Positions 1-64,000 of a stretch of 64,000 bases of DNA are shown piece after piece. The number at the start of each line of letters is the position of its first letter. Within the stretch, counting starts at the first letter, position 1. The stretch comes from Marchantia polymorpha subsp. ruderalis (lineage: Eukaryota; Streptophyta; Marchantiopsida; Marchantiales; Marchantiaceae), in the NCBI GenBank assembly GCA_037833965.1, contig AP031358.1, positions 5,836,001 to 5,900,000 of the forward strand, read 5' to 3'. Made by a program: the position numbers and the translations under genes. The notes below the pieces were generated by a model that was not told the origin of the DNA, made no database searches, and saw only the letters and a program-made list of their open reading frames with translations.

Positions 1-599
1 AATCTTTTGCAAGAATTGTAAACATAATAAATTAAATTTTTTTTAAAATTTTTTTGGGTGCAGTTATATACTAATTCATCAAATATTGATTCTCATGAAA
101 AAATCCTGAAATATTATTTTTCTAAAATTATAAATATTTTATTTAAATATGAAAAGGCCTCATGATAGTGTAATACGGAAAAAATTTAAATTGAATCAAC
201 TTACTCTCATAGTTTATTTCTAAATCATGATCACACGTGATAAATGGGAATGTAGACTGAGATTAGATGGACAGAATAAAAGCATATAATATATATATAT
301 ATATAAATTATTGTCAACTAAACATGCAGTTTTGTAAACTGTGTAACTATGTCAGATACATGTGGAAAGAAACTGTTCCGACAGGGTATAGCTAATGATT
401 CATCTGACAGAATTGTTGGTTCAATAAAGAACCATGAGCGTCAGAGCCACAGGAATGTATGGAATAGTATTTTCAGTAGAGAAAAGTTGAACCGGATGCA
501 CGTCAAAGATTCGAGACAGACCGAAGAGATCGGACGAGAAATGCAACACATCGATGCAATACAGCTGTAAAGCAGAGAAGATAATTTCTCCCCCATTAC

Positions 600-1737
600 T
601 GTAAGGGAGTGAGCAAAAGAAACTGAACCGCGTAGCAGACCTGCAGGGGAAAGAGACCGAGACCCAAAATATATATATCCAACAATATAACATCCATTTC
701 TGCCCAATTTAGGAAAATATGTATTTTAATTAACGGAGGTAACGTGAAATCCCAAATAAAACCTGAAGGAAAGTAGGAGCAATGAATGATAACGACGATC
801 GTCCAACGCTAAGATGTAAAACGTTGGAAAATACGTGGTCGATCAAACCAACGTGGTACCCATCGAACTGCGAGAGAGAGAGAGAGAGAGAGAGAGGGAG
901 ACACGTTCACCAGTGCAACTTTGAGCGAGTGAACTCAGTGTGTACAGCTCATGGGACACAGTACAGTTCATGAAATCGTCCAGTGCTGACATACAAGACC
1001 TCGGTCCATACGTGGTCGATCGAATCAACGTGGTACATGGTGGTACGTGTTCTCTTTGTCGCAAGAGAAAGAGACATTTTCATGCCGCAGCTTCGAGGGC
1101 GTGACCTCGCTACGCACAGTACATTCTCGTCTCGCCCTAATATGGCAATAAAAAAGAAAAGAAAAGAAAAGAAAAGCATAATTAAGATAGACGATCTCGT
1201 AATCCGGACCAACGCCCACGAATTTACTATGCACGCACATGATCTTCGGTCCATATGTGGTCGATCAGATCAACGTGGTACCCATCAAACTCCTCTCTCT
1301 CTCTCTCTCTCTCTCGCAAGAGAAATAGACATTTTCATGCCGCAGCTTTGAGGGCGTAAACTCACCACGCACAGTACATAATCGTCTCGCCCTAAGATGG
1401 CAATAAAAAACATAATAGAATAGAAAAATAATTAAATTAGGATAGACGATCTTAGAATCCGGTCGAATTCACAATGCACAGCACATGGTCTTTTTTCGCG
1501 CACATTTTCCAACTTTGTATATCTTAGAGTTGGACGATCGTCGTTATCATTCGTTGATGCTACTTTTCCTCAGGTTTCTTCGAGATTTCACCTTACCTCC
1601 GTTTTTAAAAATACAGGTTTGCCTAAATTGGGCAGGAATGGATTGTTCTATTGTCGGAAATTATTTTTTATGTCTCGGGCTCTTTCCTCTGCAGGTCTGC
1701 TACGCGGTTCAGTTTCTTTTCTTCTATCACTCTAAGA
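600..1737. mobile_element. Foldback-type element with about 230-bp inverted arms
   Basis: The sequence near 600-833 is the imperfect reverse complement of 1502-1737. Both arms hold the same ordered landmarks, including GACGATCGTCGTTATCATTC, CCTAAATTGGGCAG and GCAGGTCTGCTACGCGGTTC on one strand. The interior of about 670 bp carries GA (872-896) and CT (1293-1314) microsatellites and three copies of a GGTCGATC..CAACGTGGTAC module. No coding sequence or transposase is visible and no target-site duplication could be fixed, so a MITE or foldback remnant is the best description. A simple segmental inversion duplication is the alternative. Confidence 0.55.
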
Positions 1738-2035
1738 TATAACTAGTTGGAAAAAGGAGAAGAAAACTCCTCCAGAGATGTGGTGCGGTCGACCATTCCA
1801 ACGCGGTACAGTACGAAGGGAAGAGAGAGAATGTCACACGGACCTCACTGCAGTGGAGCAGGCAGAAAACTCAGTTGGGAAGGGCGTGACCACGTAGATG
1901 GAGGGAGCGTTGCGGCATTGTAGGTGCGGTCGAAGGGGCGAGGTCCAAGAGAAGCGGGACAGAGAGAGCGAGAGAGGGAGGGCGTGAACTCACCACGCAT
2001 AGTACATTACCGTCTCGCCCTAATATGACAATAAA
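1129..2035 (+). repeat. Dispersed short module with CGTCTCGCCCTAA, three copies
   Basis: A module of about 70 bp beginning GAGGGCGTGA/GAACTC, running through ACGCACAGTACAT and ending CGTCTCGCCCTAATATGGCAA, occurs near 1097-1150, 1350-1405 and 1981-2035. Each copy is followed by an A-rich AATAAAA-type tract. It looks like the 3' end of a small repeated element, but the family is not recognised. Confidence 0.5.
1733..1972 (+). repeat. Direct repeat, distal copy (duplicated region upstream of cytochrome c1)
   Basis: Positions 1733-1972 are repeated at 2079-2318 with few changes. Shared landmarks are AACTAGTTGGAAAAAGGAG, GGTGCGGTCGACCATTCC, the GAGAGAGAAT tract and GGTGCGGTCGAAGGGGCGAG. The offset is about 346 bp. 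The distal copy is separated from the proximal copy by the CGTCTCGCCCTAA module and an AT-rich tail. Confidence 0.8.
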
Positions 2036-2078
2036 GAATAAAATAAAATAAGTAAATTAAAAATTAAAAATATTTAAA

Positions 2079-2318
2079 AAGATATAACTAGTTGGAAAAA
2101 GGAGAAGAAAACTCCTCCAGAGATGTGGTGCGGTCGACCATTCCAACGCGGTACAGTACGAGGGGAAGAGAGAGAATTTCACACAGGCCTCCTCACTGCA
2201 GTGAAGCAGGCAGAGAACGCAGTTGGGGAGAAAGAGACCACGTAGGTGCATAGAAGGAGCATTCTAGGTGCGGTCGAAGGGGCGAGGTCCGAGAGAAGCG
2301 GGCCAGAGAGAGCGAGGA
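2079..2318 (+). repeat. Direct repeat, proximal copy; probable promoter/5' UTR of the cytochrome c1 gene
   Basis: This is the gene-proximal copy of the 1733-1972 repeat. It is followed by a purine-rich GAGA leader up to the start codon at 2642. GA-rich leaders are common in plant housekeeping genes. No TATA box is visible here, so transcription probably starts diffusely between about 2200 and 2500; that placement is inference. Confidence 0.5.
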
Positions 2319-2641
2319 GCGAGAGGGAGAGGGTGGCCGAATTTGGCCGCGAGCGGGAGGAGGAAGAGGACGAGAGGACGAGGCCTGCGGAAGAAGAAGG
2401 GGAGCGAGGGAGAAGGAGGAATCCTTGAGAGGCCGATCTGCGACTCACTGAGAGCGTGGGGGCGTCGCGTCGGGCACGAGGTCGGGGGCGAAGGGGAAAA
2501 GGGACTAGACAGCCCCAGGGACAGGCAGCAGCTGCAGCGCAGAGCACGAGCACGAGCCAGCGAGTGGAGGAGCGGGCGGAGCGACCATCTTCGGGCACGC
2601 GAGGGTCGTCGTCGTTGTGGTCGTTCGGTGGGTTGTCAACA

Positions 2642-5600
2642 ATGGCGAGCAGGGGGGCGGGCTCGCTGGGCAGGGCTGCGTCGCGCTTCGTGGGATTGCT
2701 GAACTCGAGGGCCGCCGCTTGCCAGGTGAGGCTCGTCAGGTGAGCACCAGCCAGATGTTGGTGTCGAATCGTGCGCGCGAGGGACGAGTGCGCGACTTGA
2801 GATTCGCGGTCGAGTTGAGTCGAGTCGGGACGGGGTGGGGCGGGGCGATCGACTGGTTCGTTTGATGTTTGTTGGGTGATGCGGGATTGATTGCCCGAGC
2901 GACGGTCTTTTTTGAGATTGCGATCTGCCGGGTGGGATTAGCTTGCTGGGATTTGGATTCCTGTTCTTTCTCCGGGCGTCATTGTTGGTTTCGCGAGGAT
3001 CTGCTTTCCGATGTAGTCTGCTCCGCTTTTCGGAATTCAAGGAGTGATTCACGCGCCCCTCTCGCAGTATTGCCAGTTGTCCGAACCTCGTCTTTGTGTC
3101 CTCCGTTGACCTAGTTTTGATTGTCGTTGTGTTCTCCTGCGTTCGGTGCTCACGGTGGACGATTTCACTTGTGCTCACCTCCACTCTCTTGAATTCCGAC
3201 ACGCATGTAGCTTCACGGTGAGGAATCGTATGTGTGACTGTCTGGCTGCTCATACTATCTGGCCCACAGATTTAGGGAATTTCGCTGATGGGGGCAAGAA
3301 ACCACTGCTGGCCGTTATCAATCAGGTCGAAATAGACGGGGTTGGAAAAAGTTAGTGATGCCCGTCTCAAGAAAGTCTAGTTTGTCAAATTATGGACTTG
3401 TGTGTATTTTCTGTTGCCGATAGCTGTTCTGTTTTCTTAGTATTCTTATCACTATGCACGGGTTCTGACTTCCGTGGATGTTGTGGACTTGTTGCCCTTT
3501 CAGCCCGATTGTGTAAATAGTGGCCTTGAGATTTTGAAGTTATTTTAAATGTTTAATCAAAATTTTTCGTTCAAAGGAAAGCTAAGAAATTATATTCAAC
3601 AAGGTGTCGAGTTACATTCTGTTGCAGTGAGCAGATTCACATCTTGTGAACTCTTCAAACAGTATTCAGTTGTCCATCTGAATAGCAGATTGAGGATCTA
3701 GCTGACCGAAAGGGTGGATTTCTCATCGGACCCATGATCTGTTATCGCTTCCGGTTTCCGGTTTCAGCTTGAGAACACATGGAAATGTTTATTTTTTTTT
3801 GGGGTCTCAGGGAAAACCTTTTAGTGCTGTCGAACACATTTCGGACCGAGGTCACTGTAATACTCGAATTGACGGCTGGTATGAGTAATGTGACATAAGG
3901 CGGTTCTTAGTTTTTGAATTGTTTTGAATGGCCTTAAAAGCATGTCCCGCATCTGCTAATCTAACTGTTGCGCCCAGCCTTGGTTCCACAGTCTTGCCTC
4001 GTGTTTGTTAGTCGTGTGTTAGATCGGGTTACATTTCTGAACGTTGGAAATATGGGATGTGGAGAATCATGAGGTTATAGAATTACGTGCATGAGCTGGT
4101 TATACTTCACTGATAGTCCCAAGTAGCTGAAGATCACATTACCTGCTGTTGTTGGTGCATGCTTGTGAGAAATGCTTTGCCACTTCAGGCGGGACCATCC
4201 ATCTGTAGTAAATGCACTGTAGTAATGTGAGCTAAACCCGTGTGTGGACAGCCAAACCCAGCAGTTCAGGCTTTGGCGGCGAAGGAAGGAAACACGGAAA
4301 GGGAGAGCACGGCAAGCAAAGTTGGAAGAGCTGCAGCTCTAGTTGGGGCAGGAGTCACCGGTCTTTTGGGATTCACCGGTGTAGTTTACGCTGATGAGGC
4401 AGAGCACGGACTCGCTTCACCAGATTACCCATGGCCCCACAACGGCATCATGAGCTCCTACGACCATGCCTCGTAAGGACCGGACTGAATGTTACTATCT
4501 TTTGAGCCAGGTTGCAGTTGTTTTCACATGTATTCTGTAGACGATTTTACCATACTAGCAATAACGAGTGAAGCCACGTCTAGAGGATAAATATGTAGAT
4601 TATCCTATGAATTGGTTGGTAAGAATGGGTGCAACCATTTGTTAATCAAATCGGTCGATGTGGCAGAATTCGCCGTGGTCATCAGGTATATCAGCAGGTT
4701 TGTGCAGCATGCCACAGTATGTCCTTGGTCGCATACCGTGATTTGATTGGTGTAGCATACACGGAGGATGAGGTTAAGTGCTTGGCTGCCGAAATCGAAG
4801 TAGAGGATGGACCCAACGATGAGGGTGAGATGTTCCAACGCCCTGGGAAGCCCAGTGACCACTTCCAAAAGCCCTATGCCAACGAGAACGCAGCACGATT
4901 TGCGAATGGTGGTGCATACCCCCCAGACTTGAGTTTGATCACGAAGGTACATTTCACACTCATAATTCTTGTGGTTCTCTGTCTCTAATCATGTGTTCAG
5001 AGGCAAATGTCTACAAAAAGTCCAAAACTGAGAGAGATGGGTTTGCTAATCATCAGTAAGTGAGGATGTTCACGATTTTTCTCGAAGGAATATAAAATAA
5101 CTCAGGGCATCAGGACATTAGTACTGTACGCCACAGTTAGGGGTCAATTTTGCTGCAAGGCTGACTGGTACATAACTCCCTTCAGGCTGTCTCCTGACTC
5201 GAATTAGGTTGTCATTTACGTATCTGTTTAAATGTGTCCTTACGGGGTCCGATAAACAGAGGCATGAATGAAATCACATGAACACTTTTTTTTGGTTTTA
5301 TTTCGAGGGATGTTGCTGTTCAGTGAGTATTGTTGTATTGAAGCTTTTTATAAAATCATTGAGGATTCCGTCTCTGTGACGTATGCAGGCCCGTCACAAC
5401 GGTCAAAACTACGTTTTTGCCTTACTGACTGGATACCGTGAGCCTCCAGCGGGAGTCTCTGTAAGTCATTTCACTCTGCTGGTTCAAGTTTTTATTCTAC
5501 TGTGCTATTGCATCAACTTTGGTACTTACCACTGTCGGGGAGCATCGTTCTTGGTTTTCTTCTGCCATTTTCTAGTTTGTCATTTTCTGACTGCGTCGTA

Positions 5601-6374
5601 CGCAGGTGAGGGAAGGTTTGCACTACAACCCTTACTTCCCAGGAGGCGCCATTGCGATGCCCAAGATGCTTACAGACGGAGGAGTGGAGTACGAAGATGG
5701 TACTGCCGCAACGGAGTCTCAGGTAAATACTTGAAATGATAAGTCACTAATGTCACTGGTTTATTAGCGGGCTGTCAATTCTCCCAGAATTTCATCCCAA
5801 TATTTCTAACGTCAGCAACGTCTTTGTACACCTGTGTAATATCAATGAGTAAATCTAAGTTGGCTTTGTTTTGAGCAGATGGCGAAGGATGTCGTGACCT
5901 TTTTGTCTTGGGCAGCAGAACCGGAAATGGACGAGCGCAAGCTGGTAAGTCCTGGCTTAGTTCGAACAGAAAAGTATGTCTCGGGCATTTGGATGACAAG
6001 TGTCGTTATGCCACTCATGTCCCCATTTATGACGCGCTACTTCTTGATTTCATGACAGCGGATTCGTCTCACAGTTAAAGTTTCTGAACTGTTGAGACGG
6101 TGAAATTTGGTTGGTTTGTTGTTCAATTCAACAACAAATTGGTGTTGGTAAACTACAATTTGTCGGCCTCACACTCTAGTTAATGTCAATCTTGTGATGC
6201 CTTGTTTCTTGTCAGAATTATATTTGATGTCACTCTATCGTTGTGGCGAATGTGTAGATGGGCTTCAAGTGGATTTTTGCCCTTTCTCTTGCTCTTCTGC
6301 AAGCAGTTTACTACAAGAGGTGGAAGTGGGCCCCTATCAAGTCGAGAAGGGTTGTCTCGGATATCGTGAACTGA
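2642..6374 (+). CDS. CYC1: Cytochrome c1, haem protein of mitochondrial complex III (seven exons)
   Basis: Exons are 2642-2725, 4252-4472, 4667-4946, 5389-5460, 5606-5722, 5879-5944 and 6258-6374, all with GT..AG introns; joined they encode 318 aa. Cytochrome c1 passes electrons from the Rieske protein to cytochrome c in the inner mitochondrial membrane. Residues 1-75 form a bipartite presequence: a basic, Ser/Ala-rich start, then a hydrophobic sorting stretch [16 protein letters not shown]. The mature part starts near DEAEHGL. Haem is attached through CAACH (C114, C117, H118), with M237 in GGAIAMPKM as the likely axial ligand. A C-terminal membrane anchor spans about 283-302, followed by a basic tail ending DIVN. 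Length and motif order match plant cytochrome c1. The start ATG is the first in the leader frame. Exon 1 joins in phase 0 (ACQ|PNP); a second donor at 2740 would shift the frame and was not used. No defect is seen. Confidence 0.95.
2726..4251 (+). other. Long first intron of the cytochrome c1 gene (1526 bp)
   Basis: The intron starts GTGAGG directly after the presequence exon and ends in a GGACAG acceptor. It is far longer than the other five introns (194, 442, 145, 156 and 313 bp). It contains no frame that resembles a protein. Long first introns in plant housekeeping genes often carry transcription-enhancing elements, but nothing specific can be pointed to here. Confidence 0.8.
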
Positions 6375-9300
6375 AGAAAGCATCGTTCCTGTTGCGTGAT
6401 TTTGCTCGAAACCATCTATCTCATGATTTGGTGCATGTGGTACAGTTGTCTCTAGTTACAACACATGCTCTCTTAGCAATGAGTTGAGTGCTGATTATCT
6501 CTTTACTCGGATTGTCGAAGAGAGGCTTGGGATTCTTGATACGAAGTTTGAGTCACCCACCGTCGGCACTTCGTCAAAACTCTCTATCTATTTACCATAG
6601 AATGGAGTGCCTACCCTGGGCAATTCCGGAGGTCTGTAGAAATTCTGCAGTGAATTATCTCGAATGATGTTGATTATCACAGTGGAAGCTAAATATATTC
6701 CTTTTCTTTAGGTCTCAAGCTGTGATTGAATCATCTGAAGCCAAGAGAACTGCGCAGATTGTGCAGTTCTGTAAGAGCAATATCTAGTATTTTTGACAAT
6801 CATCTGTTGAGACTCTGTTCGAGTCCCCCAAGCCCCTCAGAGATGGTGGGAGTGAAGGCTGAAAGGCTTTGACATTTAGGTACAAATTATTAATAAGACT
6901 GTCGACCGACCACCGGATCTGGACATCAAACACGGAACTGTTTCTGAATTACAAAATGAGCCCCGAAGTTTTGTCGATGGTTGTATATGTGTGGCCCTGT
7001 TGGTCGCCCAGAGTGTCCACCGTGAAAATGTCGAAGCTACATATCCATTGTTTGTTTAATAGTCATGAGCTGTCGCGAGACTGATGTTGATGTTGTCCTA
7101 AACATCCTAAAAACGTTTGAATCCATTGTGTTGAGCACTGAAAGGGCTTTTTCTTGCGACACTCACTTCTGTTTACAGTCAGTCGGGGTTCAGTCATCGT
7201 GTAAATAGGTGGATGTTGTCATCTGTCGAATGTCTCTATTGTTCTGCCGAGTAATATTCGGAGTTTTGTGCGATGGTGAATTGCACATCATGGATTTGCT
7301 TGGCGCACTTCTTCAAATCAAGCAGCTTTGATGGGCCATTAGGTTTTAGGTCGACTGCTACTGAGCTGGCGGAAAGTTCCACCAGTGAGAATCTTTGGCG
7401 ACATGAATAGTGGGAGAGGGCAACAATGTCTTCTGGTTGTCTACCTACTGATGGATGTTTGTACGTGAGCCTGAAAATAGGCCGTCTGTTGGAAGTTGTC
7501 GAAGAGTCAGTTGGTTGCGTTATACCCGCAATTCGGGGTTCATTCTAATTCTATGGTGTCGACCTGACGTAAAACGTGAACTTCGGCCTGAATATAGTGC
7601 TGGCTGTCGGCTAGGGATGTTTGGCCCGCCATGTTGTGCTATTAATCTATGTTGTGTGTTTACAAGTTTAAGAGGGAAGCGGGAGAACGAAGAGGAGAGT
7701 TTCTGTCTGTTCTAAACCTCTGAAGTTCTTTAGTCTTAAATATGGACTGTCGTAGGACGATCAAGAAAGCTCTTCACTAACCGGAATTTCGAAGTCGCAT
7801 GTCGTTTCGAAAAGAGGATCTGACGTGAGCAAATTGTGATACACGGAGGTCGTGAGACAATGGTGGCCTTATTCTTCCTAGTGCAACCACACCGTAGGAC
7901 ATATCTGCCAGGATGGATGTAAAAAACTACAGGCAGGATACAGGATCATACTATAATTGTTTTGCTTCACGATAATACAACAAGAGTGACAAGGACTGAT
8001 ATGATTTCACTCACTGATATGGTTTACTCTCATCACTAATAACTTTTTTTATTTTTTTTTATTATTATTTTCAAGCCCACAAACAAATCAGTAACAGAAC
8101 ATAGTACTTTCCACAATCGAAAAGCTCTCTAGTTTAATTAAAATGTAAAGCCAATTTGAGATCTATGTGGTTATCTTATACACAATCAAACAAATCCTCC
8201 AAATCCTCCAGATTATTATGGTACTCAAAATGTTTGAACATAAATACAGTACCGCGATGCCTGATCTCATATGCCTCTGAAACCGTCATCAGCAACCTCA
8301 ACTGGTTTGGGTTGGGTACATTTCCCGAGCCCATTGCCTGAATTACGCCAATTAGTTCTTGCTTGCACTAGAAGAGTTCACCTCGGTAATTAACTTCTCT
8401 GCTCCGCACTTCAAGCCACAATCTTAAGAAGTGCAGTTGGCTTACAATCTTTTGTTTCCATAAACTAGAGGTAAGAATCTCCCATGCTAGGGACACGCAC
8501 TGCAACGTTTATTATCCATATAGGCCCTAAGAAAATAACAATGGTGGCCGTTTCAACACGAGGAAGTGTTAAAAGAAATTGAGTAACAAATTTAACCTTC
8601 TGAATTTCCAATCAATGCGCAATATCTTTTGTCTGCAAGACGTCACATTCACTAACTTGAACTTAATGGACGCCCTTCGCCCGAAATCGATTCATTTTCG
8701 AGCTTTAAGTTACCGGAAGCAGTTCTAGTTGTGGTTGTAGACATTTGATTCAGAAATCCCAACTCAGAAAGCAAAATTCTTTGCCCCTGGGCGATTGATT
8801 AGCTTCTGTAGTCGAGGATACCGGCCTCACGATGGTTGTCAGTTCCCGAACAACAAGAGAAAAGGAAATTCATTAGAGACAACGCTGAAGCAGTGGGCTC
8901 GAAATGCATCAAGTCCTCGTGTAATCGAAGAGCCTGTCATGCAGAAAAAAAGTTCTAAGAAACCTTAACGTACTGATGCATCCAAGGCTCGGCTTGCTAC
9001 GTACGTCTGCATTGGATTTGATCTTGCTTGATGCAACAAGCTCTTTGTTAATCTTGTGCAATCCCAGTTCATGTCCCCTGACATCGAGTACGGGAGATGA
9101 GTCAAGTTCGCAGAGCCGGCGATCCGATGATATGCTCACTCAAGACATTGAGGATTTTGTTTGCCCAAGCGTAATTTATAATAGCCCAAATTCCAACTTA
9201 GGAGACCAAGAGACATGAGCATGAGTGTTTGTATGGAACCTTGAAAGAAATAAGACAACAACATGCGCACGAGAAACTCAAGATCCTCTATAAAATCCAA

Positions 9301-10474
9301 AGTGTTGTTTCGGATACAAGAAACTCAACCTCGATCGAGGGATACAGAGGAAGAAATTTTAGCAACAAAATTAGTATTATACACTTTCATTAAGAAAAGA
9401 TGAGTTATGAATTATGCAGATGAGCTCGGAAAGAATCCATAGAACGAATCCATGGAAATTACAACATTAAATTGCAACCCACTCTACACACTCCACTTCA
9501 TTAACTTATACGTGACAGTGATGCTACCACCGTAATTGCCAGTATGCAGTGGGCTCATTCTCTAAGAAAATATAATTTGCCATAGGCGGCCTTCCTCCTA
9601 AGATGGATTGAGACCTTACAAAATAATCTTGCTTAGAAAAATTCTTGGATTACTGCCCTGTGCAATTCGAGCGTCACATAAATACCTTTTTATTCACAAT
9701 TTAGGAGCTTCTTCAGCACGACCAATGCCAGTGAAGTAGGCATTTTGCACAACCCGGTTGCAATCAGGATATAGCACGTGGACGGAACTGGAGTGGTGTT
9801 GACTCTCGGGCTAGCTCGTTGGAAACCGACTACCCTCGTCGAGGATGTGCTCCGGACCCGGTTGCCTTCGGTAAATGGAAGGACAATGCAAGCGGAATGA
9901 GGCAAATTTTGGAAAAGATGGAAATTATACAGAGAAATCCTTCACAGAAAATTAGGATGGCAATTAGACAAGGGCCGTGGCGGACTGAATTTATGGCTGC
10001 AGAACTGTGAGGTCGAAGTTAGCGAAGAAGGCGTGCTGGAGATGAAGTTTGGTGCCTGAAACTGTTCGATATGTTCCGCGCAGCTTTGTGTCATGGAGTG
10101 GAGTGGTGTGCTTTGATGTGAATTCATGGGTTGCAAAGTGCAATACGACAGCTCAATCTTCTGTGGGGTAGACTTGAACACGCAGCTCACACTTATGACA
10201 GCTTTCCACGTGCTGTACTAACATTGAAACCTCTCATAAAGGGTCCTCGATCAGGGGGATTATTTTGCGACTCAAGCTTACACGAGACTCGTCACGTGGA
10301 CCAGAAACAGAAGTTACGAACTAGCAAGAAATCATGTTTCCTATGTCTCACGAGGGAATTCTAAGCCAGGTGAGTTGGAGGTCAATGCAAGAGGACCATG
10401 GCCTTCCTGGATTTGAGGAGAGATATTTAAGATAGCAACTGCACTACAGCCTCTGACTTTTCACGAATTGTTGT
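6375..10474. other. Intergenic region, no gene recognised
   Basis: The first few hundred bases are presumably the 3' UTR of cytochrome c1. Beyond that, only short open frames of under about 90 codons occur on either strand. None has a recognisable motif, and neighbouring frames are full of stops. The pair of frames near 8976-9218 (+) and 8909-9139 (-) was examined and not identified. Low-complexity T and A runs occur near 8046-8070. Confidence 0.6.
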
Positions 10475-10562
10475 CATGGTTGAGAGGAAAAGAATGATTC
10501 AAAATCGGAGCATCATGACAACGATTCTCCGATTTTGAATCTTTCTTCTTCTCTCAACCATG
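10475..10562. ncRNA. 88-bp foldback resembling a plant microRNA precursor
   Basis: Left arm 10475-10510 and right arm 10527-10562 pair at 33 of 36 positions around a 16-nt loop. The three mismatches sit near the middle of the stem. Arm length, small loop and few mismatches fit the shape of a plant miRNA precursor. I do not recognise a conserved miRNA family in either arm, and the strand of transcription is unknown. A miniature inverted-repeat element is the main alternative. Confidence 0.35.
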
Positions 10563-11978
10563 AAACCCAGAAGATTTCTGTGCTCGGCTACCTTGAAAAC
10601 AAGATCATTTCTTTGTTCATCGATCTTCTTCTGCTCTCATCATCCACTGGCCTCTGAAGAAGATGTTACCACAGCTTTCTGCGGAAAACTTTGTGGATCT
10701 AGGCCGAACGTGGATTCAGAATTTCACGAATGACGAACTCCACTCACTTTTCAGCCAGGACAGCACCAACCGAAGCAGTAAAGTTGCTGGGCCCTTGAAG
10801 CCGCTCGTCCATGAAGATTTAACTTCACTGGGAAGCTAACTGACAACTAGAATCCTTTTCATAGGTGCTGGACGAGGACGTTTCTTCTCGAGACCATGTA
10901 TCTGTTTCGGACACTTGATCTGAGTGACGAGTAATACGTTGTACTCAGAAGAGATTCCGTGCGTTGTTGTGCGCAGACTGCCGAGTTTTAGTCAGTGGGC
11001 TGTTCCCTATTTTCACAGCAAATGTCCGGAGAAGTTTTTTTTGAATGGAGAATCAGAAAATTTCACTATGCACTGCCGTTGGAACATTCTCTCCTGTTCT
11101 GCGCTTTGAGAAACGGGTGATGGGGGCGCTGCTGTGACTAATACTACAACTGTTCTGTTCTGACTCGCAATTAAGGCAGCAACCTGTCAGTCGACGGTTG
11201 TGTGAGAAAGCTCACGAGGAATGAGCAGCATTCAAGACTCTGCTAGAGATTAGTTAGTTAATTGGCATAGGACCGAATGTAAGCAGTGCAATGGTTCGAC
11301 CGACGTAGACGTTCCAAGACATGCCTCTGACTTAGACACTGTTATCGATGTTAGTGTCTGATAACCAGTTCGTATGATGACGAATTTGCAATAGCTTGAC
11401 ATCTGAATAAGGACCCGAGCTTCCAGTGATCCCTGAAATAAGAATATTGACTTCGACGTTCGACGAATTTCGTAAAGAATGGATGATTATGGTACAAAGC
11501 TTAGCCCATAAGAGCTCGAAATCATGCACGTATACGAATCTCCCCTTTGAGAAGGACACTGAAGAAAACTTTTGAGGAAACAAATGTTTTATTGTATACT
11601 GGGGGCACTTTTTCAATTAAACCATGGCTCACTATACATAAATTTCGCATCAAAGTACAAGAACTGTTTAGTTTTCTTCAGGTGTACTATGGACAATGAC
11701 AATCTCACCTCTTCTCACTTCCCGATCTGTCTTGTGCTTTCCTTCGCGGGAAGGCACTGATTTTCTCCCCTTGTTCCTACGGTCCTCACGGACCCTCACC
11801 ATTTGATATCATCTGCTCTTCGCTCTCTTCGTCCTCAAAATCCTACTTCTGGTCCGAGGCTTCTTGGCCTAGGGGCTGCATCGCCTTTTGAATCTCTCTC
11901 ACACACGCGCTCGCTGTACAGACAGGCTACAAAAGAGACATGGTCGGATCGAACATGGGCGGGGCAAAATGCTCAGAT
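10563..11978. other. Intergenic, downstream flank of the first multicopper oxidase
   Basis: No gene is recognised. The part nearest 11978 (read on the minus strand) is probably the 3' UTR and polyadenylation region of the multicopper oxidase gene. Short frames here, such as 11332-11616 (-), have no recognisable features. Confidence 0.5.
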
Positions 11979-14089
11979 CTATGGAAGCTGGGAAGAATTG
12001 GCGGCCATCATCTTCAGAGGCCGCATCATGTCGTTGTCCTCGTGGTCCAGAATGTGGCAGTGCCAGACGTAACCGGGTCCGCTGGTGGCGTCGAACGAGA
12101 ACTGCTCGCCCGACTGCGTCGCCCACCGCACCACGAACACGGTCACCTTGCCGGGGTACACGGTGGCCGTGTCCTTCCAACCGCGGTGGTGCAGCTCGGG
12201 CTTCTGCGGCGCCTCCGTGAAGCAGCTCTGCGGGTCGGGGAACGGCACGAAGAAGGAGCAGTTGTAGTTGGCCTGCCTTACGGCGTCGAAGGCCTGCTGG
12301 CTCTTGACGCGGAAGGAGATCAGGTGGAGGTGGATGGGGTGCGCGTCCTCCGTCAGGTTGATGATCTCCCACACCTCCGTCGCGTTCAGCTCCGGCGTCT
12401 CCGTCAGCGGGTCGCGCCACCTGAGCCCGTTCAGCAGCGATCCCGTGGGGTTGTCGTTGCCGTCGTCGTACTCCGACAGCGTCATGCTCCTCACCACGGC
12501 GCCCTCCGTGCTGATCCTCACCCGCGGGCCCAGCACCTGCGACGCCGGCAGGTCGAACTGCGGCACGGTTACGTTCTCTGGCGCAGCGACCACGTTAAAC
12601 TTCATCATCACCGTGGCTAAGCCGACGGCCGGGTCGCCGTCCGGGTACGGCGCGTTGCCGGAGTTGTTGAGGTAGGCGACGGAGCCGGGGGTGACCTTGG
12701 AGAAGTCGATGAGGAAGTCGAGGCGCTCGGCGGGGCCCATGGTCAACGTGGTGAGCTTCATGCGCTTGTGCAGGTAGCCGCCGTCGGTGCCGATCTGGTA
12801 GAAGCGCAGCTTGGGGTCGCTCAGCGTCATGACGAAGTAGCGCGCGTTGGCGGCGTTCACCATGCGGAAGCGGTACATGGTCGGGTACACGGTCATGACG
12901 GGCCAGGCCTTGCCGTTGAGGATGATGGTGTCGCCGTAGTACTCCGGGCACCAGTTCGGGTGCACGCCGGGCGACACCCCAACCGTGGGGAAGTTGACGG
13001 CGCCGTCGGCATGGAACTGCTTGTCCTGGACGACGATGAGCCTCTCAAACTCGCCGGCCGGCAGGTTCTCGGGCTCCTCGCCGGGCGACTTGATCAGGTA
13101 CATGCCGTTCATGCCGGCCAGCATGTTGAGCCGCGTGATGCCCACCGTGTGGTCGTGGTACCACAGTAGCGCCGCGGGCTGGGAGTTGGCGTACGTGTAG
13201 TTCTGCGTGGTGAAGGCCGGACCCAGTTCGCCGGCGCTGGTGTACCAGGCGTCCGGGTACCCGTCGGACTCCGACAGAACCTCGCCGCCGTGCAAGTGCG
13301 TGACGATGGGCACTCCGCCGGATTTCGGATTGGCCCAGTGGATGCTGTGGTCGACCGTCAGGAAATGCTCCGAGTCGTTGAGGTGGTTCTCCCATCGCAC
13401 GTACGACTCGATGCCCCGGGTGGCCAACAACGTCGGGCCTGGCGTCGACGCCGTCTCCTGGCTCGTGCCGTACGCGTACAGAGTCGTCTCCGGCAGGTCG
13501 GGATGGAATTTCTGCACCGGCACGAGAAGCTCGTCAGCGACCGTTGAATTCAGACTCGACGTTTCGAGTCAGCTCAGAATCGAGCTTCCGAAGGCAACAT
13601 TCGAACTAGCTCAGCTCGCTCGAATTCCCTCATTCCCAGAGCGAGTAATTCCCAGCCCCGATGTTCAATGCCTTCGCCACGTCTTATGCAACTGGAGACA
13701 GTCGGAGGGTGGCGAACGAACTAACTAACGAACGAATGAAGGAACTAACGAACTATTGACGATTCGAACATGGATCAATGACGGCAACCGTGAATGCAAT
13801 AGAATGGAATGGACTGAGCTGGGCTGGAAGAACAGACCTGTTTGATTTTATAGACTCCAAGAGTGAGCTGCTGGCCAGTGGAGATGTCTATGACCGGAGG
13901 CTGAGTGAGCTCCTCTACGAACGGCTGCACCTGCGGGGATGGATCCAGCGCCTGACACAATGACTGAACGCCATCGGTCGTCTGATTGTTGTCATGAGGC
14001 ATGTGGTCATCCTCAGCTGCTTTCGTTCCTGGAGAAAGGAGTAATCCGAGCCAACACAGAGCCAGAACGAGCACTGCCATCCTCTCCAT
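11979..14089 (-). CDS. Secreted multicopper oxidase, LPR/bilirubin-oxidase type (two exons)
   Basis: Exon 1 is 14089-13838 and exon 2 is 13511-11979, joined in phase 0 (YKIKQ|KFHPDLP) across a 326-bp intron, giving 594 aa. Residues 1-24 are a signal peptide with a hydrophobic core VLVLALCWLGLLL. Copper ligands are complete: HLHGG at 156-160, WYHDH at 201-205, HPIHLH at 475-480, and H568-C569-H570..H574..M579 in WHCHILDHEDNDMM. This gives a type 1 site with an axial Met plus the trinuclear cluster. The layout of three cupredoxin domains matches Arabidopsis LPR1/LPR2, which act as apoplastic ferroxidases in the root response to low phosphate, and bacterial CotA/bilirubin oxidases. Iron, bilirubin or phenol as substrate cannot be decided from sequence. 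Exon 2 is strikingly G/C-rich at third positions compared with the surrounding DNA and with its paralogue at 30545-32646. Long open frames on the other strand are shadows of this bias. Confidence 0.92.
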
Positions 14090-16084
14090 TGTGGTACGGA
14101 CACCTGAATATTTTTTTTTGAATAGGAAGAGTTGTCACCAAATTGAACGCGCTGCGGTAGTACAAACCAAATTAGCTGCGCTCCTCGGGTCGATCAACTT
14201 TAGCTACGCAGTGCAGTGCAGCAGGGGTCAGCTGCTGGGGTGCTCGGCCGCGGTCGAGCCTTCTCGTCAATTCAGAGCATTGCCTATACACTTGGGCGCT
14301 CGTGAGAGAGACCATGAGAGAGAGCGAGCGACCGGTACCAGCGAGATGTACTGCCCTGGCTGTACTATCTGGAGCTGGAGCCGAAAGCTTTAAGTAAGGT
14401 CTCGAAAGCAGATAAGCCGCAGGCACAATCGCACCTGCTGTAGCGAAGTCCCCCGCGAGCGCTGGCCAGCAAGTGGTTGGAACAAGAGACGCGAAGATTC
14501 AGGAGCCTGTTGAGCATGGGGGCCAAAGAAGCAAATTGCAAAATAGAAAATTCCGCCCACGGGACCCCTGCACTTCGAACACACGCGAACGAATCAAAAC
14601 CAGGTTCCTCACACACTCCCTCGCGAAGAGCTGCGCTTGCTCATCCATGGCCGCTTGCGATGGCGCCCAGATGACGGGTGCGAAAATGCTCTTCTCCATA
14701 TCCATTACCGCTTTAAGAAAAATCCTGGCTCAGAAAGGGGCTTCGTGCTTTTTCTGCGGCCATGGTGCAAGGCAGACAGACAGAGGTCCGTTCGAGGACT
14801 CCGTGCCGTGCGAGGTTGAGGATGGTACCTCCTCAGAAGGGACTGTACTCGTTCCGTGGATACAGGCAGGTGCTGACAGGACCGGGGGAAGCGAAAGTGA
14901 CTGAGTATTCTGGGGCCGAGAGCCTGCAGACGCTCGTTCCCTCCAACGAAGACATGACTATCTTTGTCGGAGTGGAGCTGGCCGCGTCCTTTGCTATGTT
15001 TTATCCTTCATTCATTCATTTATCATTTCACAAGAGTGTGCAGACGCGAATGCAATGATAATGTGCACTGAACGCCGGTTTGCGACTGCGCTGCCCCAGT
15101 GATAACAGCATTGGGTGCAGTGGTGGAAAAACCATGATTTTTACCGAAAATAATTTCGGGTTAATTAAAAAATCTGATTTCAACAATGGTTTTGAATCAG
15201 TTGTTGACTATTAGACTCTTTCAGTAGTCAGAGGTTGCATTGGGAATTTACACGAGTTTTATGTTCAGAATTGTTCAGAATTCATGCGATGTTCAGAATT
15301 GTTTGCATACAGAGGAGCCGGCCGAGAAGCTGCGTTCCGCTTCCTTGGAGATTGACATTTATCTATTGATTGACAATTATCGCCACCCACTATGGGTGGC
15401 GATAATTGTTACAAATTTGGGAGTGCAAGTGTCGCTTTACAGCAGAACAAGCGCGAGCATTTGAGAGTTAATGTCCGCAGAGGTTTCTCTCGGACTGGTT
15501 CTCCTCGCGTTAGCGACCGAGCTCCTTGGGCATTAACTGCAAGCTTCTGTTCTCAGTGACGGAAGCTGTCCCCATCTATCACGCAAAGTGGAATATGTTT
15601 TAAATTCCTTGAAATATACATAATTATGTCTCTATACTAGTCATAAATAGGGTTAGAGCATAAATGGATGAGCCCATATCGAGATGTTTGAAGGAAGACG
15701 AGACTTACAAACTGGACGCAAGCCATTCCAGTTTCAGAATTGCATAGCATGTATTGTAAACACGGATTGCTTTAAACTCAGGAACATCAATTCGATTGTA
15801 TTATTCTCGAAAATTACGAAAAGCATAATAGGCGAATAATGTAGTTAGCTTGACAAAACTTTTTATTTTTATTTAATTGCTCTTTCTAGCATCCGTGACA
15901 CATCTCTTATATTCATCTTTGAATTCTCTGAGAGTCACCGACCCTTTCATAACTAGAATTTGTGCAGCAGCACGGAGGATGACCATTCGTTCCCATGAGA
16001 CGCTGTACGTTTGGTATCGAGTGATGGCAAACCCAGAGGCCAAACGAACTTTGTCTGAAATGAAATGAGGAATGAGCAAGTGAG
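14090..16084. other. Intergenic region upstream of the first multicopper oxidase; short hairpin inside
   Basis: The first few hundred bases should contain the minus-strand promoter and 5' UTR of the oxidase, but no clear TATA box is seen. A coding-like minus-strand frame of 68 codons (15873-16079), with an ERMVILRAAAQILVMKG stretch, lies near the end. It may be a 3' exon of the candidate gene at 16085-16714, but no phase-consistent splice was found. Confidence 0.4.
15373..15409. other. Perfect 17-bp hairpin with 3-nt loop
   Basis: The 17 bases 15373-15389 (ACAATTATCGCCACCCA) are followed after CTA by their exact reverse complement at 15393-15409. The surrounding sequence is AT-rich and no gene adjoins it. 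It could be a cruciform-forming palindrome or the remains of a small inverted-repeat element; no terminator-like T tract follows. Confidence 0.6.
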
Positions 16085-16714
16085 TTACAGGCCTTCATCG
16101 ACGATCTGATCTACTTGCGAAGACTCATTCGATTCTGCGGATTTGAGGTCAGGCTTATTATTCATCATAAATATGGAGGGGACGGACGGAGAAGTCCAGA
16201 GGCTGTCCGAATTCTGATAAACTGAAGAAGCTGAGGAATTCCCACCTTTCAATAATAATAATTGCTTAATTGTCTTACGAAGGGGAAGTGAAAGTAGCCA
16301 CTCCCCTGCGACAGAGAGTGAATCCTTGATTCTTCTCATCGGAGCGTGCACCGAATGATCGATTCTCACCAGACTCTGGTGCTCGTAAATGTTCCTCGGT
16401 CAATGAACTTTCAGGTGTTTTTCCGTGTCAGGAAATTGATGGAATTCACTCAAGGCGTCGATCATCACCATGCGGTCCTTATTCTTGGAACCTCTCAGAG
16501 ATTCAGTAGTTCTTCCTAGTGGCAGAAGAAGAACGACACGGGACATGATCGATCCTGAAAAGCGACCCGGCTTCAGAATCCTCGGTGGCTGTCGAGGGGC
16601 GTCAATGGCTAAACGGCAAAGATGGGAAGCGTGGACCTTCCCCAGAAGGAGTTGACTCCGGATACGACCTGCACGGACCGCAGCGGAGACAAAGAGGAGC
16701 AGCAGGAGCCGCAT
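16085..16714 (-). pseudogene. Possible small secreted protein gene, frame interrupted once by TGA
   Basis: From ATG at 16714 a frame starts with a clear signal peptide (MRLLLLLFVSAAVRAG) and runs 104 codons to TGA at 16402-16400. The same frame then stays open to TAA at 16085, about 105 more codons including KTIKQLLLLKGGN. The leader before the ATG is CT-rich, as in many plant transcripts. The product is not recognised. Either the TGA lies in an unrecognised intron, or the gene is broken, or the upstream 104-codon frame alone is the product. A different minus frame at 16079-15873 may belong to a later exon. Overlapping plus-strand frames at 16585-16996 have less coding character. Confidence 0.33.
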
Positions 16715-19061
16715 TTAGAGAGAGAGAGACGGGAGACCTTTCCCCTGAGTGCAATGTCAACGCTCGGATGCGGCGCGTGCCGGGCTCGCGTTCGAGTTCC
16801 GACAGCTCGTGCCGACCTCGGAACGGGCACAAGCGACTGTCCAAACTCTCCACCTTTTCCCGTCTCCTCCTGGAACCGCGGGTCCGGTCTTGCCACGTCA
16901 TCCCTGCGGTTCCCATGTCACGGTGACGATGTTACACACACCGTCCACGGTGGCACGACCACGGTGGACGATCCCGACCCTGATAATATTCTTTGATATG
17001 TCTTCATATTTCCTCAGAGAAAGTGAAAGGGAAGGGTTTAGGGCTCAGGCCTTTTTCTTCCCACATTTTTTTCCCAAGCGTCGCCGTTGCCCTTCAATGT
17101 AATTGTGGCCATGTGAGCGTGCGTAAATATATCTGTTACCATCGAGCGCGCGGATTATATGAATTAAGAAATATTTAACTTTCAAAGGTGGCTTCTGTCA
17201 AATGGTCTCTGTTAGATTTCATTTATGAAAATGAAATCTAAATGGTCTCCATTCACAGGAGAATGATACAAGCCTACAGTTCAAGGTTGAAAGAAACTAC
17301 AGAAAAAGTAAAAGGACAAAAATCTAACGATAGATGAAGGATGTGGTAAGAGTGAGTAAAAAAAAAATTGATCGCATGAAATTTTCAGTTTTCATTTTTT
17401 TGTCTTCACTTTTTCGCAGAGTTACCAGTATCCACACTTTAAGAACATTTTAAATGAATCAAATAATCATTCCCCAACTTAGGCTACAAACACAGAGATC
17501 TAGATACACGCACACTATTTCAATTGTAGGTGTAGCGATATAGTGGAAGATGGTTCCAAAGGAGATTACGAATGAAGCTGCGTCATCGAGAGGATTGTGT
17601 TCATCCTATTCGGACGTAAAGAGAATTAAAGGCCTGTTCATTTTCCTCATCGTGACGATACTCTCATCCTCCCATTATATGATATCGACAACATATGATA
17701 TCTCAAAAGTCAACGCGGTGCTTTCGATAAAGTGTTGCTAAAATTGAAAGGTGCAAGAAGCCCTGGGTTTACAACGATGACACGGACAGATACATGGGGG
17801 TGTAATAGTGCCACACATAAAAAGTTGTGAGAAGACGAAGTGGCCAGTGTCGAATATGAGAAAAAGAAAACATTCATGATAGAATGTTCCGTCTGCAATT
17901 GATATATGTGGTGAATCCAATGAGCTAAGAAGTGATGGCGAAGAAGAATAGTCCGGTAAGGTATTACAAATTAATCGAGATAGGGGAAAAAAATATTTAA
18001 CCGATGAGTTTCTGTAGGTTATTGTGTAATTAATAGAGAAAAATACTTCTTGTTTTAGATAGTATTTTCATACAATGCAACTCATAACAGAAAGTCCAAG
18101 TTAGTTTGATGTTACTATGATATTCTTGTTGTTTTATATAATATCAATTGGATTTTTTGGATACTTTAGTCGGAAGAATATAATCTTCTCATTGGGACCT
18201 AGCCCCATGCTACCTCTTTGGTTTCTTGATAAGTATTCCTAGTCGTAAATAAATTAACGTCATAATATTGATGGTTGTTGGGGATAATGAGTTGTCTAAG
18301 TTGCTAGAGCACCGATTTCTCGATAGTATACATTTTCCAGTTTATCGGGTTTTAGTTATTGCATGCATTTCTTTGTACCCCATTTTATACTTAATCCAGA
18401 TAATTTCCATCCCATAAAGGTGAGGGCATTGTAGTAACACTACGACGGTAAACCTTTGCGTCACGAGCTCAGTATTCATGCTGATTGAAGACTAGCGGAG
18501 CCATTAGACTTCAATGACTTCGATTGAGGTCTCTTTTGCAAATGAGAATTTGTTGAATGAACGTACATCTGGATTTCGATTTATGACGGTATATATCGAC
18601 TGGCTAGACTATCGACGGTTATCTCTCTGGAGCCAAGGGCTACGACATTTCTCTACGGGGGTTTCAGACTTGTGCTGGATGGAAATCAAATTGAGCATGG
18701 CTCTTTCCAACGGCTGGACCTTTCTACGTGGGGCTCCTGGGGAGGAAATGAATATGCCTGAACGGAATGGACATTCCAGTTTGTGAAGCATTATTTTATC
18801 TTACAACACTACTTTCAGAGAGCTAAGTTCCTGAAGCATTATTATACTAATAAGACCTAATAAGACACGGAAGACCCGATCAAGCCGAGAAAGCCATCAG
18901 GCTCTCACATGCTAAGGCTAGCATTCATAGTCATCGTATGGTTTCCTATCAACCACACTCAACTCCCTTACGATTTTGACCGAGATTAAATCTACCATCT
19001 TTATTTAAATCACTTATGTTTTGAAGAATAATACTAGTTATGAGGACTTCATGGACGTGCA
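16715..19061. other. Intergenic, no gene recognised
   Basis: The sequence is GC-rich near 16.7-17.0 kb and AT-rich beyond. A short imperfect hairpin (TAGATTTCATTT and its complement) lies at 17213-17240. A 90-codon plus-strand frame at 18514-18786 has an ATG and a Trp-rich composition, but no recognisable family and no upstream promoter signal, so it is not called as a gene. Confidence 0.5.
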
Positions 19062-19134
19062 GGGGATGTAGCTCAGATGGTAGAGCGCTCGCTTAGCATG
19101 CGAGAGGCACGGGGATCGATACCCCGCATCTCCA
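19062..19134 (+). tRNA. tRNA-Ala (anticodon AGC)
   Basis: The 73 bases fold as a complete cloverleaf. The acceptor stem is GGGGATG/CATCTCC with one G-T pair, and the D arm is GCTC..GAGC. The anticodon stem is CTCGC/GCGAG with loop TTAGCAT (anticodon AGC). The T stem is CGGGG/CCCCG with loop ATCGATA, and the discriminator base is A. The internal A box (TAGCTCAGATGG) and B box (GGATCGATACC) for RNA polymerase III are intact. There is no intron and no encoded CCA, as expected for a nuclear tRNA gene. A T-rich stretch follows the gene. Confidence 0.95.
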
Positions 19135-19661
19135 AACCTCATTTTTGCCTCACTGCACTGACGAATACCCTATTTGGGTAGCGTCGCATGATTTAGAGAG
19201 TATATATTTATGTACAATATATGTATTTATCTATAAATCTTTGGTGGGCTCTGCTACCAGCGTTGTTTTGAGTAGTCTCTATTGTGGACACTTTCGTACT
19301 TTTGAAAGTGCAGAGTATAAATAAACACATAAAATTATTGTTACTCTTTTGGTCGGCTTTGTTACTAAAGTTCTCATTCGATAGAGATCAGGAAAGCATG
19401 AATCCATGTTTCACACTATTTAGATGATATTCTTCTATCTGCACCAGATAATTAAATACAGGCTGAACCTTATGTGCATCTGTACCAATATGGACTGCGT
19501 GAAAAAAGTCCAAATAATAGTCGGGAAGAAGAGTCCTGTTATCCAAAGCGAATAATGTCGTTTCGATCTGAATCCAATCAAAATAAAAACAATTTTTTTT
19601 AAAAAAACATCTAACTCTCACGACTTAAATATCTGAATGTGACAAATATGTACCCGAGACT
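19135..19661. other. Spacer after tRNA-Ala, nothing recognised
   Basis: The spacer is AT-rich with no coding frame of interest. A T7 run and an A6 run near 19594-19610 are the only notable low-complexity tracts. Confidence 0.6.
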
Positions 19662-19736
19662 ATGTATCAAAGGTTACGTAAGAAGGATATCAACGAGGCT
19701 ACTAACTCCACATGGTATCAATCACCCACATGCTCC

Positions 19737-20024
19737 ATGAATGTGGTTAGGAATTTACTCAAGCTTCAAATGAATTTCCAATTGGATTCGAGAAATTTAC
19801 GACTGCTGATGAATGTGGTTAGAATGTTACTCAAGCTTCAAATGAATTTCCAATTGGATTCGAGAGATTTACGACTGCTGATGAATGTGGTTAGAATGTT
19901 ACTCAAGCTTCAAATGAATTTCCAATTGGATTCGAGAGATTTACGACTGCTGATGAATGTGGTTAGAATGTTACTCAAGCTTCAAATGAATTTCCGATCG
20001 GATTCGAGAAATGTACAACTGCTG
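19737..20024 (+). repeat. 72-bp minisatellite, four copies, in frame
   Basis: Four head-to-tail copies of a 72-bp unit start at 19737, 19809, 19881 and 19953. Copies 2 and 3 are nearly identical, while copies 1 and 4 carry several changes. The unit is a multiple of three and contains no stop in one plus-strand frame, which runs 19662-20189 (175 codons). That frame gives a repeated 24-residue Leu-rich unit containing NVVRMLLKLQMNF. Whether it is translated is unknown: no promoter is evident and no homologue is recognised. Confidence 0.85.
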
Positions 20025-20189
20025 ACCTTACGTCGACCAATGCAACACGTAGAGCTTTCATGTTGCCATCGAATCGGGCAGGGGGATCTCGAGTGTCGTA
20101 TGCGGATGCGTCACGGGCTCGACACACAGAGGGCCAGATCTGCCGTCTGCATGAGGTCGCTCGCGAGGGTCGGTCCCATGCAGGTGTGA

Positions 20190-23100
20190 CAAAATTCTCC
20201 CGACACCCATTTCTCGATCGCGTGCCGCTCACATGCCCGAGGCGATCCAGAGCGTGCCGGGCGACGGCCTGCAGCACACTGCCACACAATTCTAATCCGG
20301 GCCTCCTCTCTTCCTTTGCCTGGGAACATGTTCTCTGTGGAATGTTGGCGACACAGTCGTCCATGTGCAATATGTTCACGGAGGGAGGGCGCCCAATAAA
20401 GAAATGTGATGAGATGTGATTGATCCCGTGAAATGAGCGCATTGTGATTTGTCCCTTCCTTCGTTTCGTCCTCGATATGCTTCCGAATAAAGCTTTGTGG
20501 TCAGAGATTGGTTTCAGCGCTGAAAGAATCCGCGCTCTCGTCGACAGCGCATTTTACAGACTTGGAGAGCGGCGCAATTTTATCTTCCCCGCCCGTTTTT
20601 GTAAAGCCAACGGGGTCTCAGAATCTCTGACCTTGTCTGGATTGGATTCCTGATCCATCGAATCCACTGTTGGGCTCGAGGTTGCATCCACTGCCTTGCC
20701 TTGCCTTGCCTTGCCCTGCGCCTTCTCGCTCATGTCACCGTTCATCGACACAAGCTGTCGATTTGACGATCAGATTAAAAGGAAATTGCATCGACGCAGT
20801 TACGAGCTCGCCTCGCCTTCCGTCCTCCTTGATTTCCACTCTGCTCGAATCGTGGAAAGCTCGCAGACGGATCCATGGGAAAGAAGACTCTTGAGGGCAG
20901 CTTCGCCAAGGAATCGAGCTGCGGCTTTGCTCATGCAATCTGAAAGCCTGCTGTCATCTGTCGAGCACTCCAGAGTACAACTGGAACACCCGATTTTTTT
21001 CCCCAGATAGGAGGACGCCGTGAGCTCGCTGGATGCAAGGCAGACAGACGTCTTTTGCCGAGCAGTTGTCATTCAATGTCTTGGCTTTCACTCAATTTAC
21101 CATCTCTCGAGGAAATCGGAGTCTGCAAGTTCCTATTAACCCGACGTGTGTTCGTTCCAAATCAAACCGTCGTTCTCTGTGCAGGTAAGTCTGAGGTTTG
21201 AGAAGGACTGTATCACCATATGCATGCCCGTGGATCGCAGTGGATTGTTGTGCATCGCGGTTCATCGAGTCTCTAAGTTGTGACCATGTTGAATATTCAA
21301 AGGCTCGTTCCTCTGAGCGAGTTGAGAACAGACAGTTGACATTCTTATTCTCTTCCCGGGCTGTTGTTTCCTCGTAGGGAAAGAAAGCCTTCCCAAGCTG
21401 AACCCTCCCCAGGGTCGCAGCTGCTTCGACCAGGAGGCGATGAGTGATCTTGATGTTTGACTTCTGTTTATAAGTCGCGCGGATGCACTTGGCAGCGGCT
21501 CATTCTGTAAATCTATGATTTCTTTTCACATCGATTTTGTCGTCGATGAGAAGTTCATGGGCTTCAATCCTGAAGCTTAGAGGTGCTGGTCGGACATGGT
21601 AGTGCCTAGTCTGATATTGCAACGAACGATGTCTCAACTTTTTCCGCTTCTGACCGATACTTTTAAGCTCCAGGATTGAAACCTTTCTGAACTGAACTCT
21701 TGAGCGAAACTATTCCTTGAGATTCTTGCAGGTCATTGTAGATTGTCACTTCCTGCAGCTGTTTCTTCAATTTTGTTTTCTTTCTGGCCCTGCGCATTAA
21801 CTTTGACTGTCGTAGAGGCCTGATTAGTGAACACCTCCATGGCTTCATGAGGGGAGATGTTGAGACCAAAGCATATATCTAGAGGGCTCCACGACGGTGC
21901 GTGCAGTGCTAACAATTAAAGTCACGCCCAGACGATGCATGTAGAGTTATGTGGATGCAGTGGATAATGGTGGAAAGCGATGGGTGACCCGACCATTCAG
22001 ATCAAGTCAAAGTAAGATACAGATGCGAGCTCCTGTGCTTTGTCAATGCTGTTCTCGAGAGAGATGTCTTCTGCAGTTGATGAAGTCATGGGAGAGACTA
22101 ATGTTTCATAACTTTTTACACTGTTTCAGATCATCTACAGGGCCACTGATCCTTCCTTTCAGAAAATTGGGAGTCCCTCTGAGATTTAGAACAGTTTTCT
22201 ATATTAAGCATTGGTCCTGCTTCCTGAGTTCAAAGCTTTTGAGGGCAGAATTCTTGAGATTGCACTCAAATCTACGTAGACTTCTTGAGGTCTAAATGAA
22301 TAGACAGAAATGTTCTCGTGTTTGCATATTCATCGCCACGGATCGCATTTAGTTCCAAGCAGCTTGCCCACTGAATTTCTTCATTACTTCGACAGCATGT
22401 CATTTTCATCCATTTGATTCAAGGTTGTTGTCCACAGACATCGTCCAAGTCTCCATGGAGTCTATAATCCGGATTCTTTTTGTACATGACAAGCTGTCCT
22501 GTGTTTTTAATCATTGAAAACTGCAAATCCAAAATTGATCACACAGATTTGTTGAGATTTTCCAGGCACCTTTCAATTTATATTGTATTAGTCTATATTG
22601 ATAACATTTATTGCTATCAAAAAACGGTTAATAACCATGATGCAGTTACATATGTGAGTGTATATAATGTACTCATCATCGTAAAATATAAAATCATGTG
22701 TATAACTCCAATCGAGTGAGACAGTGGTATCATGGGTGCAATTCACAAGGTTGACGCGGAATTTACTTGGTTAGAAAAGACCACGTTGCAGTTAGAGATA
22801 TGGAATGGTTAGCATTGATACATGCGGCGATTTTAATAAAGAGATGAACATGCATTTTTCTAAGGTATGCAAAGAGGCCATCTACCATAGACATATGATT
22901 GAACGGGCGAGATTCTATCCTACGATACTAGTCAACAAGGAATATAAATCTCTAGTATTTTGTTTCTGCTTAGTTATGCGTTATACATAAGAGCCCAGTT
23001 GCGTAAATTGATGCATCATCTAATAGTATTGTTCTGTGTAGATTGTTCAAGATATAATTTGGTAATTATTAGACATATATTTCATCAACGTTCTGGTCCA

Positions 23101-23192
23101 TGGTTTCTTGTTTTTTTCCTTGTCACGCTTGATGAGATTCTCCTATTTTTTTGGGTATCAATTAGGTACCCATTTTCAGCTTATCGAAGGTC

Positions 23193-23194
<2 letters not shown>
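20190..23194. other. Intergenic with coding-like remnants on the minus strand
   Basis: Around 21.7-22.1 kb the minus strand contains short stretches that read like protein, such as DICFGLNISPHEAMEVFTNQ (near 21.8 kb) and TAEDISLENSIDKAQELA (near 22.05 kb). They are broken by frameshifts and stops, suggesting decayed exons of an unidentified gene. A short CCTTG tandem tract lies near 20692-20715. Nothing else could be assigned. Confidence 0.35.

Positions 23195-23232
<38 letters not shown>
23195..23232. repeat. (AT)n microsatellite
   Basis: About 19 uninterrupted AT dinucleotides. A shorter AT tract lies at about 287-305. Confidence 0.95.
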
Positions 23233-23234
<2 letters not shown>

Positions 23235-25850
23235 ACTTACATTACAAACTTCGGCCCTACTCTAGTTGAGAGAAGCTATTTCCGATTAATCCTTGAAATT
23301 GGTTTAACTTACGATATTTCATTAATGTCTCGTTCAAGAGCTCAACTGAACGCCTAGCCATGTTGTGGGGTGTATGATATCTGTTGACTGAAACTTGAGT
23401 TTGCTAATAATATCCACTCAAATTTCATCAACTCACCTGAAAAGTCTTCACTTAATCATGTTAGCTTACAAGATTTCCTATCAATTTGTGTAGCACCGGG
23501 GAAAGGAGAACAGTAACAGAATTTGAAATTAAAAAACCACTTACATATCTTGAATCAATACGCCGTTCAGATTGTTTCATTACATTTTTTTACCCGAACT
23601 TACATTGTTACTAATTTTATTCACTGTTAGATTTGGGATTCCGTTAATGAACGACCATGAACTTTCAAAATTAGCTACAGAACATTAAATAGGGCTTTTG
23701 GTCCTGTAGATGGGAAGAAGTGTTTAATTTTCTATCGGTTTAGGCCTTAGACTTGACGGTTATTTTGGACGTACTTGGCTCTCGTAAGTCCAACTCTATT
23801 GCATATCTCAAAATATTCCCGAGTAAAGAGAAAGTTTATGGCTTACAATATGTCTCAGGCTAGCGTAGATCCCAACCTTGGGGCCCAACATGAGGAGTCT
23901 TACAACTCATCAAGTCCATGAAATTGCTCAGTAGACTCCTCTGGTGTATTCGTGCATAATGTGATGTATATCTAGTGACTAGGGGGAGCTGCAAGCAGGT
24001 GCAGTTGTGGTGTAGTCAGGCAACAACCTTTCCAGCTGGAGAAAAGCACACCTCAAGAATTTCGCTCTAAAATTGCGGCCTTTAGGTTAGAGTGCTCTCA
24101 GATCTGCTGCTAGATTGAGCTCTGGAAGTTCAGGAGCGTACTAACAGAGAAAAGGCATAATTCTAGTCTGTCTGATTTCTTAGCAAGTAGTCGAGCATCT
24201 GCACCCGGCTTGCAAATGCTGCTTCGTTTTACTGTTAGTTCTTCATCTCTGAGCAGATCATACATCTCCGGTATGACCTCCTGCAAGATACTGTTCGGTG
24301 ACTTTTCAGCAGTTAATGAGTAGCTACGTCTTGATGATCACATATGCTGCAAATTGAGTGGGTTGACTCTCTTGCTGAGACAGGGTGCATCTTCCAGACG
24401 AAAAGGGAAAGAAGAACACAGAAGGGGCTATGATGAAGTAAGTGCCTTCGTTGTGTCAAGCCCAACGGCACTGGTTTTGGTTTAACTGCTCGCACATACA
24501 CACTTGAGCTTCCAAGAGTGTCCCGGAGTAAAATTCATGATGAGGAAGCTCTGAAAAGACTCGAGTAAATAGAGCGAGCAATATTATATCCTTTGGCTGC
24601 CCTGACATGCTCTGACATGCTTACCTTGAGATCTAGTTCCTCAACTAAGACTATGTACATGCCAGGTCGTCTAGAACGATTTACTGATAAGGAGCTTTTG
24701 ATATCTCTTCCAAATTTCTGACTGTAAGTAAACGAGCCGAACTCCATTTCTCTTCAAAAATAATCAGTAAGTCCGGGTTGCAAGAAGCATTCTAAGAAAG
24801 AAGGAACCAGGTTGCTCAGACGGAGCTTATCGTTTGAACGAGCCAAATTTGGTCAAATTCATCCTAGGGAGAATACTTTGCTGCTTCACATCTGTCACTT
24901 CTTCTTATCTGCAGTCACTCCATTTTATTCCAGAGTGAGCAGAATACCTGAAAGAGAGAAACCAATAACTTTCTGTAAGAAAAATTTCTGAATAACTTCG
25001 CGCTTTAGCTTCAGGGGTGCGATGGGCTCATAGAATGGCACAACAGACGCTGCGCCTGCATACTGCGCTGAGATTCTTCTTTTCATAGATCTAGATGTGT
25101 AAACTCGTCGAAACACCCTGTTGCATGCAAACGGAGAGCAGAGTAGAATGAATAAATGGAAGTAATCGGTACTTTGCAAAGCTTGACATGATCGGCTCGA
25201 CCTTAATTAACATCAGGTTTCAGGCTGCCGAGGGTTTGCAATCATCGCAGAAACTGCAAGTTTTTGCAATTCTTGCTTACTCTATCCCTTCCCATATCTC
25301 TTCACTGGGAAAATTAAAGCATAGCAGTCTGCCTCTCAAGAAAAGGTGTTGCAGAAATAACTCTGCTTGCGATTCATCGAATAATCCTCGTTGCCTTTGA
25401 GGAGCGGAGAGAAAATTCGCAGAAGCTCTTGAGATGACCGCAGGCAGAAGACCATGGTACATGTACCTGACTCTTCAATCGAGCACAATAACTTCTGATT
25501 TGATCGTCTCGTCCTGCCATGCCATGCAGTGCGTGTAAATGTGCACCACGAGATTTCTCCTACGCAAGGAATCACATTCAGTCAGTGGTAACCTGTTTGG
25601 CTATCTGGCTCAACCCTGTGATGGATCAAAGAAAGCAGAATTGATCAAGGACGTGTGAGTTTTCTATAGAGAAGCCGAGTACGTTGAAAATATGTTCTAA
25701 GCATTAACATAGCCTAAACCCTAAACCCTTGACTGCTCATTATCAGAGTTTCTTGTAGTATCTTGACTCGTTCATTGCTGTAGTCTGGAAGACTTGACAA
25801 GGTAATGCTCGATAGATTCTACTTATAATGCCTTACGTCCCACGGACTCA
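23233..25850. other. Intergenic with possible decayed exons on the minus strand
   Basis: Minus-strand frames at 24535-24747 (containing MYIVLVEELDLKVSMSEHV) and 24925-25179 have protein-like composition. They are short, flanked by stops, and cannot be joined convincingly. Two plant telomere-type CCCTAAA units occur at about 25711-25728; that is too few to be a telomeric array. Confidence 0.35.
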
Positions 25851-28180
25851 ACAAAAAATAACATTAGCAATGATTATTCTTACCGTTTCTGTCCTTTAAG
25901 CTTATAAGAATTTTCATTGCGGACATTTTCTTCTTGAAATCAATACTTTTATATTTGAAACTGGTTTTGATTTCTTATATAAATTTTTTTCTAATAGTAG
26001 TACAAACATAATTATATTATAAATAATGTTTTCATCTGATTTATGAATATAATACTTGAACTAAGTATATATATTATTTGAAATTTATACAGTATTTTCT
26101 GACGAATTGGTTTTGGTAATGCATTGAGATAGAGTCACTCTTATTTATGTTAATAGATTTTGATATAAGCGAGCCGAATTTTGTCACCGAAGGAATGAAA
26201 AATCAATCAACAATAAAGAAAATATACATAATCTGCCAATGAATCGTTAGGATAGAAGTAGAGTCGAAATGACACACCAAACGTATTTGAGCTTCTAAAA
26301 GCAGGGGGTTTGCCGCGTGTTAGGACAAGCTCGCCAAAATTATCTTTATTGTGATTCGAGCAAGATAGTTTGAGTACGGTCAAGTAATCGAAATAATATA
26401 AATGGCTACAGTAATGTCTAAGGACGTAATTTGCAAAAGCATTCCTTGGTCATGGTTAGAGTAAGTGAAGTGCAAGATTCGCCAAAGCGTAAAATACCAT
26501 TGTTTTCGATGAGTTAAAGAATTTCGATAAATACCGGGTCGAACATCATCATAGAATTTTTTTCAAATTTTATAAAAAATAAATCTTTGCATTTTTTCAA
26601 TTAAACTGATGCATAAAATTAATAAATTTGGATATAATCAGTGAAAAAATTTATCGGAATTTGAAAATTGGAAATGAAGTACAAAAATAATGTGATGGAT
26701 ACTTTAGGAGTCCTATGTTTTATTTTCGTTTTTTTACCGTATTTTCGTAAATTTACTTTGAACCAAAGTATAATGTGAGATGATTCATACATTTTTTAAG
26801 TTTCAATTTACCTCTCAACGTTAGATTATTTTAAAAACCATATATGAAATTTGTTTAAGTATCATCAGTTTTAGTTAAACTAAATGGGATTCAATTTACT
26901 ATTTTTTATATAAAGATCAAATATGTAACTAGAATCCATTTTATTTATGTTTTATACTATCTTATATATTTTGAACTATCTTATATATTTTGAGATTTTG
27001 TTTCACATAAGATTTCAATAACATATATTTAGTGCTATGGATATGTTTTAATAATCAAGTTATCAATTTTTCCTTTCCTTGTAATCGATAACAAAAGTGA
27101 CATTATGATGTTTGTCAAAATTGGGATTTTCGAAGTTAAAACTAGATTATTGATTTGATATTTGTATCTTAAAATATTCTTTTACAGTAATTTGATGAAA
27201 TCAAAAAGATAAGATGACACAAAATACGATAATAAAACCTTGAATCTTTATAATTTAAATTTCGTTTTATTACTTTTATTTCAAAAAATGAGACAAGCAA
27301 TTTGGCCTTAATAATGAATAATATATTTTCTAATATAGAAACTATCAAATGATGCATGTCAAATGTTTGTCTCAAAAGAAACTAAACACACCAACTAACA
27401 TAAAATACACAATAAGTTAAAAAAGGATAAAAAAAGAAAGAGATATAATTCTTTAGTTTAAAAACTTCTGTGCATTTTAACAAATATATCAAATTCACGT
27501 CTATAGCTTGATACAACTCTAAACTTAGAAAATCAAAGAAGTAAATTCGAAACATAATCCTATTTGAAAAAATAATGGTATCGAAAGAAAAACCTTGGTT
27601 GTTATATCAATGCTCGAAGTCCATTTATGATATAACTCAAGTGCTCAGATGTTACTTGTTTGACGGAAATGTCCATTTACAGACATTTTTGAATCCATAT
27701 TTTATGTATACATGTCCATCTATAAGGAGAATATATGAAAAGTTTTGAAAAGGGATAAATTGATAAAAATTTTCATACTTGTATTTTGCACCGAAATAGA
27801 TTGACCGCTCACAGAAATATTGTCAAAAATAGATTTTTCAGATGAACAATTTAATAATGTATGTGAATGTTTTTATTAATGTCACAAAAAAGTCCATGCC
27901 ATCTAATAGAATCATCCAATTCACATTGTCATCCAAAAAGCTCTAATGTTCAACAATTTTGCTTCACAATCTCATACGTAAGAATATGCAACTAGAAAAA
28001 TGAACGATGCATGATGATATCGGATAGACTAACAAGTCGCAATAAAATTTTTCCAATATTGACGGTCTAATGTCTCCAATAGTCCTTTTCATTGCAAATG
28101 TTAATTGTCATCTAAAATTTGACTGAATGAATATATAATATCTCTCTTGGCAATTGATGGAGAATCTTCAAACAACTATG
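25851..28180. other. Strongly AT-rich gene-free block
   Basis: About 2.3 kb of markedly higher A+T content than its surroundings, with long A and T runs and no open frame above about 70 codons. No terminal repeats were found by eye. It may be old, decayed transposon DNA. Confidence 0.6.
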
Positions 28181-28280
28181 AAAATCAATAAAAATTCACA
28201 TACTTGAAAGAAAATTTGAGAATACTCAATACACCATGCATGACATGCCAATTGGGAATACCCAACTTTTTACGCAACCC

Positions 28281-28326
28281 AATCTTAAAGCCATACCCCA
28301 ACTGATTGGGGTATGGCTTTAAGATT
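28281..28326. other. Perfect 21-bp hairpin with 4-nt loop
   Basis: Left arm 28281-28301 (AATCTTAAAGCCATACCCCA plus A), loop CTGA, and exact reverse complement at 28306-28326. The stem is uninterrupted. It lies at the edge of the AT-rich block and could be a recent inverted duplication or a small-RNA precursor. Confidence 0.65.
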
Positions 28327-30544
28327 AGACAAAATTTGATCCATACAAAACATAGTGATTCTAATATTGCGGGTCCTGGAATGAGATTTCTCATAGATGG
28401 ATCCAAAGACCTTAAAGAGGCAATAGTTGCTTACAAGCCAGAATCAACAGGTGAAAATTATGTACTACTCGAATGTAATCTCCAACTTGTCCAAGATTTC
28501 TACACCAATGTAGCCGAGCCATATCAAAAGAATCATGTGTTTGAATTAGAAACGTAACCTGGGTGGCTGGAACAAACTATGAAGGGAACGTAACCCAATT
28601 CTCATCTTAGAATATTTGGTAGAATCTAGTTGATACTTCTCTATGTCCAATAGGTACTCTTGGGGTGTAGGGGAGAGAGTGTTGTGGAAGTGTTAGAAAT
28701 GGAAACCATGCTCGCTTGTCCACACGATAACGTGCCAAAGTGAATCCTCGACTGAAATGCACTAAAATAGAAATTGACTATCCCAAGACGAGATTGATAT
28801 ACTTGTAATAGCAATGAAGGATTTGTATTTTTGCGTGTTAGTTGCTATCACAGATGTAGTTGTGAGATTGATTGATTTGATTGATGGGAGGTACAAGACA
28901 AAAAGAAGATTTCCACCATTAGCTAGATAAAGGTGATTGTGGATTATCGTTTAAGTTTAACCATATACAAGTAGGTCGATTCACGCATCAGAGAAGTTGA
29001 GAGAGCAATCGAGAAAAATTGACACTTGTTTGTGTTCGAAGCGTCAATGATACGCTGATAGATATAGAGTAAGAAGAAGAGAATGTCTTCTGTCTTCTGA
29101 TATTGTTTACTCTTCATGCATCAGCATGATCTCTCGCTGACGCACATCGCATACTGTTTAGTAAATTCCTCTGCAAGCCATTGGAAATCTTTTTTCCAAA
29201 CTGCATTCACACTCCTTCAGTTTGAGCCGAAGAACAAGTCTCTGTGGGTTTCAAGGTTTCGAATGAGATAGTGACATCTGTGACTGGCCACAAATTTCCA
29301 CGCCAGGTACATCCAAGAGTTGGTAGACCTTGACATTAGATCCGAGTATATTCTCGGTAAATCGACAACTGTAATTTACCTCCAGAGAACAGTCATACCT
29401 CGAGACTCAGGCAGGAAATTGCATTCCCTACCTCCGTCAGAAGTGACATTTGTGGAGTTTCAACTTCGTGGAGGGGAGAGAAGACAACTCGTCCCGATAT
29501 CCAGTAATCACTCGTGTTTCAATCTTCCACCATTTTGCCTAAAGGCTTGCACACCAAAATCTTGTGATGCACACAACCTGTTGTACTCAGATCGATGTGA
29601 TCAGATAGAAGGATCATTGCCCGAGCAGCAATGCTTAATCAGCCCACTGTTGGCTGCTGAGAATCCACGGACTGATGAATTACATCTAAAACTTGACAAT
29701 GAAAGGAACAGCGAAGACGATAAATAACGCGGAATAACGCAAGGACTGATCGTTCAATCTAGCTGCCTGACGGGTGCTCTCGACAGGGAATAAGCACCGA
29801 TCAGTCTAAGGTTCAACTTGCAGCTCGAGAATTTAGAAACATAAAGAAACGATGAAAGCCACTGAACTCCACAGAAGAACCAGAAGATATCAAACTTTGA
29901 CTGACACAGGCAGACGCTCTCCAGTCTTTGTATGAAATCATGTTTTATTTGAATATATACAGTTTCGCAACTGCAGTGAATGACAGGACTGTTTCCGAAC
30001 CAATGTTCATCTAAGCTAGATTTTTCTACATCAGATTATTTGGAAAATTGAACCCTGGAGACAGGTCGCTGCTACTTCTCGATCCTGAAATATGCCTCAC
30101 AGGACAAATAACGAGTTGATCACATGATTATTCCTTTCAGTCGACAGCGCAGCCGCTGCTAGACCTGATTTACCGAATTCTTCGGAACCGGATTCCAGCA
30201 GGACTCGGCTGAGGCTCAGATGACTATCACTGTGTACGTAACAACATATGGACATGGCGTTCAAGAATTCCTAAGATTCACCTAACGAAGACTACAGGAG
30301 GTTGCAGTAGTATCAATTAGGAGATTCAGCTTATTCAGCTTATAAGGAACTTGCAGCTTCTGATCTGCTGCAGGTCGGGGAGAATTTTCAGACTCTCTGC
30401 AACGAGTATGATCCAGTAATAAAGTGCAACATCCACGAACTGGCAGCAGGACGATGAAGCCAGAAAATTTCGGATGTTGAAGGCAGATTCTCTTCTCCGT
30501 GCTAAGAATGATGATCACCAATTGATCATGATGAATTTTCTGAC
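28327..30544. other. Intergenic, with one unassigned 135-codon frame
   Basis: A plus-strand frame at 29320-29727 starts with ATG and ends in the acidic, Asn-rich NERNSEDDK. It has six Cys clustered mid-protein but no recognisable family, signal peptide or promoter, so it is only noted. A shorter plus frame at 28306-28557 overlaps the perfect hairpin. The stretch just above 30545 is probably the 3' UTR of the second multicopper oxidase. Confidence 0.35.
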
Positions 30545-32646
30545 CTACGCGTGTGGAGGAGGCTGGATGGCGAGCGGCCTCATCATGTCATTATCCTCGT
30601 GATCCAGAATATGACAATGCCACACATATCCGGGGAACGTCGTCGGATCGAAGCTGTACAATTGGCCTGACCTGGGAAAAAACGGAACGAGCAGTCGAAC
30701 TACGGTACCATGATTCACTATAATCGTGTCCTTCCATCCAATCTCTGAAGGATTCGGGGGCTGCGGGGCTTGGGTGAAGCAGCTGCCGGCATCCGGGTAT
30801 GGAAGCTGAAGAGAACACTCGCTAGCATTCAGTCGGGTGTAGTTGAATGCCTGGGTATGCATGACGAGGAAGTTGACCAGATGAATGTGGATGGGATGCA
30901 CGCCATTGGGGATGAGGTGAGTGATGTCCCAGATCTCGATCGTGTACAGCTGCGGGGTCTCGGTGGGAGCATCGGTCCAGTGCGCGTTGTTGAGCAGAAA
31001 CGAAAGGTTGAACACTGGCGGCAGCGTCGCGACCAAGCTCACATTGCGGTACAACGTAGCGGTGCTGGCCCAGCCGGAGATATTGGGAACGGGGCCGAAG
31101 GATGAGGGGACCACGACATTCTGCTGCGCAGACTTGCGGCCTGAGCTTCGGACGACGTTGAATTTCATGACATAGTTCGTGGTCGGGGTGGTCGTGTTGG
31201 TCAGAATCGTATCCGCATGCGAATTGTTGAGGAAGAAGCTGGACCCGATCGGAACAGCCCTGAAATCCACGAGCACGTCCACTCGGTACGCTGGGGCGAT
31301 GGTGATGTTGCTGAGCAGAATGGGCGTCCAGAGGTAGCCACCGTCGGTGCCGATCTGCAGAAACTGCAGCCTCGAGTCGCTGAAGAAGAGAGTGAAGAAT
31401 CGAGAATTCGCTCCGTTCAGAATGCGCAGTCGATAGACTCGCTGCTGCACATCGAGGTAGGGCCATGCTTTGCCATTGACCAGAATCACGTCGCCCGTGT
31501 AATCGGGGCACCATTGCGGATGAGCGAAGGGGGGAAGCCCGATGTCGGGGAAATTGATGGACCCATTGGGGAAGAATTGTCTGTCCTGGACGACGAGAGG
31601 GATCTCGAATTCTCCCGATGGCAGGAAGGGAGGATCCTCCGACTCGCTTCTGATGATGTAGAGTCCCGCCAGGCCAGCCGCCACGTTCAATCTCGTCATG
31701 CCGACGGTGTGATCGTGGTACCATAGCAGGCTCGCGGGCTGCTCGTTCGGGTACACATTGTCCCTCGTGACGAATTTAGGTCCCGTGTCGCCGGCGGCCG
31801 TGTACCAAGCATCCGGGTGCCCGTCGTACTTGCTCTCAGCATCGCCTCCGTGCAGATGTGTGATGATCGGAACTCCTCCGTTGGGTGGATTGGCGTGGTG
31901 CAGGGTCCGATCCACGACGAAGATATGCTCCGGGTCCGTGATGTGATTCTCGAAGCGCACGAACGAGACCACATTCTGCTTCGCCTCCAGCGTTGGCCCT
32001 GGGTACGTGGCCGTCTCTTGACTCGTCCCATAGGCGTAAAACGTCGTGTTCGGCAGGTCGGGATGTACACTCTGTGAGCTCAGCAGAGTACCGAGCAATT
32101 TATATCGTATCAGAGCAATTCATATCGTATTCATTCATCTGTTCTCAGAAGGAATTTCATACCAGACTGCCCCATGAAGACTCTGGAAGATGATTATCTT
32201 TTCAATCTATTGAAGCTTAGAATACACGAAGCAGCTTCGTTTGGTTCTGAGTCTGATTCGTGTATTCTAAGCTTCTGAACCACAAACAATTTTGTGGTTT
32301 TATTTCGACTCTGAAGCTTTCATCTTACTGCTGAGTCTGTTCTACATGCATTTGCATTCATGCATTGACTCGTAAATCCAGCAAAGGTTGCAGAACGTAC
32401 CTGAGAGATTTTATATGTGCCCAGAGTGATGGGAACGCCAGTGGAGATATCGATGACCGGAGGAAGCGTCAGTGGTACCACGAATGGCGTCAATGGAGGG
32501 GATGCAGTGAGATTTCCGCATTGAGAATGAACATCTTGACCCTGGATTACTGGCAAGGAACATAAGAACCCGACCAAAATTGCAATCTGCACGATGGAAT
32601 TCGAAGAGTGGCCAAATGTTGGCGATGTTTTCGATTTATTCGCCAT
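30545..32646 (-). CDS. Secreted multicopper oxidase, LPR/bilirubin-oxidase type, second paralogue (two exons)
   Basis: Exon 1 is 32646-32401 and exon 2 is 32071-30545, joined in phase 0 (YKISQ|SVHPDLP) across a 329-bp intron, giving 590 aa. The intron sits at exactly the position of the intron in the paralogue at 11979-14089, so the two arose by gene duplication. A hydrophobic signal segment lies at about 19-34, after a longer polar start. Copper ligands are complete: HLHGG 154-158, WYHDH 199-203, HPIHIH near 480, and H567-C568-H569..H573..M578. Many N-x-S/T sites suggest a glycosylated apoplastic enzyme. Known LPR proteins oxidise Fe(II); the actual substrate here is inference. Third-position GC is clearly lower than in the first copy, despite the same orientation and family. 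The minus-strand TATA box at 33045-33056 is the likely promoter. Confidence 0.92.
32212..32275. other. 18-bp inverted repeat in the intronic flank of the second oxidase
   Basis: GAAGCTTAGAATACACGA at 32212-32229 has its exact reverse complement at 32258-32275, with a 28-nt loop that itself contains GAAGCAGCTTC. It lies wholly inside the single intron of the multicopper oxidase (32072-32400), so it is transcribed with that gene. Confidence 0.6.
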
Positions 32647-33044
32647 GGTGCACTTGGCCTTTGCTCAGTCAAGAGCTCAGAATCTGAATTCTAGACTGCA
32701 GCTGAGGTTGGACCTCCGTGTTGAAAAAATGAGCTGTTGAATCTGCAATCTGAACAATCTGAAAACAGCACGAAGCTTGGAAAAGAAGATGAATCCGATT
32801 TAAAGAGCGGAAGTTCTAAGAGGGAAACACAAATTTTTCGAAGCAAGCTTCTCTATTTTCGCAATTTATCCAGCAGCCAGAGGTTTGGTCCCACTGATCA
32901 AAAGGGAGATTCAAACCGATCGGACTGGATTCTCAACCGAGGAATCGTATGGTGGTTCTACTTTTCCAGGCCTCGTTGAGAAGTTTCTCTGCCAGGAGTG
33001 GGAGACACATCTGGCTGCTGGATACGCTAGCAATCTAATGCCAA

Positions 33045-33056
33045 GCTTATATATGC
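33045..33056 (-). promoter_or_regulatory. TATA box of the second multicopper oxidase
   Basis: On the minus strand the sequence reads GCATATATAAGC, a good plant TATA box, about 400 bp upstream of the oxidase start codon at 32646. Transcription would begin near 33015, giving a 5' leader of roughly 370 bases. Assignment is by position and motif only. Confidence 0.5.
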
Positions 33057-34400
33057 ACGGCACCCCCAGATTCCTCAGGGATTATGTGGCTTAAGCAACG
33101 TAAAGTATGAACGCATGGGTCCCCCCACAGGTTCAGGGCAACGGATTCACTCTGAACACTGTAAGGCCAGAGCTCTCCAATCATGTAACCTGTGCAATCT
33201 TTTACGATTAAATTTCGTCGCCGGTGTGCATGAAATGAATATTTTGAGCTCATGTCAATTCTAGTCCAGCTCAGATTACGAAAGCAAGCTTTCTCGCCTG
33301 TATGTTATTCATTCTTATATTCATGCTTTATGCTTTATATGCATGAGCATCTCAGATCTCTTCGATCACGCAGTCTCCGCACGTTGTAAGTTGCAGTAAG
33401 CAAGCCAAGATTCTAGACTTCTTTCAGCTCGTTCGGCTTGCAGCAGAAGATACCTCGACGAGAATCCATTTGAAGTTTGTGAGTGCATGAAATGGGTGCA
33501 GATTGGGGGACAGCCATTGGAGATTCAGGCTCTGAAATCACAGTCTCAGCCGCAAATGCGGATGTGAGGTGTCATGACCTGGAGCTCCTCGGACATGTTG
33601 ACCACCATGCCGTAATTTCCTAATTTGGAAATTGTGGGGAGCTCTTTCTATTCGATTTGGATGCTGCGCTGTTTGTGGCCCGTGGATCAGTGCAGCATTA
33701 TTGCTCAAAGGGCTCGATCGTTCTTCTTCGCTTGACATGATGTCAGTATACCACATTTTAGTCTTGCAGAAAATTATTTTTGCACTCTCGGCTTTACTTC
33801 CATCAGAATATTACAAATGTCCTAATTTTGTGATGGTGTACTGTCATTCAATACATTCGTTCTATTAAAAAATAATATTCATCATATGCGAGTATTTAAG
33901 TGTAATTCAACATACAAATTTTTTTTTTTACATTTAGGTGAAGCAAATAAACAAAGTAGATTACATCAGAAAAGATACATTACACTCTACGATTGATACA
34001 TTTGAAAAAAGTAAAACTTTGAATAATAATTTCAAATATTTTGATGCATCAAAATTGTTCCAATCAAATAAAACCAATGGATATTAGTTTTAAGAATTGA
34101 AAGAATACATATGCACGACTGAAATCTTAAATTTGTTTTTCACTACAAAATGAAGCAAACTTTCTTTCATATTAAGACAAGAACTATTTAATAGCTTCAA
34201 CCAAGTTAGCAACTAAGAACGAAATATATTCATAAGTCATATAATTTTGGACAAATTTTATTATAGTGTGACATTAAAAATACATGAAACTCAAAATCCA
34301 TTTTCCTTGTTCTGCACCCATCAATCTGTCCATAATCGTAGCTCACAGAAAAATAGATTGAGCGTTTCAAAAGAGAACACTTAGGGTGATGGCTTCTTCA
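33057..34400. other. Intergenic, AT-rich, nothing recognised
   Basis: Short frames only. A T10 run lies at about 33920-33930. The upstream regulatory region of the second oxidase presumably occupies the first few hundred bases. Confidence 0.5.
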
Positions 34401-34407
34401 TACATAT

Positions 34408-36443
34408 TCACATTATACATGGCTTGAGAAATCTATATTTGCTACACTTTGTAAGATTCACATCATGATCATAGAGGATATCTTCAACGATACCTTGACA
34501 CCTTGACTGCCTGCGCTCCAATAGCGTATCACGAGATACAGATTCACCTAGAAATAAAAATAATGTAAATTCCTGTGGGGAATCTTTCAACTTTTGACAA
34601 ATGCAATCCTCTGTATGTGCCTTGAAACTCCATATCATTGAATGGAGAAAATATCAGGAAGTCAGAAAATTGACAAAGCCCTATAATCATAGTTCGAGGT
34701 TGGACACTCCAGAGCCCACAGGGTTATGGAATTAAGCGATAAAAAGCTTCACCGCATCATCCCACCTCACGGCTCCAAAGCTCATTTGGTAAATGTAATC
34801 GTCTGAGATGAGTGATCGTGGTAGCTCTTGTACATTGGCTCAAGTGCGTCATACGGGCAAGTGCCGGAAAGAATGGAATTGTCGATTCACAAGAGTATGC
34901 CTATGTATGAAGGACTTTTCAGTACTGTGATCTGAAAGGCTGCTGGAGCAGCTTTCTCTCTCAATGACAACACAGAGAAATTCATCCCCTGGAAAGAGCT
35001 CAAGAATCTCGATAATTCGAAGTTTCATAAGTTATCCAAAACTTTACGAGAACCTTAAAGGGGGATTTCAGCAGGCCGTGAAGAGCAGGCATTGAGGAAG
35101 GTTTCTTCTGGTACCTTAGCTCGTCCCACCGTTCCATGCATTAGCTAAGATATGAGGGGAGTAACCCATTTAGCTCTGGAGTGTTTTAAGAGGCCATCAT
35201 GAAATTTCATAAGATATTCCTTCTTAATGGATCTGTTATAACCGATCATAGCGATAAGGACAAGGTCTTTTGTTGTAGAAATTTCAATCGATTTTTCTCA
35301 ATTAGTGCGATGAGCTTAAGGACATCACGGTCGCCGGAAGCCATTTTCGTTCCATTGCAGAGCTCGAACCAAAGTCTCTCAGCCGTCATAGAAAAGACAG
35401 ATGCCCGTAAGGCTTTTTCGTCATCCTATATCAGAAGCAAAGCCTCATCAGCCTACATGTCAAAGACAGAGATAATGTCTTCCTCAACCTTCATTTGATT
35501 GGAGCTTGTTGAACGGAGTGCAAAAACCATATCAGGGAAAAGCATATCGTATAGGAGTCGAGTACCCTGCTGGTGTGAAAACTGAACTGGGAGTTCCTGC
35601 ACCGTAGAAGTGACCAGGCCATACTCGTTTCTAGGACGAGATCGGCTTTCCCTCATTCAGATTGACAATCTTCTGGAAACTATTTTCCTTCTCCAATGTC
35701 AGAAGCAAAGGCTCGTCAGCAGTGATAGCTTAGACTGATCAGGGATTACAGAAAACTTGACGTGCTTTGAACTCATCGACTCGACTGCGAAAAATCAATC
35801 TACTCCGGGAACATATGGATCGGACCCTGGATGTGCTTTGGGCTTACGGAGTAGACTTTGAAGGTACAGTAAACCGATTCAAAGTTCACGCTGTAATTTT
35901 CACTCTCATCTGGCTAGCAAAATCACTCCAGCTAATACCATCCGTTGTTCTTCACTGAAATCCTTGAAGCATCCTAGCTAGCATAACAAATTGTCGGAAG
36001 ACACGATGGGTTTCGAAAATCTTGCAACATGAATCCTCAATCGAAGTCCGTATCCTCATATCAAAATCAGATCTTGACATTAGTGCTCGTCAGCAGGCTC
36101 TGCTCAATCAAGACCTCAGCGGTCGATAACACACACGCTGAGTTTCCTTCTCGTTATTACGCTTTTTATACTAAGAGTTTAGTGAATGTGGAATCCAACA
36201 GATTGGGCCAAATATTCATAATCACAAAGAAAACTCACAACTTTTGAACAGTGCAACATTTGGTAGATGCTTCAGCGCTGGCAAACGTAACACTAAAAAG
36301 GTGATGCTTACATGTTTTCCTTGCAGCGAGTCCATGACTTTCTCTGGGGCTGACTTAGCACACACAAGTGGCTGCACAGTGTGGAAGCACATGTCAGCCT
36401 GTTCATTGTGAATGACTGGTAGATTACTGTTATTCACGAGCAA
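34408..36443 (-). pseudogene. Decayed protein-coding region of unidentified family, minus strand
   Basis: Several minus-strand stretches read like protein: near 36.4-36.3 kb (AKSAPEKVMDSLQGKH, followed at once by a GTAAGC donor), 35.65-35.45 kb (RLLYDMLFPDMVFALRS), about 35.45-35.3 kb in a stop-broken frame (VFSMTAERLWFELCNG), about 34.85 kb (TCPYDALEPMYKSYHDHSS) and 34.6-34.4 kb (GIVEDILYDHDVNLTKC). A short motif encoding ADE[AP]LLL appears twice (near 35.44 and 35.72 kb), suggesting an internal duplication. Stops and frame changes break every attempt at a continuous model. I do not recognise the family. A functional gene with many small exons is possible but less likely. Confidence 0.3.
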
Positions 36444-37766
36444 GGATAACTGTAGATTTCAAACTCAGTCAACTTCTTTCTGTCCAACGAGTCATATCAG
36501 TCATGATCAGATCATGTAACTCCATGTAGGGCTCGTGGAATATATTGATGAGTTTGTATCATGAAGCCGAAATGTGTAAAAAAGCTTTCTAGTTAATCCA
36601 TCGCAAAAATACTGTCAACTGAAACTAGGAACAAGTTCGATATCTTGGGCTCCTAGCTGAAGTTCAATTCCTCTCGGAGCCCAAAAAATCAAACCAAGGA
36701 AAGAATTACATTCTTGTCATTCAAGCAATCACACTAATAAAAGGAAAATGTCTGAAGTAGTCAACTGTAGGCTCAAAAAACGTGCATTCATTGTAGACAA
36801 TTTCTGAATAAACCTCAAGTCAACAAGTCAACAATTCAAGTCTTCTACGCTAAAACCAGCAACTTGTGAGAGTACGATAAGTAGTAGCTACAACTCTTTG
36901 TTATACGTAGATTCAGTCTGAAGATAATTGTTCAAGATGAATTATCGACAGATGTACAACTTGTGATGACAGAGTTATTCAAATACAACAAGATCGTGGG
37001 AGCTTGACGTCATCGAGTCCATTTTATGATTAGGGACAAGCTTTAGTGGGAAATTGATGAGATTTCTGCTCTGTTACGAGGAAAATGTACAGTAATGAGA
37101 ATGCATGTTGGACCTTTATGTGTTGTTAAAGCTGACGCTGTTTTCGTGTGCCTAGAGTAGGCAGTGTAGTGCAAGTTTCATTGATTCTTGGTTCGTAGAT
37201 TTGGTTCGTTCATGATTGCCTTTACTCGCTGTTATCATGATTGACTTCTTCTAGCTCGTCTGTCCTCCATGTTTATTCTATCGGTTCTACAATGTGTGTT
37301 TCAGTCTACTTGAGCTAATGAGTCAGTGGCAGTGGAACATACTGTGCAGGTTATATCGTAACATAACAGCTAACACGCGACGAATTCTGACGGAATTTAC
37401 TGACATGGAGCTTGTTCGATGGTACCAGGTCCGTCATACTCTTTGGGGAATCAAACAGTCGGTTTGCAGTCTTACGATTGCTCTTTACTTTTCAAATGCT
37501 CGATCTTTAACGGATTCTGCGAGCTAGTTTGTCGCGAACATAGGAGTGCAATTCTCCAGTAGATCGTCTCAGCACACGGCAAGAACAATGCAACCTTTGA
37601 AGTCCATGGACAGATAGCACAGACAGGTATCCAAAGATGAAAGATCTCTAGTTTTCAGCATGTAGCATGCAAATTGGAAGTTCGTTTCCATCTGAGGACT
37701 GACATTGGCTTAATAGGATGCTGGCATAAGGACAGACAATGGCTATCGAACCGATGTAGCTGAAAT
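36444..37766. other. Intergenic, nothing recognised
   Basis: Only short frames without features, for example 37294-37527 (+). No repeats were noticed. Confidence 0.5.
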
Positions 37767-38060
37767 CTAGAGTTCTTCATCGTGCAAATCCGAAATATTA
37801 TATGGCATGTCTATGAATTTCGGCCCCAAATACCATCCCCGAATCCAACTACACTGTAGGATGTTGTTGACCATGAGAAGTCCTGCATTTCCAGTGTAGT
37901 AAGATCCTTCAATTCCTGCTTCGAGTGCAGAGAAAATTGAGACTTCCGCTGCACCGTACACTTGGGAAGAAGCTATGGTTTCACGATTTTGATATATGTC
38001 GATATGCAACGCTGTCACTCTTTCGTGGAAGATCCAAGTGAGCCTGGACAGGGAACGTGA
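37767..38060 (-). pseudogene. Coding-like fragment, possibly dirigent-related
   Basis: After an AG acceptor-like site near 38066 the minus strand encodes about 97 codons to a stop at 37767. It includes WIFHERVTALHIDIY, SQVYGAAEVSIFSALEAG and GNAGLLMVNNIL. The spacing of a His/Phe start, a Gly-Ala-rich middle and a hydrophobic strand is loosely like dirigent domains, but the match is weak and made from memory. A hydrophobic stretch further upstream (38.24-38.17 kb, WILTFILVVICGHGHAF) could be a signal-peptide exon, but it has no ATG in frame. This is probably a gene remnant. Confidence 0.22.
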
Positions 38061-38241
38061 TTGGAAACCTCGCACCCACCCTCAGACGAAGCAGATGGAA
38101 GGTCCTCGAAAGAAAAAATTTAGAAATCAAATCCCGAAAATCAATCGAACTGGCAGAAAAAGTGGACTGGAAAGCATGCCCATGACCACAAATGACCACA
38201 AGTATGAAAGTTAGAATCCATTGCTCTTTCACAGGAGCCAC

Positions 38242-40556
38242 AATGGCTCGGATATGCTCAAGGCGGCTATCATTGACATTTGTAGGTGCTGCGCTCGGAT
38301 CTGGCCACGAGTTTGCTGTAATTCATGCATCTGAACTTGGCGACTTCAAAGCTATGCCTAGCAAATCTTCCGGCCTCAATTTCGGTCCCGCTTCCGTCAG
38401 AAGTCACGCACTCGTCTCCGCGCGTTGTTCATTTCAGTGTGCGAGTATGTTAACTCATTCCTCCAGACTCGAATTGGTCTCGAATGGTTAACCTGCAATA
38501 CCTCAGCAGCTAGCAGGACTCAGTTTTCTTCCACTGGTCTTCGCCGCCATAGTTCCGAGGTCGACACAGCGCTATGCATGGACGTGGACGAGATCAAGTC
38601 TGAGTTACAGAGATGAAAATCTGATGTCACCACTCTATTGCAAGTCTGCGTGTCTGAGCTCGAACCGTCCGAGGAAGAGCTTACCATATCTCGTTCAGGA
38701 GTGTGAAATTGAGCAGTAATGTGTTAACAGGCTCTCTAACGCAATCATGTACTCGGATTGTCAACGAATTTCCTTCGATCGATCGAATCTCATGGAAGAA
38801 CTCCTCCAGGTTGACATGCACTTCCAATATGCACAGTCGAGCTAGGACTTCTCAGAAATGTGTCGATCGATGCCCACAGGAATAAGTCTCTGGGTCTCTC
38901 GATTTCTCAGTTCACGTTGCTCACCGCATTTTACTTTTGGCTTCTTTCTGTACGATGCGAAGATGCGCAAGATGGCCTCAGAGGTAGCATATATTGAGTT
39001 TTACGGGACTTTGGGCCTATAGATGTAGAAAATTTCTATTTTTTATTTAAATTATAATATTAAAGACATCATTAGTTCTTGAAGTTAGCAAAGATTGATT
39101 TTTAGGGTCTTTTTTTCTTGTTTGAGGTTTTCTCTCATTGTTTTTTTCAGTCTTTAAGTCCCAGGGACTTGATATATTTACCATACGTCAGCTAAGGAAG
39201 AAATGGAGAGAGGAGTCAGCGTTTTCATCTTAAATTTAGCGTTTTGATGGATCTAAAGTTGAAGAAGTGTGAGAGGGTTTCCTCTCAAACTTGCTCCTTG
39301 TTACATTTGATGTACTCCAACAGTATTCAGAAAATCAACATTCGCCAAGGAGAAGGAATTGCAGAGTACCAAAATGATGGTTAAATAACTATATAGCTTC
39401 TAATCAGACAGATAATTTATAGAAAAAAGAATTATTACTCATTGTTCTTTTCCGTAAAATATTTCAACACTGCAATCAACGAATTATTTATCCTAGAAGG
39501 TGCAATTTCAACCGGAATTAATCTGAACAACAATCTCACTATCATTGATGAACACAGTTCTGTTGAAGTGCAGATCTTTAAATACAACCAGCAAATTCAT
39601 TAGACTTGAATATCTTCCTCAAATTTCAACCGCAATACAATGCTTGGATTGCATCGTCAAACAATGCGCTTGAGTATACTCTAGCATTCGTTTGAATGTA
39701 TTAAGATGGAAAGCATGTGAGAATGAGAAAAAAAATTATCATCTTGATATAGGAGACATATTGAAAGTGCAGAGCTTAAATTTGACAATATAAGTCTTTG
39801 CTACATGATATATGATTTGACTTATGTGTTGAAAATATTGAATGGAGCGATCGGTTATAGATTCCCCAAAAAATGTTTTCAGATAATACTATGGACAAAT
39901 AGGTGGTTTGTAAACTTACCATCATATTCTTGAAAAAAAATGTCCTGATCATTTTTGCACTTTTCCTCGTCACCTCACATTTATAAGAATACAATTATCG
40001 TTTCATTTTACGTTTCTAATTTTTAATCTTTTTCTAGATTTATCTAAGTCAAAAGCCCCAGCTAATGTGTTTGTGACCTATAAGTTTTAAAAGTCGATAA
40101 CGAACATATTTCAATGAGTAGTTACCCAATGATGCAAAGAGTTGAGAAATATATTTCACCGACTGCCAAGAAATTTTTGGGTAGAAGTGATATACCACTT
40201 ACGCAAAGTAGACAATTGAGAGATCTCACTCTTTTCGAAACACACCTCAAATTATTCAATCTGTTGTGATCATGTTCAAATTAATAATCTTATAATTTCA
40301 AGTATCCTTCAAATTGAAGACTCCGAAGCCTCATGATGGTTCACCATCTCTGCGGTGTGCCAATCATCCGCCTACCCCTTCCTGTACGTGGCATTTCTGT
40401 GAGCTCTATATTTATTGTATCTGGCGAAAAATCGTAACACTTTAAGTATTTTATACACTTTTTCTAATCCTATGCCTGCATTATATTTTCCCTAACCGTG
40501 TCCATTGTTCCATCTAATGGAATATGATAATTCATTATATATCAACAGGGTAGGAG
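38242..40556. other. Intergenic, AT-rich; weak coding-like remnants at 38.2-38.7 kb
   Basis: Two overlapping plus-strand frames (38192-38491 and 38425-38616) and a following coiled-coil-like stretch (VCVSELEPSEEELTISRSG near 38.65 kb, other side of a stop) suggest a broken gene. From 39 to 40.5 kb the sequence is AT-rich and empty. Confidence 0.35.
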
Positions 40557-40954
40557 CTATTTCCCATGGTGGGTCTCAGCTACTGTACTGATCTGGGTAC
40601 GGCAACAACACCCGATGCGGACCAAGGCGACCAAGGGGATTTGACTTTGGCACGAGGACCGGAGGTCGCACGCGCAGACGACAGTTCCATCGGTCGGGGC
40701 AGCAGCAGCGGAATCTAAGATTCCACGGATCTCGACGGTTTGTTCTTCGTGGAATGGTTGACAATTGTGGAAAGGCCGAGCCGAAGAATGTGGAGGCATT
40801 TGGCACGGCGACCATCGGCAGACGCATTTGGAAGTGTTCTCCCGCTGCCGCCAGCGATGCGCTCTCGTTTCGGACTTTCAGTGCCAAGACGCAGACGCAG
40901 ACGCGAACCGATGTTTGACTCGAGAGTCGATCCCCGCAGCTCTGACTGCGTGTT

Positions 40955-41146
40955 TTTGCCTCGGACAGACGACCGTCTCCTGATCTGCCGGCAGCTTGAA
41001 TTGTTGACTGAGCTGCTGCTGCTGCTGCTGCTGCTCCTCCTCATCGCCCTTTTGCCTCGGACAGACGACCGTCTGCTGAACTTCCGGCAGCGTGAATTGT
41101 TGACTGAGCTGCTGCTGCTGCTCCTCATCGCCTTCGTGCCCAGGCC
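40955..41146 (+). repeat. 96-bp tandem duplication with CTG runs
   Basis: A block starting TTTGCCTCGGACAGACGACC occurs at about 40955 and again at 41051, an offset of 96 bp. Each copy ends in a GAATTGTTGACTGAG stretch followed by CTG triplets (41013-41034 and 41107-41121). The offset is a multiple of three, so frames on both strands stay open. Plus would give Leu runs and minus would give Ser runs. Neither can be shown to be translated. Confidence 0.75.
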
Positions 41147-41154
41147 CCAGTGAG

Positions 41155-41162
41155 TATAAATA
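41155..41162 (+). promoter_or_regulatory. TATA box upstream of a short acidic ORF
   Basis: TATAAATA lies about 210 bp before the ATG at 41374. It directly follows the CTG-rich duplication and is preceded by GC-rich sequence, giving a good plant core promoter by motif and position. Confidence 0.45.
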
Positions 41163-41373
41163 TGGAGTTCAGACTCGGTTATGGTCATCAAATCAATCAG
41201 AACAGCAGAGCTTGATACGACGAGTTCTAGAACATAAGCTTTGAACATAAGCTTGCTTAATTCGCATACACATCGCTCCTGAAAGCTTCGAGTGGTTCGA
41301 ATTTCGTTCGCTTCAAACGCTGTCATTAAATTTCGAGCAGATCCGATCGGCACAGATTGTGTCAGTTTTTAAC

Positions 41374-41592
41374 ATGGCCAGCTACAATGATGTCTTCGGC
41401 GACGATGACAGTCCCTCATGGCTCACAGCAACTAAGGAATCTGATGATGAGGAGGTCAATTGCTTCTTTAGCGTTTCAGGAACGGGAGGATTGCCTCCAT
41501 TAGATGGCAGCGTAATGCATTCTTCACAGTCGTCCTTTGGACAGGCCACCTTTGCTTTGTGGCAAGTGTCAGCAATGCAGAGAAGTGGCTGA
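41374..41592 (+). CDS. Hypothetical acidic protein, 72 aa (possibly only a first exon)
   Basis: The ATG at 41374 sits in a favourable context (AACATGGCC) downstream of a TATAAATA box. The product begins MASYNDVFGDDDSPSW and has an acidic Asp/Glu patch (KESDDEEVN), then a Gly/Ser-rich middle. It is not recognised. After its stop, another plus frame continues to about 41864 with an interrupted (GGAAT)n-like tract near 41699-41722, and a third frame has a Cys pair CGKCQQC near 41560. A frameshift or an undetected intron is therefore possible, and the 72-aa frame may be only the N-terminal part of a gene or pseudogene. Confidence 0.3.
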   Translation: MASYNDVFGDDDSPSWLTATKESDDEEVNCFFSVSGTGGLPPLDGSVMHSSQSSFGQATFALWQVSAMQRSG

Positions 41593-41864
41593 GGACGCTC
41601 CAGAGGGTGCGTTTTACTGCACGCACAGTGGACCAACTGGATCAACGATTCAGGCATGGAGAATTGAACAACGATCGCTTCTGCCGAGGTATTCGAGTGG
41701 AATGGAATGGAATGGAGTGGAGAGTGGCTTCAAGACATTCACAGTGGACTCAATCTAGCCTGAGCACGCCAAAGTACATTGCGCCAACATCGGCAGCACC
41801 TTTGCTGCTATGGATGTCGATGCCCGACGAGAAGGTGGATCTCAAGATTCAGAAATGGCTATGA

Positions 41865-42799
41865 AGACAGAGGCAAGTGATTAAAGATGCGCAGGTCAGC
41901 ACAGGACTTCCTTGCCGGATGAACTAATCTGCGACGAGCAGAGGCAATGCAATTTTGCACACGATGAAGACTAAGATTGCAGATGCTCGAGAACAGCAAT
42001 GATCTCACAAGAAAGTTGTTAAGCGATCAACTTTGATTGATTGCTGCAACAAGTGACATGAGTTAAGCTCCGAACGACACACATCCTGGCATACGGGCAG
42101 ACATGTCAACTCTCAGCTCACTCAGAGCTAGAATTTCCTTTCATTTCGACGTAGATCAGATTGGGGATTGAAACTAAACCCGAGGCTTACATTTATACCT
42201 CAGAGCAATCCTTCTCAGGTCCATGACCTGGACTTCACATTGAAATTTAGAGTTGTAGTTAGAAAACCCAAATTTGGGCAACACACATTTTAATCTCATG
42301 GAGCTTGAATTCAAGACTTATTAGCATATCACATCGAACGGCTGCTCCTTGAATGGAACATTCTTGACATTTGTAGAGAGAACTTCCAAGATTTGGTCTA
42401 CAAGTTTGTGTTTGTCTGAAAAAGCTCCAACTCCAGGCCTCAGTCGCATATTGCATCCCACCTCTTGTCCTTGACTTTATCTTCTCGACATTGCACTCAA
42501 TGTTCTAGAGGCTATCGTCTCTGCATAGGACTGAAGTTTTGAAACACTGAAACATATATCTTCCCGTTTGAAAGTCGGGTAACATTACCTGATACGTGCA
42601 GCTCACGTCATAGTACACTATTCGTAGAAACGTTTAGTTCAACGACCAGATGCACACCTCCACTCTTTACTGAATTCCTTATTTTCCTACACATATATTG
42701 AGGATATTACATCCGTATAAAATGAGATAACATTCGGGGTCAACTACAAGTCTAGCCAGTTAAAGACATGGTCATTACTATGGACAAGCATACATAATT
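41865..42799. other. Intergenic, nothing recognised
   Basis: No coding frame or repeat of note lies here; the tandem repeat unit begins near 42800. Confidence 0.5.
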
Positions 42800-43830
42800 G
42801 TTACTTTCCATTATAAGTTCCAATAAGCTATTTGTGTTTACTAAAGGTAACATCAATATAGAAAATTTAACAATTTTTCCGTGAATATCAATTAAAGATG
42901 ATTGTTATTTGGATCTTTTTTTCCTAATGATTCTTCAACTAATCTCGATATAAAAGCTCATCAAGTTTTTATGAATATTTGAATCGAAATTCATGAAAAA
43001 AACATTATTATGTATTTTCACTATAAACCAAGGACGAGGAGTTAAGTTTGTGCGACTTCAAGTTTGTGTGCTCACCCCATTTGAAAACAATTGTAGCCAA
43101 ATACTCTCATGTTGCTCGCAACATGTTTCTTGTCATTTTATGTCATGCTCGTGATCATTTGAAAGGCCTAAACTTTCTTTTTAAATAGAACTCGAATATA
43201 TATATCTCAAGGTGACAATAAAAATTTAAGATTACAATTAAAAATTATAAAAAATTAATATTAGATGTCAGTTTTCAGACATAAAGACTTAAAAAATAGA
43301 GGTTTAGTTATAAAGATACCTAGCTTCTTTACCGTGATGTAACATTATTTACTATTCAGCATAGAAGAAGAGAACAAAACAGCACCATAAATCCCAAATT
43401 TCTTTTTTTCTAAATTCTTACAGCTCTTAGTGATCAATCTAGAATTTTCCACTAAAATATCAATACTGATATAAAATATCATTGATTTACATTCGTTAAT
43501 CTTACTTATACGAATCTTCCCCATGGATTTTCTAACATAGAGAACGAAGTATGTGTGGCTCACGCTTTGAAATACACAAGAGATTTATGCCTCAAAATTT
43601 TCCTAATCAATGATGAGTCAGTACATTTTAATGTGTTGTTTTCTGTAAACCATATGGAATTATTCCAATACTCTGACTCGTGTGTCATGTTTGGGAAACA
43701 TTCTTTTATAAGAAATAAATAAATATTGTGCACAGACTTTTGACTTTTGGATAAATCCTGATGGTAATGATCATAAATTATTTTCAGCCAGGACGTGCAT
43801 TTTGTAGAATAAACTAATGAATTAGTTACT
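42800..43830 (+). repeat. Tandem unit copy 1, upstream part of the promoter block
   Basis: The sequence aligns along most of its length with 60085-60777, for example at AGTGATCAATCTAGAATTTT and GATTTTCTAACATAGA. It continues at 48701 after a 4865-bp insertion. A partial copy lies at 51790-51920. Minus-strand frames here that cross into the insertion are not genes. Confidence 0.85.
43826..43830 (+). repeat. Left target-site duplication TTACT of element 1
   Basis: TTACT at 43826-43830 is repeated at 48696-48700, on either side of element 1. The uninterrupted sister sequence near 60780 aligns through this point with no insertion. Confidence 0.8.
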
Positions 43831-44812
43831 TGTAATAACCCACCAAAGGCTAAAACTGCAGTATGGTGGTAAAAAGATCTAACCCACAGGGACAGAGGCA
43901 ACACACAGAGTAAAAGTGTCACGTTTAACAGACTTTTGTAGAGTTTGAATTCTAGGCGACTGTCACTCCCAGAAATACTGCAGTGCTCGACTCGGAGGAG
44001 GATCTCGACTCGGAGGATGCTCGGAGGATGCACGGTACAGCGTGGTCACTCAACACACACACACACACACACACATGAAAACTGGCAAAAGCACAACTCG
44101 GAGGTCGGTCAGGACCTCCGCTTCGGATTTCAGGAGGAAAGTGTCTCAAAAGTTCACTCAGAGGTTCTGCAGGTAGTGACTCCCACTCCGGCTTTTACTG
44201 CCCTCCCGCCAGGAACTAGCGTAGGGTACCCGGACTGGACTTCCCACTTCGGAACGAAGCCTCTTCATACGCCGTGGACGTCACCCTCGACTCTCACACC
44301 AAACGCAGGGAGTGCAGGCCCGACTGAAAACTTGACTGAGACCCAATCCAATAACACACACACACACAACCTGAATTGCAAACCAAGGCTTACACGAAGT
44401 AATAAAACTTCACTTTGGCATTCAGGGGAAACTTCCCGTAGGAGTACAATCAGGATATGTCACTCGAAGGAGTAAGGGGGAACTGTTCAAGTCTCTAACT
44501 CGCAGCCGGCTCTGAGCATCAGAAATCACCCGCAGGTGCAGATCCGCACTACTCAAGTCTCTAACCGGGTGCTAGCTCTGAACATTCAGCCGAAGGCCTT
44601 CAACTACAACATACGGTAACTTCGCTATGCTGCAGCTTCTCTACGTGGTGCCAGGACCAAAATGCACAAACACGCCAAGAAAGTGAGTTCCTGATCTGTA
44701 CTTCCGAAACTGGAAGAGTCCCAAGGCAAAACGCCTTGATCTACTTTATACCCTCAAAGGTCCTAACTAGCACTACGCTATCCTATCTACTACTCGCAAC
44801 ATCTGCGCGAAA

Positions 44813-47338
44813 CTAAACTATACTACTGCACTCGGCGGATCCGGTGCTGCGCCTCCTGCGCGCCGGACTGCTCCGCTCGCTGTCTCTACCTTGCCAGTCT
44901 TCCGACCGGCTGCGCAACCCCAGGCGTCGGAGGGCTGCAGTGACTTTCAACTCTAAGTGCGCCATAGTGTCGCGCGCACCCGACAAGAAGGTTTCTAATT
45001 TCCTCGCTACTCGCCGCCGACTCCGACTGTCACCCTCCGTCAATGCCGCCGCCCGAAGCTCGAACTCCCTGAGTGTGATCCTCTCTTGAGCTGCCACCTC
45101 CCAATGGGCGTATCCTTTTAGACAGTGAGTCACCCGCGTCGCCAACTCTTCTCGCGCCCGGCAGCTGCCTTCCACCTCTGCCAGCTGCATTTCTGCTTCC
45201 GCACGCTGCGCCCTCAAATCCGAGCACTCGGATTGCAAGTTGCGCAACAACTCCTCATCCTCCTTGCGGCCTCTTTGACTTTCTTCTAAGGCGCGCGTCT
45301 GGCGCGCAAGCTCGGCTGCTAGGATGCGGTTTTGTCTCCGCTCTTCCTGCAATTCCGACTCGATCTTTGCCCGCATTAGCTCGGCATCCGCCTGGCTTTT
45401 CGTCGCCGCATCCTCCCTCTGCTGCTGCAAGGCTTGGTATAGCTTCTGTGTGACCGCCAGGTGTTGTCGGAGGGCGGTGTTCCTCTCCTGATATACGTGG
45501 CACCTAGAGGCCCAAGTGGCCACCTTGCTCCTCGTCCTGCGCTTGACAGTCTCCACATAAGACTGCGGTTTTCCAATACCCGAGTACTTGGATGTCTTGC
45601 GATCCAGATATCGCAGGAGTGGGACTATCTGCTCGCACAACACCCCTGTTGGCGTTTTCTGCACAGAATCCGCTTCCTGCTCTTCCGAGCTCGTCTCATC
45701 CTCAGTCTCGAGGATTTCAGTCGCCACTGAATCCCTTGGCGACTCCATGGAACTGTGGCGCGCAGCAGCTTCCGCTGCGACTGCTGCTCCACTGCCTGCT
45801 AAAATATCTTGGGCAGTGGGGGATCCCACTGCTTGAGCCCCTGTTCCGGCTCGATCTTCGGTCTCCGAAGGAGTCGATGCCGCAGTGACTCTTGTCACCT
45901 TTGCACCGCCCGCTTCTGCTGCCTGCCCTTCCGGCGCAATCTGCGCGGAAGGTGTCTTCGCTGAAGGTGCGTCCGCCGAAGGCGTCCGCACACTGGTCGC
46001 CGGCCCTGTCCGTCTCGCAGTCGGCGAATCCGGCCGACTCTTTGTTGACCGACTCGCAGTCGGCCGACCAGCAGTTGTCCGACTGGGAGTCGGATACACC
46101 CTGCGCGTCTTCACTCCACTTGGCCTGCTTGCTGGTGGCGTTTTCCCAGAAGTGCCTTCCGCCGAAGACGACCTTCTAAGGGTTGTTGGCTCGTCAGCCA
46201 AACTCTCTTCTGCTTCCGGCCTGCTGTCCGGTTCAACGCGCCGTTCAGTTGGCCTTCCTTCCGCTTGTCGACCTTCAGTCGCCCGACTCGTAGTCGGCTG
46301 ACTGTCAGTCTGTCCATCTCCTTCCGAAGGCATTGGTGCCTTCTGCGCAGAGGTATTTGTCGACTTCCCTAGAATCTGCGCGATTATCTCCTCCTGCGTG
46401 GGATTCCGCCGGAGCGGAGTACGCCCGGTCTCCTCAGTACTAGTTGGCATTTTGCGTGCCCTCTGTTTTGGTCGACTGTGATGCTCGTGGGTGGGCCGAC
46501 CACGAGTCGGCGCAGCTGGCACTTCCGGCTGCCTGTCCTCAGGTCTCTCATCCCACTTCCGCTTTCGCGGAATGCGCTCACTTCGACGTTCTTCTGCTGC
46601 TCTTGCTGGGGCCGGAGCCGGAGGCGGACTGGCAGGTTCCTCGTCCGGATCCGTGTCTACTTCGGCCTCCCGTGAGTATCTACCTGGATAGCTCTGTGTC
46701 AGCAGCGGAAACCGTGTCCGCTCTGAATTTGTCAAACATCCCATCGCCCGATAAAACACAATCAGGTAAGGCGAAAGATGATTGAGGGTTCCTCCTCTCT
46801 CTTCTTGCGCATGTTGGCGCGTCACCTTCCACAGGAGCCGTGCCCAATGCACTGGAGCTCCTGACAACACTAGCTCCACAAATTCTACCTGCCAACCATG
46901 CATGTAAGCGGTCTTGGTCGGCTGCAATATCTGCAGCAATGCAGTCGCGACATTTCTCCGCAATCGATCTTTGTAATCCTGTGTCCGGAAACCGTTCTTG
47001 GGATGCCTGGCAACTTTGAAGAGCTCATTGTAGGAGATTTCTTCCTCCTGGGACACCTTCACGCTATCGGCCTCGAAGAGGAGATCCCCTTCCTCGCCGG
47101 CACACCTGCCCAACACCTGCGCCCAGTTACAAATGTCCCATCTTTCTGGATGTGGACGGAATCCGCGTGAGGGCTTGTGTCTCTCCTGCAGATACTCGCG
47201 CACCATCTCCGGACATGTCCAGTTCCACCCCCACAGGAGGAAATCGAGCTTCAGCCCCAGCATCACATCTTGAAATGCGCGTAGACCGATCTGCGGCACC
47301 CTGAGGGGAGACACTCGCAGCTGGGGAACCTTTGACAT
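44813..47338 (-). CDS. Element-encoded protein, 841 aa: N-terminal globular part, Pro/Ser/Arg linker, C-terminal coiled coil
   Basis: The frame is open from 47626, but the first ATG is at 47338 (MSKVPQLRVSPLRVP), so that start is chosen. Residues 1 to about 215 look folded, with Trp-rich stretches such as DFLLWGWNWTCPEMV and YNELFKVARHPKNG. About 220-560 is low complexity, rich in Pro, Ser, Thr, Ala and Arg with loose RPT/SRP repeats. About 610-780 is a heptad-rich coiled coil (LQEERRQNRILAAELARQTR, RAQRAEAEMQLAEVEGS). The tail is basic and Ser-rich. No reverse transcriptase, integrase, protease or CCHC knuckle is present. The design is loosely gag-like or like the accessory proteins of some plant elements. 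The N-terminal part may relate to plant transposon-associated domains, but I cannot name the family. The ORF lies wholly inside the insertion, so it belongs to the element, and its openness suggests a recent insertion. Confidence 0.7.
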   Translation of the reverse strand: MSKVPQLRVSPLRVPQIGLRAFQDVMLGLKLDFLLWGWNWTCPEMVREYLQERHKPSRGFRPHPERWDICNWAQVLGRCAGEEGDLLFEADSVKVSQEEEISYNELFKVARHPKNGFRTQDYKDRLRRNVATALLQILQPTKTAYMHGWQVEFVELVLSGAPVHWARLLWKVTRQHAQEERGGTLNHLSPYLIVFYRAMGCLTNSERTRFPLLTQSYPGRYSREAEVDTDPDEEPASPPPAPAPARAAEERRSERIPRKRKWDERPEDRQPEVPAAPTRGRPTHEHHSRPKQRARKMPTSTEETGRTPLRRNPTQEEIIAQILGKSTNTSAQKAPMPSEGDGQTDSQPTTSRATEGRQAEGRPTERRVEPDSRPEAEESLADEPTTLRRSSSAEGTSGKTPPASRPSGVKTRRVYPTPSRTTAGRPTASRSTKSRPDSPTARRTGPATSVRTPSADAPSAKTPSAQIAPEGQAAEAGGAKVTRVTAASTPSETEDRAGTGAQAVGSPTAQDILAGSGAAVAAEAAARHSSMESPRDSVATEILETEDETSSEEQEADSVQKTPTGVLCEQIVPLLRYLDRKTSKYSGIGKPQSYVETVKRRTRSKVATWASRCHVYQERNTALRQHLAVTQKLYQALQQQREDAATKSQADAELMRAKIESELQEERRQNRILAAELARQTRALEESQRGRKEDEELLRNLQSECSDLRAQRAEAEMQLAEVEGSCRAREELATRVTHCLKGYAHWEVAAQERITLREFELRAAALTEGDSRSRRRVARKLETFLSGARDTMAHLELKVTAALRRLGLRSRSEDWQGRDSERSSPARRRRSTGSAECSSIV

Positions 47339-47649
47339 TGCGTTTCCTGCACACACAAACGTTCTCCCTTTCGCTCGCTCTCTCACAATCGCCACTGCGC
47401 GTCGGCCGCTCAAGCACTGACTGCTCACTCTCTCTTCGCTCACGCTCAAGTTCGCTACTCGCAATTCTCTCCAAGGTCTGTCAAGATCCTTGCGCAACTC
47501 GTCTCCGCACTCTCTCCTCTCACTGCAGGTCTCTCCGCCCTTGCGCGTAATCTTGGAAGCTTGAAATCGCAGAATCAAGAATGAGAGAATGAGACTGGAG
47601 CGCAGTCTTTTCTTCTCCGAATTCAAGAACGTCCAACGTTCTTACTGGT

Positions 47650-48560
47650 TACAACGTACGCAACCGGCTATACGGCCTAACGGTTCGCCCTTTGCATGCG
47701 CGAACTCACGTCTCCGCACTGCGCGCATTCGCATGCGTGAATGTTGAATTCTCCCGCCGCCGCCTTCCGGACTCGAGTCCGCCACAGGGTATACGTCGGC
47801 TATGTTGTCTTTCCCTAACCCGTCCATCACCGGAGGCGTGTCGCCGCTGGCGTGTTCCTTATCCATCGGCGCCTTGCTGGAGGCGCACATCCAGTCGGCG
47901 CGAATTACGCCGGCGCGTATTCGTACCGCTTATTTTGTCCTTTATGCCTCGTCCATTGCTGACGGCGCATATCCGCCAGCGCAAATCATGCCAGCGCATC
48001 CGGCCATCAGCGCCACGTCGGAGGCGTACATCTGACCGGCGCTTTCCTTCCATGAGCAGCCGCCAAAGGCGCTTCCGACTCTGAGTTGGTTTCCTCCCAT
48101 GAGCGCGCGATTCCGCCGAAGGCGCATCGCCGAGGGCGTACGGGAGTCCTTTCCGGCTGTGAACCCTAGCGCGAACGGCGCATGTCCGGCTACGAGTTTT
48201 CCGACGCTCATAACTTCTCCGTCCCTGATCCATCTCCGACGCTCTTGGGCTCGTTAGAACGAGCGTCCCGAGCTCTTTCTAATGCAACTTCAACCAACTG
48301 GATCTACCGTGTATTCCGATCGTTATGAAGGTTTTCCCTTTCCGCGCTAGCGGCGCATCGCCGAAGGCGCACTCATGGTCGGACGACTTCAGAGGTCCGG
48401 GCCCTTCTTCTGACGTTTTTAGCAAAACCTCCTCCTGAGGTGTCTGCGCCGGAAGCGTAGCTTCCTTATACGCTGGAAGCGCGTGAGTAGAGACACCTCA
48501 GAAAAGGTGCTTTTGCCGAAGGCGCCGAAGACATTGGCGTTGGTACATCCGACTACGCGA
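47650..48560. repeat. GC-rich zone of GGCGCA / CGCCGAAGGCG motifs inside element 1
   Basis: About 900 bp upstream of the element ORF is densely populated with short related motifs (CGCCGAAGGCGCA, GCCGGCGCG, GGCGCATC), many of them palindromic. The composition is much more G+C-rich than the host DNA on either side. Open frames here on both strands are compositional. A promoter-proximal or CpG-rich regulatory role for the element ORF is conceivable. Confidence 0.55.
48243..48266. repeat. 24-bp palindromic block shared with element 2 (copy 1)
   Basis: A 24-bp block containing GGGCTCGTTAGAACGAGC is identical to 59159-59182 in element 2. Its core GCTCGTT-AG-AACGAGC is a perfect 7-2-7 palindrome. 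About 40-50 bp upstream both elements also share CGAC[GA]CTCATAACT. Confidence 0.8.
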
Positions 48561-48700
48561 TTCTTCGTGACCTCGTGACGATCTCATTAATCCACTCTAT
48601 TTAACGTACCCTTTTCTAACTACAAACACTGCTTCGGTACTAGTTTTCTAAAATTGTTTAAATTCTGCAAAAAAAACAAAAAGTGTATTACCACATTACT

Positions 48701-49500
48701 TTTTATATTCAAATGCCAATAACTTGGATACGGAAACAAAGAATGAAACTTTGTGCTTTTTCCAAGAAATTCCACTGAATATATTTCCCGAACACAACGG
48801 TCTAATACCATATTCTCTTGGCTTATATAAGATATGGTTCCATATATATATAAGGCCCTCTTTGCCCATACTCAGCTCCCACCTCAAGTATCTTGTTTTT
48901 TCACGATACAATAAAACTATCCAACGTGAAACTCGATAGAAAACTCGAGCAAAATTCCGACTGACTTAACATTATATCAACGCATAATGTAGTCATTTCG
49001 AATTATACAGATATAGAACTGTAGTATTTGAATCGAAAATTTTACCATTCAAACAACGCACTTGAAGTGCACCTCCGTACAAAACCGATCGGAAAGAAAA
49101 ATCAGCAGCCGACTAACGTTAAGAAAACGGTCCCAATTGGAAGTGATAGTTACAACCGTAATTATGTTCTCCTTCTTTTGGGAATGATTGTTAAGAGTAC
49201 TAAAATTGTGAATTTTGGGTTACAGTCCGAGTCGTTTGGGATCGTCAGGCTGCTGCGGAATTAATTACAAACTCATTAAACATACTTCCTGTACAGGAAT
49301 TGAGGCGAGCAAGGGATTATAGATCGAGGCCACTCCGACCGAACCGAACCGAGTAACACGACGCAACTGCGTACGCAGCGCGTGCACAACGGTACCTGGA
49401 TGAGGTCGCGCACTTACGCGGTAGGTCGGGCCTTGTCGGGTACTCCGGCGCTCGACGAGAATGAAGCCCACGTTCTATTCTTCGTTCGTTCGCACCTCAT
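48701..49500 (+). repeat. Tandem unit copy 1, downstream part of the promoter block
   Basis: Continues the alignment with 60778-61560 and 51920-52600 after the element 1 insertion. It contains the TATA box (48847-48855), a long leader with several upstream ATG-stop pairs, and the first recognisable coding exon of copy 1. Confidence 0.85.
48847..48855 (+). promoter_or_regulatory. TATA box of tandem gene copy 1
   Basis: TATATAAGG is followed by a conserved initiator-like CCCATACTCAGCTCCCACC. The same arrangement is present in copies 2 and 3. It would give a leader of more than 500 bases before the coding exons. Confidence 0.6.
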
Positions 49501-50340
49501 TTCGAGGTGGAGATCGACGTCGCCGAGCTTGTGCATCGCACGCATAATTCTTGTTACGCTTGGGCTGATACGATGCAGTCTGTCAAAGGCAAAGAGGAGG
49601 AGGACGAGGCTACTGCGGCCATGCAGTTTGCCCATGAGGAGACCGATGCGATGCAGTCCGTCCAAGAGGACTGAGATGCATGGTCTGTGGAGGCGGAAGC
49701 TGGAAGCATGCAGGCTCTGGAGAAGGGAGCTGATCAAGAGATCAAGTGTGACGAAGAGGGTGCACCGTCGAAGCAGCACGGGGATGAGGTCGCGGACGAG
49801 GTACATGGCTCAATGCAGTGTAGGGAGGAAGTGGTGGCCGTCCCGGAGCCGAAGATCCATTGGATTGAGAATCTCGAGTTCCGGGAGTATTTTGCTGCTC
49901 TGGAGTCGTGTCCAGTCACGAAGCTCCAAGTTATCCATGAATCGATATCAAAAGGGCCTCATTTGGTGCTCCGGATCCGTAGCCAGCGAGCTGAGGAGAT
50001 CGAGGTGACGATCTTCGCGACAGCTAGCCTTTCAATATACGTAGCAGTCGACGGGCGTACCCTCGGGGACTTGTACAAACTCTCATACTGGCTGCAAAGC
50101 TCGGGGGCAGTGTTTCCCTTGGAGGTCGCTGTGTTCGACGCCATGGAGGTGAGAGGATTCTTGGATCGGGTTCGTGGTCGACACATGTGGGCTGCAAGAG
50201 TTCAGCTGCAGCTACGGCGCCAGGATAGTGTCATTACTATCGGGGACTTCGTGTCCTCCACCGCTCATGGTTTATGGCCTGGAGAAATCATGTACAAATC
50301 TGGTTATATTGACGAAAAAAACCCGCTCCCCGCTTTCTGA
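49387..50340 (+). pseudogene. Tandem gene copy 1: broken member of the unrecognised family
   Basis: Aligned with copies 2 and 3, this copy has two defects. The splice acceptor before the main exon reads TTCGCAC instead of an AG end (near 49495), and a TGA at 49672-49674 replaces the TGC of the QEDCDAW motif. The frame downstream stays open for about 217 codons (from about 49687) and holds the whole conserved C-terminal domain, from VPEPKIHWIENLEF to YIDEKNPLPAF. A shorter protein from an internal ATG such as the one at AGSMQALEK could still be made. It carries only one, diverged, copy of the acidic repeat that is expanded in copy 2. The TATA box and leader are intact, but about 150 bp upstream of that TATA lies the element 1 insertion. 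Confidence 0.65.
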
Positions 50341-51014
50341 TTGTCCTGAGAGGTTACATGATCATTGGGACCGTCATAACGCTTGGCCATCGAACTCATA
50401 CATGTTCATGATGTACGTTCGATCTCATGGTTTAGTCGAGGAAAGTGAATGCCTTTCGGTGATGCTCATGCTCATAATCTTGCTCCTTATTCAGAATCTC
50501 AAGTTGCATGGCGAGTATGTAGTGAAATTGCGTTATGTACACATGACTACGAGCAAGGGTGAGTCCACTTTGTAACCTCATCCGAGAAGACAACGCTGTA
50601 CATCGAGTACTTTTTACGTTTTGTTTTCTCCGTTAAATTACCGGACGAGTTTCCAATTTTACTTTAATTGTTATCGCTTTGTGCTGATGGAATGTCACGA
50701 TGTGTTAAATTACTCACATAGTAATAACCTGAAAAGTAGGTTTTTATTTCTGCTAACAGATGTAATACCTGAAATCTCCTCGCTATATAAAGGAAGCACT
50801 GCTCTAAGTCTAAATGTCGCTAATATTATTAAGTTCCGACGCATTCTATTATGAAAACCACATGAACCTATAACCGTTATAAAAGTTTTTCACAAGTCCA
50901 AATACCTCGACCATAATATAAAGCTCTTGGTTGTTCAGTTATTATCCAAGTAGACATAAATTTGAGAACTCATGAAGATGGAGATCTGTTGTTGAAGTCA
51001 GGAAATTCATCTTA
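50341..51014 (+). repeat. Tandem unit copy 1, downstream block
   Basis: This block aligns with 53688-54240 and 62447-63127. It keeps a second open frame past the gene stop and an AGGGTGAGT donor-like site near 50559. Part of it (50890-51014) is shared with copy 3 but missing from copy 2. Confidence 0.75.
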
Positions 51015-51026
51015 GCGATAGCTTAA

Positions 51027-51785
51027 CGCCTGCCCATCAAGAGTGTGATCACTAGTCTTTGCATCATCTTTTATATCTTAACCTTGGGCAAGACCAATCA
51101 GAATCGCACTATGTGTCTTTACTTTTTATCTTAATCCGAAAATCTCGAGTCACCAATCTCCAGACTCACATTGTAACAAATCGAGATTTGCAACAAGATA
51201 ATGGTCACTATGTTGGTCTCAGTAGATTCTCTTCGAGTTGGCTTTTCTTCATAAACGGTAATCAGCAAATGTTCACCAATAAGCAGTGTTCAAAATATTG
51301 TAGGACACAAATATATTGCAGCTTTTTTTTAGAAAATTTGCTACAAAATGGATGTGTATCTTGTATGGATCAATATTTTTGAGAAGATTAAAGATGTTCA
51401 TAGGAACGGAGACTGAGTACAACCGACGGAATGATCAAAGGCAATGCGATGATTGAATATCATTCTCTATCTTTTGAAATGATAAGATATGAATGTGGAA
51501 AATATGTTCGATAAGATCCAAGGAGTCTTTTTTCAGCATCTACAACTTTAAAACAAAGAGATTTCAAAGTCTCTAAAACTTGAAGTAAGCTTCTAAGAAA
51601 GCATGTCATTAAATAGCAATGCAGTGACACTCACCTGTGCACATAAGGTCTTAGAATTCAGCAACTCCTGCAAAATCTTTTTGCATCAAAAAATGTTACA
51701 ATTATAAATAGCCTCCCCTCAGTCCAGCTCTTGCTCGATTCTCCTCTTGCACCGTGGATCGATATTAAAACATGGATGAATCGTG
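51027..51785 (+). repeat. Linker block E, copy 1
   Basis: Repeated at 57300-58059, starting at CGCCTGCCCATCAAGAGTGT. Each copy holds a plus-strand frame of about 107-126 codons that shares FSSSWLF and NGNQQ. The frames differ by many replacement changes and indels, so they are probably remnants of a coding sequence rather than genes. Confidence 0.8.
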
Positions 51786-51962
51786 ACGTCGATGACATAC
51801 CATAGGGTAAAATGATAGGTGATAGGTTCCAGTAATCTATTTGTGTTATCTAATGGTTCCATCAATATCTTAAATTTAACAACTTTTAACAATTTACTGT
51901 TATTTGGATAATGGACGGTCACATACCATATTCTCTTGCTTTTTATAATATATAGTTCCATG

Positions 51963-51971
51963 TATATAAGG
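51963..51971 (+). promoter_or_regulatory. TATA box of tandem gene copy 2
   Basis: TATATAAGG with the conserved CATACTAAGCTCCCACC downstream. This copy lacks much of the sequence further upstream that copies 1 and 3 share, because the block is deleted from about 51920. Confidence 0.6.
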
Positions 51972-52529
51972 CTCTCTTCGCCCATACTAAGCTCCCACCT
52001 CAAATCTCTTGCTTTTACGATACCGCTAAAAGTATGTAACGTAAAATTAGATAGAATTTCTATAAATTCTATTATCGAGCAAAATTCTGACTGACTTAAT
52101 ATTATATCAAAGCATAATGTAGTCATTTCTAATTATACAGATATAGAACTGTGATATTTGAATCCAGAATTTTTCCGTTCAAACAGCGCAGTTGATTTGC
52201 ACCTCCATACAAAACCGATCGGAAACAAAATTCAGCAACCGACTAACCTGAAGAAAACGGTCCCAATTTGAAGTGATAGTTACAACCGTAAATATGTTCT
52301 TCTTCTTTTGGGAATTGTTAAGAGTACTAAAATTGTGAATTTTGAGCTACAGTCCGAGTCGTTTGGGATCGTCAGGCTGCTGCGAAATTAATTACAAAGT
52401 CACTCAAAACATACTTCCTGTACAATGTGGGAGGCGAGCAAGGGGATTATAGCTCGAGCCCACTCCGACCGAACCGAACGTAGTAACACGAAGTAACTGC
52501 GTACGCAGAGTGGACGACGTGTACCTGGA

Positions 52530-53687
52530 TGAGGTCGCGAACTTACGCGGTAGGTCGGGCCTTGTCGGGTACTCCGGCGCTCGACGAGAACGAATCCCAC
52601 GTTCTATTCTTCGTTCGTAGCTCATTTCGAGGTGGAGATCGACGTCGCCGAGCTTTTGCATCGCACGCATTATCCTTCTTACGCTTGGGCTGATACGATG
52701 CAGTCTGTCAAAGAGAAACAGGAGGTGTACGAGGTTGCTGCGGCCATGCAGTTTGCCCATGAGCAGACCGATGCGATGCAGTCCGTCCAAGAGGACTGCG
52801 ATGCATGGTCTGTGGAGGCGGAAGCTGGTGGCATGCAGGCTCTGGAGAAGGGAGCTGATCAAGAGATCAAGTGTGACGAAGAGGGTGCACCGTCGAAGCA
52901 GCCCTGGGTAGAGGTAGAGGACGAGGAACATATTTCAATCAAGTGCGGGGAGGAAGTGGTGGCTGACGAGGTCGAGGACGAGGAACATATTTCAATTAAG
53001 TGCGGGGAGGAAGTGGTGGCCGAGGTCGAGGATGAGGAACATATTTCAATTAAGTGCGGGGAGGAAGTGGTGGCCGAGTTCGAGGACGACGAACATATTT
53101 CAATAAAGTGCGGAGAGAAAGTGGTGGCCGACGAGGTCGAGGACGAAGAACATATTTCAATTAAGTGCGGGGAGGAAGTGGTGGCCGTCCCGGAGCCGAA
53201 GATCCATTGGATTGAGAATCTCGAGTTCCGGGAGTATTTTGCTGCTCTGGAGTCGTGTCAAGTCACGAAGCTCCAAATTATCCATGAGTCGATAACAAAA
53301 GGGCCTCATTTGGCGCTCTGGATTCGTAGCCAGCAAGCTGAGGAGATCGAGGTGACGATCTTCGGGACAGCTAGCGATACCATATACGTAGAAGTCGACG
53401 GGCGTACATTCGGGGACTTGGACAAATTCTCATACTGGCTGCAAACCTCGGGGGCAATTTTTCCCTTGGAGGTCGCTTTGTTCGACGCCATGGAGGTGAG
53501 AGGATTTTTGGATCGGGTTCGTGATCGACACATGTGGGCTGCAAGAGTTCAGCTGCAGCTACGGCGCCAGGATAGTGTCATTACTATCGGGGACTTTGTG
53601 TCCTCCACCGCTCATGGTTCATGGCCCGGAGAAATTTTGTACAAATCTGGTTATATTGACGAAAAAAACCCGCTCCCCGCTTTCTGA
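52530..53687 (+). CDS. Tandem gene copy 2: unrecognised protein with expanded acidic repeat
   Basis: The main exon starts after the TTCGTTCGTAG acceptor at about 52620 and ends at TGA 53685-53687. A short preceding exon (ending YLDEVANLR, donor GCG|GTAGGT at about 52547) fits in phase and in all copies. The true start codon was not found; the first in-frame Met of the main exon is in TMQSV. Roughly 350 residues can be read. They contain an acidic N-terminal part with MQ repeats, then five tandem units of about 17-19 residues (EDEEHISIKCGEEVVA type) at 52910-53185 where copies 1 and 3 have one. A conserved C-terminal domain of about 175 residues follows (VPEPKIHW..., FREYFAALES, DAMEVRGFLDRVRDRHMWAA, NPLPAF). 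Function, family and cell location are unknown; no signal peptide or membrane segment is seen. Confidence 0.6.
52910..53185 (+). repeat. In-frame 51-57-bp tandem repeat in gene copy 2 (five units)
   Basis: Five head-to-tail units share GAACATATTTCAAT and AAGTGCGGGGAGGAAGTGGT. Each unit is a multiple of three bases, so the frame is kept and every unit has one Cys. Units differ in length by DE insertions and in a few substitutions. Confidence 0.9.
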
Positions 53688-54240
53688 TTGTCCTGAGAGG
53701 TTACACGATCATTGGGACCGTGACAACGCTTGGCCATCGAACTCATACATGTTCATGGTGTACGTTCGATCTCATGGTTTAGTCGAGGAAAGTGAAAGCC
53801 TTTCGGTGATGCACATGCTCATAATCAGTTCCTCAGTCAGAATCTCAAGTTGCATGACGGGCATGTAGTGAAATTGCGTTATGTAAACATGACTACGAGC
53901 AAGGGTGAGTCCACTTTGTAACCTCATCCGAGGAGCCAACGCTGTACATCAAGTACTTTTTACGTTTTGTTTTTCTCCGTCATATTACCGAAAGACTTTT
54001 CAAATTTCCTTTAATTGTTATCGATTTGTGCTTGAAGAATGTCATGATGAGTTAAATTACTCACATTGTAATAACTTGAAAAGTAGGTTTTTTTTCTGCT
54101 TACAGATGTAATATCTGAAATCTCCTCGCTAATATGAAGGAAGCATTGCTATAAGTCTATATGTCGCTAAAATTATTAAGTTCCGACGCATTCTCGTATG
54201 AATAACCACATGAACCTATAACAGTAATAAAATTTCATAA
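53688..54240 (+). repeat. Tandem unit copy 2, downstream block
   Basis: Aligns with 50341-50880 and 62447-62995. It includes the conserved open frame past the gene stop and a GGGTGAGT donor-like site near 53909. Confidence 0.75.
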
Positions 54241-54290
54241 TTCACAAGGTATGCTTGAGCAACATACCTCGTGAGCAAGTCGTATATCTT

Positions 54291-54737
54291 CATGCATGAA
54301 CTCTTTACCAGGCTGCTCGAGGTTTCTTGTGACTTCCAGCTCGCAAGCAAACATCAAAGGTTAGTCTACCATTGAGCGACCGAGGTATCTGGTTTCCGCA
54401 TGAGAACCATTTGTGATGGTGATCGACAAGAACTTCTACACAGCCAACCGGTAGCAATAACACGCCGCTACCGACGGCAGCCCAAACTCCAAGCATCGTT
54501 GAACGACCAATTGGTGCTGGCTGGACTGAAGCATTCGCAAGATCGTGCAAAGCATGGCCTTTGCTTCATGAAACGGATTACACAAGTCCAACGGCCAGCT
54601 CTTGATGGCATTCGGTTTCGAATCACGAGCTGGGATTCATGCCATTCGAATCTGCAACGGCAGACCTGCAGCTTAGTCGTTGCTTCTGATGGAAATCTCG
54701 GCAAATGCTGCAGATTGTGACGAGGCCGAGTCAAGCA
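54291..54737. repeat. Block F, copy 1
   Basis: About 447 bp repeated at 63301-63747 in the same orientation, each just downstream of a tandem gene copy. Frames are open on both strands in both copies (for example minus 54305-54550, with IGRSTMLGVWAAV). The substitution pattern includes many amino-acid changes, so coding potential is doubtful; it may be a decayed exon. Confidence 0.8.
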
Positions 54738-55680
54738 CCTGACGTCAAGAACACAAGTCAGCAGATTTAACAGAAATGATTCCGAGCATACATGAAACCC
54801 GAGTCAACTAATGTTCATGGAGTCATTGACATTACGAGAAAAACACAAGTCAGTAGACTTGTGTTTTTAACATTGAGGATTTCTGATCTTCAATGAGAAG
54901 AGAGAGGTGAATGAATGAATCGGCGTTGAAGTGCCGCAGCAAAAGAATTAACAGATACCTGAACATCTTTATGTTTAGAACTGCAGAACTAGGCCTTTGA
55001 TTTCGTTATACGCCTGATGCATTTCACGTTGAGGATCTGATTCTTCTTCTTCTAAGCATGGCTACTCTAGGGTCTCTCAAGAAAGATCACCATGGCAGCT
55101 AAGCTGCAGTCCAACTCTAATTCTGATTGTTGTTCTTCCTTTTCTCTATCAGGACAACTTTAGCCCACCCTCATCGAGACTTCTGGTATCTGAAAAGACC
55201 ATTCTGATCTCTTAGAGCCCATCCAAGAGAGGTCGTTCTTGTGCACATGTACTTAAAAAATTAAAACCGACGGCGAACTATGAAGATTTTGCTACTGTAG
55301 AGAACAACCATTCAAAACCACTGGCCGTAAATTTCTCGACTCTAGGTGTTAAGATTCTTCGTGGATATCAAAATTTTTATTTCTGAGACTTGTACTTTTC
55401 GATACCTACCTAAATTCCACATAGAAATTGGTCATAAATGAATGATTTTATTGGTCTATAATAGCCTTCGATCCCAGAACTTGTCTCCAATTCTCTCACC
55501 ATAGAAACTCACATTATCTATGTACGCTTATATCAAGGTGCATATAATTACACCTTGATTTCAGCGTGTGAATAATTTTAGAACTGTGGCCTTTAATAAG
55601 TAGACCGATCACTACAGTATTCCCAATATTGCTAGATTGATTAAACTGTGACCTTAGTGTACACACATTACGTGGAACAC
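54738..55680. other. Unique spacer between block F and the foldback element
   Basis: No gene is recognised. A short local repeat AACACAAGTCAG[CT]AGA occurs twice (near 54750 and 54840). Confidence 0.5.
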
Positions 55681-56575
55681 ATCATCAGGATCTCGGCCAA
55701 TCTCCCACCACGAATATAGTTATCGTTACCTTGGAACCGTGAGTATCGTTGCACGCGTGTCCGAGATCGGTTCCAAGGTAACCGATCTCGGACACGCGTG
55801 CAACGATACTCACGCCCTGGATATGTGTCCAAAATTATATTCAATAGTATTGATAGTATTGATTGATATCTGATTGGGGATGAATTCCAAGGCTTGACCG
55901 ACAATCCCATGTAGTTCAATATCGGACGGCGAGACTCTCGGTAACCATCGATCATAGTTTCTAGTAACTCAACATGGATTCAAATCGATCTGAGCGCACG
56001 ACCCAACACCCGCATAAAACGTTCTCTGCACCACGACATCAAACCTTGTTACAAACTTGGACCTGGAAAACCGCTTATGTTAATGTCACAAAATCATAAA
56101 AACATCCGAAGAGACTTCTTCCTTTGTAAGATGTAGTTCTATCAACCAGGCAGGTCTAATTATGTTTTATATTCAGTAGGACCATGACCACATTTCATCT
56201 CCACATTATCTGCACTTTGATAGCAGTGACTGAGTTTAGAAGCGGTTTTCCAGGTCCGAGTTTGTCACCAGGTATGATGTCAGAGGTGCAGAGAGTGTTC
56301 TATGAGGGTCTTGGGCCCTCCGCTCAAACTAATTTGAGCCCATGTTGAATGTCTAGGAACCATTACCGAGGGTCTCGCCGTTGATCCCATATTGCAGTAC
56401 ATGGGAATATTGGTCAAGCTATAGAACTCATCCCAAGTTGGAGGCTGTAATTATAATGCGATGGAGATTTTAGTCACATATAATAGGCATGAGTATCGTC
56501 GCACGAGAGTCCAAGTTGAATACCAAGTGAACGATAATATATTCCTCGTGCGAGATTGGCCGAGGTCCTGATGAT
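55681..56575. mobile_element. Foldback element with long terminal inverted repeats
   Basis: Left arm 55681-56076 and right arm 56240-56575 are diverged inverted copies. Landmarks pair in reverse order: ATCATCAGGA/TCCTGATGAT at the ends, GAGATTGGCCGAG, CTTGACC, CCTCGGTAA, and ACCTGGAAAACCGCTT/AAGCGGTTTTCCAGGT innermost. The arms are separated by about 163 bp. The left arm is longer because of an internal 34-bp-arm palindrome. There is no coding capacity and no target duplication could be fixed. It fits a MITE or foldback transposon. Confidence 0.75.
55739..55813. other. Perfect 34-bp-arm palindrome with 7-nt loop
   Basis: Left arm 55739-55772 starts GTGAGTATCGTTGCACGCGT. Its exact reverse complement is 55780-55813, with loop CCAAGGT. 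Just upstream, GTTACCTTGGAACC (about 55726-55738) is the complement of the loop region, so an alternative fold exists. The perfect arms contrast with the diverged arms of the surrounding foldback element, so this duplication is younger. Confidence 0.9.
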
Positions 56576-57299
56576 CAGATTTTAGATTAAATCCTGGCAT
56601 CTTTTCAGGTCTTCAGGAATTCATACATCAGATATGTGGTTAATACTAATTTTGGTGTAAAGACCTGCATAGCCCTTGTTTACTTTTCTTCTTTTCATAG
56701 CTCGATGGGTCTTTCATACTTTCCTGTTGCACTCGGGCCATTTTATGAATCAAACTTATTATACATATTTTAAAGAGAAAATTACTTGATGTGACACCTG
56801 CTTAACACAAATAGTTTACTGTTAACCATCTAGTATAGTTTTATCTGATACTTTATTTGGAATTGTATGCCATTAGATAAAACTATACTTGATGACTTGA
56901 TCCCACCCAGGGCACATCGTGACCAAGTTCTAAATAAAATTCTTGAAATTTTATTATGCAAGCTATAGTGTGGAAAGTGACGGCTTGGAAGTTCCAACTT
57001 GATTGCAAATTTTGCCAAAAAAAACTACAATTTGTGATAATCTTACACATCGTAAGCATTTTTTGTATGAGTAATTTTGTGGATGTGAAGAAGGTATGAA
57101 GAGGCGACTATTGAAAAAAGTGCGGACTGATCAAGTTATGCTTTTGTGGAGGTCGATGTGGCTAGAGGAGTGTAGACTTCAGATCAAGCAACGCAGTGTC
57201 GCATTGACTGATGAGCGTTTGATTAGAATTTGATTTGTCCAATATAACGCGAGCAGAAGCAGTAGAGGGGCCATAAGCACTAGTGCCGATGTAACTCAA
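56576..57299. other. Spacer between foldback element and block E
   Basis: AT-rich, no gene recognised. A short inverted repeat CATCTAGTATAGTTTTATCT / AGATAAAACTATACTTGATG lies at about 56827-56895. Confidence 0.5.
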
Positions 57300-58059
57300 C
57301 GCCTGCCCATCAAGAGTGTGATCACTAGTCTTTGCATCGTGTTTTTTATGTTAACCTTGTGCAAGACGAATCAGAATCGCCCAATGTGCTCTCACTCTTT
57401 ATTTTAATCCGAAATTCCCGAGTCAATATCCGGACTCACCTTGTAACAAATCCAGTTTTGCAAGAAGATAACATTCACTATGTTGGTCTCATTAGATTCT
57501 CTTCGAGTTGGCTCTTTTCCTTAAACGGGAATCAGCAAATCTTCAGTGATAAGCACAATGTTCAAAAGATTGTAGTTCACAATGATATTGCAGTTTTTTG
57601 TAAGAAAATTTGCTGCTACAAAACGGATGTGTATTTTGTATGGATCAATATTTTTGAGAAGATTAAAGATTTACATAGGAACTGTGACGGAAGAAAACCG
57701 ACGGAATAATCAAGGACTGTGTGATGAATAAATATAATTCAATTTTTTGAAGTCATGATGTGAATGTGAAAAATATGTTCGATTAGATTCAAGGAGTCTT
57801 TTTTCAGCATCAACAACTTAAATACAAAGAGACTTGAAAGTCTCTAAAACTTGCAGTAAGCTTCTAAGAAAGCATGTCATAAATTAGAAATGCAATGACA
57901 TTCAACTGTGCACATAACGAAATCAGCAACTCCTTCAAAAAAAATTTGCATAAAAAAATGTTTCAATTATGCTCAACCTCCCTCAATCCTGCTCTTGCTC
58001 GTATTTCTTCTTGCACCTTGTGTCATTATTAAAACATGATGAATTGTGTCGTGGATTAG
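57300..58059 (+). repeat. Linker block E, copy 2
   Basis: Second copy of 51027-51785. It is followed in copy 1 directly by the promoter block. Here element 2 is inserted at exactly that junction. Confidence 0.8.
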
Positions 58060-58064
58060 ATACC
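58060..58064 (+). repeat. Left target-site duplication ATACC of element 2
   Basis: ATACC at 58060-58064 is repeated at 60079-60083. The sister sequence at about 51800 reads GACATACCATAGGGTAAAATG without interruption, which is the empty site. Confidence 0.85.
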
Positions 58065-59097
58065 TGTGAGGACTTGTTTTAAGGTTTCTCACCAATAATA
58101 CTCTTATCAGATGGAAATTACCTTGTCACTGTAGACAGATTCTCTGGAGAGGGCTCTTGAGTAAAGAAAGTACTAAAAAAACATGTTATACTCAAACTTA
58201 CATTTGATAACATTTAATTCCGTCACCGGAAGAGCAAGACTAATTAAGAATTGCATGTTCTATTTTTATATTCATTCCTCCCCTAATGGGGTAACACCTT
58301 GATGTCATGAAGGTGTGCTACCTCCCATCTAGAGTTAACCACTTCAAACACCAAATATTACTCCCAATTTTCTAGCCTACGTCTCACACTAACGCTGAAA
58401 GTAAAATCCAAGATTGCACAGGAGTACTGAATGGAAGCTGGCTCCTAGGAAACTAAATCCGGTCACACGAGGAAAGAATCACTAACTTACGTCTCGTCAG
58501 CAATGAGTAAAATTCACTACGTCTCGGGCCCTGAGCACACAATCTCTCGATGCCACCCTCCTTCTGAACTCTCAACCTCTGAATTATTCAGTATGCTAAA
58601 AGGGCAAAGCATCCCCGAAAGGCCAAGGCAAAAGCATCCCTGGCCCTTCTCCAAGGGTCTAAAGGTATTCCCGCTAATAAAACACTGAAAAATCATCTAA
58701 TTTCACCTAAAAAAAGTCTCACATAATCTCACCCATAAACTTGCATTTTCACTATCGATGGAGTTAACTTGATCCTTGATGATGTCCAAGATTCATACCC
58801 TCTCAGGTCCTTTCAAGTCTGAAGTACTTTCGCCCGAAGTCCAAAGTTCAAAGGTTCACTCAAAATCAAAGCTTCCAATTAATAACTTCTTCAAACCGGC
58901 TCCGTTGAGGCTAAAACTCTGCACGCATGTGCGGCTGGCTGAAGCCAACAACTTGGTCAAATTCTAGCTCTAGCTGACACTCCCACGTGAAAATATGGCA
59001 TCCGCAAGATCCATGCTCCAAGAGCAAAGACCGAAGTCGAAAGATACTTCAGCCGAAGTACGAAGACCCTTCAACCAAAGGCCCTTCTCGCCTTCGC

Positions 59098-59109
59098 CTA
59101 TTTATACCA
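59098..59109 (-). promoter_or_regulatory. TATA box of element 2
   Basis: The minus strand reads GGTATAAATAGG, followed by CGAAGGCGAG. It is a strong consensus box in an otherwise non-coding element. Confidence 0.55.
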
Positions 59110-59158
59110 GCCACTTTCGACACTCATAACTCGGTGATTGCTTATCCGTTTTAAGAGT

Positions 59159-59182
59159 TCTTGGGCTCGTTAGAACGAGCGT
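59159..59182. repeat. 24-bp palindromic block shared with element 1 (copy 2)
   Basis: Identical to 48243-48266. Here it lies about 50 bp upstream (minus-strand sense) of the TATA box, a typical place for a transcription-factor site. Confidence 0.8.
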
Positions 59183-60084
59183 GCTAAGTTCTATCTATCA
59201 AAACTCTACTTAAGTCAATTACTTATCAATTGAAAAAGTTGTGAGGTATTTACTCTTATTAAATCATAACTCATCTAACTGAACTAGACTGCCTAGAAAG
59301 TAAAAACAATTAACTTCAAAGAGAGGAAGCTAAATGGATTCCACTGCTACTAACTTGTCATTTACTAACAAATCTACTATTTACTCTACTTTTTAGTCTT
59401 CTACCTCTCAAACTTCTTGTTATCACAGCATGCCAGACAACCTGATTGCGTTCATGTGGAGAATCTGCTCGCTTTCCACCATACTCCAATATCTGCCATA
59501 GATCTAGATGGACTGGTCTAGGATGCTGTACCAGGCAGTGGGCTTGCCCTTGATCACTTTCACGCATAATCACCAAGAATCAAAGGAAGTACTAATCGAA
59601 GGAAATCCCTTCACCATGGAGTATTGCTCATCCACTGATTGCCTCTTCAAATGAATGTGAAATGGAGGGAGTTATTGTTGGGCCCAGCAGCACCGTTCAT
59701 CAGGATGTGGCCAAGTTCACTCCCAAGAAAGATTAGAGTCTGAACCACTCTCAAATAGTCATACATGGAATAGCTTCCAGTACCATATAAATAATTTCCT
59801 ATGAGACTTCCATCCTCCGAATCGCTTTCTCAAAACTATTGTCACACAACCTATGTGCATAAGAAAACCCTCCACACAAAAGACTACTAAAAACTTCTAG
59901 CTCAAGCTCTCAACTCAGAATCACTTGGCACGTCTCTTGACTTATGCCTTGAGCATAACATCAAAATATCTGCATAATTGTGGGATTTTTCACTTTGAAC
60001 GTGGAGAAAAAAACTATCTATTGAAAAAAGCTAAAAATTTACTACTGTATTTCCTATCTAAACATTAGCCACCTCACAATACCA

Positions 60085-61485
60085 TTGGGTAAAATGAAAC
60101 GTGATAGGTCCCAGCTATTTGTGTTAATTAATGATCTCATCAATATCTATAATTTAACATTTTTATTATGAATATTTATCAAAAGTTACGGTTATTTGAA
60201 TATTATTTTCCCAAAGATTCTTCAACTAATTTTGATAGAAAGGCTCATCAAGGTCTTATGAGTATTTGAATCGATATTCATTGTTAAATATGACATAATA
60301 ATGTTTTTTTATTGTAAACCAAGTACAAGGAATGAAGTTTGTGCCACTTTCTGCGACCAAAATTTCTTCTTTTCTTGATTTTTACAGCTATTAGTGATCA
60401 ATCTAGAATTTTCCACTAAAATTTTAATACTAATATAAAACTCATTGATCTACATTAGTTATCTTACTTATACAAATCTTCCTCATGGATTTTCTAACAT
60501 AGAAAATGAAGTATGTGTGGCTCGCGCTTTGAAATACAGAAGAGATTCATGCCTCAAAATTTTCCCAATCAATGATGAGTCAATACATTTAAAATGCGTT
60601 TTTTTCTGTAAACCATATGAGATTATTCCACTACTCTGACTCGTGTGTAATGTTTGGAAACATTCTTTTATAAGAAATAAATAAATTTTGTGCACAGAAT
60701 TTTGACTTTTGGATAAATCCTGATGTTAATAATCATAAATTATTTTCAGCTAGGACGTGCATCTTGTAAAAAAAAAACTAATGAATTATTGAGTTTTTAT
60801 ACTCAAAAGCCAATAATGTGGATACGAAACAAAGAATGAAACTTTGTGCTTGTTCCAAGAAATTCCTTTGAATAAATTTCCCTAACACAACGTTCAAGTA
60901 CAATATTCTCTTGCTTTCTATAATATATGGTTGCATATATAAGGCACTCTTCGCCCGTACTCAGCTCCCACCTCAAATATCTTGTTATTTCACGATAACG
61001 ATAAAAAGATTTAACGTGAAACTCGATAGAATTTCCAGAAGTTCTATCATCGAGCAAATTTCTGACTGACTTAATATCATATCAACGCATAATGTAGTCA
61101 TTTCTAATTATAAAGATGTAGAACTGTAGTATTTGAATCGAAAATTTTACCGTTCAAACAGCGCACTTGAACTGCAGCTCCGTACAAAACCGATCGGAAA
61201 CAAAATTCAGCAGCACACTAACGTGAACAAATCGGTCCCAATTTGAAGTGATTGTTACAAACGTAATTATGTTCTCCTTCTTTTGGGAATGATTGTTAAC
61301 AGTACTAAAATTGTGAATTTTGAGTTACAGTCCGAGTGGTTTGCGATCGTCAGGCTGCTGAGGAGTTAATTACAAACTCACTCAAAACATACTTTCTGTA
61401 GAATATTTGAGGCGACGAAGGGATTATAGCTCGAGCCCACTCCGACCGAACTGAACCGAGTAACACGAAACAACTGCGTACGCAG
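60085..61485 (+). repeat. Tandem unit copy 3, promoter block
   Basis: This is the uninterrupted version of the block split by element 1 in copy 1. It begins GGGTAAAATGAAACGTGATAG and runs through the TATA box into the leader. It is the reference for defining the element 1 insertion site. Confidence 0.85.
60936..60944 (+). promoter_or_regulatory. TATA box of tandem gene copy 3
   Basis: TATATAAGG followed by CGTACTCAGCTCCCACC, as in copies 1 and 2. Confidence 0.6.
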
Positions 61486-62446
61486 CGCGTGCACAACCGA
61501 ACCTGGATGAGGTCGCGCACTTACGCGGTAGGTCGGGCCGTGTCGGGTACTATGTCGCTCGACGAGAATGAAGTTTCATTCTATTCTTCGTTCGTTCGCA
61601 GCTCGTTTGGAGGTGGAGGTCAACGTCGCCGAGCTTTTGCATCGCACGCATAATTTTTGTTACGCTTGGACTCATACGATGCAGTCTGTCAATGACAAAG
61701 AGGAGGAGGACGATGCTGATGCGGCCATGCAGTTTGAGCTTGAGGAGACTGATGGGATGCAGTCCGTCCAAGAGGACTGCGATGCATGGTCTGTGGAGGC
61801 GGAAGCTGGTGGCATGCAGGCTCTGGAGAAGGGAGCTGATCAAGAGATCAAGTCTGACAAAGAGGGTGCACCGTCGAAGCAGCCCGGGGACGAGGTCAAG
61901 GACGAGGAACACATTCCAATTAAGTGCCGGGAAGAAGTGGTGGCCGTCCCGGAGCCGAAGATCCATCTGATTGACAATCTTGAGTTCCGGGAGTATTTTG
62001 CTGCTCTGGAGTCGTGTCCAGTCACGAAGCTCCAAATTTTCCTGGAATCGAAAGCAAAAGGGCCTCATTTGGTGCTCCGGATCCGTAGCCAGCGAGCTGA
62101 GGAGATCGAGGTGACGATCTTCGGGACAGCTCACCTGCCCATACACGTATCAGTTGACGGGAGTACCCTCTTGGACTTGGACAAACTCTCATACTGGCTG
62201 CGAAGCTCTGGGGCTGAAATTCCCTTGGAGGTCGCTGTGTTCGACGCCATGGAGGTGAAAGGATTCTTGGATCGGGTTCGTGATCGACACATGTGGGCTG
62301 CAAGAGTTCAGCTGCAGCTACGGCGCCAGGATAGTGTCATTACTATCGGGGACTTCGTGTCCTCCACCGCTCATGGTTTATGGCCCGGAGAAATCATGTA
62401 CAAATCTGGTTATATTGACGAAAAAAACCCGCTCCCCACTTTCTGA
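61486..62446 (+). CDS. Tandem gene copy 3: unrecognised protein, apparently intact
   Basis: The main exon runs from 61602 (acceptor TTCGCAG) to TGA at 62444-62446. A preceding 42-bp exon, 61486-61527 (acceptor TACGCAG, donor GCG|GTAGGT), keeps the frame and gives AQPNLDEVAHLRARLEVEV at the join. No initiator ATG was found upstream; a further 5' exon, or a start at the internal Met of TMQSV, must be assumed. About 295 residues can be read. The N-terminal half is acidic with repeated MQSV/MQF motifs, then one acidic unit (KDEEHIPIKCREEVVA), then the family domain from VPEPKIHL to NPLPTF. There is no signal peptide, membrane span or catalytic motif. It is the best candidate for the functional member. 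Confidence 0.6.
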
Positions 62447-63300
62447 TTGTCATGAGAGGTTACACGATCATTATGACCGTGACAACGCTTGGCCATCGAA
62501 CTCATACATGTTCATGGTCTGCGTCCGATCTCATTGTTTAGTTGAGGAAAGTGAATGCCTTTCGGTGATGCATATGCTAGTAATCTAGCTCAGTCAGAAT
62601 CTCAAGTTGCATGACGAGTATGTAGTGAAATTGCATTATGAATACATGAATACGAGCAACGGTTAGTCCATTTTGTAACCTCATCCGAGAAGGCAACGCT
62701 GTACATCAAGTAGTTTTTACGTTTTGTTTTTCTCCGTCATAGTACCGAACGACTTTTCAAATTTCCTTTAATTGTTATCGATTTGTGCTTGAGGAATGTC
62801 ACGATGTGTTAAATTACTCACATTTTAATAACTTAGGTAAAGTAAATTAGGTTTATATTCTGCTTACAGATGTAATACCTGAAATCTCCTCTCTAATATG
62901 AAGGAAGCATTGCTTTGAGTCTAAATGTCGCAAATACTATTAAGTTCTGACGCATTCTATTATGAATACCACATGAACCTATAACAGTAATAAAATTTTG
63001 TCACAAGTCCAAATACCTCGACCATAATATAAAGCTCTTGGTTGTTCAGTTATTATCCAAGTAGACATAAATTGGAGAACTCATGAAGATGGAGATCTGT
63101 TGTTGAAGTCAGAAAATTCATCTTATGCTTGTGCTTGGCAAGGTTTGTGTCGTTAAGAGAACATTCATATTTTGGTGTCACAATTCATATAGTCGTCTCT
63201 TCTCCTTAGTATTTCAGGTAAGTTTTTATCCCTGGAAAAATTGTACTAAATGGAAGTAAATATTAATTCTAGCTGTGTCTCTTATTCAGAAGGTATACTT
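62447..63300 (+). repeat. Tandem unit copy 3, downstream block
   Basis: Aligns with 50341-51014 in copy 1 and the first part with copy 2. The donor-like site seen in copies 1 and 2 is altered here (CGGTTAGT near 62661). Confidence 0.75.
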
Positions 63301-63747
63301 CATGGATGCACTCTTTACCAGGCAGCTCGAGATTTCTTATGACTTCCAGCTCGCAAGCAAACATCAAAGGTTAGTCTACCATTGAACGACCGAGTTATGT
63401 GGTTCCCATATGACAATAATTTGTGATTGTGATCGATAGTAACTTCTACACAGCCAACCGGTAGCAATAACACGCCGCTACGGACGGCAGCCCAAACTCC
63501 AAACATCGTTGAACGACCAATTGATGCTGGCTGCACTGAAGCATTCGCAAGATTGTGCAAAGCATGGCACTTGGTTCATGGAACGGATCACACAAGTCCA
63601 ACGGCCAGCTCTCGACCGAATTCGGTTTCGAATCACGAGCTGGGATTCATGCCATTCTAATCTGCAACGGCAGACCTGCAGCTCGGTCGTTGCTTCTGAG
63701 GGAAATCTCGACAAATGCTGCAGATTGTGACGAGGCCGAGTCAAGCA
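63301..63747. repeat. Block F, copy 2
   Basis: Second copy of 54291-54737, downstream of gene copy 3. The similarity stops sharply at TCAAGCA; sequence after 63747 is unique. Confidence 0.8.
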
Positions 63748-64000
63748 TTGCATGTCTTCGGTCGAGCCTCAAGCACCGTAGGCCCATACTGCAGAGCTCT
63801 TTGCCCCGCTCCTCTAGAAAGTCAGAAGAATCGAACGTCATTTATGTGGGCCTGGGGATGAAATTCTTCACTACGTCCATTCTGTGTTTGGTGAGCTTGG
63901 GTGTCTTTAATCGAGCAATGTGCAAGACTTGTCAAGTGGCATGTGAGAGGATCATACTCTCGTGTTTGAGCGCATAATAGGAAGCTTGGAGTCCATGGTT
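63748..64000. other. Unique end of window
   Basis: A plus-strand frame from 63555 runs to about 63977 and includes a hydrophobic stretch near its end (FFTTSILCLVSLGVF). It crosses the block F boundary and is not recognised; it is only noted. Confidence 0.35.

What the first reader, a model, noticed from the sequence alone, without database searches (positions are those of the whole stretch)
43831..48695. A 4.87-kb TG..CA insertion with TTACT duplications and an 841-codon ORF: possible giant coding solo LTR
Seen: exact ends, a 5-bp duplication, an empty sister site near 60778, no internal direct terminal repeats, no polymerase genes, and one long intact minus-strand ORF with a globular-linker-coiled-coil layout. 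Known: TG..CA with 5-bp duplications is typical of LTR-class integration, and LTRs that encode proteins are rare. Inference: this is a solo LTR whose U3 carries a protein gene, or a new class of non-autonomous element mobilised by LTR integrase. A minus-strand TATA box near 44750, about 0.9 kb from the 3' end, fits a U3/R-U5 split with the ORF in U3.
Basis: partly seen in the sequence, partly recalled or inferred. Interest (0 to 1): 0.85.

Follow-up and report, generated by a model that had tools for sequence, protein, structure and literature searches.

The report
Jumping element with protein-coding terminal repeats
The 4.9-kb insertion is the leftover end-repeat of a very abundant liverwort retrotransposon whose end-repeats, normally non-coding, carry a gene for a large protein of unknown role that selection has maintained.

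Summary
In detail: 43831-48695 is a TG..CA insertion with TTACT duplications and an intact 841-codon minus-strand ORF. The host is a Marchantia liverwort, judged from protein relatives. A full-length copy on contig C6 carries this sequence twice (two 4,864-bp LTRs, 100% identical, CTCCC duplication) around 5.79 kb with gag-protease and RT-RNaseH-integrase. A polypurine tract abuts the 3' LTR; a tRNA-Asp-like primer site lies 22 nt inside the 5' LTR. The window copy is thus a solo LTR of a Ty3/gypsy element. The ORF lies before a conserved TATA box, so presumably wholly in U3. Codon positions show purifying selection (dN/dS 0.31 overall, 0.145 N-terminal), also with CpG/CHG columns removed. Diverged relatives (about 44-66% protein identity, frames broken) show the ORF inside the LTR at matching distances at two loci. 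About 6,400 LTR 3' ends and 1,400 LTR-primer-site junctions were counted. Parallels: MMTV sag (mostly in U3) and plant CRM elements (pol running into the 3' LTR). My searches found no plant LTR with a separate whole gene. The protein's function is unknown; an accessory retrotransposition factor seems most likely.

The parts
43826..43830 (.). target-site duplication TTACT, left copy
48696..48700 (.). target-site duplication TTACT, right copy
43831..48695 (-). solo LTR (4,865 bp) of a Ty3/gypsy element; reads TGTGGTAATACAC...GGTTATTACA on the minus strand
   Evidence: the family's sequence is both LTRs of a full-length copy on C6 (that LTR is about 92% identical to the window's)
48598..48603 (-). 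TATA-like box (TAAATA) at LTR position 93, candidate promoter for the U3 gene; a similar TTTAAATAGAGTG is near the same place in a diverged relative on C5
   Evidence: role inferred
44816..47338 (-). 841-codon ORF inside the LTR, upstream of the TATA box (stop at 44813-44815); conserved N-terminal part, low-complexity linker, modest C-terminal coiled-coil signal
44745..44750 (-). TATA box (TATAAA) at LTR 3946, 62 bp after the stop codon; presumed promoter of the genomic RNA, marking the U3/R boundary just downstream
   Evidence: 10 of 11 copies; also a diverged relative, 980 bp from its LTR end; role inferred
43831..44720 (-). presumed R-U5 (about 0.9 kb)
   Evidence: inferred from the TATA position
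60784..60798 (.). paralogous empty site in the segmental duplicate (single, diverged target copy)

Best explanation
43831-48695 is a solo LTR, left by LTR-LTR recombination, of an abundant Ty3/gypsy retrotransposon of Marchantia (no chromodomain found) about 15.5 kb long: 4.86-kb LTR, 22-nt spacer, tRNA-Asp-like PBS, gag-PR frame, in-frame TAG, RT-RH-IN frame, PPT, 4.86-kb LTR. Shown: this anatomy in one full-length copy, its identical LTR pair, TSDs, and an intact, selectively constrained ORF inside the LTR; diverged relatives have the ORF at the same place. Inferred: the genomic RNA starts just after the TATA box that lies 62 bp behind the ORF's stop, so the ORF is in U3 and is copied into both LTRs at every reverse transcription. 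A second TATA-like box at LTR position 93 would drive the ORF from its own transcript, so the gene outlives deletion of gag-pol and persists in solo LTRs. Inferred, least certain: the protein is an accessory retrotransposition or anti-silencing factor. It probably began as an accessory ORF between pol and the 3' LTR, as in other plant Ty3/gypsy elements, and became part of the LTR when the polypurine tract came to lie upstream of it.
For: Full-length copy: C6:20038220-20053737, LTRs identical over 4,864 of 4,864 bp, CTCCC on both sides, PPT TTGAGGAGGGGGGCA abutting the 3' LTR, PBS TGGCGCCGCTGCCGGGGA. Domains over Pfam's cut-offs: Retrotrans_gag, zf-CCHC; RVT_1, two RNase H models, H2C2, rve; the aspartyl-protease models score just below theirs. 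ORF: open over its full length in 8 of the 20 loci L020-L039, in the window, in both LTRs of the C6 copy (L028 is one of the 8) and in its target LTR. Selection: pooled dN/dS 0.313 (N-terminal 0.145, linker 0.455, coil 0.339; 101 codons upstream of the Met 0.568) over 45 pairs of 10 intact ORFs. Differences at N-terminal codon positions 1/2/3: 0.022/0.021/0.082, and 0.014/0.016/0.070 without CpG/CHG columns, against 0.019-0.032 in non-coding LTR without such columns. Diverged relatives: on C3 the match to residue 838 ends 1,038 bp before an LTR 3' end followed by spacer and PBS (994 bp here); on C5 the match starts 1,353 bp after an LTR 5' end (1,357 bp here).
Against: No expression or protein data. 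No Pfam family and no fold for the ORF. One genome only. The loci L020-L039 were taken from hits most similar to the window's left end, and dN/dS used only intact ORFs. N-terminal first and second positions change about as slowly as the 3' non-coding LTR, and third positions change faster than any non-coding part, so dN/dS alone could overstate the constraint; the position pattern survives removal of CpG/CHG columns. The diverged frames on C3 and C5 are broken, and each locus shows only one LTR end; for other diverged frames no LTR ends were found in the fetched DNA. Only one full-length copy was read base by base. The PBS lies 22 nt inside the LTR end, which the simplest priming scheme does not explain.
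Confidence: 0.87

Rival explanations
1. A non-autonomous single-gene element with its own ends (not an LTR), mobilised in trans by an LTR-type integrase.
For: Most copies seen reach no shared internal region and have exact ends with 5-bp TSDs; by eye the two ends show only a short imperfect inverted resemblance.
Against: The sequence is both LTRs of a gag-pol element, identical over 4,864 bp, with PBS and PPT. LTR-PBS junctions number 1,387 in the genome at up to 2 mismatches.
Confidence: 0.03
2. The ORF is a passenger (captured host gene or old insertion in the LTR) with no role for the element; constraint reflects past host function.
For: No homologue with known function; no Pfam match.
Against: Constraint is seen among element copies. 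The ORF sits at the same LTR position in relatives about 44-66% identical in protein. Of 42 protein hits, all 37 named ones are Marchantia polymorpha hypothetical proteins and 37 cover less than 60% of the ORF, as expected of repeat fragments.
Confidence: 0.1
3. The ORF product is an envelope-like or structural (gag-like) protein rather than a regulatory one.
For: Sense accessory ORFs after pol in plant LTR elements are often called env-like (PMC7264820, section 0 part 1 of 3 read). The N-terminal part is predicted helical, at low confidence.
Against: No Pfam gag or env match; no obvious transmembrane stretch on reading the sequence (not computed). The linker and C-terminal part are rich in charged and small residues.
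Confidence: 0.25

Closest known systems
Mouse mammary tumour virus and related betaretroviruses: sag in the U3 of the LTR
   Same: Most of a protein gene lies in U3, is present in both LTRs and survives in solo LTRs; the paper reports 490 of 527 short-listed sag contigs without other retroviral genes and calls LTRs 'ordinarily non-coding' (PMC4667437, passages)
   Different: Animal retrovirus; no Pfam match of the ORF to any family. Here the whole gene lies inside a 4.9-kb LTR of a plant Ty3/gypsy element
[quoted passage not shown]
   Same: Plant Ty3/gypsy elements with coding sequence inside the LTR (PMC3059260 and PMC3605345, passages)
   Different: There the tail of the gag-pol frame (CR motif) runs into the 3' LTR. 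Here pol stops before the PPT and a separate complete ORF starts 1.36 kb into the LTR
Accessory ORFs (aORF/eORF) of plant LTR elements (Athila and Bagy2 in sense; Grande, RIRE2 and Retand in antisense)
   Same: Extra ORF downstream of pol, conserved across copies, role undetermined or disputed; in sense as in Athila and Bagy2 (PMC7264820, section 0 part 1; PMC6317226, section 13 and passages)
   Different: Those are described in the internal region, outside the LTRs; no match to the eORF domains named there (PF03078, PF04195, PF10536)
Non-chromovirus plant elements with very long LTRs (up to about 5 kb) and LARDs
   Same: LTR length (PMC6317226 section 13)
   Different: LTRs not described as coding in the parts read; LARDs lack gag-pol (recalled), while this family has it. 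The word Marchantia does not occur in the main text of PMC6317226

Membership tests
LTR retrotransposon (solo LTR) | TG..CA ends and short fixed-length TSD | tested here: met
   (11 of 15 copies reaching both ends)
LTR retrotransposon (solo LTR) | same sequence as both LTRs of a full-length element, with PBS and PPT | tested here: met
   PBS offset 22 nt
Ty3/gypsy | gag, PR-RT-RH-IN order | tested here: met
   (protease below Pfam's cut-off)
Ty3/gypsy | RT/IN phylogeny within Ty3/gypsy | not tested
   no tree built; the three best hits to pol are Riccia sorocarpa proteins, 67-71% identical
chromovirus | chromodomain after integrase | tested here: not met
   no chromodomain in the Pfam scan
Tat/Ogre/Retand | second (additional) RNase H | tested here: not met
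   no further RNase H family such as PF13456 or PF00075; Pfam scan only
Athila | no additional RNase H; Athila ORF-1 (PF03078) in part of the elements; tRNA-Asp primer (last point recalled) | tested here: inconclusive
   PBS and lack of a second RNase H agree; PF03078 not found; placement needs an RT tree
LARD / TRIM | no coding capacity for gag-pol | tested here: not met
MMTV sag-like LTR gene | gene inside U3 | tested here: inconclusive
   inside the LTR: shown; inside U3: inferred from the conserved TATA box 62 bp after the stop; RNA start not measured
MMTV sag-like LTR gene | homology to superantigen | tested here: not met
   no Pfam match to a superantigen family
PF20167 plant transposon protein | sequence or profile similarity | tested here: not met
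   no hit; hhalign to one partial member scored 14.5, below at least five of 30 shuffled decoys; uninformative because its control found nothing

The most novel reading that the evidence does not exclude
The LTR is a self-contained, self-dispersing gene. With its own promoter at LTR position about 93, the U3 protein is made in trans from thousands of solo LTRs after gag-pol is lost, and it acts on the shared LTR DNA or RNA (for example against silencing) to keep the family mobile. The solo LTR would then be a functional stage of the element's life rather than a scar.
Probability: 0.22. Interest if true: 0.88.

Novelty: new variant of a known kind. Interest (0 to 1): 0.7.

Why it matters
LTRs are treated as regulatory and non-coding. 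Here a family with thousands of LTR copies in a liverwort carries a large protein gene in its LTR, under selection, and diverged relatives show the same arrangement. It changes how solo LTRs are read (as possible genes). It also means that an annotation whose program sets an LTR-length limit below 4.9 kb would miss the family or file its ORF as host genes, as the M. polymorpha 'hypothetical proteins' suggest (inference). And it gives plants a counterpart to the animal U3 gene sag, so that why and how a gene moves into an LTR can be compared across kingdoms.

Tried and rejected
Pfam scans of the ORF and its relatives gave no family above cut-off. A recalled resemblance to PF20167 (Transposase_32) was tested and not supported. 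AlphaFold of the N-terminal part with 22 and 44 sequences stayed at mean pLDDT about 50, and the PDB fold search gave nothing with E below 2. Self-priming was checked: no stretch of the window LTR of 9 or more bases is complementary to the spacer/PBS, only two 8-mers. The first tRNA-Asp pattern was mis-spaced and was replaced. Ten paper searches were answered. In their listings and in what I opened I found no plant LTR with a separate whole gene. Opened: PMC6317226 (passages and section 13), PMC7264820 (section 0, part 1 of 3), and passages only of PMC9985172, PMC11963269, PMC5408684, PMC10714607, PMC5784723, PMC4667437, PMC3059260, PMC3605345. Subscription journals and preprints are not covered.

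Homologues of the ORF: 15 and 42 hits. Every named one is from Marchantia polymorpha (37 of 42; five have no name), although Riccia sorocarpa proteins are in that database and are the best hits to pol. The search needs shared 5-residue words and scored only 7,991 candidates, so absence in Riccia is weak evidence.
Full report
The observation. The 4,865-bp insertion at 43831-48695 has the ends, the TTACT duplications, the empty paralogous site and the 841-codon minus-strand ORF described. The frame is open for 942 codons from stop to stop; 841 counts from the first ATG, which relatives share. The empty site is a single, diverged copy of the target in a segmental duplicate about 90% identical. 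The two 300-bp ends each gave 40 scored genomic matches (the number scored) out of 1,238 and 1,410 first-look candidates, at 94-100% and 98-100% identity, between them on all nine contigs.

Host. The genome has nine contigs and 241 Mb. All 37 named relatives of the ORF among 42 hits are Marchantia polymorpha hypothetical proteins, so the host is taken to be a Marchantia; the species is not established.

It is an LTR. Of 15 copies examined that reach both ends, 11 are flanked by 5-bp duplications, one with a 1-base shift. Several copies instead share one flank exactly from the boundary. On one side, in LTR orientation, it is TAAGGAGCCGACAACTTCTTTT followed by TGGCGCCGCTGCCGGGGA (L002, L029, L035, L037, L040; with small changes in a diverged relative in L020). 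L029 and L035 are near-identical to each other; the shared stretch ends after 42 nt in L037 and about 77 nt in L029/L035, while L002 goes on into the same gag start as L040. On the other side it is TTGAGGAGGGGGGCA preceded by the end of an integrase frame (L015, L028, L033). These are a primer-binding site and a polypurine tract. The element therefore runs on the minus strand of the window.

The full-length copy. At C6:20038220-20053737 (L028, L040, L041) two 4,864-bp LTRs, identical at every base and about 92% identical to the window's LTR, flank 5.79 kb. The whole is inserted in another LTR of the family with a CTCCC duplication. The internal region has one 942-codon frame (gag, CCHC knuckles, and an aspartyl protease scoring just below Pfam's cut-offs), an in-frame TAG, and a 946-codon frame (reverse transcriptase, RNase H, zinc-binding and core integrase domains); no chromodomain and no additional RNase H family were found. 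Identical LTRs point to a very recent insertion. On contig C1, 6 pairs among the 96 listed LTR ends lie 10,641-10,669 bp apart, as this anatomy predicts (10,654), each with a primer-site junction at its 5' LTR (matched by eye); three of the six are copies of one another in a tandem duplication.

Abundance. With up to 2 mismatches, the LTR 3' end occurs 6,423 times and the LTR-PBS junction 1,387 times; reversed-pattern controls gave 0. These counts can include related families. If the junction count is complete and every junction marks an element with two LTRs, roughly 3,600 LTR ends belong to solo or truncated copies (arithmetic from those counts).

The gene in the LTR. The ORF spans LTR positions 1358-3880. 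A TATAAA at 3946, 62 bp after the stop codon, is present at the matching place in 10 of 11 aligned copies and, as GGTATAAAGTAG, 980 bp from the LTR end of a diverged relative. The genomic RNA is thus expected to start just after the ORF, which puts the ORF in U3; the start itself was not measured. A second TATA-like box lies at LTR position 93 and has a counterpart in another diverged relative.

Is the ORF kept by selection? Of the 20 loci L020-L039, eight have the ORF open from end to end (L022, L023, L027, L028, L032, L034, L036, L037). Those loci were chosen for similarity to the window's left end, so the share is not an estimate for the family. Ten intact ORFs (these eight, with L040 standing for the identical L028 LTR, plus the window and L041) gave pooled dN/dS of 0.313, with 0.145 for residues 1-230, 0.455 for the linker, 0.339 for the C-terminal part and 0.568 for the 101 codons upstream of the Met; single pairs ranged from 0.188 to 0.623, the highest for the closest pair. 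Eleven LTR copies, including three with broken ORFs (L031, L033, L039), gave the same pattern by codon position: N-terminal 0.022, 0.021, 0.082. With every column that is CpG or CHG in any copy removed it was 0.014, 0.016, 0.070, against 0.032 and 0.019 in the 5' and 3' non-coding LTR. First and second positions are thus only slightly slower than the 3' non-coding part, and third positions are faster than any non-coding part, which I cannot fully explain; non-coding LTR may itself be constrained. The threefold periodicity is the firm part of the evidence.

Deeper conservation. Frames related to the ORF at about 30-66% identity are scattered through the fetched loci. At two loci LTR ends were found with them. 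On C3 the match to residue 838 (pieces 46-56% identical) ends 1,038 bp before an LTR 3' end that is followed by the spacer and PBS; a second nested copy (43% identical) ends 1,036 bp before its LTR end; here the distance is 994 bp. On C5 a match (66% and 61% in its first two pieces) starts 1,353 bp after an LTR 5' end; here it is 1,357 bp. These frames are broken, each locus shows only one LTR end, and no polypurine tract precedes the C5 end. For the other diverged frames no LTR ends of their own were recognised in the fetched DNA.

What the protein might do. There is no Pfam family, no usable fold, a basic stretch (PRKRKW, nuclear-signal-like by recall) in the linker and a modest coiled-coil signal. 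By orientation and by position relative to pol it resembles the sense accessory ORFs of plant LTR elements, whose role is disputed (PMC7264820, section 0 part 1). Such ORFs lie between pol and the 3' LTR. A shift of the polypurine tract to upstream of such an ORF would place it in U3; that is my inference and no intermediate was found.

Comparison. PMC4667437 (passages) states that LTRs are ordinarily non-coding, that most of MMTV sag lies in U3 and that most sag copies found were solo LTRs. PMC3059260 and PMC3605345 (passages) describe plant CRM elements whose gag-pol frame extends into the 3' LTR. PMC6317226 (section 13 and passages) gives LTRs up to about 5 kb and, among others, tRNA-Asp primer sites for non-chromoviruses, and 5-bp TSDs for most elements; Marchantia does not occur in its main text. 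PMC9985172 (passages) counts 222 full-length LTR elements in M. polymorpha ruderalis, far below the 1,387 junctions here; a junction is not a full-length element, and different assemblies, criteria and LTR-length limits could each explain the gap.

An oddity. The PBS, without its CCA part, is matched exactly by 29 genomic sites that look like tRNA-Asp 3' ends (tRNA identity not verified). It starts 22 nt inside the LTR end, and these 22 nt are absent at the outer end of the 3' LTR. With ordinary tRNA priming the U5 end of the cDNA would carry them, so they must be trimmed before or during integration, or another primer is used. Complementarity of 9 or more bases to the LTR itself was not found.

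Verdict. It is a new variant of a known kind (Ty3/gypsy retrotransposon), with a good parallel in animal retroviruses and a partial one in plant CRM elements. Interest 0.7. On re-checking, the U3 row of the membership test was lowered to inconclusive, the diverged-family evidence was stated as two loci with broken frames, and the confidence was lowered from 0.88 to 0.87 for that reason.

Noticed in passing
L040:5821-5890 (also L002, L029, L035, L037, L020): Primer-binding site starts 22 nt inside the LTR end, in this family and in a diverged relative; implies asymmetric trimming of the cDNA end or an unusual primer.
   Followed up: partly
G000 contig C1, about 2.22-3.13 Mb: LTR positions repeat at offsets of 393,464 and 366,081 bp (9 and 7 matches among 74 plus-strand places): a large three-copy tandem duplication on the 5.6-Mb contig, or an assembly effect.
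   Followed up: partly
window 48700-54737 and 60794-63747: Roughly three diverged copies (87-92%) of a 1-2.3 kb unit beside the insertion; unit not identified.
   Followed up: no
window 55738-55814: Near-perfect 77-bp palindrome (sequence).
   Followed up: no
window 19737-20025 and 52911-53187: Short tandem repeats with units of about 72 and 55 bp; a tRNA-Ala gene lies at 19062-19134.
   Followed up: no
L020 element (C3): A complete LTR copy without matching flanking 5-mers (GACCT / GCTGC), as recombination between different insertions would leave.
   Followed up: no
L040:2962-2964: gag-PR and RT-RH-IN are in the same frame, separated by a single TAG, which suggests stop-codon read-through.
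   Followed up: no
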